A stretch of 64,000 nt of DNA, from positions 7,766,675-7,830,674 of the forward strand of contig NC_087078.1 of NCBI RefSeq assembly GCF_026151205.1, read 5' to 3'. Below are positions 1-64,000 of this stretch, in pieces. A program made the position numbers and the translations under genes. Positions within the stretch are counted from its first letter, which is position 1. Each line of letters begins with the position of its first letter. This stretch comes from Bolinopsis microptera (lineage: Eukaryota; Ctenophora; Tentaculata; Lobata; Bolinopsidae). A model generated the notes under the pieces. That model was not told the DNA's origin, did not search any database, and was given only the letters and a program-made list of their open reading frames with translations.

Positions 1-631
1 GAGGATATGATATATCATATGACATATATTGCAAGCTGTACTTATACTGTCAGTGTAACGAACGCGTGGATATATGATCACAACAGATATACTACTAGTA
101 CTACTAGTGATAATAAATATCGATATAAGATTCAGTATTTGTATCCTTAAGTTTAACTTCTTCATCGACATTTTCGATTCGACAAGTAGTGCAACGCATT
201 TTATTTTTATACATAGTGAGGTATGGTCATGAACATGGTTAGTCAATAATCAAGTTACTTCTTTTTAAGAGTATTCTGACGCTTATCTGTAATCGTAGAA
301 ATTTTCTTTGTCTTTTAGTTTTATGGTTGCAGAACAAATTTGATCAGCTTTAATATTTATTCATTTCTGTAAAATCAATAATAATATGACGAAAAACAAA
401 AAATATATTTATATTATATGCTATCATGGGTGGCGAGAAAGCAAATAGGTCCTACTGACTGCAAAGTGCAAGTTGAAAATGAAATCAAACAAAACGGGTG
501 AATGGATTGATTCCCAGTTTAATCATTATTATTATCATGATGAAAAACAGAAATATCCGGTCAAACGGATTAGGCTTAAATTTTCCCGGGATGAAGTATT
601 GCCTCCAGTACTGCAATAATAATATAATACA
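1..631. other. AT-rich non-coding sequence, no gene seen
   Basis: No ORF with recognisable domains is visible. The only long frame (485-694, minus) overlaps the edge of the TIR element that starts at 634 and has no family signature. Confidence 0.5.
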
Positions 632-633
632 TA

Positions 634-1579
634 ACGGGTGATGAATAAAAAATGGGACTACATGTTTTTTAGCCCTCAGATTCCACCTGAACAAAATTTT
701 GATATTTTACCACAACCACCAGTTACTCTGAACGATACTCGAACAGTTTCCGCCCCCATTTGATAAAATTGGTTGATCTTTGTCCCCGATAATGGTCTCG
801 AACTAGGGGAGGGGTCCTATAAAAACTTTACAGTACAAAGCTCTGTTCACAGAAGTCGCCTCACAGGTAGTTAAAGCTTCCATACCAAAAAATATTTAGC
901 AGAGAGTATGCCGAATGTTATGCTTAAGACGAGGGTTCAACACCCATCAGCGTAGCTAAAACCAGTAAGAAGATATTTGAGCTCAAAACCACAGCTGAGG
1001 GGTAAAATTTTACCGTGTGAAAGATCGAGGCTAGGTCAACTATCGGCTTTAGCATGGTTTATAATGGTACCACGTAAAAATCAAAGTGCTTGAAGCCTTG
1101 CCAGGTGTTGTTCCTACAAGAAAATATCCCCAAAGGGTGGAAGGTGGTTCGTTAGGATGGGGCTAGATCGTATTTTTCTGGGAAAACCACATCTTTATTT
1201 GCCATAAGGGCCAATTTCGTCCCAAAAGTTATCGACCAAAGTAAATTTTGACAATCTCAACCCATAGAGGACTTCTTTAGAGTCCTGGCAACACATGTAC
1301 ATGCCCGGAATATGGCTTACAAGCATACATGGGCCTTAGGGCACAAAAGAAGAGACTGCGCCAACACGATTTTAGGCCCAACTGTACAGACGGATTTTTG
1401 AGCTTGATGAAAGAAGCCCTCCTGAACCAATCAAAATGGGCTCATGGGCGTTTGTCATTGACCATACTCGTTAAAAATTGCCCGTTTTACAACGCTGTTT
1501 CATTGGTTTGAACCAAAAATAGTTTTATCGACACTAAAAAGACCCTTGAAAAAAGTCCCATTTTTTAATCATCACCCGT
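634..1579. mobile_element. TA-flanked TIR element, non-autonomous (Tc1/mariner-like by target site)
   Basis: The 946-bp element starts ACGGGTGATG and ends CATCACCCGT. Its terminal inverted repeats match for about 27 bp with one mismatch, continuing through an A-rich stretch into TGGGACT. Both ends are flanked by TA (632-633 and 1580-1581). TA duplication with TIRs is typical of Tc1/mariner-type elements, but no transposase ORF is intact, so the superfamily is inferred from the target site alone. Confidence 0.6.
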
Positions 1580-1581
1580 TA

Positions 1582-1924
1582 ATAGGGATCATGTTCGCAT
1601 ATTGATATAACGTAAGCCAACCTGGGAGTGGGACGGGTAAAGAAAGCTTACTGTTTGCTGTTATTCTTAATCTTACAGAATGTATGTGTAAAGTGGCTTA
1701 TGAATGGAGTAGAGAGAGAGGTCTAGACTGGCCAAAATCTAGCTTCTTTTATACTTATAGATTGAAGATGAACAGGTTCCCGCCGAAAATAAACGACCAA
1801 CAACTTGCACCAATAACTTAATTGGATAAGTTAAAGTCAAAACTGAATGTGGATTATTAGAATTGAAAAGTGGGAAAAGCATTCGTGGTTCGATTCTGTA
1901 AGTTCTATTTACATGCCGACGCGG
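1582..1924. other. Intergenic, nothing recognised
   Basis: Short AT-rich stretch between the TIR element and the first copy of the dispersed repeat. No gene or repeat structure is seen. Confidence 0.4.
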
Positions 1925-2535
1925 TATCACAGTGCTGGCAAGCACGACCGTTGCATTTATTGTGGGTGTACTATGTACCCCATTTACTATTATACCCCCT
2001 TAACTATTATACCCCCTTTGGTACACGTTACAAGCCTCTTTCGTGCACGCGAAGCGTGCACTCCGGCCGGAGGCGGCGGCCGAAGGCCGCCGCCTCCGGC
2101 AGGAGTTTTTCAGGCATTAAGACTCATCGGAAGTCGTTCGACAGATTTATTTTTAGTTCAAAACATTCTAATTTGATGTCAAAGATGACAGGAATAAAAA
2201 ATAGTTATGTTGAGATTTTTAAGAAATTTGCATAAAATACTCGCCAGCACTGTTATACGAAATTCGGTAAAAAACCCAAAATCGCCATATTCAGGTGCCT
2301 TAAAAACCATGTTAAAATTGAGTTAGAGATCTGAAATTTTTTAGGACGTCTAGACGTTGACCAAATCGATTGCGAAAAAAGTTTCAAGTTTCAGGAGCAT
2401 CGGGAAATGGGTTTTCTAGAACCCCTGTTTTACGACAGATTGTCGTGATACATACATACATATACATATACATATATTCAGGGATAGACGCTTTGCCAGT
2501 CAATTATAGGCTACATTCAGGTGTCTGTAGATCAC
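1925..2535 (+). repeat. Dispersed repeat, copy R1 (truncated at 3' end)
   Basis: First of three copies of a repeat that starts near a GCTGGCAAGCA motif, passes through tracts of TTTACCCC, and continues through segments shared with R2 and R3, for example around GCCATATTCAGGTGCC and GAGTTAGAGATCTGAAA. R1 stops after the segment TAGACGCTTTGCCAGTCAAT and runs straight into the start of R2, so it looks like a head-to-tail truncated copy. There is no coding potential; the ORFs across it are not conserved between copies. Confidence 0.75.
2043..2100 (+). repeat. Two adjacent GC-rich hairpins, each with a GAA loop
   Basis: The segment 2043-2061 is GTGCACGC-GAA-GCGTGCAC, a perfect 8-bp stem. The segment 2066-2100 is a perfect 16-bp stem of G/C-rich arms, also closed by GAA (2082-2084). 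The block is missing from R2 and R3, so it is an insertion in R1. A degenerate relative sits at 4918-4950 (GTGCACAC-GAA-GCGTGCAC followed by CTCCGGCGGCCGAAG). It is strikingly GC-rich in an AT-rich setting. Confidence 0.8.
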
Positions 2536-4530
2536 AATGCTGGCAAGCATGACCGTGCCTCTTATATTCACAACACTATTTACCCCTTTATACTATTTAC
2601 CCCCTTTACTATTTACCCCCTTTACATTTATAACCCTTTATTGTTTTTTCGGGCATTAAGACTCATTGAAAGTAGTTCAGCAGGTATATTTAAGTTCAAA
2701 TCATTCTAATTCAATGTTAAAGATGACAGGAACAAGAAATAGTTATGTGGAGGTTTTAAAGAAATTTGCGCAAAATACGCGCCAGCATGTTATACGAAAT
2801 TCGGTAAAAAACCCAATATTGCCATATTCAGGTGCCTTAAAAACCCTGTTAAAATTGAGTTAGAGATCTGAAACATTGCAGGGCGTCTAGACGTTGACCA
2901 AATCGACTGTAAAAAAAAATCGTGTTTCAGGAGTATCGGGAAATGGGTTTTCTGGAACCCCTGTTTTACGATAGATTGTCGTGATACATATATTCAGGGA
3001 TAGACGCTTTGCCAGTCAATTGTAGCCTGTATTTAAGTGTCCGGAGATTCAAAAGTATAAAAGATACAGCAATTTCCGACCACAGGTCTTAAAGATAATT
3101 GTTTACACTTCAGTTTCAATTATATAAAAAATAATTTAACGTCATCATCACCACTTGATGACGTCATCAAATTAAGTGTTTTTAAAACTTGATTTTTGAC
3201 AAAATAATAACTTTTCAAACTGATTTTACACCATTAAGGAGTAATTTTATTCAAAATCTGAGGACATTTTATATTAGATAATTGTTCAAGCATTCTGAAA
3301 ATCTACCGGAAAGTTTCCCTACCTTGCTCCTTCATAAAGATATTTGCTATTGAAGTTAGTGCTTTTTTGAAGAATTATTTTATAAAAACGTCAATTTTGC
3401 GATTTAGTATTCTCTGGTGTTGGGCTATCCCTTGGGTTGTGGAGCTCAGTTCTGCTTCCTATAGGTATAAATTGTGTATTAGGCTAGTTTTAAAGTTAAA
3501 AATCTAAAAGTTGCACACGTGGGGACACGCCCAAATTGATTAAAAATTGCTAAAATCACTGAAAATTGCTGTTTTTACCATTTTCTGTAAACGTTGGTGT
3601 GCCGTTGTGATTACAGTTCTTCTTGAAATACTTTGAAACTTTCAATGCTTATCAAACTATATATAAAACACCAACCCGCAAAAATTTACGGCGATTCAAT
3701 ATTGGATGCGCACGCAACGTCCGCTCATAGTTTGCACGTGCGAAAGGTGATAATTTTGCTCATTCGTGATTTCGAACAAATTCTGCTTTACCACGACAGT
3801 TCAATGTCATTATATATCAATTTAATGCCAACTTGAATGAGTATAAAGTGGCATATTCAGTCAGTGATCGACCGATATGCTTACCCAAACACAAGGAAAT
3901 GTTTTCAAAGGAAAAATTTCGAAATCGTTGAAACTTCCTCCTTATTAATGAAGATATCAGTTTATATTTCGACTTTATAAAGTACCCTGACATTAATCAA
4001 AAAGCGATGATATTTGACCAAAACCCATAATCATGGGTAGAGTGGACCGCTGCCAGTGTCTCTCTTTCCCAAACAAAAGGAAATGATATTAATTTGATTG
4101 ACCGTTTTCAAATGCAAAATGATACCGAGAATGAAATCGGTCGCTCGCTTTTCCCATTCATTTACAAATGTAATAGATTAAGAAGAACTACCCAAAGGCA
4201 GCTGTACTCGGCAATGAAGATTCAATAAACTTCAGCTTGTTCAATAAGTAATAACTACCACCCTTGTCCCTTACCCCGAAATACTAGGTATCGACCCGAA
4301 CGCAACCCAAAGAGATTTTTACAGCATCTGATTGATGTAATCAATCGAAACTTAATTATTCAATTCGTAAGCCGTGAATGAATGGGAAAAGCGAGCGACC
4401 GATTTCATTCTCGGTATCATTTTGCATTTGAAAACGGTCAATCAAATTAATATCATTTCCTTTTGTTTGGGAAAGAGAGACACTGGCAGCGGTCCACTCT
4501 ACCCATGATTATGGGTTTTGGTAAAATATA
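2536..4530 (+). repeat. Dispersed repeat, copy R2 (full length, ends in palindrome)
   Basis: This copy carries the whole family consensus: the GCTGGCAAGCA start, TTTACCCC tracts, the 3000-3060 segment with GCCAGTCAATTGTAGCC, a block with a CATCATCACTTGATGACG core near 3140-3170, and a terminal 145-bp-arm palindrome (4018-4521). The same order is found in R3. It is probably a non-autonomous element, but clear target duplications were not found, so the exact ends are approximate. Confidence 0.7.
4018..4521. repeat. Perfect inverted repeat, 145-bp arms (R2)
   Basis: The left arm 4018-4162 and right arm 4377-4521 are exact reverse complements as read by eye, separated by a 214-bp loop. The outer ends are CCAAAACCCATAATCATGGG and its complement. 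The matching palindrome in R3 has diverged in sequence while remaining just as perfect within itself. Confidence 0.85.
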
Positions 4531-5417
4531 ATTATATGCAATATTAAACTTAAAGCTAGGTAGACAAGCAGTCACTAAAACATGATGATATACCCGATAC
4601 GATATACATAATATAACACCTGATACCAAGGTCATTACCTAAAGATATCTTTAGTTCACAGAGACCCAAACACTTTACATCTCAACGTATATTGCACTGG
4701 ATACTACTACTAGTCGTATATTGTGTATGTTATGTATACTGTAGCACATAATTATATCATTGTACATTGTATATTATTATTATAATTGGTATATTATTAT
4801 TATAATGTATACTTCAGGAATGAGAAAACATTTTGATGCATCTCATATAAAACGATACTTGATACTAATAGCAAAAAGTTGCTATACGTTAAAAAGTTGT
4901 ATACGTTATAAGCCCCTCTCGTGCACACGAAGCGTGCACTCCGGCGGCCGAAGACGCGCTTCATATGATATAATATACAATTAATTATATAATATATAAA
5001 TATAATACCCAAAGGGCCTTTGCCCTTTTCGCAAGAATATTCTTAAAATTTGGGCGAGCGATTTATATTAGTGGGAGCGGCTTCGCGCAGGCCGTCACGC
5101 GCTTTGCTGTTTAAGTTTTTGCGCAAAAAGGGGTTACAGATAGTGTAGATCAGAACAAAGAAGCATTTTATGCGAAACACAAAGATTGCCGAAAATTGTA
5201 AAGTACAATGCTTTTTCGATCATCGTTCACTTAGGACTTAATTTTAGTTGTTTGCCAATTGTTTTACTTTTAGAAATCAGAAATATAAATGGTTTATATC
5301 GGCGATATTATCGCTCTCACTAAATCGCTCGTCAAACTTTATAAATCTTGTGAAAAGGCCATATTATATTCATATTATATTTTCTGCTCAACTATAATTC
5401 TTTAATTGCTTATCACA
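4531..5417. other. Inter-repeat region with one half of a direct repeat
   Basis: No gene is seen. Positions 5218-5350 are clearly related to 8168-8290 (both begin GATCATCGTTCACTTAGGA), so copy R3 is bracketed by a roughly 130-bp direct repeat about 2.95 kb apart. A degenerate GAA-loop hairpin lies at 4918-4950. Confidence 0.5.
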
Positions 5418-5740
5418 ATGCTGGCAAGCATTACCGTCGCCCTTATATTCACAATACTATTTACCCCCTATACTATTATATCCCCTTTATTGTTTTCCAG
5501 GCATTAAGACTCATCGAAAGTAGTTCAGCAGGTATATTTAAGTTCAAAACATTCTAATTCAATGTTAAAGATGACAGGAATAAGAAATAGTTATATGGAG
5601 GTTTTTAAGAAATTTGCGCAAAATACGCGCCAGCATGTTATACGAAATTAGGTAAAAAACCATAAATCGCCATATTCAGGTGCCTTAAAAACCGTGTTAA
5701 AATTGAGTTAGAGATCTGAAACTTTGCAGGGCGTCTAGAC

Positions 5741-6174
5741 CAGAGTTGAAAAATACGTATTTTACGAATTTTATAAAATATCAAAAATACGTTAAATACG
5801 GCGTATTTTATTTTCGTTGAATAAAATACGTAAAAAGTGTTATTGTACCATTGATAGCTCCAATAAAGTAATAAGTACTATTGCTTTATATAAATTTACG
5901 ATTTTATCAAAACTCGCGTAGCTCTGTCGTTTTTCACCTCGCATATGACTTCATAGTACTGGGCACGTGCTATAGTCTATACCAAAGCATTAAAGCGTTG
6001 AAGTTAAATAGAAATGTGTCTGAAAAAAATGCAAACGAATGACATAACTTTAGTCTTTGAATGAAATTTCAAGAAAAACGTATTTTAACGTATTTTTGAC
6101 GTATTTTATTTCTAAGCAAAAATACGCAAAATACGGCGTATTTAAAAAATTATCTCACGTATTTTTCAACTCTG
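5741..6174. mobile_element. hAT-like MITE, 434 bp, with 8-bp target duplication
   Basis: The TIR is CAGAGTTGAAAAATACGT, perfect over 18 bp at both ends. The target duplication GTCTAGAC is present at 5733-5740 and 6175-6182. The empty site is visible in R2 (GGGCGTCTAGACGTTG, about 2881-2896), so the insertion boundaries are exact. An 8-bp duplication with CAG-starting TIRs is the hAT pattern. The interior is rich in AATACG motifs and has no transposase. Confidence 0.9.
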
Positions 6175-7718
6175 GTCTAGACCTTGCCCAAATCGACTGT
6201 AAACAAAATTTCATGTTTCAGCAGTATCGGCAAGTGGGTTTTCTGGAACCCCTGTTTTACAACAGATTGTCGTGAAGCATATATATAAGTGACTACCCAC
6301 ACGCAACCTCTTAATAACTCACGTAATTCGTCTCCAAATTGCACCAAAATTTCAGAGATTATAGATATGGGTCAAACTTAGATTTCCTGAAAGTTTCGTA
6401 AGCCACGCCCAATTACAGTGGGCGTGGCGTGACACTCCCTCTTTTTCACTATTGTCTTCATAAAATAAGAACGCTTTAAGCTAAGAACTCAATATTTTTT
6501 GCACACATTTGGCTTGATAATTGAAAACCTTTCCCAAAGTTTCACGTTCATTGGTTTAAATATGGCTAAGTTATGACCATTTCAAAACTCATCGGATACG
6601 TGATCCGAGCACTCAGTCAGTGATCTCGTCACTTGGTTAATGGCCTGTTTGGCTCACATGCACCGCTTGATTGGTTGCAGCCTGCTTATGGGCCGGCCTA
6701 TACAGCTGTATATGTATGTATAGACGCTTTGGCAGTCAATTGTAGCCTACATTTAAGTGTCCGTAGATCCAAAAGTATAAACGATACAGTCATCTCGAAC
6801 CACAGGTTTTAAAGATAATCGTTTAAACTTCAGTTTACATTGTATTGAAAAATAATTTAACGTCATCATCATCACTTGATGACGTCATCAAATTAAGTGT
6901 TTTTAAAACTTGATTTTTGACAAAGTAAGAAATTTTCAAATCGATTTTACACCATTAAGGAGTAATTATATTCAAAATCTGAGGACATTTTCACCTTAGA
7001 TAATTGTTCAAGCATTCCGAAAATCTACCGGAAAAGTTTCCTACCTTGCTCCTTCATAAAGATATTTGCTATTGAAGTTAGTGCTTTTTTAAAGAATAAT
7101 TTTTTTTAAACACAAAAGTTGTGAATTAGTATTCTCTGGTGTTGGGCCATCCCTTGGGTTGTGGAGCTCAATTTTGCTTCTTAAAGGTGTAAATTGTGTT
7201 ATAGGCTAGTTTTAAAGTTAAAAATCGAAAAGTTGCACACGTGGGGACACGCCCAAATTGATTTAAAATAGCTAAAATCACTAAACATTTTGATTTTCAC
7301 GATTTTTATCAACTTTGGAGTCCCCTTGTGATCCAAGTTCTTTTTGAAATCTTCTGAAACTTTTCATGCTTATCAAACTATATATTTAATACCACTATGC
7401 AAAAATTTACGGTGATTCAATATTGTATGCGCATGCAACGTCCGCTCAAAGATTGCACGTGCGAAAGGTGAGAATTTTGCTCATTCGTGATTTCGAATAT
7501 ATTCTGCTTTCCACGATATTTAAATGGCATTATATATGAATTTAATGCCAACTTGAATGAGTAAAAAGTGCCATATTCAGTCGGTTATCGACAGATATAC
7601 CTACCTAAACACAAGGAAACGTTTTCAAAGGCAGAATTTCGAAATCGTTGAAATTACCTCCTTATTAATGAAGTTTCGACTGTGTAAATTATCCTGACAT
7701 TATAATCAAAAAGAGATG

Positions 7719-8056
7719 ATATTTGACCAAAACCCATAATCATGGGTAGAGTGTACCGCTGCCAGTGTCTCTCTTTTCCAAACAAAAGGAAATGATATTA
7801 ATTTGAGGAACCGTCCGCTAATGCAAATTGAAACCGAGAATGAAATCGGTCGCTCGCTTTTCCGACCCCATTTAATAAGCTTTATTACATTTCGTAAGCT
7901 GTGAATGAATGGGAAAAGCGAGCGACCGATTTCATTCTCGGTTTCAATTTGCATTAGCGGACGGTTCCTCAAATTAATATCATTTCCTTTTGTTTGGAAA
8001 AGAGAGACACTGGCAGCGGTACACTCTACCCATGATTATGGGTTTTGGTCAAATAT
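7719..8056. repeat. Perfect inverted repeat, 145-bp arms (R3)
   Basis: Arms 7719-7863 and 7912-8056 are exact reverse complements, with only 48 bp between them. They are homologous to the R2 palindrome arms but differ from them at many positions (for example TTGAGGAACCGTCCGCTAAT here against TTGATTGACCGTTTTCAAAT in R2). Each change is mirrored in the partner arm. Confidence 0.85.
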
Positions 8057-9099
8057 AGGTACGCTAATATTGAACAACAACGTGTCGCTTAATCTAATAA
8101 TCAAAACTACCAATATGACCGTGTGGCCATTATGCGGTCAATTTAGAACAAAGACAGCTATTAGTATTACGATCATCGTTCACTTAGGATTTAATTTTAG
8201 TTGTTTGCCAATTGTTTTATAAATTTCTTTGGTCCTTGCAATTGCATCGTGGTTTATATCGCTATCACTAAATCGCTCATCAAACTTTATTGTTTATAAA
8301 TTAAATATTATAAATTGAATAAATTGAAAATTAAACAACGTGTCGCTTAATCTCTCTCAGGCGGTGTGAAATGTGACATTCTAATCTTACACTTACAGTT
8401 ACAGTTACCTTACCCAATTCGCGTACTCTAGTTCGACATGTTCTCTGGTAGTATTTCGACAACTAAACTCTGCCAGAAATCACCCCTCTCGAACCTGGGA
8501 ACGTGTCGAACTATAGAGTCCAAGTAGCGTACTCTGGTGACTGGTGGCTTACTTCAAACTGGTAACTTACAACTGATTTCAAAGCTCGAGGCGCATAATT
8601 TCTAATTTAATTAAGAAATACAAGGATAAGTACCGGCAGTTATGTTAAGCAGATCGGAAACAGTGACACTGATGACCCCAGATCCAGTTAGAGAATTCAT
8701 TAACCAAGGTTGTGCAACACAGTATCAGCTACTAAATCGCCAGACTTGACCTGATTTACTTTGATGGACAGTAATGAGTTACAGGAACCATGATCAAGGA
8801 TTTTGAGAATCCTGTTCCATATGTGATATGGTCGAATTTCAGCAATTTGGCCGGATCACACCGGATTTTTCTTTTGGAATATTTTTCATAAAATTCAAAA
8901 CCAAAGAAAACTCATCATTTTTCAAAGTCAAATAAATCTCGAGGATCGTTTCACACAATTTACACAAAGCATCATATTCATATCTGTAATTAAATTTAGA
9001 TGGAAACCTGTTAATAATTATATCATTGTGTAGAAAAACATAATTATAAAATATCACAAGTCCAGATTTAAGAGATACAAATGAGGGACCACATTCTAA
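8057..9099. other. Non-coding, with half of the R3-flanking direct repeat
   Basis: Contains 8168-8290, the partner of 5218-5350, and an imperfect inverted repeat around 8429-8516 (TAGTTCGACATGTTC against GAACGTGTCGAACTA). The ORF at 8839-9057 (minus) has no recognisable features. Confidence 0.45.
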
Positions 9100-9640
9100 A
9101 CTGGTATATCAGCTGATATACCGTTTTTAAGATATTGGTACCATGACGATCGGCATGAAAATGCGCATCTGATGGTTTAGGTCTCATAGCTCTACGATAA
9201 AGTTTTGTTTTTTGCAAACAATTTTCTTAGGGGTATATCATCTGATACACCATGTTTCAGCACTAACTTGGACGGTCGGTGGGTACATCAGCTGATATAC
9301 CGTGTTTAACTGTAACTAACTTGTCGGTATAATTGGTATATCTGAAGATATACCAGTTTTAACAAGTTTGTAAAACACATAATATGTTTGAAAGTGGTAT
9401 ATGTGCTGATATACCAAATTCAAAAATCTGGATGCCATCAGTTTGATTTGAAAATGGTATATTTGTTCAGATATACCAGTTTTAACAGTAAAATCAAGTC
9501 ACAAAACATTAAAATGGTTCAGATATACCAGTTTTAACAGTAAAATCAGGTCACAAAACATTAAAATGGTTCAGATATACCAGTTTTAACAGTAAAATCA
9601 GGTCACAAAACATTAAAATGGTTCAGATATACCATTATAT
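9100..9640. repeat. Array of GGTATAT...ATATACC palindromes
   Basis: The first copy, at about 9103-9122, is GGTATATCAGCTGATATACC, a perfect 20-bp palindrome. At least five related copies follow with altered centres (for example GGTATATCTGAAGATATACC at about 9341). A shorter form, TGGTTCAGATATACCA, is then repeated three to four times in a unit of about 57 bp that includes CAGTTTTAACAGTAAAATCA. The array recurs in degraded form near 12430-12800 in the second tandem copy. Confidence 0.8.
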
Positions 9641-9774
9641 CTGCATAAAAGTGAGCCAAATCAGGTTTTGAGCAGTGAAAAATATCTGTAGTAAAACACA
9701 AGGATATATTTTGTCCCTGCCCCAGATAAAGTGACCCAACGGGGAGAAGAAGATGACCCTGCCCCAGATCAAGT

Positions 9775-10155
9775 ATATTACTATTATAGTTAATATCAAG
9801 TAATATATTACTATTATAGTTAATATCAAGTAGTATATATAACTGTAAGTTAACAAGTTACACATTTCATAAATTTTTAACGCATCTGAAAATCAAATGA
9901 CTAAAAATAACCTGGCTAAAAGTTGGCAAAACATTTTAACTCAAAATGTTAGCCATAGTAACCCGCACATAACATGTAATTATTCACATGTTACCAACGT
10001 GTTCACTGTTCAGGGACTCAAGGGAGCCTGTTGTTGTTCAATGAGGTACTATTATAGTTAATATCAAGTAGTATATTACTATTATAGTTAATATCAAGTA
10101 GTATATTATTATTATAGTTAATATCAAGTAGTATATTATTATTATAGTTAATATC
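9775..10155. repeat. 30-bp AT-rich tandem repeats in two clusters
   Basis: The unit is close to TATTATAGTTAATATCAAGT followed by AGTATATTAC. Two copies lie near 9778-9838 and four near 10046-10155. The same clusters recur in tandem copy 2 near 12940-12990 and 13200-13310. Confidence 0.75.
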
Positions 10156-10413
10156 AACACTAACATACGGACAATTCACATTTCACATATTATCTCTAAC
10201 CAGAAGAGATCTCTCACTCAAACATATTAATTTTGCAACATTTTACAGCTCTATTAAGCATTGAATGATCATCTCAATGTAAGGAATACATCAGACAAAT
10301 ATAATCGAAGATCATTTAAGATTCAGAACGCGAAGAAAAAATATTGGATTTGACGATTAGTATCAACTTGGTTTCTCTACAGTTAATGATTCCTGGAAAA
10401 ACGAAGAACAAGT

Positions 10414-10620
10414 TTGGAACGAAGAAGTTTAACCATGATGAGTTGTTTTTGTATCATCTTTGAGCAGGTGAAAAGAGGAAGTTACTCCCGTAACCTTTTT
10501 ACCAGAAATGTAGCATTTAAAATAAAGAATCTCCTAAATAAACGGGTATGTCTTAGTAAGATGGAAAGATCAGAAAAGAGTTGGAAACTGTCACAGAATT
10601 CGCAAAATTACCCATTTTAG
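10414..10620 (+). other. Short ORF in the duplicated region, unrecognised
   Basis: A 68-residue frame rich in Lys/Arg. Its counterpart at 13499-13690 shares the phrase KFGTKKF in a different reading context, because the copies differ by one-base indels. If coding, it would be an exon of the same gene as the acidic exons at 11000-11460. No family is recognised and the frame may be spurious. Confidence 0.2.
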
Positions 10621-10999
10621 TTATTTTGTCGACTTGTGCTCAGCCTACATAGTATACCTATCGAATTTCTAACGATAGACAAGCATTTGACTGTATTTTG
10701 TATCAGAAAGACAGCTTCTTCCTGCTTAAAATATTATCTAAAAGCTGTTGCATACATGTCTGTTAAATCGTTCACAGTACTTCATTTGGAAAGTCACAAT
10801 TGATTACCTTTTTTATCTTAAGATTGCCATTTCGGCACTATCCGTCGTGGAGTGGACTCCGCGGCGGAGCCGCCGGACTCCGAGCGGACTCCGATATCGT
10901 CCGATATATTTTAATAGCAATTGAAGGTGCAAATATGGCGGGATCGGGTATATATGCATCATGCATTAAGCTGATAAGTTAAACTTATTTGTATTTGCA

Positions 11000-11462
11000 G
11001 CACCTACGCCAAGCGATGATCATGAGGATGGAGATCACCCAGAGATCACCCAGAGATCACCCAGAGATCACCCAGAGATCACCCAGAGATCACCCAGAGA
11101 TCACCCAGAGATCACCCAGAGGATCATGTACGAAGAAACCTGTTTGGAGGCAAGTTGTTTACTGTACACTGCACTGGTTATTTGCAGATTTTAACTTTTC
11201 TTCTTTTGACCCATGAGGATTGGACATGTTGTTTAAGTTATTGAATGTGACTGTCCCATCTTTGGTGTTCAAATGTAATTTTTCATCTTGATTGTTATAA
11301 TTTCAAGATTTTAACGTTCCCATTTTTGCAGTTCAAGAAGATTCGGTAAATGAAGGCCAAGGTTCAGAACCTAAAACACCTCCAGATCTACAAGCAGTAC
11401 AGTCGAAGTCTGACCTGTCTGAAAATGAAACGGGAGAGTGCAATCTCGAGATTAGATTTAGT
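11000..11462 (+). other. Putative pair of acidic exons, gene unknown
   Basis: A strong acceptor (TTTGTATTTGCAG, ending at about 10999) precedes a frame reading PTPSDDHEDGD and then an 11-residue repeat HPEITQRSPRD. A second strong acceptor (CCATTTTTGCAG, ending at about 11331) precedes a frame beginning QEDSVNEGQG and rich in Glu/Ser, with a possible donor near 11460. Both exons and acceptors are kept in the second tandem copy (about 14148-14280 and 14486-14610), though its frames are disturbed by indels. This is inferred only from splice-like signals and composition. Confidence 0.35.
11032..11118 (+). repeat. 11-bp minisatellite (GATCACCCAGA)n
   Basis: About eight copies of GATCACCCAGA; the counterpart at about 14186-14270 has six to eight copies with a few variants. 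The unit is not a multiple of three, so three units (33 bp) encode one 11-residue period, and no frame contains a stop. Confidence 0.9.
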
Positions 11463-12281
11463 CAGTGGACTCTGTTTCTTTATTCTTCCTTTCTTTTTCT
11501 TTTTTTTCTATTCGGGCAATTCCATATATTTTCTTTTTCTTTGCATTATTTATCCACTATTTTTAAAAACAGCCGATTCAAAAGAATTGAAGCAAGAAGA
11601 GATATCAGCATTATTATTGATATTACACCTACATATCAATCAGGATAAGCAGTCGCTTTGTGGGTGTTAAAAACAGAACAACTGTAGAACCATCATGTCG
11701 AGAAAAATAGTTTGTATAAGTTCATTGGTTTTATTGAATGTTAGCTTTGGATTCTATAGAAAAGAATAATAATGGAGATAATAAATCTATTAAAATCTAG
11801 GAGAGGTGAACTTAATCAAAAAGTAAAATCATTATCAGCATTATTATTGATATTACACCTATCAGTGTACATATCAATCAGTTTTAACAGTTAATTTGTT
11901 AATGTTTGATGAAAACTGTTCAACCACCATGTTAAAAAATATACGTAATTTTATGTAATTATTGTGTATAATGTATTATATCGTATAAATTTATCTTAAA
12001 TTGGGATTTTTATCCATGGAAAACCGTCCCACTTGTGAAGCAGGACCGGAATATAACGAGTGTAAACTTCGGGAAAATAGTTGTCCATAGCCCAAAGAAT
12101 GCTAACCCAAACAGGATCGTGTACCGTAAACCACTGCGGCTAGCGCCTAAAATTGACAGGAAAGACATGATCATGACTCCCTTATCATTATTTAAATTAT
12201 CAATCTATCTGAACATTAGTCAGTATAACCAGCTGTTGAGAACAACAAAAGAATCACTGTTTAACCACCATGTCGAGAAAA

Positions 12282-15200
12282 GACGATCGGCATGAAAAAT
12301 GCGCATCTGATGGTTTTAGGACTCATAGCTCTACGATAAAGTTTTGTTTTGCAAACAATTTTCTTATGGGTATACATCTGATAACCAAACCCCCAAATGT
12401 ATCAGCCCTAAACTTGGACGGTCGGTGGGTAAATCAGCTGATATACCGTGTTTAACTGTACTAACTTGTCCGGTATAAATGGTATATCTAAGATAAACCA
12501 TTTTTTAAACACGAAGTTTGTAAAACCACATAATATGTTTGAAAGTGGTATATGTGCTGATATACCAATTTCATAAAAATCTGATGCCATCAATTTGATT
12601 TGAAAATGTATATTTGGTCAGAAATACCAGTTTTAACAGTAAAAACAAGGTCACAAAACATTAAAATGGTTCGATGATATAACCAGGTTTAACAGAAAAT
12701 CATCACAAGAACATTAAAATGGTACAGATTTAACACAGTTGTAACAGTAAAATCAGGTCACAAAAAAGTAAAATGGTTCAGAATTCCATTATAATCTGCA
12801 TAAAAGTGACCAAATGCAGTTTGAGCAGTGAAAAATAGCTGTAGTTTAACACAAGGATATAATTTTGCCCTGCCCCAGATAATGTGACCCAACGGGAAAG
12901 AAGATGACCCTGCCCCAATCAAGATATTACAATTATTATAGTTAAGATCAAGTAAGATATTATTTTCTATATATTTAATATCAAGTAGTATATATAACTG
13001 AAGTTAACAAGTGACACTTTCATAAATTTTTACGCATCGGAAAATCAATGACTAAAATAACCTGCTAAAAGTTGGCAAAACATTTTAACTCAAAAGGTTT
13101 AGCCATATATAACCCGCACATACATGTAATTATCACATGTTACCAACGTGTTCACGGTTCAGTGGACTCAAGGGAGCCTGTTGTTTGTTCAATGAGGTAC
13201 TAGTATAGTTAATATCAAGTAGTATAGTACTATTATAGTTAATATCAAGAGTATATTATTATTATAGTTAATATCATATATATTATTATTATAGTTAATA
13301 TCACACTAACATACGACAATTTCACATTTCACATATTATCTCTAAACCAGGATGAGATCTCTCACCTCAAACATATTAATATTGCAACATTTTACAGCCT
13401 ATTAAGCTCTTGAATGATCATCTCAATGTAAGGAATACATCAGACAAATATAATCGAAGATCATTTAAGATTGCAGAACGACAAGTAAAAATATAGATTT
13501 GACGATTAGTCTCAACTTGGTATCTCTAAAACAGTTAATTGAATTCCTGGAAAACGAAGACAAGTTTGGAACGAAGAAGTTTAAAACCATGATGAGTTGT
13601 TTTTGTATCATCGTTGAGAGTGAAAAGAGGGAAGTTACTCCCGTAACCTTTTACCAAAATGTAGCATTAAATAAAGAATCTCCTAAATAAAACGGGTATG
13701 TCTTAGTAAAATGGATAGATCAGAAAAGAGTTGGAAACTGTCACCAGAATTCGCAAAGTACCCATTTTAGTTATTTTGTCGACTTGGCTCCAGCCTGCAT
13801 AGTATACCTATCGAATTTTCAACGATAGACAACATTTGACTTATTTTTTTATCAAAAGACAGCATCTTCCTGCTAAAAAATTATCTAAAACTGTTGCATT
13901 CATGTCTGTTAAATCGTTCACATACTTCATGTTGGAAAGTCACAATTGATTTACCTTTTTTTATCTTAAATTGGCATTTCGTTTCGGCACATCCGACGGG
14001 AGTGGACTCCGCGGCGGAGCCGCGCCGGACTCCCGAGCGGACTCCGCAATCGTCCGATATATTTTAATAGCAATTGAAGGTCAAAATGGCGGGATCGTAT
14101 ATATGCATCATGTCATTAAGCTGATAAGTAAAAAACCATTATTTGTATATGCAACACCTACGCCAAGCGATGACATGAGGATGGAGATCACCCAGAGATC
14201 ACCCAGAGATCACCCAGAGATCACCCAGAGATCACCCAGAGATCACCTCAGAGATCACCCCAGATCTCCCAGAGGAGCATGTACGAAGAAACCTGTTTGG
14301 AGGCACCTTGATTAACAGTACACTGCACTGGTTATTTGCAGATAATAACTTTCTTTCTTTGACCCCATGAGATTGGACATGTTGTTTAGTTATTGAAATG
14401 TGACTTGTCCCATCTTTGGTGTTCAAATTTAAATTTTCATCCTTGATTGTTATAAATTCAAGATTTTAACGTTCCCATTTTTGCAGTTCACGTAGTTCGG
14501 AAATGAAGGCCAAGGTTTCAGAACCTAAAACACCTCCAGATCTACAAGCAGTACAGTCGAAGTCGACCTGCTGAATATGAAACGGAAAGAGTGCAATCTT
14601 GAGATTAGATTAGTCATGGACTCTGTTTCCCTTTATTCTTCCTTTCTTATTTCATTTTTTTCTATTCGGGGGCAATTCCAATAGATTTCCTATTTCTTTG
14701 CATTATTTATCCACATAGTTTTTAACAACGAGCCGATTCAAAAAATTGAAGCAAGAAAGATAAATCAGCATTATTATTGATATACACCAACATATCAAAC
14801 AGGATAAGCAGTCGCTTGTGGGTGTTAAAAACAGAACAACTATGAACCCTCATGTCGAGAAAAATAGTTTTTATAAGTTCTTGGTTTTATTGAATGTATA
14901 GCTTTGATTCTATAGAAAAGAATAATAATGGAGATTAAATCCTATTAAAATAATCTAGGAGAGGTGAACTTAATCAAAAAGTAATATCATTTATATCAGC
15001 ATATTATTGATATTAACAACCCTATCAGTACATATCAATCAGCTTTTAACAGTATTTGTTAATGTTTGATGAAAACTGTTCAACCACCATGTTTAAAAAA
15101 TATACGTAATTTTATGTAATTATTGTGTATAATGTATTATATCGTAAAAAATTTATCTTGAAATAGGGATTTTATAACCATGAAAAACCGTCCCACTGTG

Positions 15201-15447
15201 AAGCAGGACGAATATTATAACGAGGTTGTAAACATCGGGAAAAATAGTTGTCCTTAGCCCAAAGAAATGCTAAACCCAAACAGATCGTTACCGTAAACCA
15301 CTGCGGCTAGCGCCCAAAATTTGACAGGAACGACATGATCATGACTTCCCTTATCATTATTAAATTATCAATCAATCTGAACATTAGTCATATAACCACT
15401 GTTGAGAACAACAAAAGAATCACTGTTTAACCACCATGTCGAGAAAA
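12282..15447 (+). repeat. Tandem duplication, copy 2, rich in one-base indels
   Basis: Collinear with 9145-12281, but scattered with single-base insertions and deletions and occasional substitutions every few tens of bases. The indels fall in homopolymers and also in ordinary sequence. The same signature continues in 16021-16585 (see findings), which suggests low consensus accuracy rather than only biological divergence. Confidence 0.8.
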
Positions 15448-15734
15448 AACTTGTTTAATTATATTAATTACATTATAATCATAATAGTGCACTAAATGGT
15501 TTAACGCTTGGGATCCAAAACCTTAAACATTTTTCAACCAAGACAATGTGTTTAAATTGTTTTGGAGGGGAGAAGAAGAGAAAGGATGACGAATCTTTTG
15601 TACGGAAATTGGAAATTATTTAAAGAAAAACTGCAGCAGAGGGAGAACTGAATGAGGTTTGAAGAAACAGGAAAAAGACTATTTGAAAATATTTGCTAAG
15701 ACTGTGCCCACTGTTTTGTTGTATATGTGATCGA

Positions 15735-15990
15735 AATCTTGTGTGTTCTAAAATTGGATGACTTATTAATAATTGATTTTCAGTTGAAAATATTTATCTA
15801 GAACTATTTATCTAGAGTAGCTATTTTGGTGAAAATTGATTTGCGGTTGAAAATATTTATGTATAGTGTGTTCTAAAATTGGAGAACTTGGTGAAAATTG
15901 CTTTCCGGTTGAAAATATTTATATATAGTGTGTTCTAAAATTGGAGAACTTGGTGAAAATCGATTTTCAGTTAAAAATGTTTATCTAGAA
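15735..15990 (+). repeat. About 68-bp degenerate tandem repeat
   Basis: Roughly four copies of a unit containing GTGTGTTCTAAAATTGGA followed by GGTTGAAAATATTTAT. The last two are nearly identical. It lies just upstream of array unit A. Confidence 0.75.
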
Positions 15991-16698
15991 AATAAGGAAA
16001 ACAAAGACAAAAGCTCAATGATCCCTGATGTAAACAGCCATATAAGGTTTTGGGCACTATACAGTAAGCTTTACCCCTTATTTATATAATATAAGTAAAT
16101 TTTTAACAGGACACACATAAACTATAATTGCGATTAATAAATAATTAGAAGGTTTGGCTCTAATTCGAACGTCTACATGGACACATAGTGTGGGGGCGTT
16201 TTCAACCTTATATTATCGATGAATCATGAAGAGGAAACAATTACAAGTTGTCCTGATTCGACCAAAAAAGAAGAAGAACAAAATCCAGCGTTTAATTCGT
16301 TTTTAAGATTCGTTTGACACATATCAAGAAAGTCGAGTAATCACTGAAGAAACAGATATAAATCCGAAGTAGTTAACGCAACCAGACAACATATTTACTT
16401 ATAATAATAATCTTTTAAGATCTGATAAAAGAATATGATGTTTAAAACGTAAACTAAAATGTTAATAAGGTTATTTTTAGCGCTTTTAATCTAAAATTCA
16501 CAAACTTAAGCTGATATATTGAAGAACTATAAATATTCACAATTTCCACAGTTATATTCAATTAGAACTCTAAAGAAGGAAATTGGGGGCAATCAAATTT
16601 AGAGCAAAGATATTTAAACCAGGAACTGTGTTTTAATTTTTAGTTTTATTCAATCGTTCGATTATCACTTCAGTCGCATTTTATATTTGTTTTTCAAC

Positions 16699-16923
16699 AT
16701 GGCCACGACATCGGGAAAAGAACCTCCACCAAGAAAACGTCCTAGAAATTATACAACATCTGAGACAGAGCTACTCCTAGAATTGGCTGAGGGAAAAAGA
16801 AGATTCTCGGTTGTAGATTCAGTACTACGGTTTCTGCAGAAAAGAAAAAGAAACGTTGAGATTACAAAAGACGTGAATGAGGTGAACGGTAAAATGACAG
16901 TACAGATTACTTATTGCCATTAA
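16699..16923 (+). CDS. Myb/SANT-like N-terminal fragment (unit A)
   Basis: 74 residues from the ATG at 16699. The pattern is basic RKRPRNYT, then SETELLLELAEG, then RKRNVEITKDVN. This resembles helices 1-2 of the Myb/SANT-like DNA-binding domains found in transposon-derived proteins, where the third helix is followed by a Lys-rich stretch and a TGGGP motif. That C-terminal part is present separately about 340 bp downstream (from 17267). Units C and D read AACTTTGGACTGAG where A and B read AACGTTGAG, so A and B carry a frame-changing deletion relative to C and D. It is probably the broken first half of one DNA-binding protein, or exon 1 of a spliced gene. Confidence 0.5.
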   Translation: MATTSGKEPPPRKRPRNYTTSETELLLELAEGKRRFSVVDSVLRFLQKRKRNVEITKDVNEVNGKMTVQITYCH

Positions 16924-16972
16924 ATCTTGATAATTCACCCAGTTAATTAACTGTCGTCATCTTCCATATATC

Positions 16973-17194
16973 ATGAGTTTAACGGAATTGAAATGTCCAA
17001 CATGCGATGAAAGCCTTGCTCACAAACCGTCGCTGTCAGTCCTTCGTGATAACTTGGCACGACACATACAGAACAGAAGCTTATGTCACAGCAGTCGAGA
17101 ACACATGGATATACAACAAGACTGTCGAACCTACTATCCACTAAGATGTTCAGTACGCTTCGTACCTAAGCGTACTGAACATCTTAGTGGATAG
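16973..17194 (+). CDS. Small CxxC protein (unit A)
   Basis: 73 residues. An N-terminal zinc-finger-like pattern is visible: CPTC at residues 8-11, followed by HKP, LARHIQNR and LCH, giving candidate Cys/His ligands over about 35 residues. The C-terminal third is encoded by the first arm and loop of the 77-nt hairpin, so that part cannot be under ordinary protein constraint. It is repeated in units B and D and broken by a MULE in C. The family is unknown; it may be a degraded BED/C2H2-like finger. Confidence 0.4.
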   Translation: MSLTELKCPTCDESLAHKPSLSVLRDNLARHIQNRSLCHSSREHMDIQQDCRTYYPLRCSVRFVPKRTEHLSG

Positions 17195-17202
17195 TAGGTT
17201 CG
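17126..17202. repeat. Perfect 35-bp-stem hairpin (unit A)
   Basis: Arms 17126-17160 and 17168-17202 are exact reverse complements around the 7-nt loop CGTACCT. A partial direct repeat of the loop and right arm (CGTACCTAAGCGTACTGAA) follows at once. The hairpin recurs at 19311-19387 (unit B), 32447-32523 (unit C, perfect) and 34631-34707 (unit D, one mismatch). Confidence 0.9.
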
Positions 17203-17266
17203 TACCTAAGCGTACTGAAAATACGATAATATGGTCAATTAACTTAAGAAACAAGAAAGAGACCGT

Positions 17267-17557
17267 ATGAAATATAGAAAAGCTACCGGAGGTGGGCCAG
17301 CCAGAAAGACTCAGGCTCTCTTAGAAGCCGAAACTGCATGCTTGTCAAATCTACCACTAGAGCAAATAACTGGAATCGAAGGAGGACATGAGAGCGTCTC
17401 TTATAAGTTCCTACGCGACACTCTCCCCACTACACTAATGTCACAGATATTAGAGATATATCAATTTTCATATATCCTAGAACTTTGGAAGATGCCGGAT
17501 GTGGCATGCATCACTCATCACCTCGTTACTGCTCGTTGGCTAAGCTTAAGATTGTAA
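17267..17557 (+). CDS. SANT-like C-terminal fragment with KATGGGPAR tail (unit A)
   Basis: 96 residues. It opens MKYRKATGGGPARKTQALLE, the kind of Lys-rich plus TGGGP segment that ends Myb/SANT-like domains in harbinger-type accessory proteins. In units B and D an upstream in-frame ATG (for example 34736) adds MVNELKKQERDR, which is closer to helix 3 of the domain; unit A has TAA there. The tail LPLEQITGIEGGHE is unrecognised. A 63-bp segment (17501-17563) supplies the stop codon; unit B's copy lacks it and reads on to 118 residues. Confidence 0.45.
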   Translation: MKYRKATGGGPARKTQALLEAETACLSNLPLEQITGIEGGHESVSYKFLRDTLPTTLMSQILEIYQFSYILELWKMPDVACITHHLVTARWLSLRL

Positions 17558-17827
17558 ACAGATTTTGCTCAGAAAACTTTAAATTTTCACGAAAAGACAA
17601 TTAATTTGATAAGAAGAGTATCAAACACCCTTACAAGTCACGTGACAGACGTTATCCGATCACGTGACAGCTTTTATATTGGTTAGCTAGTATCACATTA
17701 TTCAATTACTAGTGTATGATTCAATTAACATTGCCTTAGTTATCCTATGTGTCCTCGCCTTTATCCAGAACCCTTATCTATACCCTACCGATATCCCTGT
17801 TTATTTGTTCATAGTCTTCTATTCAAA

Positions 17828-18223
17828 ATGTGTATTTCTCATGACATTCTATACTACGTCCTCGATTACCTTTGCGATGAACACCTGCTACCTCTTATGG
17901 GGGTTAGCAATCTCTGGAGGAGGATGGCATTGGACCGCATAGAGGATCTGAAGATAACGTCGAGTAACCTTCATGCAGTGCTGCTACTGATAGCAGAATG
18001 TCCAAAACTGGAGAAATTGGACGTCACCTTCACAGGTGATGAGAGGGAGCAGACACTAAACAGTTTTATCAGCCTACCCTCAAACCTAACAGAACTGCGT
18101 TGCAGAGGTGCTATACCCGAATGGTGGTTAGCTTCCGTGTGCAAACGACTTCCTAAACTGTCAGCTGTGGAGATTATTGATAACCACACGATAACAGGAG
18201 AGTTCCTGATAGGGGCTCCCTGA
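17828..18223 (+). CDS. F-box-like/LRR-like protein (unit A)
   Basis: 131 residues from the ATG at 17828; an upstream in-frame ATG at 17747 would extend it. Residues 4-40 fit a short F-box (HDILYYVLDYLCDEHLLPLM, then VSNLWRRMA). Residues 45-131 read like leucine-rich repeats (CPKLEKLDVTF, LPSNLTELRC, LPKLSAVEII). F-box proteins recruit targets to SCF ubiquitin ligases through Skp1, and LRRs are common target-binding modules. It is short compared with host FBXL proteins. The stop codon coincides with the start of the next unit. Unit C has an almost identical copy. Confidence 0.5.
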   Translation: MCISHDILYYVLDYLCDEHLLPLMGVSNLWRRMALDRIEDLKITSSNLHAVLLLIAECPKLEKLDVTFTGDEREQTLNSFISLPSNLTELRCRGAIPEWWLASVCKRLPKLSAVEIIDNHTITGEFLIGAP

Positions 18224-18883
18224 TGTAAACAGCCATATAAGGTTTTGGGCACTATAAAGTAGCTTACACCTTATGTTATATAATATAAGTATTATTATTT
18301 AACAGGATCACACATAAACTATAATTGCAGGATTAATAATTAATTAGAAGGGTTTGTCTCTAAATTACGAACGTCTACATGGACACATAGTGGGCGTTTC
18401 AACACTTATATCGATGAGCATGAGGAGGAAACAATTACATGTTTCTGATTCGAGCCAGAAAAGAGATGAACAAATCCTGCGTTTTTAATTCGTTTTTAAG
18501 ATTCGTTGACACATATCAAGGAATGTCGAGAAATCACTGAAGAAACAGATATAAATCCTGAAGTAGTTAAAGCACCAGACAACATATTTACTTATAAGAT
18601 AATCATTTATCTGATTAAAAGTAATATGATTTTTAAAACGTAAACTAAATGATAATAAGTGATTTTAGCGCTTTAATCTAAAATTCACAAACTTTAAGCT
18701 GAAATATTTAAGAACTATTAAATATTCACAATTTCCCAGTTAATTTGCAAGTAGAACTAATGAGAATTGGGGGGCAATCAAATTTAGAGCAAAGATATTT
18801 AAACCAGGAACTGTGTTTTAATTTTTAGTTTTATTCAATCGTTCGATTATCACTTCAGTCGCATTTTATTTTTGTTTTTCAAC

Positions 18884-19108
18884 ATGGCCACGACATCGGG
18901 AAAAGAACCTCCACCAAGAAAACGTCCTAGAAATTATACAACATCTGAGACAGAGCTACTCCTAGAATTGGCTGAGGGAAAAAGAAGATTCTCGGTTGTA
19001 GATTCAGTACTACGGTTTCTGCAGAAAAGAAAAAGAAACGTTGAGATTACAAAAGACGTGAATGAGGTGAACGGTAAAATGACAGTACAGATTACTTATT
19101 GCCATTAA
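18884..19108 (+). CDS. Myb/SANT-like N-terminal fragment (unit B)
   Basis: Protein identical to the unit A copy (74 residues from the ATG at 18884), with the same AACGTTGAG junction that ends the domain early. The second half of the domain lies beyond the hairpin and, in this unit, on the far side of the LTR insertion. Confidence 0.45.
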   Translation: MATTSGKEPPPRKRPRNYTTSETELLLELAEGKRRFSVVDSVLRFLQKRKRNVEITKDVNEVNGKMTVQITYCH

Positions 19109-19157
19109 ATCTTGATAATTCACCCAGTTAATTAACTGTCGTCATCTTCCATATATC

Positions 19158-19379
19158 ATGAGTTTAACGGAATTGAAATGTCCAACATGCGATGAAAGCC
19201 TTGCTCACAAACCGTCGCTGTCAGTCCTTCGTGATAACTTGGCACGACACATACAGAACAGAAGCTTATGTCACAGCAGTCGAGAACACATGGATATACA
19301 ACAAGACTGTCGAACCTACTATCCACTAAGATGTTCAGTACGCTTCGTACCTAAGCGTACTGAACATCTTAGTGGATAG
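19158..19379 (+). CDS. Small CxxC protein (unit B)
   Basis: Protein identical to the 73-residue unit A copy, with CPTC near the N-terminus and a C-terminus encoded by the hairpin at 19311-19387. Function unknown. Confidence 0.4.
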   Translation: MSLTELKCPTCDESLAHKPSLSVLRDNLARHIQNRSLCHSSREHMDIQQDCRTYYPLRCSVRFVPKRTEHLSG

Positions 19380-19387
19380 TAGGTTCG
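19311..19387. repeat. Perfect 35-bp-stem hairpin (unit B)
   Basis: Same hairpin as at 17126-17202, perfect, with loop CGTACCT. It lies about 65 bp from the LTR insertion point. Confidence 0.9.
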
Positions 19388-19449
19388 TACCTAAGCGTAC
19401 TGAAAATATGATAATATGGTCAATGAACTTAAGAAACAAGAAAGAGACC

Positions 19450-19453
19450 GTAT
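19450..19453. other. Target-site duplication, left (GTAT)
   Basis: GTAT precedes the 5' LTR and recurs at 29535-29538 after the 3' LTR. The uninterrupted site in unit A has a single GTAT (about 17266-17269), which proves the boundary. Confidence 0.9.
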
Positions 19454-20168
19454 TGTTGGCCTCTCGGACCAACAAGACTCTTTAATTATAGGTGGTTCTT
19501 TGCTAAAGTTCCGTTCATTTGGCTGAATTTGTCGAATCCATTTCTCTTGAGAACTCAAAGTTTTAGTATACCTCCAAGTCAAATTTATTTTACGGATTGA
19601 AACAGTTAATTGAATTAACCCGTAAAACTCTTAGAGGCACAGCTACAGTGACTTTGGTCATTAGTCCAGTGAAACTTTCAAAATATAAAACACCGATAAC
19701 GGGTCTACTCAAATGATCCAGGGTGTTGGTCATTAGTCCGGAAAAACTTTCAAAATATACGGACCTTCAAATGATCTAGGGTACATAGTTCCGTGTTGAT
19801 TAGTTTCAATTGAGCATTAACGAGGCCACGCATCGGCGATCTAGAAGCCGTGTTTCGATGCGTCCTAACGGCAACAACACTGCCCGACTATATCTGAATT
19901 TTAGTTGCGATAGCAACAAGTTACAATTCGACGTAGCTCTCAAATAAGCTACAAGTTCAATTCAAATCGGAAATATAAAAAGACTCTCAATATATGAACC
20001 TTATCTCCGAAGGTATCTATTTAATGAATTAATGGAAGTATTATTATATTTGAAGGCTTATTATACTACTCTATCAATTGTGTTCAAGTAACCATAAATT
20101 GAGACTGATTAAAAGCTCTAAAATCTAAAATATAAAATATAAATAAACCACAACGGCAGTAGCCAAAA
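19454..20168 (+). repeat. 5' LTR
   Basis: Starts TGTTGGC and ends GCCAAAA, an imperfect 7-bp terminal inverted repeat (6 of 7). The 3' end is therefore not the usual CA. It contains an internal near-duplicate of GGTCATTAGTCC plus CTTTCAAAATATA and CAAATGATC (two copies about 80 bp apart), a TATA box TATAAAA at 19974-19980, and a poly(A) signal AATAAA at 20142-20147. It differs from the 3' LTR by one base seen near the end (AACCACAA against AACTACAA). Confidence 0.9.
19974..19980 (+). promoter_or_regulatory. LTR TATA box candidate
   Basis: TATAAAA, about 195 bp before the LTR end, upstream of AATAAA at 20142-20147. It would place transcription start in the last quarter of the LTR. The same site occurs at 29340-29346 in the 3' LTR. 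Confidence 0.45.
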
Positions 20169-20169
20169 C

Positions 20170-20188
20170 TGGTGCCCTCCTGGTTCGA
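20170..20188 (+). promoter_or_regulatory. Primer-binding-site candidate
   Basis: TGGTGCCCTCCTGGTTCGA begins one base after the 5' LTR. TGG complements the CCA end of a tRNA, and TGGTGCCC resembles PBSs of the TGGCGCCC type. I could not assign the tRNA, because its 3' half does not fit a normal T-arm spacing beyond about 12 nt. Confidence 0.6.
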
Positions 20189-20224
20189 ATTGACGATCTC
20201 TTCATATCAAGCTTCAATTACTGA

Positions 20225-21067
20225 AACATCAAACTGAGTTGCAACAAACTTAACTACCACTATAATCAATTCTGCGTCTCTTGCGGATCTAGTTTGAAAA
20301 AGGCATTAATTTTTTGCTTCACTTGCCAAGAGTTAAATTCCCGCTGGAATAGATTTTGTCATAGTTGTGGGCAGCCACCAACCCCAACTGGAGAACAACC
20401 AGTGGAGAAGAAGGGTAACCGACGAACGGCATCACACTACAGACGTCCCAGAAGAGATCAGGAATGGTCCCAAGATCAATTTCCCTCGTCGTCTACTAGA
20501 GGTCAAAAGGAAACAAGAAGAGAAAAAGAAGAAACTTGTAAAGAATCAGAGAAGCAAGAAGAAGACAGATCTAAAAGTCAAAAGGAAACAAGAAGAGAAA
20601 AAGAAGAAACTTGTAAAGAATCAGAGAAGCAAGAAGAAGACAGATCTAGAGCTCAAAAGGAAACAAGAAGCGAAAATGGAGAAACTTGTAAAAAATCAGA
20701 GAGGCAAGAGGAAAGGACCAATCTGGAACCTGAATATGAAAACATCACACCCACAGGTAGCGATGTGGACTGGAGCCGGGTCAGCACTCCTTCAAGTTCA
20801 CCACCTCCTCCCCCGCCCCCTGAAAATCTCGACATAGAAATGGAAGAAACACAGTTGCCAGAATCGAGAGAAGAGGACAATGAAGCAGAACCAGAAGTCT
20901 GGTCAGAGGACCCGGTACGTACCACGGCTCATAGAAGGAAAAATGAAAAAAGGAAAGAGCCCAAAAAGAAGAAAAAGAAAGACTCTTCAGAGGGAAACCC
21001 CTCTAGCAACCGGACTTATCTGTCCAGCGAGGACGAATTTCTTGAATGTGATATACTTAGTAATTAA
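20225..21067 (+). CDS. Zinc-ribbon and Lys/Glu-rich repeat protein, no ATG
   Basis: The open frame follows TGA at 20222-20224. Pairs FCVSC, FCFTC and FCHSC within about 35 residues form a double zinc ribbon (C-x2-C three times). Then come three 25-residue Lys/Glu-rich repeats (75-bp DNA units at 20502-20576, 20577-20651 and about 20652-20726), a seven-proline run after SSS, an acidic segment and a Lys-rich tail (KKKKKKD). The zinc ribbon precedes any in-frame ATG, so the protein needs a spliced leader exon or a non-AUG start; TTG at 20294 would cut the ribbon. It occupies the gag position but has no recognisable capsid features. Possibly nuclear/RNA-binding. Confidence 0.6.
   Translation, partial: NIKLSCNKLNYHYNQFCVSCGSSLKKALIFCFTCQELNSRWNRFCHSCGQPPTPTGEQPVEKKGNRRTASHYRRPRRDQEWSQDQFPSSSTRGQKETRREKEETCKESEKQEEDRSKSQKETRREKEETCKESEKQEEDRSRAQKETRSENGETCKKSERQEERTNLEPEYENITPTGSDVDWSRVSTPSSSPPPPPPPENLDIEMEETQLPESREEDNEAEPEVWSEDPVRTTAHRRKNEKRKEPKKKKKKDSSEGNPSSNRTYLSSEDEFLECDILSN
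20502..20726 (+). repeat. 75-bp coding tandem repeat, three copies
   Basis: Copies 1 and 2 are nearly identical at DNA level; copy 3 is diverged (AGCGAAAATGG for AGAGAAAAAGA). Each encodes 25 residues around QKETRREKEETCKESEKQEE. Confidence 0.9.
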
Positions 21068-21162
21068 TTTATTAATACTCAAAATCCAAAAAATCATGTA
21101 TTTAACGTGTTACCGGACAGCACCAAATTAACGGGGTTATAAATAAATATACCTATAGGTAT

Positions 21163-22803
21163 ATGTCGTTTGCAAGGACAGTGATAATACTGGTCTCCAT
21201 ATCGATAGCACAAACCACATTACTACTCTGCTCTGAAGAATATTGGGGAAAGCTATACAAGCTATCAGAAAATTTAAAATGTAAAAATAAAAATTACGTC
21301 AAATGGAATATTTCCATCTCGAAACGTAACATCGCGGAATACGAATCATCAGCCAATGCTCTGGTAATAATGTCTCGAACCTGTGAATCATATATGAATT
21401 TTGTGGGAGAAGAAACAATCACGGGTCAAAGTAAAAGAGTAATCACCGTAAACCCAGAAAGGGCTAAATATTTGATTGAAAATCGAAAATGTATTAACGA
21501 AAAAGGCGAGTATCAGACGAAATTGGTTAATAATTTTAAATGTGACTTCAAGTGGCTGGAACACAGATCTAAGACTACGACATCTTGTTATTTCTCGGAT
21601 GGAGTAGTAATAGCGAATCATGAGGATACATTTACGTCCTCTTTGTCAAATATGGAGGGTTGCGACTATAGTTCAGGGTACTGTCTAACGCATAACGGAA
21701 AACACGTCACTTGGAACGTGATTGAAAATGTAAAAAGGGCTTATTTGCCTGTGGGGCAGTTCAATGCAACACAAATCGAAAATAAGCTACTCGTACCCGA
21801 GTTGAGCATGTCATTTAATCTGCCGGAGAAAAATCCGGGTAACACTTGGATCGATAGGGATTTCCAAATAAAGGGAAGCCCAGCCCCGTATCAATTTAAT
21901 CTTGAAAATGTAAATTCGAATAATGAAAATGCGATCGAAGCAATAAGAGAGGAACTCGTCAATAAATTTAATTATCTTTTGGAATTAATTAAAAGTCCGT
22001 TGGCGCAAACGGAGTATTTGTGTAACGTGTACAACGACATATATGGGACTGAGAGAATCCTAGCTAAAATCGATCCAACTGATTACGTACAATGGAAGTT
22101 AAATAGGACGGATGTAAAGGCTAAATTGGTCGGAAAATTGTTAATGATTTATCCTTGTCTGCAAATTCAACATTATCGATTCATAAACGACACCAACAGG
22201 TGTTATAACGGGTTTAAAATAGAATATAATCTGCCGGAAAATGATGAATATATTGAGGGCTATGTAGATCCTAAGTATAACATGATAATGCCTACCGCAA
22301 TAGAGATAGATTGCCACAACTCTACGACCCAATATATGATAGTGAATAATACGATTCTCGCTCAAAGTGCTCATGGGTTACACGAAATGAGGGTAAACCT
22401 TTCAAAGGTAGATAGTATAGAGAGAGTGAAACTTACTGGAATACCCATGTCTCAAGATTTTCAAAATTGGATATATAATACGTCTGAATTGAAGCACCAT
22501 GATATTAGCGATTTAATCCTGAAGGAAATGGAAAATGAAATTAAACATTTGACGATTGATAAAACGGAAAAACGAAATGTAAAATCCAATTGGCGGGAAT
22601 TATTTGGAATATTCGGACAAAGTAAGTTTACGATTATATTTGCTATTATTAGCAACGTACAAAGCATCGCCGTATGGTATCTAATCTGGAGGTACATTAT
22701 AGTAGAATTAATTATAAGTAAATGCGTCGATCGCACCAGAGGACGGATCCCAGTTAATGAGGGCCCAATTGACCGGGATGGTCAGGATGATACGGAAGTT
22801 TAA
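21163..22803 (+). CDS. Type I membrane glycoprotein 1 (envelope-like), 546 aa
   Basis: ATG at 21163, 96 bp after the zinc-ribbon ORF. Residues 1-24 are a signal peptide (TVIILVSISIAQTTLLLC). The ectodomain of about 460 residues is Cys-containing and has many N-x-S/T sequons. A transmembrane segment at about 490-520 (TIIFAIISNVQSIAVWYLIW and onward) is followed by a cysteine and a 26-residue hydrophilic tail. No cleavage site or family motif was recognised. By position beside the fusion-type glycoprotein it could be an attachment-type partner, but that is inference. It is intact, with no stops, so recently under selection or recently inserted. Confidence 0.75.
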   Translation: MSFARTVIILVSISIAQTTLLLCSEEYWGKLYKLSENLKCKNKNYVKWNISISKRNIAEYESSANALVIMSRTCESYMNFVGEETITGQSKRVITVNPERAKYLIENRKCINEKGEYQTKLVNNFKCDFKWLEHRSKTTTSCYFSDGVVIANHEDTFTSSLSNMEGCDYSSGYCLTHNGKHVTWNVIENVKRAYLPVGQFNATQIENKLLVPELSMSFNLPEKNPGNTWIDRDFQIKGSPAPYQFNLENVNSNNENAIEAIREELVNKFNYLLELIKSPLAQTEYLCNVYNDIYGTERILAKIDPTDYVQWKLNRTDVKAKLVGKLLMIYPCLQIQHYRFINDTNRCYNGFKIEYNLPENDEYIEGYVDPKYNMIMPTAIEIDCHNSTTQYMIVNNTILAQSAHGLHEMRVNLSKVDSIERVKLTGIPMSQDFQNWIYNTSELKHHDISDLILKEMENEIKHLTIDKTEKRNVKSNWRELFGIFGQSKFTIIFAIISNVQSIAVWYLIWRYIIVELIISKCVDRTRGRIPVNEGPIDRDGQDDTEV

Positions 22804-23756
22804 TTCCTAGATTGACACTGTCCTTTATATGTACTGTAGTAAATGTGTATATTTAGATATTCTCCTTAGATATTCCATCAACATAAAGAATTAATTAGCT
22901 GGAATTTTAATTATGTTAGTAAATAAGGATAAGTAGTAACAAGGCTACTATGTATGATGAACATTATTTGAAGGAACTACTATAAATAAAGTATATTATA
23001 TATATATGAAGTATGAGTACTAGGACAGTATAACTATATTATGATTGACAATGAAACAATGATAATGAATAACAAGTGCACAATATGATATGTAATAAGA
23101 AATAAATATGCGCAATATGAAAGTATTTGTATGCAATGATATTAAAGTAAATGCACTATGTATGACAAAGATTATGTTATGAAAGATAATAAAGCGCAAT
23201 CATATAAAATGAAAGTGCACAAGATAGCTAGATTATGAATGAAGTGTATGCGCAAAGATATGATCAAGATGAGTAACAAGTAATGCACAATATGGCATGA
23301 TATTTAAATAAGTGATAAGCAAGCGCTATGAAAATATAAGATTAAAATAATGTGAGATATGAAACGCCATGAAACAAACCATATTTTAAATGCAGGCCGG
23401 CCAAATGGAATGGGAACTAGATTAAATGACGTCACCCGGAAAATTTTATTTATTTATTTATTTATTTAGTTCTTAATTTATTTATTTATTTGCGTGCACG
23501 ATTTGTGCCAAATCTGAGCTTAAATGTGCCAAAAGACTCTTTAGATCCAAGGCAAATTGAACGTGATTGTTGTCTGGAACCAAAATAATTACTTTAGCAT
23601 GACCTGTTTTGTATACTTTTCTAATAAAACACAAAAACCAAATTAGGCACGTAGTAATTTAGAATCTTGTATCTTTGTAACTAAAGTTACAGTTATAAAA
23701 ATATATTATAATATGACCGGTTAATGGTGGTTAATCTAAATACTTAAATAGCAAGG
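22804..23756. other. 953-bp non-coding gap between the glycoprotein genes
   Basis: Very A/T-rich with many ATGA/ATAAT motifs and no frame of note. At about 23446-23495 there are two runs of ATTT pentamer-like repeats (ATTTATTTATTT), resembling AU-rich RNA elements. A compact element would not be expected to keep this much untranslated sequence, so it may hold a promoter, splice site or cis-acting RNA. Confidence 0.5.
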
Positions 23757-25862
23757 ATGCGGAAGAAAGGATATTATCAACAAGTTATCTTCTTTATCAG
23801 TTGCTGCATAGCACTTTCAAAAGGAATGATTGAAGAAATCAATTACCACCAGGAAAAGACTGGTCTCATCTTACAAGGAATCGGAATCGTCGCACCGGAG
23901 ATTACCCCTGTGCTGATATCAACATTTATAAAGATAAGAAATCCAATGAAAAATGTAAATGAATGCGAAAACATATGCAACATTGACGAAAATGTAATTT
24001 GGGGACTGCTAACCCACGTAAAATGTAATCATGTGCACAACAAAATCGGAGATCGCCAAAATGTAATAAAGGAAATCGAGAATTCGGTGGATAAAGACCT
24101 CGAAAATGATTCTAGACAAATGGCGGAACGATGTTTCAGAGAATGTATCAAAATACCGAAATGTAAAGCTTTCGGTGTGGAATATAGATCTGACGTCGTG
24201 ATCTGCATTCTGAGAGAAACCATCCCTACGTATCATCAGGATTCTAAAGGTTCAAGCGAATTCGACATGCGATGCATGGTCGAAGATAAGAATAAATTCT
24301 GTGGACAATATCAGTCCAGAATCAATATTCTGTTTGAAAAATCAAATGAAAATTTTGTCAATGAAACAATGACAAAAATAGAAAAACTTACTGAATTGAC
24401 GAAAAACAGGAAACAGAAAAGATTTGTTCAAGCAGCCCTTGGATTTTTTGCCGGTTCTATTCTTACTGGAGTGTTCAGTCTCTATGAACAATCGAAAATT
24501 TCAACTCAACTTAACGAGTTCTACGACCAATTTCAGGATTTCCGTAATGAAATGACGGACTATATTGAATCAGCAACGGAATTTCATGAAGGTATGTTGA
24601 AAATGTACAAAACTTTGGAATTAAATTCCCAGGAGTCATTGGAAGAATTAAGCTGTGAAATGATGAGTATAATTCGGTATAACCTGAAAAGAAATCAGCT
24701 TCAAGACTGGAAAGAGTATATATACACTCTCTCGAAAGATTTGATAGACGGCCAATTAAAAGGTCCCGTGAGTCCCACAATATTTAATGAAACGAATATA
24801 CTGGATTTGCTGAAACATAAAAGAATGGAGGACGCAATTTATGTTGACAACGTCCCTTTATTCTATCGTCTAGGCAGAATGTGGCTAGCTGATGTAAAGA
24901 AAGATGGAAAATTTTTCAATCTTCATGTGATTATATCGATACCTCAAATAAAAAGTGATGAAATGTACATCCTATATCAAGTGAACCAAGTAGGTTTGGT
25001 CAATGGTACTCAGTGCATGCGTCTGGATATACCGAATCACGTGTATCAAAAAGATGGCGAATTCTACGAATTGGAAAACAAAAATAATTGCGAGGTCCGA
25101 AGTGGGATAAAATTATGTCTGGGGAATAAAGAAAACGAAGAATCTGCAAAGAAAGCAAGGTGTTTAAACGCCGACCCAAGAATATGTAAAACGAATTTGG
25201 AAAAATGTCAAATGCGCAATATTCAGACTAGTTCTGGTGTCATGGTCAGAGCAATACATCATTTGAAAGCATCGACGCAAGAAAGTCCTACTGAATACGT
25301 GGATATTTCAAATGGAAGTACGGTGAAATTTCTCAACTACGATAAATATTATCAAATAGTTGCCGACAACTACATCATTAGATCAATTAAAGAGCCAATG
25401 TTTACGAAAGAACTAGAGTTGACGAACCCCGAAAAATGGGACGAATATTTGATATCTGAAAATGAATTGCTGAAAAGAACGAATCTAAGTCAGCTCAGTG
25501 CTCATGTAGTTCAACAAAAAGAAATTGTTAAACATATCAAATCTGAAAGAATCGGACTAAATCTGACAAAGGATCTAACTCTTGTGAATTTTATAGGAAT
25601 TTTAACAGTAATGATTAGCATTATAGTGGGAATCTTCCTTCTATACAGCTATTGGAAAAAACGGTTCAGGACAAGGAAAGTAGAAAAGGACATAGAATTA
25701 GAAGAACAAAATAAAGACGAACTTTTAGAAAGCGGAAAAGATGAAGAATCTGGAGTAGATGAAACTAATTTCAGTGGTGAATATAGCGAAGGACTGCGAC
25801 AAAGAGCGCCTAGTACAACTAAGGTGTATTCAGTGGACGATGTGAAAAACAGAGTCTTATGA
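23757..25862 (+). CDS. Type I fusion-type glycoprotein 2 (envelope-like), 701 aa, UGA readthrough candidate
   Basis: ATG at 23757. Signal peptide at about residues 1-23 (VIFFISCCIALSKG). A Cys-rich segment at about 108-175, with spacing like a PAN/apple domain (CFRECIKIPKCKAFGVEY), is inferred. A basic furin-type site RKQKR ends at residue 222, followed by a hydrophobic Gly/Ala-rich stretch (FVQAALGFFAGSILTGVF) like a class I fusion peptide and a probable coiled coil (about 245-300). Transmembrane at about 610-635 (FIGILTVMISIIVGIFLLY), then an acidic cytosolic tail of about 65 residues. The layout resembles envelope/F proteins of errantivirus type. It ends at UGA in the context UGA-CUA-G, with the frame open for 315 further codons. 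Confidence 0.8.
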   Translation: MRKKGYYQQVIFFISCCIALSKGMIEEINYHQEKTGLILQGIGIVAPEITPVLISTFIKIRNPMKNVNECENICNIDENVIWGLLTHVKCNHVHNKIGDRQNVIKEIENSVDKDLENDSRQMAERCFRECIKIPKCKAFGVEYRSDVVICILRETIPTYHQDSKGSSEFDMRCMVEDKNKFCGQYQSRINILFEKSNENFVNETMTKIEKLTELTKNRKQKRFVQAALGFFAGSILTGVFSLYEQSKISTQLNEFYDQFQDFRNEMTDYIESATEFHEGMLKMYKTLELNSQESLEELSCEMMSIIRYNLKRNQLQDWKEYIYTLSKDLIDGQLKGPVSPTIFNETNILDLLKHKRMEDAIYVDNVPLFYRLGRMWLADVKKDGKFFNLHVIISIPQIKSDEMYILYQVNQVGLVNGTQCMRLDIPNHVYQKDGEFYELENKNNCEVRSGIKLCLGNKENEESAKKARCLNADPRICKTNLEKCQMRNIQTSSGVMVRAIHHLKASTQESPTEYVDISNGSTVKFLNYDKYYQIVADNYIIRSIKEPMFTKELELTNPEKWDEYLISENELLKRTNLSQLSAHVVQQKEIVKHIKSERIGLNLTKDLTLVNFIGILTVMISIIVGIFLLYSYWKKRFRTRKVEKDIELEEQNKDELLESGKDEESGVDETNFSGEYSEGLRQRAPSTTKVYSVDDVKNRVL

Positions 25863-25866
25863 CTAG
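25860..25866 (+). promoter_or_regulatory. Leaky stop context UGA-CUA-G
   Basis: The glycoprotein 2 stop codon is TGACTAG at DNA level. UGA followed by CUA(G) is an established readthrough-promoting context in animal viruses and some metazoan genes. The downstream frame is open without interruption into the F-box ORF, whose first in-frame ATG lies inside the F-box. Confidence 0.7.
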
Positions 25867-26810
25867 ACGAAGTAGAAGAATCAAATTTAAACTTGAACTG
25901 GAACCTAAATTGCGAAAATATAAATTGTGGAAACGTGCCAGAAAAAGAGGTAAAGAAAGCTGTAAATTTACATTACGAAAATGTAAATGATAGTGTTCAA
26001 GATGTCAGCGACTGGGAAAGTGAATCAAAGAATACAATAGACTCAAATAGTGCTTCGGATATACACGAGGAACTGGAGGAATTGAACATCGAGCATGACG
26101 CTTCTAACGATGATAATTTGGAACAACTACACAAAGAAGAGACGAAACGAGAAACAGAAATACCAATAGAAATATGGGTGATGATATTTAATTACCTCAC
26201 CATCAAGCAATTACTGAAAGTACGAGAATTAAATAAACGATTCAGTAGTTTGGTGAAGGATTACTTGCGGAACCCTACCAATGTAATAATGGAAAATTTT
26301 AAATTTTATAGTTACGAAACGTTCTATTTAACCGAAATACTTATAGAAGATCAAATGTGTTGGACGAATATGAAAACTAAAATTGGAAAGTTTGCCATGA
26401 AATACATGATCATGAAAGGGGTGTACTGCAGCGCCATCAATAAAGTGGAAAAACCATACTTGAGGTTTTTAAGAACACGGTGTCTACCATTGTATACTTT
26501 CAAGGACCGGCTAAGAAGCTTCACTCCTAAAGCGTCTGACGACGAAGTGATCATAAGATGGAAGGAATATAAGAAGAATTCTTGGGCGGATATTTCCCCA
26601 TTGGAAAAATCATGCATTAAAATGGAATGCAAGTTCCAAACTTTCTTAACGAAACTATATATGAATAAATATGGTACGTCTCTACCGATAACTACGAATC
26701 GGGAAAAGATCCAAAGAATAGGCAAAATGCTGAAAACCGAAGAGAATAAAAACTTCAATCTTCTTCAAGCTATAAAATATAGACCCCCGATTGAAGTTCT
26801 AATAGGGTAA
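25863..26810 (+). CDS. F-box protein module, in-frame readthrough extension of glycoprotein 2
   Basis: Same frame as glycoprotein 2, separated only by its UGA. 315 codons: an acidic, Asn/Glu-rich linker of about 105 residues, then an F-box (EIPIEIWVMIFNYLTIKQLL, followed by KVRELNKRFSSLV), then a C-terminal domain of about 160 residues shared with the 226-aa protein (WTNMKTKIGKFAMKYMIMKG, RTRCL, WADISPLEKSCIKMECKF). There is no ATG before the F-box, so free translation would need a non-AUG start or splicing. Read through, the F-box would lie on the cytosolic tail of a membrane protein and could recruit Skp1/Cullin ligase to membrane partners (inference). Confidence 0.7.
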   Translation, partial: LDEVEESNLNLNWNLNCENINCGNVPEKEVKKAVNLHYENVNDSVQDVSDWESESKNTIDSNSASDIHEELEELNIEHDASNDDNLEQLHKEETKRETEIPIEIWVMIFNYLTIKQLLKVRELNKRFSSLVKDYLRNPTNVIMENFKFYSYETFYLTEILIEDQMCWTNMKTKIGKFAMKYMIMKGVYCSAINKVEKPYLRFLRTRCLPLYTFKDRLRSFTPKASDDEVIIRWKEYKKNSWADISPLEKSCIKMECKFQTFLTKLYMNKYGTSLPITTNREKIQRIGKMLKTEENKNFNLLQAIKYRPPIEVLIG

Positions 26811-26980
26811 TCAAACCGTAAAAAGGAAAATGTAAAATGTAAAATGTAAATCAAACGTAATATGTCAAACGTAATATCACAACTCACCAACGGGTTCAAA
26901 ATTATAGAAACAGGCTCTTTCGTCATTTCCATTATCACTTTAATTAAAGTTTTCTAACCACATATTGATCAGCAAAGCAA

Positions 26981-27661
26981 ATGGAAAATACATCAGAAGA
27001 GATACCTTCAAAAACAGAAGAAATTCAAAGTCTATCCATTAAAGAAGTCAAATCAGTTTCCAACTGTAATCTACCTATTGAACTATGGCATATTATTTTG
27101 ACAAGGCTGAATCTACGTGATTTACTCAAAGCCAGGTTAATTTGCAAAAGGATGGGGAAAATCGTCTCACAATATTTGCGAGACACAACAAGTGGATATC
27201 CAGATCTCTTCAGCTTCTATAATTATGAAACATATTATCTCTTTGACATTCTAATGGAGAACGAGATGTATTGGACCAGGATACAAACGAATATTGGAAA
27301 ATTCGCGATAAAACTCCTAACCATGAGAGGAGCGTATAATGCAGCAGTATTAGGACAAAAGAAATGTTATGCTCGTTTTGTCAGAACTAGATGTCTAACA
27401 TTTGAAAAATACAAGTCATTATTCCCAAATGAATCGGACTGGGTTATCCTAGAACGTTGGGGAAAGTATAAACACGAGTCATGGACGAAATTGTCAAGAA
27501 TCGAAAAATCAATTATTAAGATGGAATGCAAATTCGATTATTATTTAAAGTACCAATACTGTAAAGCTTATGGAACCTGGTTGTCTATTACAATGACAGA
27601 AGAGAAAATAAAAGAAATCAGTAAAATGATGAAATACGAAGATAAGCAATACGGTAAATGA
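26981..27661 (+). CDS. Stand-alone F-box protein, 226 aa
   Basis: ATG at 26981. F-box at about residues 30-70 (NLPIELWHIILTRLNLRDLL, then KARLICKRMGKIV). The C-terminal domain at about 75-220 is homologous to that of the upstream F-box module (YNYETYYLFDILMENEMYW, NIGKFAIKLLTMRG, RTRCL, WTKLSRIEKSIIKMECKF). The two arose by duplication and diverged strongly. The middle of the shared domain (W...W..LS..EKS.IKME) faintly recalls an HMG-box helix, but this is too weak to call. F-box proteins act as SCF substrate receptors; the target is unknown. No membrane segment or signal peptide. Confidence 0.7.
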   Translation: MENTSEEIPSKTEEIQSLSIKEVKSVSNCNLPIELWHIILTRLNLRDLLKARLICKRMGKIVSQYLRDTTSGYPDLFSFYNYETYYLFDILMENEMYWTRIQTNIGKFAIKLLTMRGAYNAAVLGQKKCYARFVRTRCLTFEKYKSLFPNESDWVILERWGKYKHESWTKLSRIEKSIIKMECKFDYYLKYQYCKAYGTWLSITMTEEKIKEISKMMKYEDKQYGK

Positions 27662-28806
27662 GTTCATCGCATAACTATGCGTGAATCTGCATTTAGATAA
27701 AGAATGATGAAAAATGTAAATATTGAAAAATTTGAAACTTAAAATATAAAACTAAAAACGGGCAGGTTTAAAGATGAGGAAGTTAGATAAGTAAAGGATC
27801 GAACTCAGCCCAACTGAGATCCTAAACAATAAATATATGTATACAGTTTAAATTGTGAAAGATATTATAAGACTTCAATAAGTTAAACACTTATTAAGTT
27901 AAGTAAGAAATTAATTAAATTAATAAGTAAGAATAAGTTAAAAGGCAAATAAGTTAAATATCCGATAAATTGAAAGTAGTTTGTCAAAGGACTATTAATT
28001 TAGTACCATTTCAGAGCCTTTTAAGTTTATTGAAGTCTACTGACCAAAATGGCCCATCCAGGGGTTATGATCAAGTTATTTCATAGGTTCTTAAATAGTT
28101 CTTGAATAGAAAATTACAAGCTAGTAGATCTTCTCGTTTAGCCGGTCTATTGAGATTCTGGATCGCAACCGTATCCCCTCTCTGCACAGGAACATTTCCT
28201 ACGAAGACCGTAGACGCATCGTTATCGGGACGTAACCCGAATCTGTTTCGTATCGGGACGTAACCCCCGTTGAGAAGAAGAAGAAAGAAGAAAGAAGAGG
28301 GAATGGAAAGAATTATAATTGTAGCAATTCGTTACCGGGACGTAACCCGACTTTAAAAGCATCGCAATCAGGGCGTAACCTGACCCCCGTTGTCGTCGAA
28401 GAAAGAAGACCAAAGAAAAGGAAAGGAAAGGAAGAAAAAAAAAAAAAAGAGAAAAGAAAAGAAAAGAAAAATACTACTTGTAATAGTGGTGAGCGGCCCT
28501 AATGGCGAATTAGGTATTAATATATGTTAACAGTTTTAAGAAATGTTGATCAGCCCTAATGGCTAAATTATAGTAAATATTCTCCTATTTGAAGGAGAGG
28601 AAAACTTTGGTGTTAGATGATGATTATAATTAGGAGACCTAGGTTCTAAAATTCAGAGTCTTAAAATTTAAGGATGTCAAGGAAAATTTAATAGAAGAAA
28701 AGAAGAAGACGAAGAAGAAGAAGAAATATTTCATTAGAATAGTACGAGTAAGCCCTCGGTTGGCGAATCGGCTAATCGGTGAAATGATCAAATTAAAAAC
28801 TCTATG
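27662..28806. other. 3' untranslated region of the LTR element
   Basis: About 1.1 kb without a credible ORF. It holds the GGGACGTAACCC hairpins (28226-28382), long GA-rich purine tracts (28270-28310, 28398-28470, 28693-28725), and a near repeat of CCCTAATGGC (28497 and 28554). Cis-acting RNA functions are plausible. Confidence 0.6.
28226..28382 (+). repeat. Four GGGACGTAACCC mini-hairpins
   Basis: Stem-loops CGGG-ACGTAA-CCCG at 28226-28239 and 28336-28349, a longer-tailed version at 28254-28269, and CAGG-GCGTAA-CCTG at 28369-28382. In the last, both stem strands changed together, so pairing is kept; the loop core CGTAA is constant. Confidence 0.75.
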
Positions 28807-28819
28807 AAAAAGGGGATCG
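28807..28819 (+). promoter_or_regulatory. Polypurine tract
   Basis: AAAAAGGGGA (28807-28816) followed by TCG directly precedes the 3' LTR at 28820. It is in the right place for plus-strand priming. Confidence 0.65.
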
Positions 28820-29534
28820 TGTTGGCCTCTCGGACCAACAAGACTCTTTAATTATAGGTGGTTCTTTGCTAAAGTTCCGTTCATTTGGCTGAATTTGTCG
28901 AATCCATTTCTCTTGAGAACTCAAAGTTTTAGTATACCTCCAAGTCAAATTTATTTTACGGATTGAAACAGTTAATTGAATTAACCCGTAAAACTCTTAG
29001 AGGCACAGCTACAGTGACTTTGGTCATTAGTCCAGTGAAACTTTCAAAATATAAAACACCGATAACGGGTCTACTCAAATGATCCAGGGTGTTGGTCATT
29101 AGTCCGGAAAAACTTTCAAAATATACGGACCTTCAAATGATCTAGGGTACATAGTTCCGTGTTGATTAGTTTCAATTGAGCATTAACGAGGCCACGCATC
29201 GGCGATCTAGAAGCCGTGTTTCGATGCGTCCTAACGGCAACAACACTGCCCGACTATATCTGAATTTTAGTTGCGATAGCAACAAGTTACAATTCGACGT
29301 AGCTCTCAAATAAGCTACAAGTTCAATTCAAATCGGAAATATAAAAAGACTCTCAATATATGAACCTTATCTCCGAAGGTATCTATTTAATGAATTAATG
29401 GAAGTATTATTATATTTGAAGGCTTATTATACTACTCTATCAATTGTGTTCAAGTAACCATAAATTGAGACTGATTAAAAGCTCTAAAATCTAAAATATA
29501 AAATATAAATAAACTACAACGGCAGTAGCCAAAA
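28820..29534 (+). repeat. 3' LTR
   Basis: 715 bp, matching the 5' LTR at all but one position noted by eye. TATAAAA at 29340-29346 and AATAAA at 29508-29513. It is followed directly by the GTAT target duplication and the resumption of array unit B. Confidence 0.9.
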
Positions 29535-29998
29535 GTATGAAATATAGAAAAGCTACCGGAGGTGGGCCAGCCAGAAAGACTCAGGCTCTCTTAGAAGCCG
29601 AAACTGCATGCTTGTCAAATCTACCACTAGAGCAAATAACTGGAATCGAAGGAGGACATGAGAGCGTCTCTCATAAGTTCCTACGCGACACTCTCCCCAC
29701 TACACTAATGTCACAGATATTAGAGATATATCAATTTTCATATATCCTAGAACTTTGGAAGATGCCGGATTTTGCTCAGAAAACTTTTAATTTTCACGAA
29801 AAGACAATTAATTTGATAAGAAGAGTATCAAACACCCTTACAAGTCACGTGACAGACGTTATCCGATCACGTGACAGCTTTTATATTGGTTAGCTAGTAT
29901 CACATTATTCAATTACTAGTGTATGATTCAATTCACATTGCCTTAGTTATCCTATGTGTCCTCGCCTTTATCCAAAACCCTTATCTATACCCTTTACT
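29535..29998 (+). repeat. Array unit B, right part
   Basis: Resumes the unit at GTATGAAATATAG and runs to the segment CCCTTATCTATACCC, after which it departs from units A and C. The F-box-like ORF is absent and replaced by sequence leading to an alpha-kinase fragment. Confidence 0.85.
29537..29893 (+). CDS. SANT-like C-terminal fragment, longer form (unit B)
   Basis: 118 residues. Same KATGGGPAR start as the other units, but without the 63-bp segment that puts a stop in units A, C and D. It therefore continues through FAQKTFNFHEKTINLIRRVS to SFYIG. The extra tail is plausible protein, suggesting that this copy keeps the ancestral frame. The LTR element lies directly upstream and has separated it from the rest of its domain. 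Confidence 0.45.
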   Translation: MKYRKATGGGPARKTQALLEAETACLSNLPLEQITGIEGGHESVSHKFLRDTLPTTLMSQILEIYQFSYILELWKMPDFAQKTFNFHEKTINLIRRVSNTLTSHVTDVIRSRDSFYIG

Positions 29999-30229
29999 GG
30001 ACGGACCGCCGAAAAACAGAAAACAAACAACGAAAACTCGAATCATTATATATCATAGAGATTAAAACAGTATTTAACCCTTCTGGTCGTGGACTAGCCA
30101 CATTGCATTTTATCCAGCCGGTAGTTCAGAATCAAATTTGGATCATCGAATGAAATACATTTTTCCTCAGGTCACATTCAAAAGAGTGGTGATAGAAGTG
30201 GTGACAGAAGTGGTGACAGAAGTGGGCAA
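29999..30229. other. Sequence between unit B and the alpha-kinase fragment
   Basis: Not shared with the other units. It includes a short GTGGTGACAGAAGT tandem repeat near 30188-30224. An upstream part of the alpha-kinase may be encoded in here, in frames broken by stops. Confidence 0.4.
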
Positions 30230-30472
30230 ATGCTGGAGAAGTGTTCCGCATTTGCCCTCTTCACGTGGGACTATAGCGAGAAGCGGTACATGGTACTCGA
30301 CCTACAAGGAATGGGTGAGGTCTTAATGGACCCGGCCATCATTACTAGTAGTGCAATTGATCCTCAAAATCGACTATTCAACCCGGCCAACTTCTCACAA
30401 CAGGGCATAGACACTTTATTTAAAGAACACAAATGCTCGAAGCTGTGTGAGAAGTTGGGCCTGTCTTTGTGA
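30230..30472 (+). pseudogene. Alpha-kinase C-terminal fragment
   Basis: 80 residues ending in a natural stop. It shows the alpha-kinase C-lobe pattern: a hydrophobic strand into VLDLQG, then LMDPAIIT, a Phe-Asn-Pro-Ala-Asn-Phe loop, QGI, and the zinc-binding HKCSKLCEKLGL. In alpha-kinases (eEF2K/MHCK/TRPM6-7 type) the DLQG segment and the Cys/His zinc site are hallmarks. The N-lobe with the ATP-binding Lys is missing upstream, so this is a partial gene or the last exon of one. A second relative lies at 40094-40335. Confidence 0.75.
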
Positions 30473-30802
30473 GAACTTTCCCCTGTTCTGAATCGGGATT
30501 GAAACAATCAGATTTTTGATTATATATATATTTTGTTTAAATATCTGGTAACCCTTAAGTTAACTTTCCACATTATATTACGGCACTCTTTACAGGAGTG
30601 CTTGTTGCAGTTTTCAAGTAATTACGTAGATCTCATCACCAGTGCCGTTCATATTGAGCTGTTCACAGGTTTGATGAAATGATGTGGTTTTTGTAAGGAG
30701 GTTTTTGCAGCGTGCACATCCGATGAACCATGATTAACCAGTCGTGTCGCCGTTTAATGAAAACTGATTTACACGATGTTTGGAGCCATCTTTTCTTCAT
30801 TC
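30473..30802. other. Spacer before unit C
   Basis: AT-rich; no ORF or repeat recognised. Unit C begins near 30803, 5'-truncated just upstream of its SANT-like ORF. Confidence 0.4.
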
Positions 30803-30823
30803 ATTTTATTTTTGTTTTTCAAC

Positions 30824-31060
30824 ATGGCCACGACATCGGGAAAAGAACCTCCACCAAGAAAACGTCCTAGAAATTATACAACATCTGGGACAGAGCTACT
30901 CCTAGAATAAAGAATTGGCTGAGGGGAAAAGAAGATTCTCGGGTGTAGATTCAGTACTACGGTTTCTGCAGAAAAGAAAAAGAAACTTTGGACTGAGATT
31001 ACAAAAGACGTGAATGAGGTGAACAATAAAATGACAGTACAGATTACTTATTGCCATTAA
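30824..31060 (+). pseudogene. Broken SANT-like N-terminal fragment (unit C)
   Basis: Same start as the other units, but a 7-bp insertion (CTAGAATAAAGAATTGG against CTAGAATTGG) creates TAA after 28 codons. Downstream sequence retains the AACTTTGGACTGAG junction shared with unit D. Confidence 0.7.
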
Positions 31061-31198
31061 ATCTTGATAATTCACCCAGTTAACTGTCGTCATCTTCCAT
31101 ATATCATGAGTTTAACGGAATTTAAATGTCCAACATGCGATGAAAGCCTTGCACACAAACCGTCGCTGTCAGTCCTTCGTGATAACTTGGCAAGACAC

Positions 31199-32377
31199 GA
31201 TTGGGCGACATCTGTCCGACAGCGACATCTGTCCGAAAGCTGAATTAGGGATTTCGGACAGATGTCGCTGTCGGACAGGAGTCGTTTTTGGCGACATCTG
31301 TCCGAATTTCGGATCATATTGTAATTTCGGTTCACATTCGCATTTCACAAGCTCACAGGTAATCTCGTGACGTTCTAAAGCTGATGTGATCCCTTAAGAT
31401 CTGATCCATCGATACGTGATTGACTAGTTGAGAACAGGATCGTACTAGCCGTACCCTAACAACGATCTTTCCTTTGGGGGACTCCTAAGAACGCAGATCA
31501 TATGGTGGACGCGGAGCATTGGGTAGTCGACGGTACCTTCAAATCCGCACCTAATCTCTTCCGCCAGCTCTTCACAGTCCATGGCCTCTTCCCTGACGGC
31601 TGGCACCTCCTTCCTGGAAAAACGACGACCCTCTACCGCAACCTGTTCGAGGAGATAGACACCTGGGCTTCTGGGGGCTACCAACCACAATCCATCCTCA
31701 TGGACTACGAGCTCGCCATTCACAACGCAGTTGCTACGTGTGGCCCAATCCTAACTTCGCTCCCCACATGTGGAATCAACACGAAGCTGCACAGATGAGG
31801 ATTCCTCGCTCATCCAACATCGCAGAAGGTTGGCATCACGGATTCCATTCAATGCTGTCCTGCTCGAAGCCCACAATTTGGAAGTTCCTTGATTGCCTTA
31901 AAGCAGAACAAGCCCTTACAGACGTGAAGAAAACCAAAAGAGACGGGCGGGAACTACCTGAGCCACGTGCACCCAAATGGATCCGTTATGATCGACAACT
32001 TCAGAGAATTGTAGATGATTACGACAACTACAGCAACCCTATGGATTTCCTTAAAGCTATCGGAAATTTCAAATGCTTTAGATTTGATTCTGTGAATTAA
32101 TTTATAACATTTAAATAACATTGAAACTATTGTCCAATTTATCGACATCAAATTAAAATAAACTGTGGTAGTAAACTATGGCTCAGATCATATCTCAAAT
32201 TGGACATGTTACGTATACAATTTAGCAAGTAACAGTTTAGATTATGTCTCTAATTGGAAATGTGTCGTATTGAAATCAGGTCACAATTTCGGACAGATGT
32301 CGTTTTTTTCTGGTACCCTGATTCGGACAGATGTCGCTGTCGGACAGATGTCGCTGTCGGACAGGAGTCGTGTTACC
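31199..32377. mobile_element. MULE-type DNA transposon, 1,179 bp, degenerate
   Basis: Flanked by a 9-bp target duplication with one mismatch, GCAAGACAC (31190-31198) and GCACGACAC (32378-32386); the empty site is seen in units A, B and D. The terminal inverted repeats of about 40 bp are built from repeated CGACATCTGTCCGACAG motifs and partly mismatched at the outer ends. A 9-bp duplication and MULE-like coding sequence agree. The transposase is incomplete, so the copy is non-autonomous. Confidence 0.85.
31502..32100 (+). pseudogene. MULE transposase fragment, frameshifted
   Basis: Frame 1 (31502-31798) contains WVVDGTFKSAPNLFRQLFTV and later GGYQPQSILMDYE, matching the catalytic core layout of MULE transposases, with Asp in DGTFK and Asp in LMDYE as candidate catalytic residues. 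Frame 2 (31738-32100) continues with MWNQHEAA, RSSNIAEGWHHGFHSML and a WKFLDCLKAEQ segment, typical of the C-terminal part. The frame changes near 31740-31790. The N-terminal domain is missing. Confidence 0.75.
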
Positions 32378-32446
32378 GCACGACACATACAGAACAGAAG
32401 CTTATGTCACAGCAGTCGAGAACACATGGATATACAACAAGACTGT

Positions 32447-32523
32447 CGAACCTACTATCCACTAAGATGTTCAGTACGCTTCGTACCTAAGCGTACTGAA
32501 CATCTTAGTGGATAGTAGGTTCG
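32447..32523. repeat. Perfect 35-bp-stem hairpin (unit C)
   Basis: Same as the unit A hairpin, perfect, loop CGTACCT. Confidence 0.9.
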
Positions 32524-32587
32524 TACCTAAGCGTACTGAAAATACGATAATATGGTCAATTAACTTAAGAAACAAGAAAGAGACCGT

Positions 32588-32878
32588 ATGAAATATAGAA
32601 AAGCTACCGGAGGTGGGCCAGCCAGAAAGACTCAGGCTCTCTTAGAAGCCGAAACTGCGTGCTTGTCAAATCTACCACTAGAGCAAATAACTGGAATCGA
32701 AGGAGGACATGAGAGCGTCTCTTATAAGTTCCTACGCGACACTCTCCCCACTACACTAATGTCCCAGATATTAGAGATATATCAATTTTCATATATCCTA
32801 GAACTTTGGAAGATGCCGGATGTGGCATGCATCACTCATCACCTCGTTACTGCTCGTTGGCTAAGCTTAAGATTGTAA
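32588..32878 (+). CDS. SANT-like C-terminal fragment (unit C)
   Basis: 96 residues, the same protein as the unit A copy. It contains the 63-bp segment with the early stop. Upstream, TAA replaces the GAA codon found in units B and D, so the in-frame extension is closed. Confidence 0.45.
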   Translation: MKYRKATGGGPARKTQALLEAETACLSNLPLEQITGIEGGHESVSYKFLRDTLPTTLMSQILEIYQFSYILELWKMPDVACITHHLVTARWLSLRL

Positions 32879-33146
32879 ACAGATTTTGCTCAGAAAACTT
32901 TAAATTTTCGCGAAAAGACAATTAATTTGATAAGAAGAGTATCAAACACCCTTACAAGTCACGTGACAGACGTTATCCGATCACGTGACAGCTTTTATAT
33001 TGGTTAGCAAGTATCACATTATTCAATTACTAGTGTATGATTCAATTAACATTGCCTTAGTTATCCTATGTGTCCTCGCCTTTATCCAGAACCCTTATCT
33101 ATACCCTACCGATATCCCTGTTTATTTGTTCAGTCTTCTATTCAAA

Positions 33147-33542
33147 ATGTGTATTTCTCATGACATTCTATACTACGTCCTCGATTACCTTTGCGATGAA
33201 CACCTGCTACCTCTTATGGGGGTTAGCAATCTCTGGAGGAGGATGGCATTGGACCGCATAGAGGATCTGAAGATAACGTCGAGTAACCTTCATGCAGTGC
33301 TGCTACTGATAGCAGAATGGCCAAAACTGGAGAAATTAGACGTCACCTTCACAGGTGATGAGAGGGAGCAGACACTAAACAGTTTTATCAGCCTACCCTC
33401 AAACCTAACAGAACTGCGTTGCAGAGGTGCTATACCCGAATGGTGGTTAGCTTCCGTGTGCAAACGACTTCCTAAACTGTCAGCTGTGGAGATTATTGAT
33501 AACCACACGATAACAGGAGAGTTCCTGATAGGGGCTCCCTGA
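33147..33542 (+). CDS. F-box-like/LRR-like protein (unit C)
   Basis: 131 residues, identical to the unit A copy except Trp for Cys in the first LRR-like motif (ECPKLEKL to EWPKLEKL). Preserved reading frame in both copies. Its last codons overlap the start of unit D. Confidence 0.5.
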   Translation: MCISHDILYYVLDYLCDEHLLPLMGVSNLWRRMALDRIEDLKITSSNLHAVLLLIAEWPKLEKLDVTFTGDEREQTLNSFISLPSNLTELRCRGAIPEWWLASVCKRLPKLSAVEIIDNHTITGEFLIGAP

Positions 33543-34202
33543 TGTAAACAGCCATATAAGGTTTTGGGCACTATAAAGTAGCTTACACCTTATGTTATAT
33601 AATATAAGTATTATTATTTAACAGGATCACACATAAACTATAATTGCAGGATTAATAATTAATTAGAAGGGTTTGTCTCTAAATTACGAACGTCTACATG
33701 GACACATAGTGGGCGTTTCAACACTTATATCGATGAGCATGAGGAGGAAACAATTACATGTTTCTGATTCGAGCCAGAAAAGAGATGAACAAATCCTGCG
33801 TTTTTAATTCGTTTTTAAGATTCGTTGACACATATCAAGGAATGTCGAGAAATCACTGAAGAAACAGATATAAATCCTGAAGTAGTTAAAGCACCAGACA
33901 ACATATTTACTTATAAGATAATCATTTATCTGATTAAAAGTAATATGATTTTTAAAACGTAAACTAAATAATAATAAGTGATTTTAGCGCTTTAATCAAA
34001 AATTCACAAACTTTAAGCTGAAATATTAAAGAACTATTAAATATTCACAATTTCCCAGTTAATTTGCAAGTAGAACTAATGAGAATAGGGGGGCAATCAA
34101 ATTTAGAGCAAAGATATTCAAACCAGGAACTGTGTTTTAATTTTTAGTTTTATTCAATCGTTCGATTATCACTTCAGTCGCATTTTATTTTTGTTTTTCA
34201 AC

Positions 34203-34385
34203 ATGGCCACGACATCGGGAAAAGAACCTCCACCAAGAAAACGTCCTAGAAATTATACAACATCTGAGACAGAGCTACTCCTAGAATTGTCTGAGGGAAA
34301 AAGAAGATTCTCGGTTGTAGATTCAGTACTACGGTTTCTGCAGAAAAGAAAAAGAAACTTTGGACTGAGATTACAAAAGACGTGA
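34203..34385 (+). CDS. SANT-like N-terminal fragment (unit D)
   Basis: 60 residues. Identical to units A and B up to RKRKRN except Ser for Ala in the LLLEL(A/S)EG motif, then FGLRLQKT before a stop, because this unit has the longer AACTTTGGACTGAG junction. Neither version continues cleanly into the downstream half. Confidence 0.4.
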   Translation: MATTSGKEPPPRKRPRNYTTSETELLLELSEGKRRFSVVDSVLRFLQKRKRNFGLRLQKT

Positions 34386-34477
34386 ATGAGGTGAACGGTA
34401 AAATGACAGTAGAGATTACTTATTGCCATTAAATCTTGATAATTCACCCAGTTAACTGTCGTCATCTTCTATATATC

Positions 34478-34699
34478 ATGAGTTTAACGGAATTTAAATG
34501 TCCAACATGCGATGAAAGCCTTGCTCACAAACCGTCGCTGTCAGTCCTTCGTGATAACTTGGCACGACACATACAGAACAGAAGCTTATGTCACAGCAGT
34601 CGAGAACACATGGATATACAACAAGACTGTCGAACCTACTTTCCACTAAGATGTTCAGTACGCTTCGTACCTAAGCGTACTGAACATCTTAGTGGATAG
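34478..34699 (+). CDS. Small CxxC protein (unit D)
   Basis: 73 residues, with Phe for Leu at residue 5 and one Tyr-to-Phe change in the hairpin-encoded part. CPTC near the N-terminus. Function unknown. Confidence 0.4.
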   Translation: MSLTEFKCPTCDESLAHKPSLSVLRDNLARHIQNRSLCHSSREHMDIQQDCRTYFPLRCSVRFVPKRTEHLSG

Positions 34700-34707
34700 T
34701 AGGTTCG
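34631..34707. repeat. 35-bp-stem hairpin with one mismatch (unit D)
   Basis: Left arm reads CTACTTTCC where the right arm predicts CTACTATCC; otherwise perfect. Confidence 0.85.
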
Positions 34708-34735
34708 TACCTAAGCGTACTGAAAATACGATAAT

Positions 34736-35062
34736 ATGGTCAATGAACTTAAGAAACAAGAAAGAGACCGTATGAAATATAGAAAAGCTACCGGAGGTGG
34801 GCCAGCCAGAAAGACTCAGGCTCTCTTAGAAGCCGAAACTGAGTGCTTGTCAAATCTACCACTAGAGCAAATAACTGGAATCGAAGGAGGACATGAGAGC
34901 GTCTCTTATAAGTTCCTACGCGACACTCTCCCCACTACACTAATGTCCCAGATATTAGAGATATATCAATTTTCATATATCCTAGAACTTTGGAAGATGC
35001 CGGATGTGGCATGCATCACTCATCACCTCGTTACTGCTCGTTGGCTAAGCTTAAGATTGTAA
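34736..35062 (+). CDS. SANT-like C-terminal fragment (unit D)
   Basis: 108 residues from the ATG at 34736, 12 residues longer than in A and C: MVNELKKQERDRMKYRKAT, the helix-3 and Lys-rich end of a SANT-like domain, followed by GGGPARK. Codons upstream of the ATG would read KYDN, which also fits the domain, but a TGA and the hairpin precede them. The gene therefore appears to have been broken by the hairpin insertion. Confidence 0.45.
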   Translation: MVNELKKQERDRMKYRKATGGGPARKTQALLEAETECLSNLPLEQITGIEGGHESVSYKFLRDTLPTTLMSQILEIYQFSYILELWKMPDVACITHHLVTARWLSLRL

Positions 35063-35292
35063 ACAGATTTTGCTCAGAAAACTTTAAATTTTCGCGAAAA
35101 GACAATTAATTTGATAAGAAGAGTATCAAACACCCTTACAAGTCACGTGACAGACGTTATCCGATCACGTGACAGCTTTTATATTGGTTAGCTAGTATCA
35201 CATTATTCAATTACTAGTGTATGATTCAACTAACATTGCCTTAGTTATCCTATGTGTCCTCGCCTTTATCCAGAACCCTTTCTATACCCTAC

Positions 35293-35741
35293 TGGCACAC
35301 ACTCCAGATCTTGCCTCGATGATCTCGCAGCTAACACTGGCTGCTCGGTTCAACAGAGTCCAGCATGAGAAACTGATCCATGGGGCACCGGCCTCTGCAG
35401 TGATGGAAGTGGAGCCTATAGAAATAGGAAAACATGGGTCATGGATGGTCCAACAGTAGGTGACCGTGGTCATACTACTCCTGACACTGATATGGTGAAT
35501 GATGCAATATACGTTTCAGAGCACACTTCAACCGACTGAAAAGATGCCACTTACCTGCTGCCACATTGGACGCCTTAAACGATGCCATCGAGCGAGGATT
35601 CGAAAGAAGAGGAAGAATGAAAGGTCACAGCAGACGAACTATACACGGACTCCGGGGAGGAGAATTAAAAACAGCTTAACCCATTCTTTTTATACCCTTG
35701 TTAAATACTTTTCTGAGGATGATTTAAGTTGTTACATCTAA
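35293..35741 (+). pseudogene. Unrecognised coding-like remnant after unit D
   Basis: A frame to 35459 reads helical, hydrophilic sequence (MISQLTLAARFNRVQHEKLI, then VMEVEPIEIGKHGSW). The same composition continues in a shifted frame with acidic stretches (SSEDSKEEEE). Multiple stops. It could be the 3' end of the SANT-like gene or an unrelated gene fragment. Confidence 0.3.
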
Positions 35742-38133
35742 CAAATCTCGATTCCTCTCGTGTCATCATGTTAAAAAATAGATATGTTATTTTATGTTAT
35801 AAATAATATAATAGCCTCGGAAAAGAAGTACTAAATTGGGACCAGGGATCATGGTAAGGCTAAAACCTATGTAACATAACATGTTCCTGCTAAAGAGAAG
35901 AAATCTCGTGAGATGAGGCACATGAAGCAGCTGATAGGATCCTTCAAAACAGTGGTGAACTTTGGAGATCCTCAGAGACTTTTGTGTGCTTACCATCCAC
36001 CACTCCAGATCGAAGGACTCGGGTAATGAGGAACTTAAGTGACTTACAGAATCAGAAGAGAAGAAAGATGTAATGCTGCTAAGAAGAGCTTCATCAGACT
36101 CCGCTGGACACGGCCAGTAATGTAATACATAAACTTTGTAAGGTAAATAATAAGTCTATCATTATATTATTATTATTACACATTATATACGTTGTTCACA
36201 TAAGAAGCTTAATGAAAAACGATACAGTACTAAATTTCGTACTTAAACATACAATTAATGTATTTGTAACCAGGAGGAATTGCTAAAATATACATCTATT
36301 CCATCAAGAATTCAAGAATACTGTTTTATTTCAAACAGCATGTACGTATCGAGTGGCCATCTAGAAGACTGAGAAAAACAATAGCGTAATAATGGGAAAT
36401 AGAACGAACACCGATGCAAGAAAGACAAAGAAGCTGAAGAAGATATCGTTGTTGTTTCGTGTGACTTGCAGAAAGTGTTGCTTCTACCCAGATTACCGGG
36501 ATATAGGGAGTCAATCTTTACATCCCACCTCATTGCCTTCAACCTATCATTTGTTCCCCTAGGAAAGATAAAGAGTAAAAATAAGTCGGAAACATGGACA
36601 AGTGTTCGAATAAATCAGCAGCTGAGCCAGTGGCAGTTTGCTGGCAAGAAGGAATAAGAGTAAGAGATATTTACCCTCTGTAGCACACATTTTGCTATTG
36701 CACACATTTTCTTCTCACTCAGAAATGATTGTAGAAGGTGTAGTAACCTTCATTGGTAGTATATGTAAGGGGAGAGTTAAAATTGTTATAAAAAAGAAAG
36801 ATAACGAGGAGACTGACTATCTTATATGGGCATCCATTGTTCCCGATGAGCTAAAGGTTTGTAGTTTGCCATACAAAAGGATCAAATTTTAACGGTTTTT
36901 TTTAATATTTCAGTTAAAACAGTTATAGTGTAAAGTAGGAGATTGAAAATCTGACATCTGCTCGTAAAATTACTATTAGTGACAAATTCACCATATGAAA
37001 TTTTTGTGACACAAATTTTCAATTTGCAATTTATTTTTGTGTAATAGAAAATAATATCAAACAGGTCAATAGTAAGATAAACATGAAAACTCTTGAAAAG
37101 ATTGTAAATGGTAAGTCATACACAAATGTTGTTGGGTTAAGCATCATCTCATCAGCAGTTACAGTACAACACTCAACCCCAGCAAAACACCGAAAAAGAG
37201 TGAGTCTATTTTTAAAGAAATCAATATATTTCTACAGTTTATACTTTTGAACATATAATTTGTGTAGAAAAGATGAGTATATCTGTTCTGGCTATCTGAA
37301 ATTTCTAACAAGCTCTCAATGCAGGAATGCAAAACATGTAAAGATATGGTGGGACAACTGTGCTGAACTGTGGGCAGAATAAATGCTGGACTCTTTACCA
37401 GCCTAGAAACGATAACCATTAGGTACTTTGAAAAATGTCATAGTTTTACGTCAGCAGACCTTAAAAAGGTTGTCTTATTGTTGTCTTAATGTTGTCTTAT
37501 TGTTACATCGGTGTACGTTCTAGTTGCCTTGTGCATGGGTTAACTAATCAACTATCTGGAACTGATATTCTACAAACAAATATCAAGCTTTAAATTATCG
37601 GGAAAGTTACTAGCATTTTATTGGGCATCCTGATTCCCAAAACAACCAAAAACTTCTCGATTCACCCTATTTCATCAGCAGTTTAATCGATCTTCAGAAT
37701 GTCAACAAAAAACTGAAAACAGTAGACTTTCAAAGTCACGTGTCCTAAGCTACCCAAACAGTAGATTCGTCTTTAGAAAAGTCACAAACATCGAATTTTA
37801 CGTTACCCGCCTTCCTAATGTCCCAATTGGGGCTGCAGCTGCACTATCTCAGCCGTTTAGGGACAATAAGGGCCTAACTTCCTAAATTATAAAATATATA
37901 ATAGCTGCTCGACAGCAGCGGTGGTATGTGTTCTGTTAAAAAACGCAATGATTCAACATCAGATATCGTTGAGATAGTGGACAGTAAAAACCTTCGGTGG
38001 CACCCATGAAGGTGACGACGATTTTTTCCTAAATGGAATGACCTAGAAGCCCTTTAAGCTTTGGTTAAAGAATAAAGTATTTAGTGAGATGAGCAGGGGC
38101 AATAAAATAACAGCATAATAACGTTTAAAATAC
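35742..38133. other. Intergenic region, no gene recognised
   Basis: Contains short frames only. A stretch near 35890-36023 reads KEKKSREMRHMKQLIGSF in one frame and may be an exon remnant. At 37461-37505 GTTGTCTTATT is repeated three times. Confidence 0.4.
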
Positions 38134-38152
38134 GGGGGGGGGGGGGGGGGGG
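38134..38152 (+). repeat. Poly-G run of 19
   Basis: Nineteen consecutive G in an AT-rich setting. It could form a G-quadruplex and its length is likely unreliable in sequencing. Confidence 0.9.
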
Positions 38153-38153
38153 A

Positions 38154-39170
38154 TTGAATGATATAAAAAATATAATTATGTATAGAAATATTGATGGTTA
38201 TCTCGGAGAGTTACTGTTATTTGACGTTAATCTTATTAAGGTCATTTATCAGAATAATAGTGGGGAAAACAATGGTCGAACTGAGAATAACGGATACTCC
38301 GCTAAAAAGCCAAGAGAAAAAAAGAAGATATACAATTATAATTAATCATAATAATTTCATTCATGATATATTAAAGTGGGTTATAAATTGAACACAGTGG
38401 TACTAATTACTTCTACAGAAGGAGCAACAGTATTTAACGAAGATGGACATGCTGTTGAACATTTCGCGCCCAATAGGCCAATAGGTCAACATTTATACCC
38501 TGGTCTCTAGAGAACCAAACAGTGCAGGTGGGTACTAGAATTTTGTTTAACCCTAGTACTAACGACAACACACTCACCCTAAACATGCACTACGACGCCA
38601 ACTCTACTAACCTGTTTCGTTTTAACGAATCTGATGTACTTAATATTTCAACTATTCCAGAACTCAAAAACCCTAACGAAAGAATCAGACAAACGGAAAG
38701 TAAAGTTGACTTGCATTTTGAAGATGTAAAATCGACCTTATGGAATTTTTCAATTATTGACTATTATAATCGATAAGGGAGATAGATGCTACAACGGAGA
38801 GCATACAGTAAGATATTAATTATATTTTTATCATTACTTTTACCTTAACAGATATTACCGATATGTATGACTATTTGTATAGTCATCGTTTATAGGAACA
38901 TCACCATTCTTATAAATGACGAACAATTTCAGTGAATCATTTTTGCAAACCGATATTATTCTTTTCCATAATCGAGCTTTAACCTTTAAAATGTCTTTGT
39001 TTGGAGAAACCAAAACGTGCAGTATTTACAAAACATGTAAATCTAATTCTTTACTAAGCAGCAACGGCCGAAACCTGAAAAAAATATTGTTCAATAATAA
39101 TATTAATGATTTACTGAAACAATATCAAGCTTGGATTTTTCATTGCGTCCAATTAAAACTAAGAGATTAA
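38154..39170 (+). pseudogene. Cluster of unrecognised short coding-like frames
   Basis: Frames at 38191-38391, about 38394-38512 (ending GQHLYP), 38522-38776 and 38916-39170 have balanced composition. The second runs into the third if one base is skipped near 38504-38508 (YP then WSLENQTV), suggesting one frameshifted gene. No family recognised; motifs include TSTEGATVFNEDGHAVEHF. Could be a decayed transposon or viral gene. Confidence 0.3.
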
Positions 39171-39589
39171 TCCGAATTAAGAGATTTTAAAAGTAATAGT
39201 ACTCACGATAAAAGGATGTTGCCAATATAGAGCAACTCCCAGAACGTTTGGCAAGTAATATATAGGTTTTCATCTTTAGATAATCTTTCATATTAGAGGT
39301 CTGGACCAGGGGATTTTCTTTCGAGACTAGAGTTTCCATTTTTTATGTTGATAAACTGAAGAAGTCAATTATTTAGTTACTTACAAACTGATATCAACGA
39401 ACTAAGATCCTAACTAATTCAACTATGTTAATCATAAATAATTACTAATTATAAATTGTTGAAAAGAATAACATTACATAATGATATGTTATAATTAAGG
39501 TGTAATGATATGTTATTAGTCACCTTGTAACACAACGAGCAGAGCTGTTTATCATTCTTCCACCATTTGAGTAGAGCAGGATCCAATCA

Positions 39590-39765
39590 ATTTATTAATA
39601 ATCTCTGTTATTTTATTATCTTTATTTCTTGTATCATCTGTATTATCTACATTATCTTTACTATTTTATTATTTCATGATCTTTATCATCTTTTTCATAT
39701 TTTTCATCTTTATTATTTTTATCATCTCTATCATCTAGATCTGTATTGTCTTTATCTTTTGACAT
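39590..39765 (+). repeat. T-rich (TTTATCAT)-like low-complexity tract
   Basis: Dense alternation of ATCTTTATT/ATCATC motifs. The ORF over it (39567-39770) is a low-complexity artefact. Confidence 0.7.
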
Positions 39766-39882
39766 ATTGAATATATACATATTTGTAACATTATTGAAAA
39801 GGAAGGAACATATATGAGGAAGAGACGGAAGTCACTAAGATGAAAGAGATGACGAAACCTAGATCGCGGAAGACAATGCTTG

Positions 39883-40041
39883 ATGTTCAAGGAGGCTGTC
39901 GGCGTGCAGCAAATGAAAAGGAGGAAACGATCATCGCCACTAAATTTCGCCATTCAACAGGAATTAGATGAGCTTCTGGCAGACCTACCAGCTCCCGAAC
40001 CCAGTCCCAAACCTTTTAGCTCTAAGACAGAATATGTCTAA
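39883..40041 (+). CDS. Short frame with proline-rich acidic tail, possible terminal exon
   Basis: 52 residues from an ATG at 39883, open upstream to 39850. It reads VQQMKRRKRSSPLNF, then IQQELDELLADLPAPEPSPK, ending KTEYV. Composition is protein-like (basic cluster, amphipathic helix, Pro-rich end). It lies 50 bp before the alpha-kinase remnant and may belong to the same decayed gene. Family unknown. Confidence 0.25.
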   Translation: MFKEAVGVQQMKRRKRSSPLNFAIQQELDELLADLPAPEPSPKPFSSKTEYV

Positions 40042-40093
40042 TATTACATTATTCTATAGATTATAGTATGTGGTAAAAACGGCCAGAGTGTGT

Positions 40094-40335
40094 GTGATGA
40101 TATTATTTGCCGCTGACCTACAGGGTATAGGGGATACCCTCATGGACCCCACGTTGATAACTGGATCCACTAAACTAGACAGGCATTGTGATCTTTTTTG
40201 CAATGCAAATTTTGAAGAAGGTGCTATAAATAAACTGATTAGTGGTCAGTGACCACTGGTCACACATGCAACGACATCTGTCACCAAATGGGCTTGAAGG
40301 CGTGTGATGGGTGGAATAACATCAGGTCAAGTTAG
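40094..40335 (+). pseudogene. Second alpha-kinase C-terminal fragment, frameshifted
   Basis: The frame to 40252 contains AADLQGIGDTLMDPTLITGS, then a CNANFEEGAIN segment equal to the Asn-Phe loop of alpha-kinases. A stop follows at GTGGTCAGTGACCAC, a small palindrome. The zinc-site motif HTCNDICHQMGL then follows in a shifted frame (40261-40296). The frame break and missing N-lobe make it a pseudogene. It is diverged from the fragment at 30230-30472. Confidence 0.7.
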
Positions 40336-43300
40336 TCTTGGAGTGTCACATTAAACTTATATTGGAAAAGAATACCCCATTCAAGACATGTTATCAGACA
40401 ATCTGTGTGTGGCAGCGGGATGTTCTGACAGGATTTGCGGCGGGACCAGGTTATCATAACATTTTTAAATTTTGTATTCAATTCATTCATTCACGGTGAT
40501 GAATTACCTTTATTATCTTAATCATCGAGTTATCTTTATCAAGTTAAATTAAGAATATCAGCGTTCACACAAGCAGAAGAGTGTGCAAAGAAGACTTTCA
40601 GTAGCCGGACAAGCTTTGCAACGTTACAGTGAGTTCGTGTTTTGTTCTAGCTCAGTGCAGTCAGCTGGAATACACGATGGAGTATTATTTTAATTACATT
40701 AACTTATTGGTATCTTCATATATATTACGTCCTTTCGCGTCAACAACCGATATAAAGGCCATCACATCGAGTTTCTATTTAATCATTATTGATCATTATT
40801 GAGTGTTAGGACCGGTATAAGACTATATAAGAATCTGAACTCAATGTACAAGGCTATACATGTTGAAGGATAAGGTTCCGATTATGACCGTTACCCACGT
40901 GGTACACCATATGGACGTGGATATATCTTTGGTTACACCAGGCCACATGACGAGAGAACCCCAGCGATAAAAAACACATAATAATTGCTGAGGAAATAGG
41001 AAATAACTGGATTACAGAACTGTGTACTAGCTTACGACGTAAACCCAGAGGTTCTTAACTCGATCAATCAAACGTGATCATGGATAGCATTTTATTTTTT
41101 AAGTGAAGTACCAAATACCAATTTTGTGTCATTTTTACGAAATATTTAAATTACCTACAGAGAACCGAAAATTGAAGACTCATCTGCAAAGCATGGAGCA
41201 AAGATTTAATATTTCAACAGTTAGCTAAATTTATGGAGAGAGAGCTAGAGAGTAGACTCAATATTTCACCTTCTTCTTTTTTGTCAGGCAGGACAAGAGT
41301 TTTATAACGTTACGGTCAGTTCGTGCTTAATTCAAGCTCAGTACAGCAGCTGGAATACACGATAGAGTATTATTATAGTTGTTTTTTATATAATCATGTG
41401 TATTTTTACACTTATTTGAAATCAAGAGGATAAAGGTTAGTATCAAGTTATTCTGCTTTCCTAGATTCCATTCAACTCATTGACTCCTTGAGGGAATGCA
41501 GTCAAAAATTCCTGTTAAAGAAGACTCTCCACTCACAGAAAACTATTCGCTTTTTTTTCTTCAATCGTTTTAAAACTCTTCGTCAGAAATATTTTTTTAG
41601 CGATTCTTTTCTTATTTCGTAATATTTATTAGTATTGAGTTTTGACTGACGCTGGAGCTGAAAAGGTTGGGATTATTTTATAAGGTCGTAATAATCAGCG
41701 GACAAGTAATTTCTTGGACCATTGTAAAACGAAAGTTAAAAGCAACAGTGAATACTGTTAAGCTAATAAGCTATTTTGTCAATATACAACTGTACTTAAA
41801 AAATCCCTCATTAATAAGTAACAATTAAAATGGAAATTGACAATTATTTCAAAACAATTACCGTCGGAGACTAGAAAATTTGATGATCAGTCAAAGTAAT
41901 AAAGAGCTTCCACTCCGCTAGTCATAGAAGATAAGAAGGACGTTAGAAAGGAAAGAAATGGAGAGGAACAATGAAACAGGCTTCCTGAAAATGGGGCATT
42001 GTTATTGGTTGGTTGGTCTGGGTATTGTTATAATATGCTGATCATTGTTTTTAAACTTTACAAGTTGTTGCTTAAAAGACAATTAACCATAGTTTGATGT
42101 TGGTGTTATTCTCAACTTATACAATTGTATATCTTATACAAAACCTAAAATTCAGCGTTAGACACCAAAATCTGAAAGTTATACCTCACCTTAGTTTTTA
42201 ACGAAGCCTGGTCTTCCGAAAAACAAGACAGGATCAAGAATTAACCAACAACATTGCGGTGGAATATATTCATCACGTGATGTACATACATCAGTTCATT
42301 TTTTATTTGCTGTCTCTTCTGGAGTAGGAGCACCTTTGACCTTTGTTGGAGACCATTTATAAGAAAACATCTCCAGCGTAATCTACATGGTAATAACAGC
42401 CACATTCCCACCAAGAACCCATTACAGAGTAAAGAGATGGAATACTACAGACGATAAGATATTTATCGCTGGCGTGTAACTGAAAAGAGTGTTATAAGTA
42501 TTAGCTTTGTCGATCTGTCAGTTATTCACCTCTATTCAGAGGATTCATTGTGCTAGTTTACACTTACAGTGGTTTAGAGTGCACTCAAAACCCGAAGAAA
42601 TGTGTAGGATAGCTAGCTAATTGCTAACAAATGGAAAATGCAAAACTATCATAATATGATATTGTAAATTATAGTAATACTCATACTTACAAAAAAATGC
42701 TTAGATTCCACGAAGCGAAGTAGACCGACTATGAGACCACTGGACCACATCAAAGGGAGGTGTTTGGGGTAGAGGTGTTCTCAACATACTACACGGGTTA
42801 ACCTCACCTGTTAAATAATTTTTTTTATAATTTATGATATAATAGAATACAAGAAATACAAGAAATATTTTTGGAAAACGTCTGAATTTTTAGTTTGATA
42901 TCACGTGATCCTTTAAAATACAGGGTATAAGCAGGACTCTGATTTCAGGGGTGTTATTTCCCCTACGGATTTAGATAGGCCTAATGGACTTTCTATCCCT
43001 TATTTGAATGCATACCAACCGTAACCCATAATTTTGAACCAGTACTGTTTGTAAAGAAACCATGTGATCCGACTGGGAATTTTTTTAATCAAAACCCCGG
43101 TTTACCGTACAATTTTCTTTTCCTCAAACGGTAAATCGTGGTTTACCGTTCTAAGTTCTTAAATAGGTGACAACAAAACGACCCAAAAGCTACGTGTCCG
43201 ATCTCTACTTAAAGTCTAATTCTAACCGACATGTAGCCTGGACGTTACTGTCACCAAGACGTAAACCAACCTCGATCAATGATAACATTGGCCGAAGTTT

Positions 43301-45571
43301 GCTACATTTTGGAGACAATAACGACCCTTTCGCCTAATTAAATCTAAAGGGCTTAAAACTTACTGGTATTTTGATGTTAGGAGGTTGTCAAGTCGGTCCA
43401 AATCGCTTCATTTAAAATATAACTTCATATTCTTCGTGTAGGAGAGCCATTTTGCTAAAGGTAGTGATAAATTAGAATCGATTTTTTAAACTGGACAATA
43501 TAACTTTCTACATCTCGTTTTCTGTGGACGAACTGCTACTTTTTGAATTATAGCTAAAATATTTTGATAATCACTAGTAATGACTGACGAGGTCGGAGTC
43601 AGGGACTGTCAGCAGGTGTCACGTTCGGTCGGTCATACTGATTAAAAGAGGCTAAACTTAATAAAAGCAGAGTTAAGATAAAAAACTAAACTAAGCTAGG
43701 GGAGACAAAGCATCGAATGGTAAAAGAAACAAAAAGAAGGTTCTTACGCTAGCATAATTATTAGCCACGCCAAGTCACTGTTTCTAAACACAAACCAGAC
43801 ATTACAAGAGAACTTACAAGTCACAATGACAAAGGTACTCCACAAAAGTAACACGTGTCTACGAACACATTTATCACGTGACAAATCCACCTGAACTTCT
43901 TCAACTCCTATTGGCTCCCTAAACTATTTATCCGGTAGCTCTAACTAGACACTTGACACTGGTTTCCGGGCTGAATATCTAGTCTGGGTACAAAACACAA
44001 TACTGTGTGTACAATAGTGGTACGGTATTGGGTGTACAGTGTACAGTGTACAGTTGGACTCCAAAATTCAGAGAATGGCTGTTAAGTGGTGGCTTATGAA
44101 AGGAAATGGTTAATAGGTGACAGCTCACAAGCAATCAATGGATCATGTGACAAAGTGACAGCCTGTGTAACAGTTTAACAAGTAACACATCAGCAGTAAA
44201 AGTGTACACTGTACAGTGAGGTATGTGACGTGTCAAACTCAGAAATATCTCAGTTTTACTATTAGCTATCAGAGAGATTTAGTGGACCGGGAAATTCTGG
44301 TCACATGACTGAGAGAGAGAGAGAGTCGAGAGAATGACGAAATCATAAGAAGAGCAGATCTCATTATAACGGTAAGAAGATCATGTTATTTGAGCTGTAA
44401 TAAACCCAGAGCAGAAGTCAGCACTCAAATAACACGTCACATAAGACACGTAGAAATACGATAGCACTTCAAATTAGAGAGCACCGCTCAACAGTGAACC
44501 ACTCATTGCACGATCAACACGATTCACAATACATTTGAAAATGTATACTAACTAACCCACATTGAGTCTCTAATTTCACATTCAACAACCCTCACTATAC
44601 AACTACCATTGTTCTAGAACACAACAATAGAACATTGTAAATATCAATAAACGCCTCTACGAGTCTACATTGGATACAAGGTAGCAAGTCCGCAGTGTGG
44701 CCACACGTAGTAACACGTAGTAGTTGCCATCTATACATTAACATACGTGGTTGTGTTATCTGCTCCGGTATCCTAGCAGTCGCCACCATTAGCGGTCCTG
44801 TTAGCGGTAATTTGTGGGGCACTTCAACAATTGAGCCCTGAAAGTTCCAGAAATTCTTCCGTGATTAGATTGGATTCCTTGAAATTCAGAGAATACAGTG
44901 AAATTTGTTCGCTGCTCATAGGATCTCACACCACACACGCGCTAATCTCTAGTTTGCTGACGTTGCTTTAGAGGAGGAGTATTGAGGCCGCGGCCGGATA
45001 TAACGACCGTTTCCTCAACTTAATGACTGGCAACCTGGATTATTAATCATCATAGCTTACGTGTGCAGTTAGTTTCAGGGTGTTTTTGGGGGGCACCTGG
45101 TGGTTTTGTTACATTTGTTGGATTGTATTGTTCAGTTTTATAACTTATTTAATGATTTGATTATGAGGGTTAATTTGAAATTTGAGAGGGAGCTGTGTGT
45201 TCGGTTCAGGGGTTCAGGTTGTTGTTAAACGTGGAGTTTTACGTTATTTTAATTAGCTTATTTATCGTTAATGGGAGGTTTCATGTGTATGGAGAACACT
45301 GTGCCGTAACGAAAACTGCTGCATAGTGCACCATAAGTCCATAATGAGTTAATAATGAGAACAATGATAATTACAAAGTTAAACAATGGATCTAGAATAT
45401 AAGAAGTTTTAGTAATAAGCTAGATCCATTGTCTCAAGTTTCGTAATTTAGTTAATTTAATAGAGCACTTTCTTGAAATACAGATATCATAAAACTACTT
45501 TTATGATGCTGCTCAATATTGATTCTATCCTTGTTTTAGTTTTCTTTAACATTTAAGTGATCTGCTTACAG
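40336..45571. other. 5.2-kb region without recognisable genes
   Basis: Only short, featureless frames. It contains a diverged direct repeat (about 40611-40695 and 41290-41375, both with GGAATACACGAT and GAGTATTAT), a GTGTACAGT triplicate at about 44035-44056 echoed near 44205, a (GA)n run at about 44308-44325 and a 13-bp inverted repeat at 45383-45432. Confidence 0.5.
45383..45432. repeat. Inverted repeat, 13-bp arms, upstream of BiP
   Basis: ACAATGGATCTAG and CTAGATCCATTGT, perfect, separated by 24 bp, about 420-470 bp before the BiP start codon. Confidence 0.75.
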
Positions 45572-45593
45572 TGACGTGGGATAGTTGACGTGG
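45572..45593 (+). promoter_or_regulatory. Two UPR elements (TGACGTGG x2)
   Basis: TGACGTGG at 45572-45579 and again at 45586-45593, same strand, 14 bp start to start. This is the consensus UPRE bound by XBP1/ATF6-type bZIP factors. They lie 260-280 bp before the BiP ATG, a promoter position, and BiP is the standard target of the unfolded protein response. Confidence 0.7.
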
Positions 45594-45852
45594 CATAGTT
45601 GAATAAAGCTAACGGTCTCAATTTATATTAAGTTGTTTTACTTCTTTTGTTAAACTCATCGGGTACGGTTGCCTTCTAAGTTTTATAACTTTAGTCTTTA
45701 ACATCGTCCTTTAATGTTGTACACTAAAAAAGGACCCTACCAATTAAAACTACTATGGCAAATTTTGTATTAAGTCTGATTTTATTAACTAAGTTATTCT
45801 AGTAAAAGTTTATTTTTAAGTTTGTTCCTATTAACTGAGTTATTCCAGTAAG

Positions 45853-53440
<7,588 letters not shown>

Positions 53441-54400
53441 CGAGCTCTTTGTTTTTGTCACTGTCATGTCAAGTGTCAGGATAAGGGTCGTCAGATTTTA
53501 ATGAAATATTTGTTTTTAATTGTTTTGATGGGTGGTTTATTTGATATTAATGTTATAGTTACTAATTTAAATTTGAACCTTCTTATCGATAACCAAAAGT
53601 GGAATTTTATTGGCAACTGATTACTCGATGAGTTACAAACTTGACCTCAACGAAAATTATCACAGACCAGAAATAACCGGAGAGTGCTTGGGCCTAAAAA
53701 AAGTTTGGTGTATAATCAAGTTTGCAACCCATAAATGTTTAAATAGATATATATTTTGAAGTCAAGGATAGCCCAAAATCCATAAAAAATGTCAAAATGA
53801 AATCATTTAAATAATAAATACATTGTTGCAGACTGCTGGAGACAGATAACCTGAGATAATCTTATTGTCAAAATTATGGAAGTGATCAAAATGGGATCAA
53901 AACACAGATTTTATAACGTCTTATTGAATATTGAAGCGGCAAAATAATTTAAACTCAACTTATTAATATTATTTAACAATGCACGGGGATTAAGATATTA
54001 TGATGATTAAAAAACGATCTTGATCAAGATTGCTTAGTGGTTACCGTGCAAAATCAATCAAATTTTATGCGATCAAATACTTTCCATGTTGAAAAAGAAA
54101 TAATAGTCATAGGTACTAAATTATTAAAACTATCCGTTCATAAAAACCCATCGCCTACTTAAATAGCTAAACACAAATTTGACATGAGATATTACAATAT
54201 GAAACGCAGGTGTAGGCACACTTTATACAAAACAGCATTGTCGAGTGTCGGTCGTATATTATATGTTGAAAGTCTTGATTGGTAACGAGGGTAGATAAAA
54301 GATACCTATTGTGCGGAAGCTAGTCAGGATATGCGCGGCGGAGATCTTTACAAGGATCGGACTTGGTGGAGCAGTAACTGGTGGTCACCAGAGTGGAGTT
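53441..54400. other. BiP 3' UTR and intergenic
   Basis: AATAAA at 53813-53818 is a possible poly(A) signal for BiP, about 370 bp after the stop. No other feature seen. Confidence 0.4.
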
Positions 54401-54520
54401 TTATGGGGATTGCTTGCGGAGAACCATGGCAACCAGCGCAGCTCCAAGTGCGATGAACGCAACTGTGCTGAAGACTTTGGAGAAGGATGATGAATCTTCG
54501 ATCTCCTCAACTTGATGGGC
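54401..54520 (-). CDS. Probable terminal exon with C-terminal membrane anchor
   Basis: On the minus strand a good acceptor (AAAATATTTCTTCAG, just above 54520) precedes AHQVEEIEDSSSF, then a hydrophobic segment KVFSTVAFIALGAALVAMVL and RKQSP with a TAA stop. It is the end of a single-pass or tail-anchored membrane protein. The upstream exons were not found between here and the Cys-rich gene at 55155. It may be an alternative last exon of that gene or belong to a gene in which the Cys-rich gene is nested. Confidence 0.4.
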   Translation of the reverse strand, partial: AHQVEEIEDSSSFSKVFSTVAFIALGAALVAMVLRKQSP

Positions 54521-55154
54521 CTGAAGAAATATTTTGGGTAAGACATGGAAAATAAATTGGGAGATGTAATTAAACTTGAAATTTTGAAATAGTTTAATTT
54601 TCACATCACAGAGGGGATTTAGGATAAAAAATAATTTGTTCATGATTTTTTCGACCGATTCAAGAGAAGTCAATGAAAAGATCAGTTTAACATTTCTTTA
54701 GAAACAAATCAAAATTTTTGATATGATTATTATGACAAATAATTCAGCCAACAAGTCCGACAATCTAAACAACTAAACAACAAAGAACGCTACACTTCTG
54801 CGGCTAAAAATTCATTGATCACTACCAGGACCTCATTAATCACAAACAAACATTAAAAGCGCTAAATTTTCAAAACACTGCTTTTCTCAGAAAAGTCCGT
54901 CATCTCTGATGACTCATTTAAATAAATAATTGTGATAATGATATATCAATTGTTAAATGAAAATCCTTTCGGAATAAAATATCCAAACTCAGGACTCCAC
55001 TGTTGTACAAAAATCACGAGCAAGTTTAATTTTCTGAATGATGAAGGGTCATGGACTTCCTCAAAAACTGCTACCAATAAAAAAAGTCATGCAATTACTG
55101 ATACCAAAGGAATAAAAAGTTTGAAAATCTGATCAGAAAATATCACAGTCAGTT
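54521..55154. other. Intergenic or intron, no gene recognised
   Basis: AT-rich; only short frames. Probable intron of the minus-strand terminal exon and 3' UTR of the Cys-rich gene. Confidence 0.4.
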
Positions 55155-57767
55155 TCAAAAGGTAGGAGTAATAAGCTGTTCGCGATCCTCCGCGGTTGAC
55201 CGCCTCTTGATAACCCAAATAATCGCAACAACAATCACCACCGCCACAGCCACCCCCAAAACAATCCACAAGGGTAATAGTCCACCCTTCTTCTGACACG
55301 CCGCAACACCAGACGCTGCGTCCTCTTTACAGGAAAAGTGGCCCGTACAGGAAACCCCTTCTCCAGTAGTGCTGTTGTCGTTGATACAGAGAGGGAACCC
55401 ATCGGCGTTGACAGTACAGTAGCCGGTGTCTTGAGAGCATCCTACGAAGGTCTCGGCGTTGTCAAATACTCCCTGGCACTTGGAATTGTAGCAATCGTAT
55501 GGCTTAGGGTACACACAAGAAGCAGTGAAGGGATTGCCTACAGTTGGGGAGCAATAGAAGCTGAGAGTTTCATTACATTGTACTCCTGATCCTCTTGAAC
55601 CCTCAACACACAAAGGAGATCCATCATCAGCAACACTGCATCGGTGTTCAGCTCCATCGCAGTTCACCCAAGAGGCATTGTTGAGCCCAGTGCCCTGACA
55701 AAACTGACTGTAACAGCTCTGAGGTGGAGTAAAGACACATTGAGCTCCACCGACCTCACTTGTACCACAATAGAAGTCAAGGTCAGAGGTGTGTGCACAG
55801 TCGATCCCTGCTCCTCGAGTGGTATCAATACACACTGGTGCTCCAGTGGCGTTGAAGCCACATCTGTTGGAACTTTGATCACAGTCCATGACAGTTGTGT
55901 TAAAGGCGTCCTTTCCAGTGCAGGTGCTCTCGTAGCAGTCGTGTTTAGGAGGAACAACACACACTCCAGCTCCTTTGTCATCAACGTTGCAGTAAAATTC
56001 GTCATCTTTAGAGCAGTCGACCCCTTCTCCTCGAGTAGTATCGATACACACTGGTGCTCCAGTGGCGTTGAAGCCACATCTGTTGGAACTTTGATCACAA
56101 ACAATTGATGTTTCGTTGAAGGCTTCGATTCCTGTGCAGGTAGTGTCATAGCAGTCGTGTTTGGGAGGATAAACGCACACAGCAGCTCCATTTGTAAGGT
56201 CATTCTGACAGTAAAATTCATCGTTATCCGCCGTGACAGTGCAGTTGACTCCAGCTCCACGAGACATAGGAGAACAAATAGGGGCACCAGTTTCATCGAC
56301 CTGGCACAGATTCGCAGACTGATCACAGTCAATAAAGTTCTCGCTTTGATCCCCAGTTCCTCCACATTTTGTATTGTAGCAATTACTTAGAGGAGTGACC
56401 ACGCAAACTGCAGCTCCACTGTCTCCGTTATTGCAATAAAAGTCCTCGTGCTCCGTGCCTGAACAATCCACCCCGGCCCCACGAGTAGTGTTTACACAGG
56501 ACGGCTCCCCTTCCGTACTGAGGACACAGCGGTGATCCTTTTGGTCGCAATCTATGGTGGTTTCGTTGAAGGTACCAGTTCCTACACATTGTAGATCGTA
56601 GCAACTATGGACTGGGGGAACAACACATACTCCAGCTCCTTTGTCATCAACGTTGCAGTAAAATTCGTCATCTTTAGAGCAGTCGACCCCTTCTCCTCGA
56701 GTAGTATCGATACACACTGGTGCTCCAGTGGCGTTGAAGCCACATCTGTTGGAACTTTGATCACAAGCAATTGCTGTTTCGTTGAAGGCTTCGATTCCTG
56801 TGCAGGAAGTGTCATAGCAGTCGTGTTTGGGAGGATAAACGCACACAGCAGCTCCATTTGTAAGGTCATTCTGACAGTAAAATTCATCATTTTCCTCAGT
56901 GACAGTGCAGTTGACTCCAGCTCCACGAGACAGAGGAGAACAAATAGGGGCACCAGTTTCATCGACCTGGCACAGATTCGCAGACTGATCACAGTCAATA
57001 AAGTTCTCGCTTTGATCCCCAGTTCCTCCACATTTTGTATTGTAGCAATTACTTAGAGGAGTGACCACGCAAACTGCAGCTCCACTGTCTCCGTTATTGC
57101 AATAAAAGTCCTCGTGCTCCGTGCCTGAACAATCCACCCCGGCCCCACGAGTAGTATCAATGCATAGCGGTGCTCCTGTAGCATTAAATCCACATCTGTT
57201 GGTACTTTGGTCACAATCGATGACAGTTTCGTTGAAGGCTTCGATTCCTGTGCAGGTAGTGTCATAGCAGTCGTGTTTGGGAGGATAAACGCACACAGCA
57301 GCTCCATTTGTAAGGTCATTCTGACAGTAAAATTCATCGTTATCCGCGGTGACAGTGCAGTTGACTCCAATGCCAATATTTCCAGGATTGCAGACTGGTA
57401 ATCCGTCGTCATCATTTGAACAGGTGTTGGTACTCTGATCACAATCGATAAATGTAGTGCTGGCTCCATCAACCCCCTGACACTTGTTATTATAGCAACT
57501 AGAGGTAGTGTACACACAGAGAGCTTCTCCGGCCTCACTAGCTGAGCAGTAGAAGTTCGGCACCACACACTCCACCCCTGCTCCTCCACCAGGAGACGTG
57601 TCACACTTGGGTTTTCCATCATCTTGGATCGTGCAATTCCTTGTGGATTGGTCACAAGGAATTGTCATTTCTGTTCCTACACAAAGGGTGTTGAAACAGT
57701 CATGAGCAGCGAAGGAGAACGGCAGAAGGGCGAGGAACAGGATCATATGCATGCTACAGGCAGACAT
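55155..57767 (-). CDS. Cys-rich repeat type I membrane protein 1, 870 aa, 11 repeats
   Basis: One uninterrupted exon. Signal peptide about residues 1-20 (MILFLALLPFSFAA). Eleven tandem repeats of about 70-76 residues with eight cysteines, in the pattern C-Y-(D/N)-x2-C-x-G ... (D)CDQ-x5-C ... G-x-P-x-C ... G-x-G-V-x-C ... FYC ... A-x-C-V, rich in N-glycosylation sequons. Transmembrane segment at about 825-848 (LWIVLGVAVAVVIVVAIIWV), then KRRSTAEDREQLITPTF. Repeats 4-5 and 7-8 are near-identical blocks, a higher-order duplication. No known domain recognised. Paralogue of the gene at 60137. A secreted or surface-coat role is possible. Confidence 0.85.
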   Translation of the reverse strand: MSACSMHMILFLALLPFSFAAHDCFNTLCVGTEMTIPCDQSTRNCTIQDDGKPKCDTSPGGGAGVECVVPNFYCSASEAGEALCVYTTSSCYNNKCQGVDGASTTFIDCDQSTNTCSNDDDGLPVCNPGNIGIGVNCTVTADNDEFYCQNDLTNGAAVCVYPPKHDCYDTTCTGIEAFNETVIDCDQSTNRCGFNATGAPLCIDTTRGAGVDCSGTEHEDFYCNNGDSGAAVCVVTPLSNCYNTKCGGTGDQSENFIDCDQSANLCQVDETGAPICSPLSRGAGVNCTVTEENDEFYCQNDLTNGAAVCVYPPKHDCYDTSCTGIEAFNETAIACDQSSNRCGFNATGAPVCIDTTRGEGVDCSKDDEFYCNVDDKGAGVCVVPPVHSCYDLQCVGTGTFNETTIDCDQKDHRCVLSTEGEPSCVNTTRGAGVDCSGTEHEDFYCNNGDSGAAVCVVTPLSNCYNTKCGGTGDQSENFIDCDQSANLCQVDETGAPICSPMSRGAGVNCTVTADNDEFYCQNDLTNGAAVCVYPPKHDCYDTTCTGIEAFNETSIVCDQSSNRCGFNATGAPVCIDTTRGEGVDCSKDDEFYCNVDDKGAGVCVVPPKHDCYESTCTGKDAFNTTVMDCDQSSNRCGFNATGAPVCIDTTRGAGIDCAHTSDLDFYCGTSEVGGAQCVFTPPQSCYSQFCQGTGLNNASWVNCDGAEHRCSVADDGSPLCVEGSRGSGVQCNETLSFYCSPTVGNPFTASCVYPKPYDCYNSKCQGVFDNAETFVGCSQDTGYCTVNADGFPLCINDNSTTGEGVSCTGHFSCKEDAASGVAACQKKGGLLPLWIVLGVAVAVVIVVAIIWVIKRRSTAEDREQLITPTF

Positions 57768-58626
57768 GTCCTAAGAAAATTAGTTTGGTTAGGCCAATCG
57801 GATCAGCTGCAAGTTTTAGGTGGGCGACATATTCGAAAATTTCACATTGCATCGATATTTGCGGACAATTCTATTTTTCGCGTGTTTTGAGATTAAAAGT
57901 ATTTGGCCACATAAATCTTATGATCGGTACAATTGCTGATATTATGACGATGAGAACTTTGTGACCTTAATGGCATCCAAGACCTACTACTGTAAATCAT
58001 TAAAAACATGTTCACTCGTGTGTTACTGTTACCGACTCATGGACACTTCGGCTTGGGCTCTATTGAAAGTTAATTGAATTGTGGTTAGAGGAGGCATCTA
58101 TATATGAATATAAAACGGTAGGTTCGCTTTTTAGGCAGTCTTCAGTTTCCCGATTAATCCATTCTCTGAGTCTGAAAGAACAAAAATTTAGTTTTATTGT
58201 AAGTGAAACTTTTACAGAGGTTATGGCGGGTTCGTGTGTAGCATGTACACGTGACTAGTATTCAAGCAATCACTATTGGATCTCCGGGCACTGTTGAATC
58301 AAAACTCTCAATATAAGTGCGATGTAAAAGTACACAGAACTAGCTAGGATATTTCGCATTCTAAACATCGATCAGACGGCAACCCAATCAGTTGTATAAG
58401 ACTCTTTTTAGCCTTGACTTGATCAGACATGATTATCATGAACCCTCATTTCTTTAAGTTTTGCTTGTTCTTTTTGGGTGCTATACTATACAAAACGTTA
58501 AGCTTATTAATAGGTTTTGACTTTTAATAACGTAGATTGAGGAGAGTAACAAATTGTCATTTTTGAAAATAAGCATTTGACATAATATCAAAAAGCATGA
58601 AATAAACAACACAATAACCCTTGGTA
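57768..58626. other. Upstream region of Cys-rich gene 1
   Basis: No ORF of note. Its promoter should lie here (minus strand) but no clear TATA box was identified. Confidence 0.4.
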
Positions 58627-59433
58627 CCTTAGTTCCCAAAAATTTTGTGTGCCATTATATTGAGCACAATTTATTTGAGCCCGAAAAATTTGGGCAGAAA
58701 ATTTGAACTCATTTGGGCGACCGAAAATTTGGGCACAAATTCTTCGAAAAATGAACGATCTTCCATTAAAATTTCAGTTAGATATTTGCCTTAGTTCATT
58801 ATTATTCCTTATTATTCCAGTCATTTTGCTTTCAATTTTAAGCATGTAGGTGGTAGTCTGAGTTGTTTCACATTATGAAAACATAGTGTGTCAGCTCAAT
58901 GGAGGAGTTTCATCAGACAATGTGAAAATTGATACCCGCTTGACAGTGATCCGTGAAGTACACGCTCGTTGGATCAACGAACTTTTTGTATATTTAAAAG
59001 GGAGGCCAGATGACATAAGGAAAGGCTTTGAGAAGTCGGGTATAATTGATGCTTGTAGATCAGAGTTTACGGTGGATGATAATCCATTTGCAGATCTTGT
59101 TTAAATCTCTAGCTATCCGTACCTCTAGCCATTTGTTTTATTAGTAGCTGTTAGCTATTCCAGTTATTTCTATTCATTTAAAATATAAGCCTTTTTACTT
59201 GGTCAAGCCATGAATGACAGATTAAAAAACTAAAATTTCAAATATTATTTCACTTGGATATGAAGAAAAAGCCATCTTTCTATAGATTTCAGGGCCACAT
59301 GCCAAATGCCAAAAGTTTGGTTAGCAAAAAATTTAGCAGACGGAAAAGATTTATGCAATTAATTTGGTCTGCAAAAAATTTGGGCGAGAGGCACGCTCAA
59401 ATTTTTTGTCGCCCAAATTTTTGGGAATTAAGG
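58627..59433 (+). mobile_element. Pogo/Tigger-like Tc1-mariner remnant, 807 bp
   Basis: TIRs CCTTAGTTCCCAAAAATTT and its partner, ending AATTTTTGGGAATTAAGG, flanked by TA (58625-58626 and 59434-59435). AAATTTGGGC motifs recur inside both ends. It encodes only the C-terminal end of a pogo-type transposase (58886-59104). The TA duplication agrees with that family. Confidence 0.75.
58886..59104 (+). pseudogene. Pogo-like transposase C-terminal fragment
   Basis: The frame reads TRLTVIREVHARWINELFVY, then FEKSGIIDAC and DDNPFADLV. In pogo/Tigger and CENP-B-related transposases the region after the DDE domain has this form (hydrophobic, HA+W, L..YL, G(F)..(S/A)GI.DA). The DDE core and the HTH domain are absent. 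Confidence 0.65.
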
Positions 59434-59435
59434 TA

Positions 59436-60082
59436 TATCTTTTTTGAAATATTTCTTTAACGAAATAAATTTTCAATGTCTGAACTGCTTGAGAAATTAA
59501 AATTATAATGTTTGACTATGAATGTGAAAAAAACCTTTTTAAAAAATATATAAAACTGAAATAGCATAAAATAAAAGCGAGTTAAAAATAAAGATATTGG
59601 TCAAATCTTTTATTAGATATAGTATGAATTATGGATTGAAATCTTTCCAACGAAACACCTAGCTTAGAACGTATATTGATCGTAGTGCATACAGAATGTA
59701 TGTAACATAATTTAATTACTTAAAAGTTAAATGCGTATAAGTGATTGAAACATCCCTTTACTCAACTACCCATGCAATATGCAATATGCATGCAAAACTG
59801 AATACCGATACTTAATAAATACTGCCATAAGAATATTTATCATCGTTTTAAGTAATATTAGGTGATATAAAGAGTTTGTAATTATTATAAATTGTGCTCA
59901 GTACAAAATAGTGCAAAATATTTCTTTATTCATTTATTGTTTATTGGTGGATGAAAATTGTAAAAAGGAACTTAAATATTAACATATATGCCCAATTTTT
60001 TCCACAATTGCAATGTATACAAACATAGAACCTGAAAAAAAAACAACAGCATTGTTTTGATGATAGATTATTAAGAGTGCTA
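59436..60082. other. 3' flank of Cys-rich gene 2, no gene seen
   Basis: AT-rich. For the minus-strand gene this is the 3' UTR and downstream. No further features. Confidence 0.4.
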
Positions 60083-60141
60083 GGAGGACAAGGAGGACAG
60101 CTAGGAGGACAGCTAGGAGGACAGCTAGGAGGACAGCTAGG
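60083..60141. repeat. 12-bp minisatellite (CTAGGAGGACAG)n beside a stop codon
   Basis: About five copies of CTAGGAGGACAG-type units. On the minus strand it starts at the stop codon of Cys-rich gene 2 (last residues ASSS) and occupies the first 50-60 nt of its 3' UTR. Confidence 0.85.
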
Positions 60142-61876
60142 AGGAGGATGCGAGTAGATACTGGTGATCCTCTGAATTCCTCCACTTTCTTCTGGCGACC
60201 CAAATTATTATCACAACTACCACAACAGCTGCTGCAACTCCAATGATGATCCAAAGATTAGCCAGTCCTTTATCGGTCCTACAAAAAGCAGCCCCAGTAT
60301 CTTGATCAGCCATACAGGAGAACTTACCGGAACAAAGAACCCCTGCGCCTGTCTGGTTACCATTGGATATACACGAGGGGAGTCCAGAGGCATCGACACT
60401 GCAATACCCAGTATCTTGGGAACAGTCTAGGAATGAGTCAGAGTTGTTGAATACTCCCTGGCACTTAGAGTTGTAACAATCGTATGGCTTAGGGTACACA
60501 CAAGAAGCAGTGAAGGGATTGCCTTCAGTTGGGGAGCAGTGGAAACTGAGAGTTTCATTACATTGTACTCCTGAGCCTCTGGAGCCGTTAACACACAAAG
60601 GAGACCCGTCATCAGCAACACTGCATCGGTGTTCAGCTCCATCACAGCTCACCCAAGAGGCATTGTTGAGCCCAGTGCCCTGACAAAACTGACTGTAACA
60701 GCTCTGAGGTGGAGTAAAGACACATTGAGCTCCACCGACCTCACTGGTACCACAATAGAAGTCAAGGTCAGAGGTGTGTGCACAGTCGATCCCTGCTCCT
60801 CGAGTGGTATCAATACACACTGGTGCTCCAGTGGCGTTGAAGCCACATCTGTTGGAACTTTGGTCACAGTCAATGACAGTTGTGTTAAAGGCGTCTATTC
60901 CAGTGCAGGTTGTTTCGTAGCAATCATGTACGGGCGGGTAAACACATTCGGCAAGTCCGTTTGTAAGGTCATTCTGACAGTAAAATTCGTCATTTTCCTC
61001 AGTGATAGTGCAGTTGACTCCAGCCCCACGAGACAGAGGAGAACAAATAGGGGCACCAGTTTCATCTACCTGGCACACATTCGCAGACTGATCACAGTCA
61101 ATAAAGTTCTCGCTTTGATCCCCAGTTCCTCCACATTTTGTATTGTAGCAATTACTTAGAGGAGTGACCACGCAAACTGCAGCTCCACTGTCTCCGTTAT
61201 TGCAATAAAAGTCCTCGTGCTCCGTGCCTGAACAATCCACCCCGGCCCCACGAGTAGTGTTTACACAGGACGGCTCCCCTTCCGTACTGAGGACACAGCG
61301 GTGATCCTTTTGGTCGCAATCTATGGTGGTTTCGTTGAAGGCTTCTATCCCAGTACATGTGGTATCGTAGCAGCTGTGTTGAGGAGGGTAGACACACTCA
61401 GCCACACCTGTTATCAAGTCATTCTGACAGTAAAATTGATCATTCACATCGCTAACAGTACAGTTTACTCCTAGTCCAGGATTTCCAGGTATACAGATTG
61501 CTACATCCGAATCATCATCAAATCCACAGGTGTTGGCACTCTCATCACAGTCAATGTAATTGGTGCTCTGTGCACCTCTTCCCGGGCACCTGTTATTATA
61601 GCAGGAGGAGGTAGCGTAGACACAGAGAGCGGCTCCAGTCTCTGTTGCAGAGCAGTAGAAGTTGTCCGAGAGGCACGTTACTCCTTCTCCCTCACCAGGG
61701 GTTGGAGTGGGGTTACATATGGGGGTTCCATCCTCCAGCTGGGTACAGTTGTAGGCTGATTGGTCGCAAGGGATGATGGTTTGAGGGTCGTCAGTGCCGT
61801 GGCAGAGAGTGTCGTAGCAGTCTGCTGCGTTATAGAGAGGGAGGAGGGTCAGGAGGAGGATGGTAGTGGACATCAT
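60137..61876 (-). CDS. Cys-rich repeat type I membrane protein 2, 579 aa, 7 repeats
   Basis: Paralogue of the 55155 gene in the same orientation, also a single exon. Signal peptide MMSTTILLLTLLPLYNAA. Seven repeats of the same eight-Cys unit. Transmembrane segment at about 536-558 (LWIIIGVAAAVVVVVIIIWV), then ARRKWRNSEDHQYLLASSS. Repeats 1-2 and the C-terminal repeat are diverged from gene 1, but the central repeats are nearly identical at DNA level (for example 60595-60890 against 55620-55880), which points to gene conversion or recent duplication. The family is unrecognised. Confidence 0.85.
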   Translation of the reverse strand: MMSTTILLLTLLPLYNAADCYDTLCHGTDDPQTIIPCDQSAYNCTQLEDGTPICNPTPTPGEGEGVTCLSDNFYCSATETGAALCVYATSSCYNNRCPGRGAQSTNYIDCDESANTCGFDDDSDVAICIPGNPGLGVNCTVSDVNDQFYCQNDLITGVAECVYPPQHSCYDTTCTGIEAFNETTIDCDQKDHRCVLSTEGEPSCVNTTRGAGVDCSGTEHEDFYCNNGDSGAAVCVVTPLSNCYNTKCGGTGDQSENFIDCDQSANVCQVDETGAPICSPLSRGAGVNCTITEENDEFYCQNDLTNGLAECVYPPVHDCYETTCTGIDAFNTTVIDCDQSSNRCGFNATGAPVCIDTTRGAGIDCAHTSDLDFYCGTSEVGGAQCVFTPPQSCYSQFCQGTGLNNASWVSCDGAEHRCSVADDGSPLCVNGSRGSGVQCNETLSFHCSPTEGNPFTASCVYPKPYDCYNSKCQGVFNNSDSFLDCSQDTGYCSVDASGLPSCISNGNQTGAGVLCSGKFSCMADQDTGAAFCRTDKGLANLWIIIGVAAAVVVVVIIIWVARRKWRNSEDHQYLLASSS

Positions 61877-64000
61877 TATCTATCAAACAAGGAGTATTAG
61901 GACAGTATAAAACTTGAAAAGGAAAGCGCTGTATAGAAGCTCAAAAAAACTAGCTTAAACTAGTGTCTGAAATGGAGATGGAGGACTCAAAAAGCTGAGG
62001 CCCTGGAGCAAAGATTAGAAAATAAAAGTCGGCAGCGTTTTCAAAAGCAAATGAACCCAAATCAAAAAACTTTGAAAAAAATCTGATATATGAAACGGTA
62101 CTGAACAAAACGACGTAGCCTCGCAGAACTTTTGCATAAAATAGGACTAAAAGGTTGAGATCAGGGGTTATAAACGCTACATTTACTTCCTAGTAAGCAC
62201 GTACACTTTTCTCAGTAAAACTGGGCGATCACTGATTCTTAGTAACGACCAAATGGATGAGTATTTTAGATCGTTTATTTTCACAGAAATCAAGTTTTAT
62301 TTCAGTGGTATGATGTTGGATCCCATTAACATGATTAAGGTCCAGTTATATCGTTGAACGAGAATGTCATACCAAGGTATGAATACCAGACTATATACAT
62401 CGGAGCGCGGTACGGCAAAATTTGTAAATTTTTTGTACAACATGCCACAAAGAAGTATGATTTAAATAAAATGAAAAAAGATTATGCGGTTCTCATTTCG
62501 TTCTTATCTTATCGTAAAATTCTTTAAATATTTATAGAAAGTTATAAAACAGTGAGGTTACCAACCTCAGAGGTTGGTGACTGTGGGGTGAAACACAATA
62601 TATCTAGAAACATGCCATAATACAACTAGTAAATCCAATCTAGAATCATTGAACATGATACAAAACACATATGTTTAAACAACTAATTGACAATGTTTCA
62701 CTGTCAACAACATGACCACTGAACAACAAAAGAAGAAACTGTGTAAAACAATAAATCTTTGAATAATTCCCACACTCCGCACTCCGCACTCCGCACTCCG
62801 CACTGGGGCAGTGGGGCAACTGCAGTCTGGAGACGGCCCATGATCTCATGACCTACCAGTTTAAACTTTAATGTCATTAGTCATTATCTTACAACAGAGA
62901 AAGCACGTGATCTTTGATAAGTTTGATATATTACTGGAATATGGGCTCGCTCTATCAAAGATAGCAATTGAAATGATTGGCACATACAGAGAAGGGTATT
63001 GCAGTTAAACAACGCTACAAATGTATTACATTTATAAAAACTTATTCGGTATAACAGTTCTAGCGTGAGCTATCACGGTCTTTTGAGACAAATATCTTTA
63101 TTGCTTAATAGCAAGACAACGTGAAATCACGCCTATCGGATATGCAACTTCCCAGTGGACCCGTGGCAGTTCATATTACATCGCAATCGACACGGCAAAA
63201 TACGAAAATCACGACTTTCGAGTTTACAACTTATATAATATGGAGATTGGAGGTATGCATAAGAAAATTTAATTCGATTTACAGATCTTTAAATACAATA
63301 TTCAAAATGTTAAATCTTAGATCGTGTTATTTAGAAGTGTTTAATTAAAGAAGGCATAAACTAAAGTGTACATTACAAAATATACTAGGCAAATATTCTG
63401 AGGAATCCAGTCACAGTCAAAGCTGCAAAACTTACTTTACAACATATTATGTAAAATAATACGACAGCACACAAACTATAAAGGAGTGAGCAGCCCCCGA
63501 AGTATAACACTGTGACCCAGCACTATAATCACGAGACTCATTTATACACGGAGCTCCTCTACACACGTAACACGGTCCACTCTTTACGAGTTACAATTAG
63601 AGTATACAAATCACAATCATCCTCCTAGCTACTCTCTTAAGACGCGCGCACGCCAGGTGTGATGTGTTAGAGTACATTATGTTCATTTCAATACATTGCA
63701 GTCAAGAGAGTAGTGTCACACACACACGACTCCCACAACATTAACTTGGGTATTTTCCGGGTAATCAGACTACAGGTGACAGAAAGAAGACTACTGATTA
63801 AAGATAACACTATTAATTGGGTATTGTAAGAATCAATAGTTTAAGTATGACTCTTAATGATTTGATTTAGTAATCGAATTATGTTCATACAATCATTAAT
63901 TTTTGAAAATATGCCAAATACTGTTTGCTTTCGATGATGTTCTAGGAAATATAGCGGCTATATTAGCGACCAATCAATATTTAGCTGGATCAAAATTGAA
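61877..64000. other. Right-hand end, no gene recognised
   Basis: No credible ORF. Includes a short stem ACCAACCT-CAG-AGGTTGGT at about 62560-62578, an ACTCCGC heptamer repeat (62769-62802) and a CA-rich stretch near 63718-63728. Confidence 0.4.
62769..62802 (+). repeat. Heptamer repeat (ACTCCGC)n
   Basis: Five copies of ACTCCGC-like units, followed by two copies of GGGGCAGT/GGGGCAAC. Confidence 0.85.

Follow-up and report, generated by a model that had tools for sequence, protein, structure and literature searches.

Probable internal deletion in an envelope-carrying element of Ty3/gypsy type with two candidate fusogen genes and F-box genes in Bolinopsis microptera

The closest described systems are LTR retrotransposons that carry envelope genes. 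Excerpts of PMC12992720 assign Drosophila errantiviruses a single F-type envelope gene, and excerpts of PMC13172572 mention mosquito gypsy elements whose fusion glycoproteins are of type III. The TelKA LTR retrotransposons of bdelloid rotifers have one canonical envelope gene, nearest to the class I F proteins of paramyxoviruses (PMC5408684, in excerpt). Similarly, the envelope-like genes of the BEL/Pao elements Tas, Cer-7 and Anakin are attributed to phlebovirus, herpesvirus and chuvirus (PMC7642597, in excerpt).

The locus studied here lies in a window of 64,000 nucleotides from the ctenophore Bolinopsis microptera, the window being the whole stretch of DNA that was analysed. One contig of the genome carries TTAGG arrays (33 matches), which by themselves would suit an arthropod. 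Its lineage resembles Errantivirus and other envelope-carrying Ty3/gypsy (Metaviridae) elements in its Ty3-like gag-pol, its LTRs with short target-site duplications (TSDs) and an envelope gene behind pol. Unlike the errantiviruses of PMC12992720, with their one envelope gene in that excerpt, it carries two unlike glycoprotein genes in tandem, together with F-box genes. A relative of the second glycoprotein (ORF2) is nearest to class I F, as in TelKA, and the first (ORF1) is a candidate of gB/Monjiviricetes type, which recalls the virus-derived genes of Tas, Cer-7 and Anakin. However, TelKA has one canonical envelope gene in the excerpt, the other three combine a BEL/Pao pol with one glycoprotein in theirs, and the term F-box is absent from both PMC5408684 and PMC7642597.

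In open-licence PMC, "errantivirus" and "F-box" do not occur jointly; the survey by Chary and Hayashi lies outside that scope and may describe such elements. Among the matches listed there, one paper that joins F-box to terms such as glycoprotein B or LTR concerns restriction factors, and the phrase "two envelope genes" was absent. Group I nucleopolyhedroviruses possess GP64 together with F. Baculoviruses likewise have fusion proteins of two types (PMC2288602, in excerpt), but they are DNA viruses with unrelated replication.

We conclude that the insertion in the window is very probably a recent copy, shortened by an internal deletion, of an endogenous-retrovirus-like Ty3/gypsy-type element that carries envelope genes (probability about 0.87). 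Gag-pol, two different candidate entry proteins and an F-box gene in one element make an unusual gene set, and envelope capture is a route by which a retrotransposon can become infectious.

Structure of the window copy

The original prediction described an LTR element with two genes each for glycoproteins and F-box proteins but no gag-pol. For the window copy this description holds (Table 1), and the insertion is genuine and multi-copy. The paired LTRs differ at 1 of 715 positions, have the termini TG...AA rather than TG...CA, and are bordered on both sides by GTAT. The three empty sites are likewise real, because the joined flanks of the element match three uninterrupted stretches of the window (16969-17500, 32378-32821 and 34474-35005) at 98.7-99.4%. 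The proposed primer-binding site and polypurine tract stand as candidates. The 17-nt pattern of the former was found 13 times, in all 13 cases beside LTRs of this group, and none of the 13 lay apart from them, for instance in a tRNA gene.

The window copy yielded no coding sequence for gag or pol, and after its 5' LTR it shares only the leader with gag-pol-bearing copies. Five intact ORFs had been announced, four of which (ORF1, ORF2, fb1 and fb2) are well supported. The remaining one, an open frame at 20225-21067, crosses the deletion junction that forms its 5' end, and within it no ORF that begins with ATG reaches 90 aa.

Table 1. Features of the element copy, in window positions
Feature	Position	Strand	Remarks
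TSD, left	19450..19453	none	GTAT
5' LTR	19454..20168	+	715 bp; 30 matching rows genome-wide
Leader	20169..20235	+	67 nt; common to other copies compared, including gag-bearing ones
Primer-binding-site candidate	20170..20186	+	PBS-like TGGTGCCC
Junction of internal deletion removing gag and pol	20235..20236	none	
5'-truncated frame upstream of ORF1	20236..21067	+	double zinc ribbon PF12773 (2.3e-7), poly-proline, lysine-rich tail
ORF1, class III (gB/Monjiviricetes-like) fusogen candidate	21163..22803	+	546 aa; weak profile matches
ORF2, class I F-like fusogen candidate	23757..25862	+	701 aa; match in 35% identical relative
Basic cleavage-like site of ORF2	24408..24422	+	RKQKR; two relatives have RVRR and RRKR
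Hydrophobic fusion-peptide-like stretch of ORF2	24426..24482	+	
C-terminal membrane anchor candidate of ORF2	25590..25646	+	
Candidate readthrough context at ORF2 stop	25860..25866	+	TGA CTA G; identical in window and nine other copies
fb1	25863..26810	+	315 open codons in ORF2 frame; acidic linker, F-box (about 26157-26261), C-terminal domain
fb2, F-box protein with own ATG	26981..27661	+	PF00646 2.5e-7, 30.8 against 20.5 bits
Polypurine-tract candidate	28806..28816	+	GAAAAAGGGGA tract
3' LTR	28820..29534	+	715 bp
TSD, right	29535..29538	none	GTAT

Gag-pol-bearing relatives and the deleted copies

A search for a longer relative with the same LTR had been proposed, and one exists. Specifically, contig C184 has an LTR that is 99.7% identical, followed by an open gag of 508 codons and an open pol of 1399 codons that runs to the contig end, with TTTAAAC present at the gag-pol overlap in the correct codon phase. 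The domains of this pol, which is absent from the window copy, are in order PF13975 (below cut-off), PF00078, PF17917/PF17919, PF17921 and PF00665, and its best PDB match, the nearest among solved structures, is Ty3 (3.6e-67). The order protease, reverse transcriptase (RT), RNase H, integrase in C184 and an LTR pair with a TSD of 4-6 bp are those of Ty3/gypsy (Metaviridae) elements.

The whole gene set occurs in a diverged element at C3:6112056-6127889, whose 723-bp LTRs have 1 difference and are flanked by the TSD GGTT. Gag, pol, ORF1 (38%), ORF2 (35%) and an F-box gene (about 28%) follow one another within its one LTR pair, and thus an envelope gene lies downstream of pol in a single provirus. 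In a third family, on C11, a relative of ORF1 (30%) is again followed by one of ORF2 (28.7%), such that the tandem pair recurs in three families at about 29-38% identity. Among more distant ORF1 rows, 7 of 15 are preceded on the same strand, within 6 kb, by a listed pol; this count omits 3 of the 18 ORF1 rows that do not belong to the window family, as second pieces of loci that were kept, and draws on 31 of the 52 pol rows. Within the window's own family, no copy that unites gag, pol and envelope genes was found in the genome, and the linkage of pol to ORF1 in this family rests on the C3 relative because C184 ends in pol.

Ten paired-LTR copies (the window copy and nine others) were found in the genome, none with RT or integrase. 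ORF2, fb1, fb2 and the tail are common to all of them at about 97-100% identity, except for one tail piece at 93.9%. The main deletions all fall in the 5' half, and their gag-pol junctions are different in every copy. Longer gag pieces are kept in four of the nine other copies (E1, E2, E8 and E11) and a short one in E12, and partial pol that stops before the RT domain is present in E1, E2 and E11. Deletions also enter ORF1 in five copies (E5, E8, E10, E11 and E12), and this gene is complete and open in two of the ten (the window copy and E2). Smaller lesions comprise indels in fb1 (E1 and E11), a deletion and a stop in fb2 (E10) and a 24-nt deletion in ORF2 (E8). The six joints measured carry 0-5 nt of homology, the E12 joint contains a 22-nt filler, and inspection of the printed junctions by eye revealed no consistent GT-AG at the deletion boundaries.

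These different junctions mark one-off deletion of a complete element rather than a stable non-autonomous partner that multiplies. Several insertions from one deleted form, the signature of an amplified non-autonomous element, were not seen among the ten copies, and no deleted form appears to have multiplied as a parasite because each copy has a junction of its own. The complete element would read LTR, gag, pol (protease, RT, RNase H, integrase), middle frame, ORF1, ORF2, one or two F-box genes, LTR, an order observed in the diverged relative and presumed for the window family. We propose that RT, copying a long RNA from the 3' end, detached within the 5' half and took up synthesis again close to the leader. 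Such drop-off would account for the largely intact 3' part, the kept leader and the short homology at the joints. What counts against our reading as a whole is that all ten events spare ORF2 onward, the smaller indels aside, which simple random deletion does not predict.

That retention might instead reflect selection, at the level of host or element, that favours envelope and F-box expression from deleted copies (for example, through superinfection immunity), with pol-bearing copies being lost. The differences among copies in ORF2 (6 nonsynonymous, 8 synonymous) include fewer nonsynonymous changes than expected (p 0.002, uncorrected), as such selection would have it, but this bias can stem from time spent in a complete parent. 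Moreover, the copies are young, judging by the window LTRs, and scattered, and the lesions in fb1, fb2 and ORF2 speak against maintenance. We therefore consider selection improbable.

Lower still stands the original prediction of a split retroelement, in which the form without gag-pol persists as a stable, non-autonomous partner and provides a gag-pol helper with envelope and F-box functions. The same-LTR carrier C184, the 5' position of every main deletion and ten copies that lack RT and integrase while retaining the ORF2 and F-box region (some with indels) are what such a division of labour would produce. Ten unlike junctions are not, and neither are the inroads into ORF1 nor the C3 relative, which holds everything in one unit. 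In addition, a C5 copy of the C3-relative family retains gag and much of pol, and searching it gave neither an envelope nor an F-box match. The prediction is thus not supported, and we regard it as very unlikely. Least credible is an assembly artefact in which misassembly created the deletions by collapsing or clipping complete copies: C184 and C129 are indeed short contigs that end or start in the element, but TSDs are perfect 4-bp repeats in eight of the ten copies (3 of 4 positions in one, none in E2), and the joints are precise and differ between copies, with filler in E12.

If they arose by deletion of a complete element, the ten deletions of this one young family form a natural series on the loss of the 5' half from long retroelement genomes.

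Two candidate fusogens

ORF1 is a candidate relative of class III fusogens of the herpesvirus gB/Monjiviricetes type. It has hydrophobic stretches at the N and C termini and 8 N-glycosylation sequons, and matches PF00606 at 6.2e-5, with 23 bits against a Pfam cut-off of 43. The ORF1 of the C3 relative comes close to PF24664 (26 bits, below the cut-off of 27), and a PDB profile search matched ORF1 to gB of MHV68 (0.003).

Similarly, ORF2 is a candidate class I fusogen resembling the F proteins of paramyxoviruses and pneumoviruses. The 35% identical C3 relative exceeds the cut-off for PF00523 (Fusion_gly; 38.8 against 29.8 bits) and matches F chains in the PDB (0.0024); the ORF2 proteins of the window and of the third family gave no F match themselves. 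A profile of two ORF2 sequences reached 0.037 to HMPV F, and one of three sequences gave no PDB match at 0.1.

AlphaFold models made without an alignment had a mean pLDDT of 30 for ORF1 and 34 for ORF2 and are unusable for the fold. Scans with both alignments recovered no relatives of ORF1 or ORF2 on viral contigs, and NCBIfam gave nothing useful for these two proteins, fb1 or fb2. The differences in ORF1 among copies (11 nonsynonymous, 6 synonymous, p 0.13) indicate no clear constraint.

The complete element would make enveloped particles bearing both glycoproteins. A conserved pair of unlike fusogens would demonstrate two-glycoprotein entry in such elements, and if so, then why are both kept?

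F-box genes and the stop codon of ORF2

Two F-box ORFs had been predicted, and both fb1 and fb2 contain F-box domains above the cut-off. However, fb1 is not an ordinary free-standing ORF because its first in-frame ATG, at 26181, falls inside the F-box. Read from after the ORF2 stop, fb1 matches PF00646 at 1.6e-5 (25.1 against 20.5 bits), and from that ATG it scores 15.9 bits against the same cut-off.

How, then, is fb1 made? The stop of ORF2 has the readthrough consensus UGA CUA G (PMC4359377, in excerpt). The in-frame run of 315 codons behind it suggests a readthrough product, which would be a membrane-anchored ubiquitin-ligase adaptor. This frame is open and free of indels in eight of the ten copies (E1 and E11 being the exceptions). 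We give about even odds to the alternative that fb1 comes from a spliced mRNA or a non-AUG start. The C3 relative lacks the readthrough context, its ORF2 ending in TAG with the next stop one codon later; the F-box gene of that relative (15.6 bits, below cut-off) has its own ATG in a different frame, and F-box genes of this lineage can therefore be expressed separately. The alternative also draws on the lack of a structured RNA after the ORF2 stop (z 0.72) and of a purifying signal in the fb1 linker, where copies differ by 6 nonsynonymous and 0 synonymous changes. Against it stand the intact frame after the stop, the position of the ATG and, for splicing, the absence from the linker of a pyrimidine-rich, acceptor-like AG (best score 0.47, against 0.53-0.80 in four other stretches scanned).

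The F-box proteins would act as adaptors of SCF ubiquitin ligases against a host factor. More weakly, we propose that a leaky UGA-CUA-G would fuse a small share of the F-like envelope to fb1 and so bring an SCF adaptor to the cytosolic face of the membrane. HIV Vpu recruits the F-box protein beta-TrCP and is, like the product proposed here, a viral membrane protein linked to an SCF ligase, but Vpu borrows a host F-box whereas the element would encode its own. The full combination, a lineage that enters cells with two fusogens from different structural classes and whose leaky stop attaches its own F-box adaptor to the cytosolic tail of one, is doubtful. If true, the element by itself would encode a membrane-anchored factor that degrades host receptors or restriction factors. 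Element-encoded F-box genes suggest targeted protein degradation as an accessory function of retroelements, comparable in role to the accessory proteins Vif, Vpx and Vpu.

Differences among copies indicate no clear constraint on the F-box part of fb1 (7 nonsynonymous, 5 synonymous, p 0.067) or on fb2 (6 nonsynonymous, 2 synonymous, p 0.66). A genome search with fb2 returned the same ten copies and one distant relative, with no others at E 0.001. The two genes are paralogues, fb2 being 42-45% identical to fb1.

The insertion and its copies

The window element is flanked on either side by a GTAT target duplication and contains both PBS-like and PPT-like motifs. Joining its flanks gives a sequence that aligns uninterrupted to three further stretches of the window, each an empty site of a host repeat, and the region around the insertion is locally duplicated. 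The interior encodes ORF1 (546 aa), ORF2 (701 aa), fb1 and fb2, and in front of ORF1 lies a partial reading frame that includes a double zinc ribbon; comparisons of this copy revealed no gag or pol coding. These results bear out the original observation of an insertion with paired 715-bp LTRs, a 4-bp duplication, empty sites and no gag-pol. Of the five ORFs once described as intact, ORF1, ORF2, fb1 and fb2 are indeed present, and the leading frame is the incomplete one.

An LTR search of the genome (G000, 264.65 Mb, with the window on contig 7) yielded 30 matches, 23 of which form 10 paired-LTR copies, the remainder being 7 single or partial LTRs. Perfect 4-bp target duplications border eight of the copies; E12 matches at three of four positions and E2 has none. 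The aligned LTR pairs are only 0-4 substitutions apart, and therefore the insertions are young. A genome search with fb2 (E 0.001) recovered the same 10 copies, plus one distant relative on contig C3, and no other match. ORF1 is intact and open in two of the ten (window and E2). No element parts were found beside the solo LTR on C8, and the 835-bp insert shared by E7 and E8 is probably a small unrelated transposon.

Features of the window and of related loci (plain coordinates are window positions)
Feature	Location	Description
LTR-flanked insertion	19454-29534	LTRs 715 bp each, 1 position different
Repeats in truncated leading frame	20496-20720	3 tandem 75-bp units, 83-97% identical to first unit
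Empty-site repeats	16969-17500, 32378-32821, 34474-35005	Near-identical units, same kind as insertion target
Open frame adjoining one empty-site repeat	32967-33542 (+)	191 aa; resembles F-box weakly (PF12937 3.5e-4, under cut-off)
Long open frames	55155-57770 (-), 60137-61879 (-)	Cysteine-rich repeat proteins, each with C-terminal hydrophobic stretch
Extra insertions within an LTR, three copies	L018:753-1814; L025:4118-5493; 5' LTR of E2 (L012/L013)	
835-bp insert, 98% identical	L022:2623-3457; L024:1417-2253	In E7 ORF1; in E8 gag
Solo LTR	G000:C8:10751659-10752373	TSD TAAT, perfect
gag remnants	C7:6142951; C11:2581067	Fragments behind LTRs 90-91% identical
C3 relative element	C3:6112056-6127889	723-bp LTRs, one difference; GGTT at both sides
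C3 pol match	C3:6114227-6118132	45% identity

Separate deletions of gag-pol

A gag-pol relative with the same LTR, whose existence had been proposed, is found on contig C184, where the LTR is followed by a gag frame open for 508 codons and a pol frame open for 1399 codons to the contig end. This pol includes a protease (below cut-off), RT, RNase H, and integrase zinc-binding and core domains, and its best match among solved structures is Ty3. TTTAAAC lies at the gag-pol overlap, in phase for a -1 frameshift site.

The copies disagree with one another between the 5' LTR and ORF1, and gag-pol was removed by a separate deletion in each. Specifically, with C184 as the reference and nucleotides counted from the LTR end, they depart at about 67, 100, 102, 115, 117, 375, 1165, 2147, 2625 and 2663 nt, and resume at ten different points spanning window positions 20236 to about 22575. 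Homology at the six joints measured is 0-5 nt, and filler is present in E12 (22 nt) and E8 (about 12 nt). Longer gag pieces are retained in E1, E2, E8 and E11 and a short one in E12; E1, E2 and E11 also keep some pol, upstream of the RT domain. In E10, a second deletion ends at most one base from the E11 joint, a possible hotspot. Other losses comprise the ORF1 end and part of the spacer in E6, 24 nt of ORF2 in E8 and, in E10, roughly 72 nt from the fb2 region, and fb1 indels are present in E1 and E11.

During reverse transcription, the 3' half is copied first. If minus-strand synthesis were interrupted and then resumed near the 5' end, the 5' half would be lost and the leader kept, a pattern that, judging from general retroviral biology, fits these deletions. 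This mechanism would also explain why ORF2 and everything after it stay in place in all ten main deletions. Selection for the retained genes is a possible rival explanation; among copies, a deficit of nonsynonymous differences is seen in ORF2 alone.

The complete plan in one relative

In the C3 element, gag is followed in order by pol, ORF1 (38% identical), ORF2 (35%) and an F-box gene (about 28%). The gag frame there is interrupted, and pol is separated from ORF1 by a hAT-type fragment (PF05699). The full element is an unusual envelope element with two glycoproteins and an F-box. The earlier proposal of one half of a split retroelement, parasitizing a gag-pol helper, is not supported, given the ten different deletion joints and the presence of all these genes in one C3 unit.

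A second C3-family member, at C5:8.26 Mb, retains gag and much of pol; the interval between its LTRs yielded no match to the envelope or F-box genes. At C5:19.2 Mb, a degenerate pol match (27 stops) lies upstream of an ORF1 relative and then an ORF2 99.8% identical to that of C3. A third family, at C11:8.04 Mb, has ORF1 (30%) followed by ORF2 (28.7% over 600 aa). Outside the window family, a listed pol match lies at most 6 kb upstream in at least 7 of 15 ORF1 matches (18 listed, with 3 second pieces left out), where 33 of 532 pol candidates were scored and the remaining 8 ORF1 matches are uninformative.

Fusogen candidates and F-box genes

Weak but consistent profile matches link ORF1 to class III fusogens: ORF1 to PF00606 glycoprotein B (6.2e-5, under cut-off), a relative to PF24664 Monjiviricetes fusion (26 bits, cut-off 27), and a two-sequence profile to herpesvirus gB (0.003). 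For ORF2, a relative matches PF00523 (paramyxovirus F0) above cut-off and F chains in PDB at 0.0024, and a two-sequence profile matches metapneumovirus F (0.037); a three-sequence profile has no match at 0.1, and neither window ORF2 nor third-family ORF2 matches F. A basic site, a hydrophobic stretch and a C-terminal anchor follow one another in ORF2 as they do in F, and 16 of its cysteines are invariant across three families.

The paralogues fb1 and fb2 each have an F-box above cut-off. ORF2 ends in TTA-TGA-CTA-G in the window and nine other copies, and UGA CUA (G) is described as a high-readthrough consensus in human cells (PMC4359377). TGACTA accounts for 10, and TGACTAG for 3, of the 1289 TGA triplets on the window plus strand. 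After the stop, 315 codons of the same frame are open, and the F-box starts upstream of the first ATG in that frame; the probability of 106 open codons, given the base composition of the same stretch, is about 1.5e-4. Readthrough into fb1 is a candidate, with splicing also possible. Against readthrough, RNA structure at the joint is not beyond chance, the linker is without a purifying signal (6N/0S among copies), and the C3 relative is arranged differently there.

The frame at 32967-33542 is possibly a host F-box gene. The two long minus-strand frames have nothing above the Pfam cut-off, and their proteins look like paralogues.
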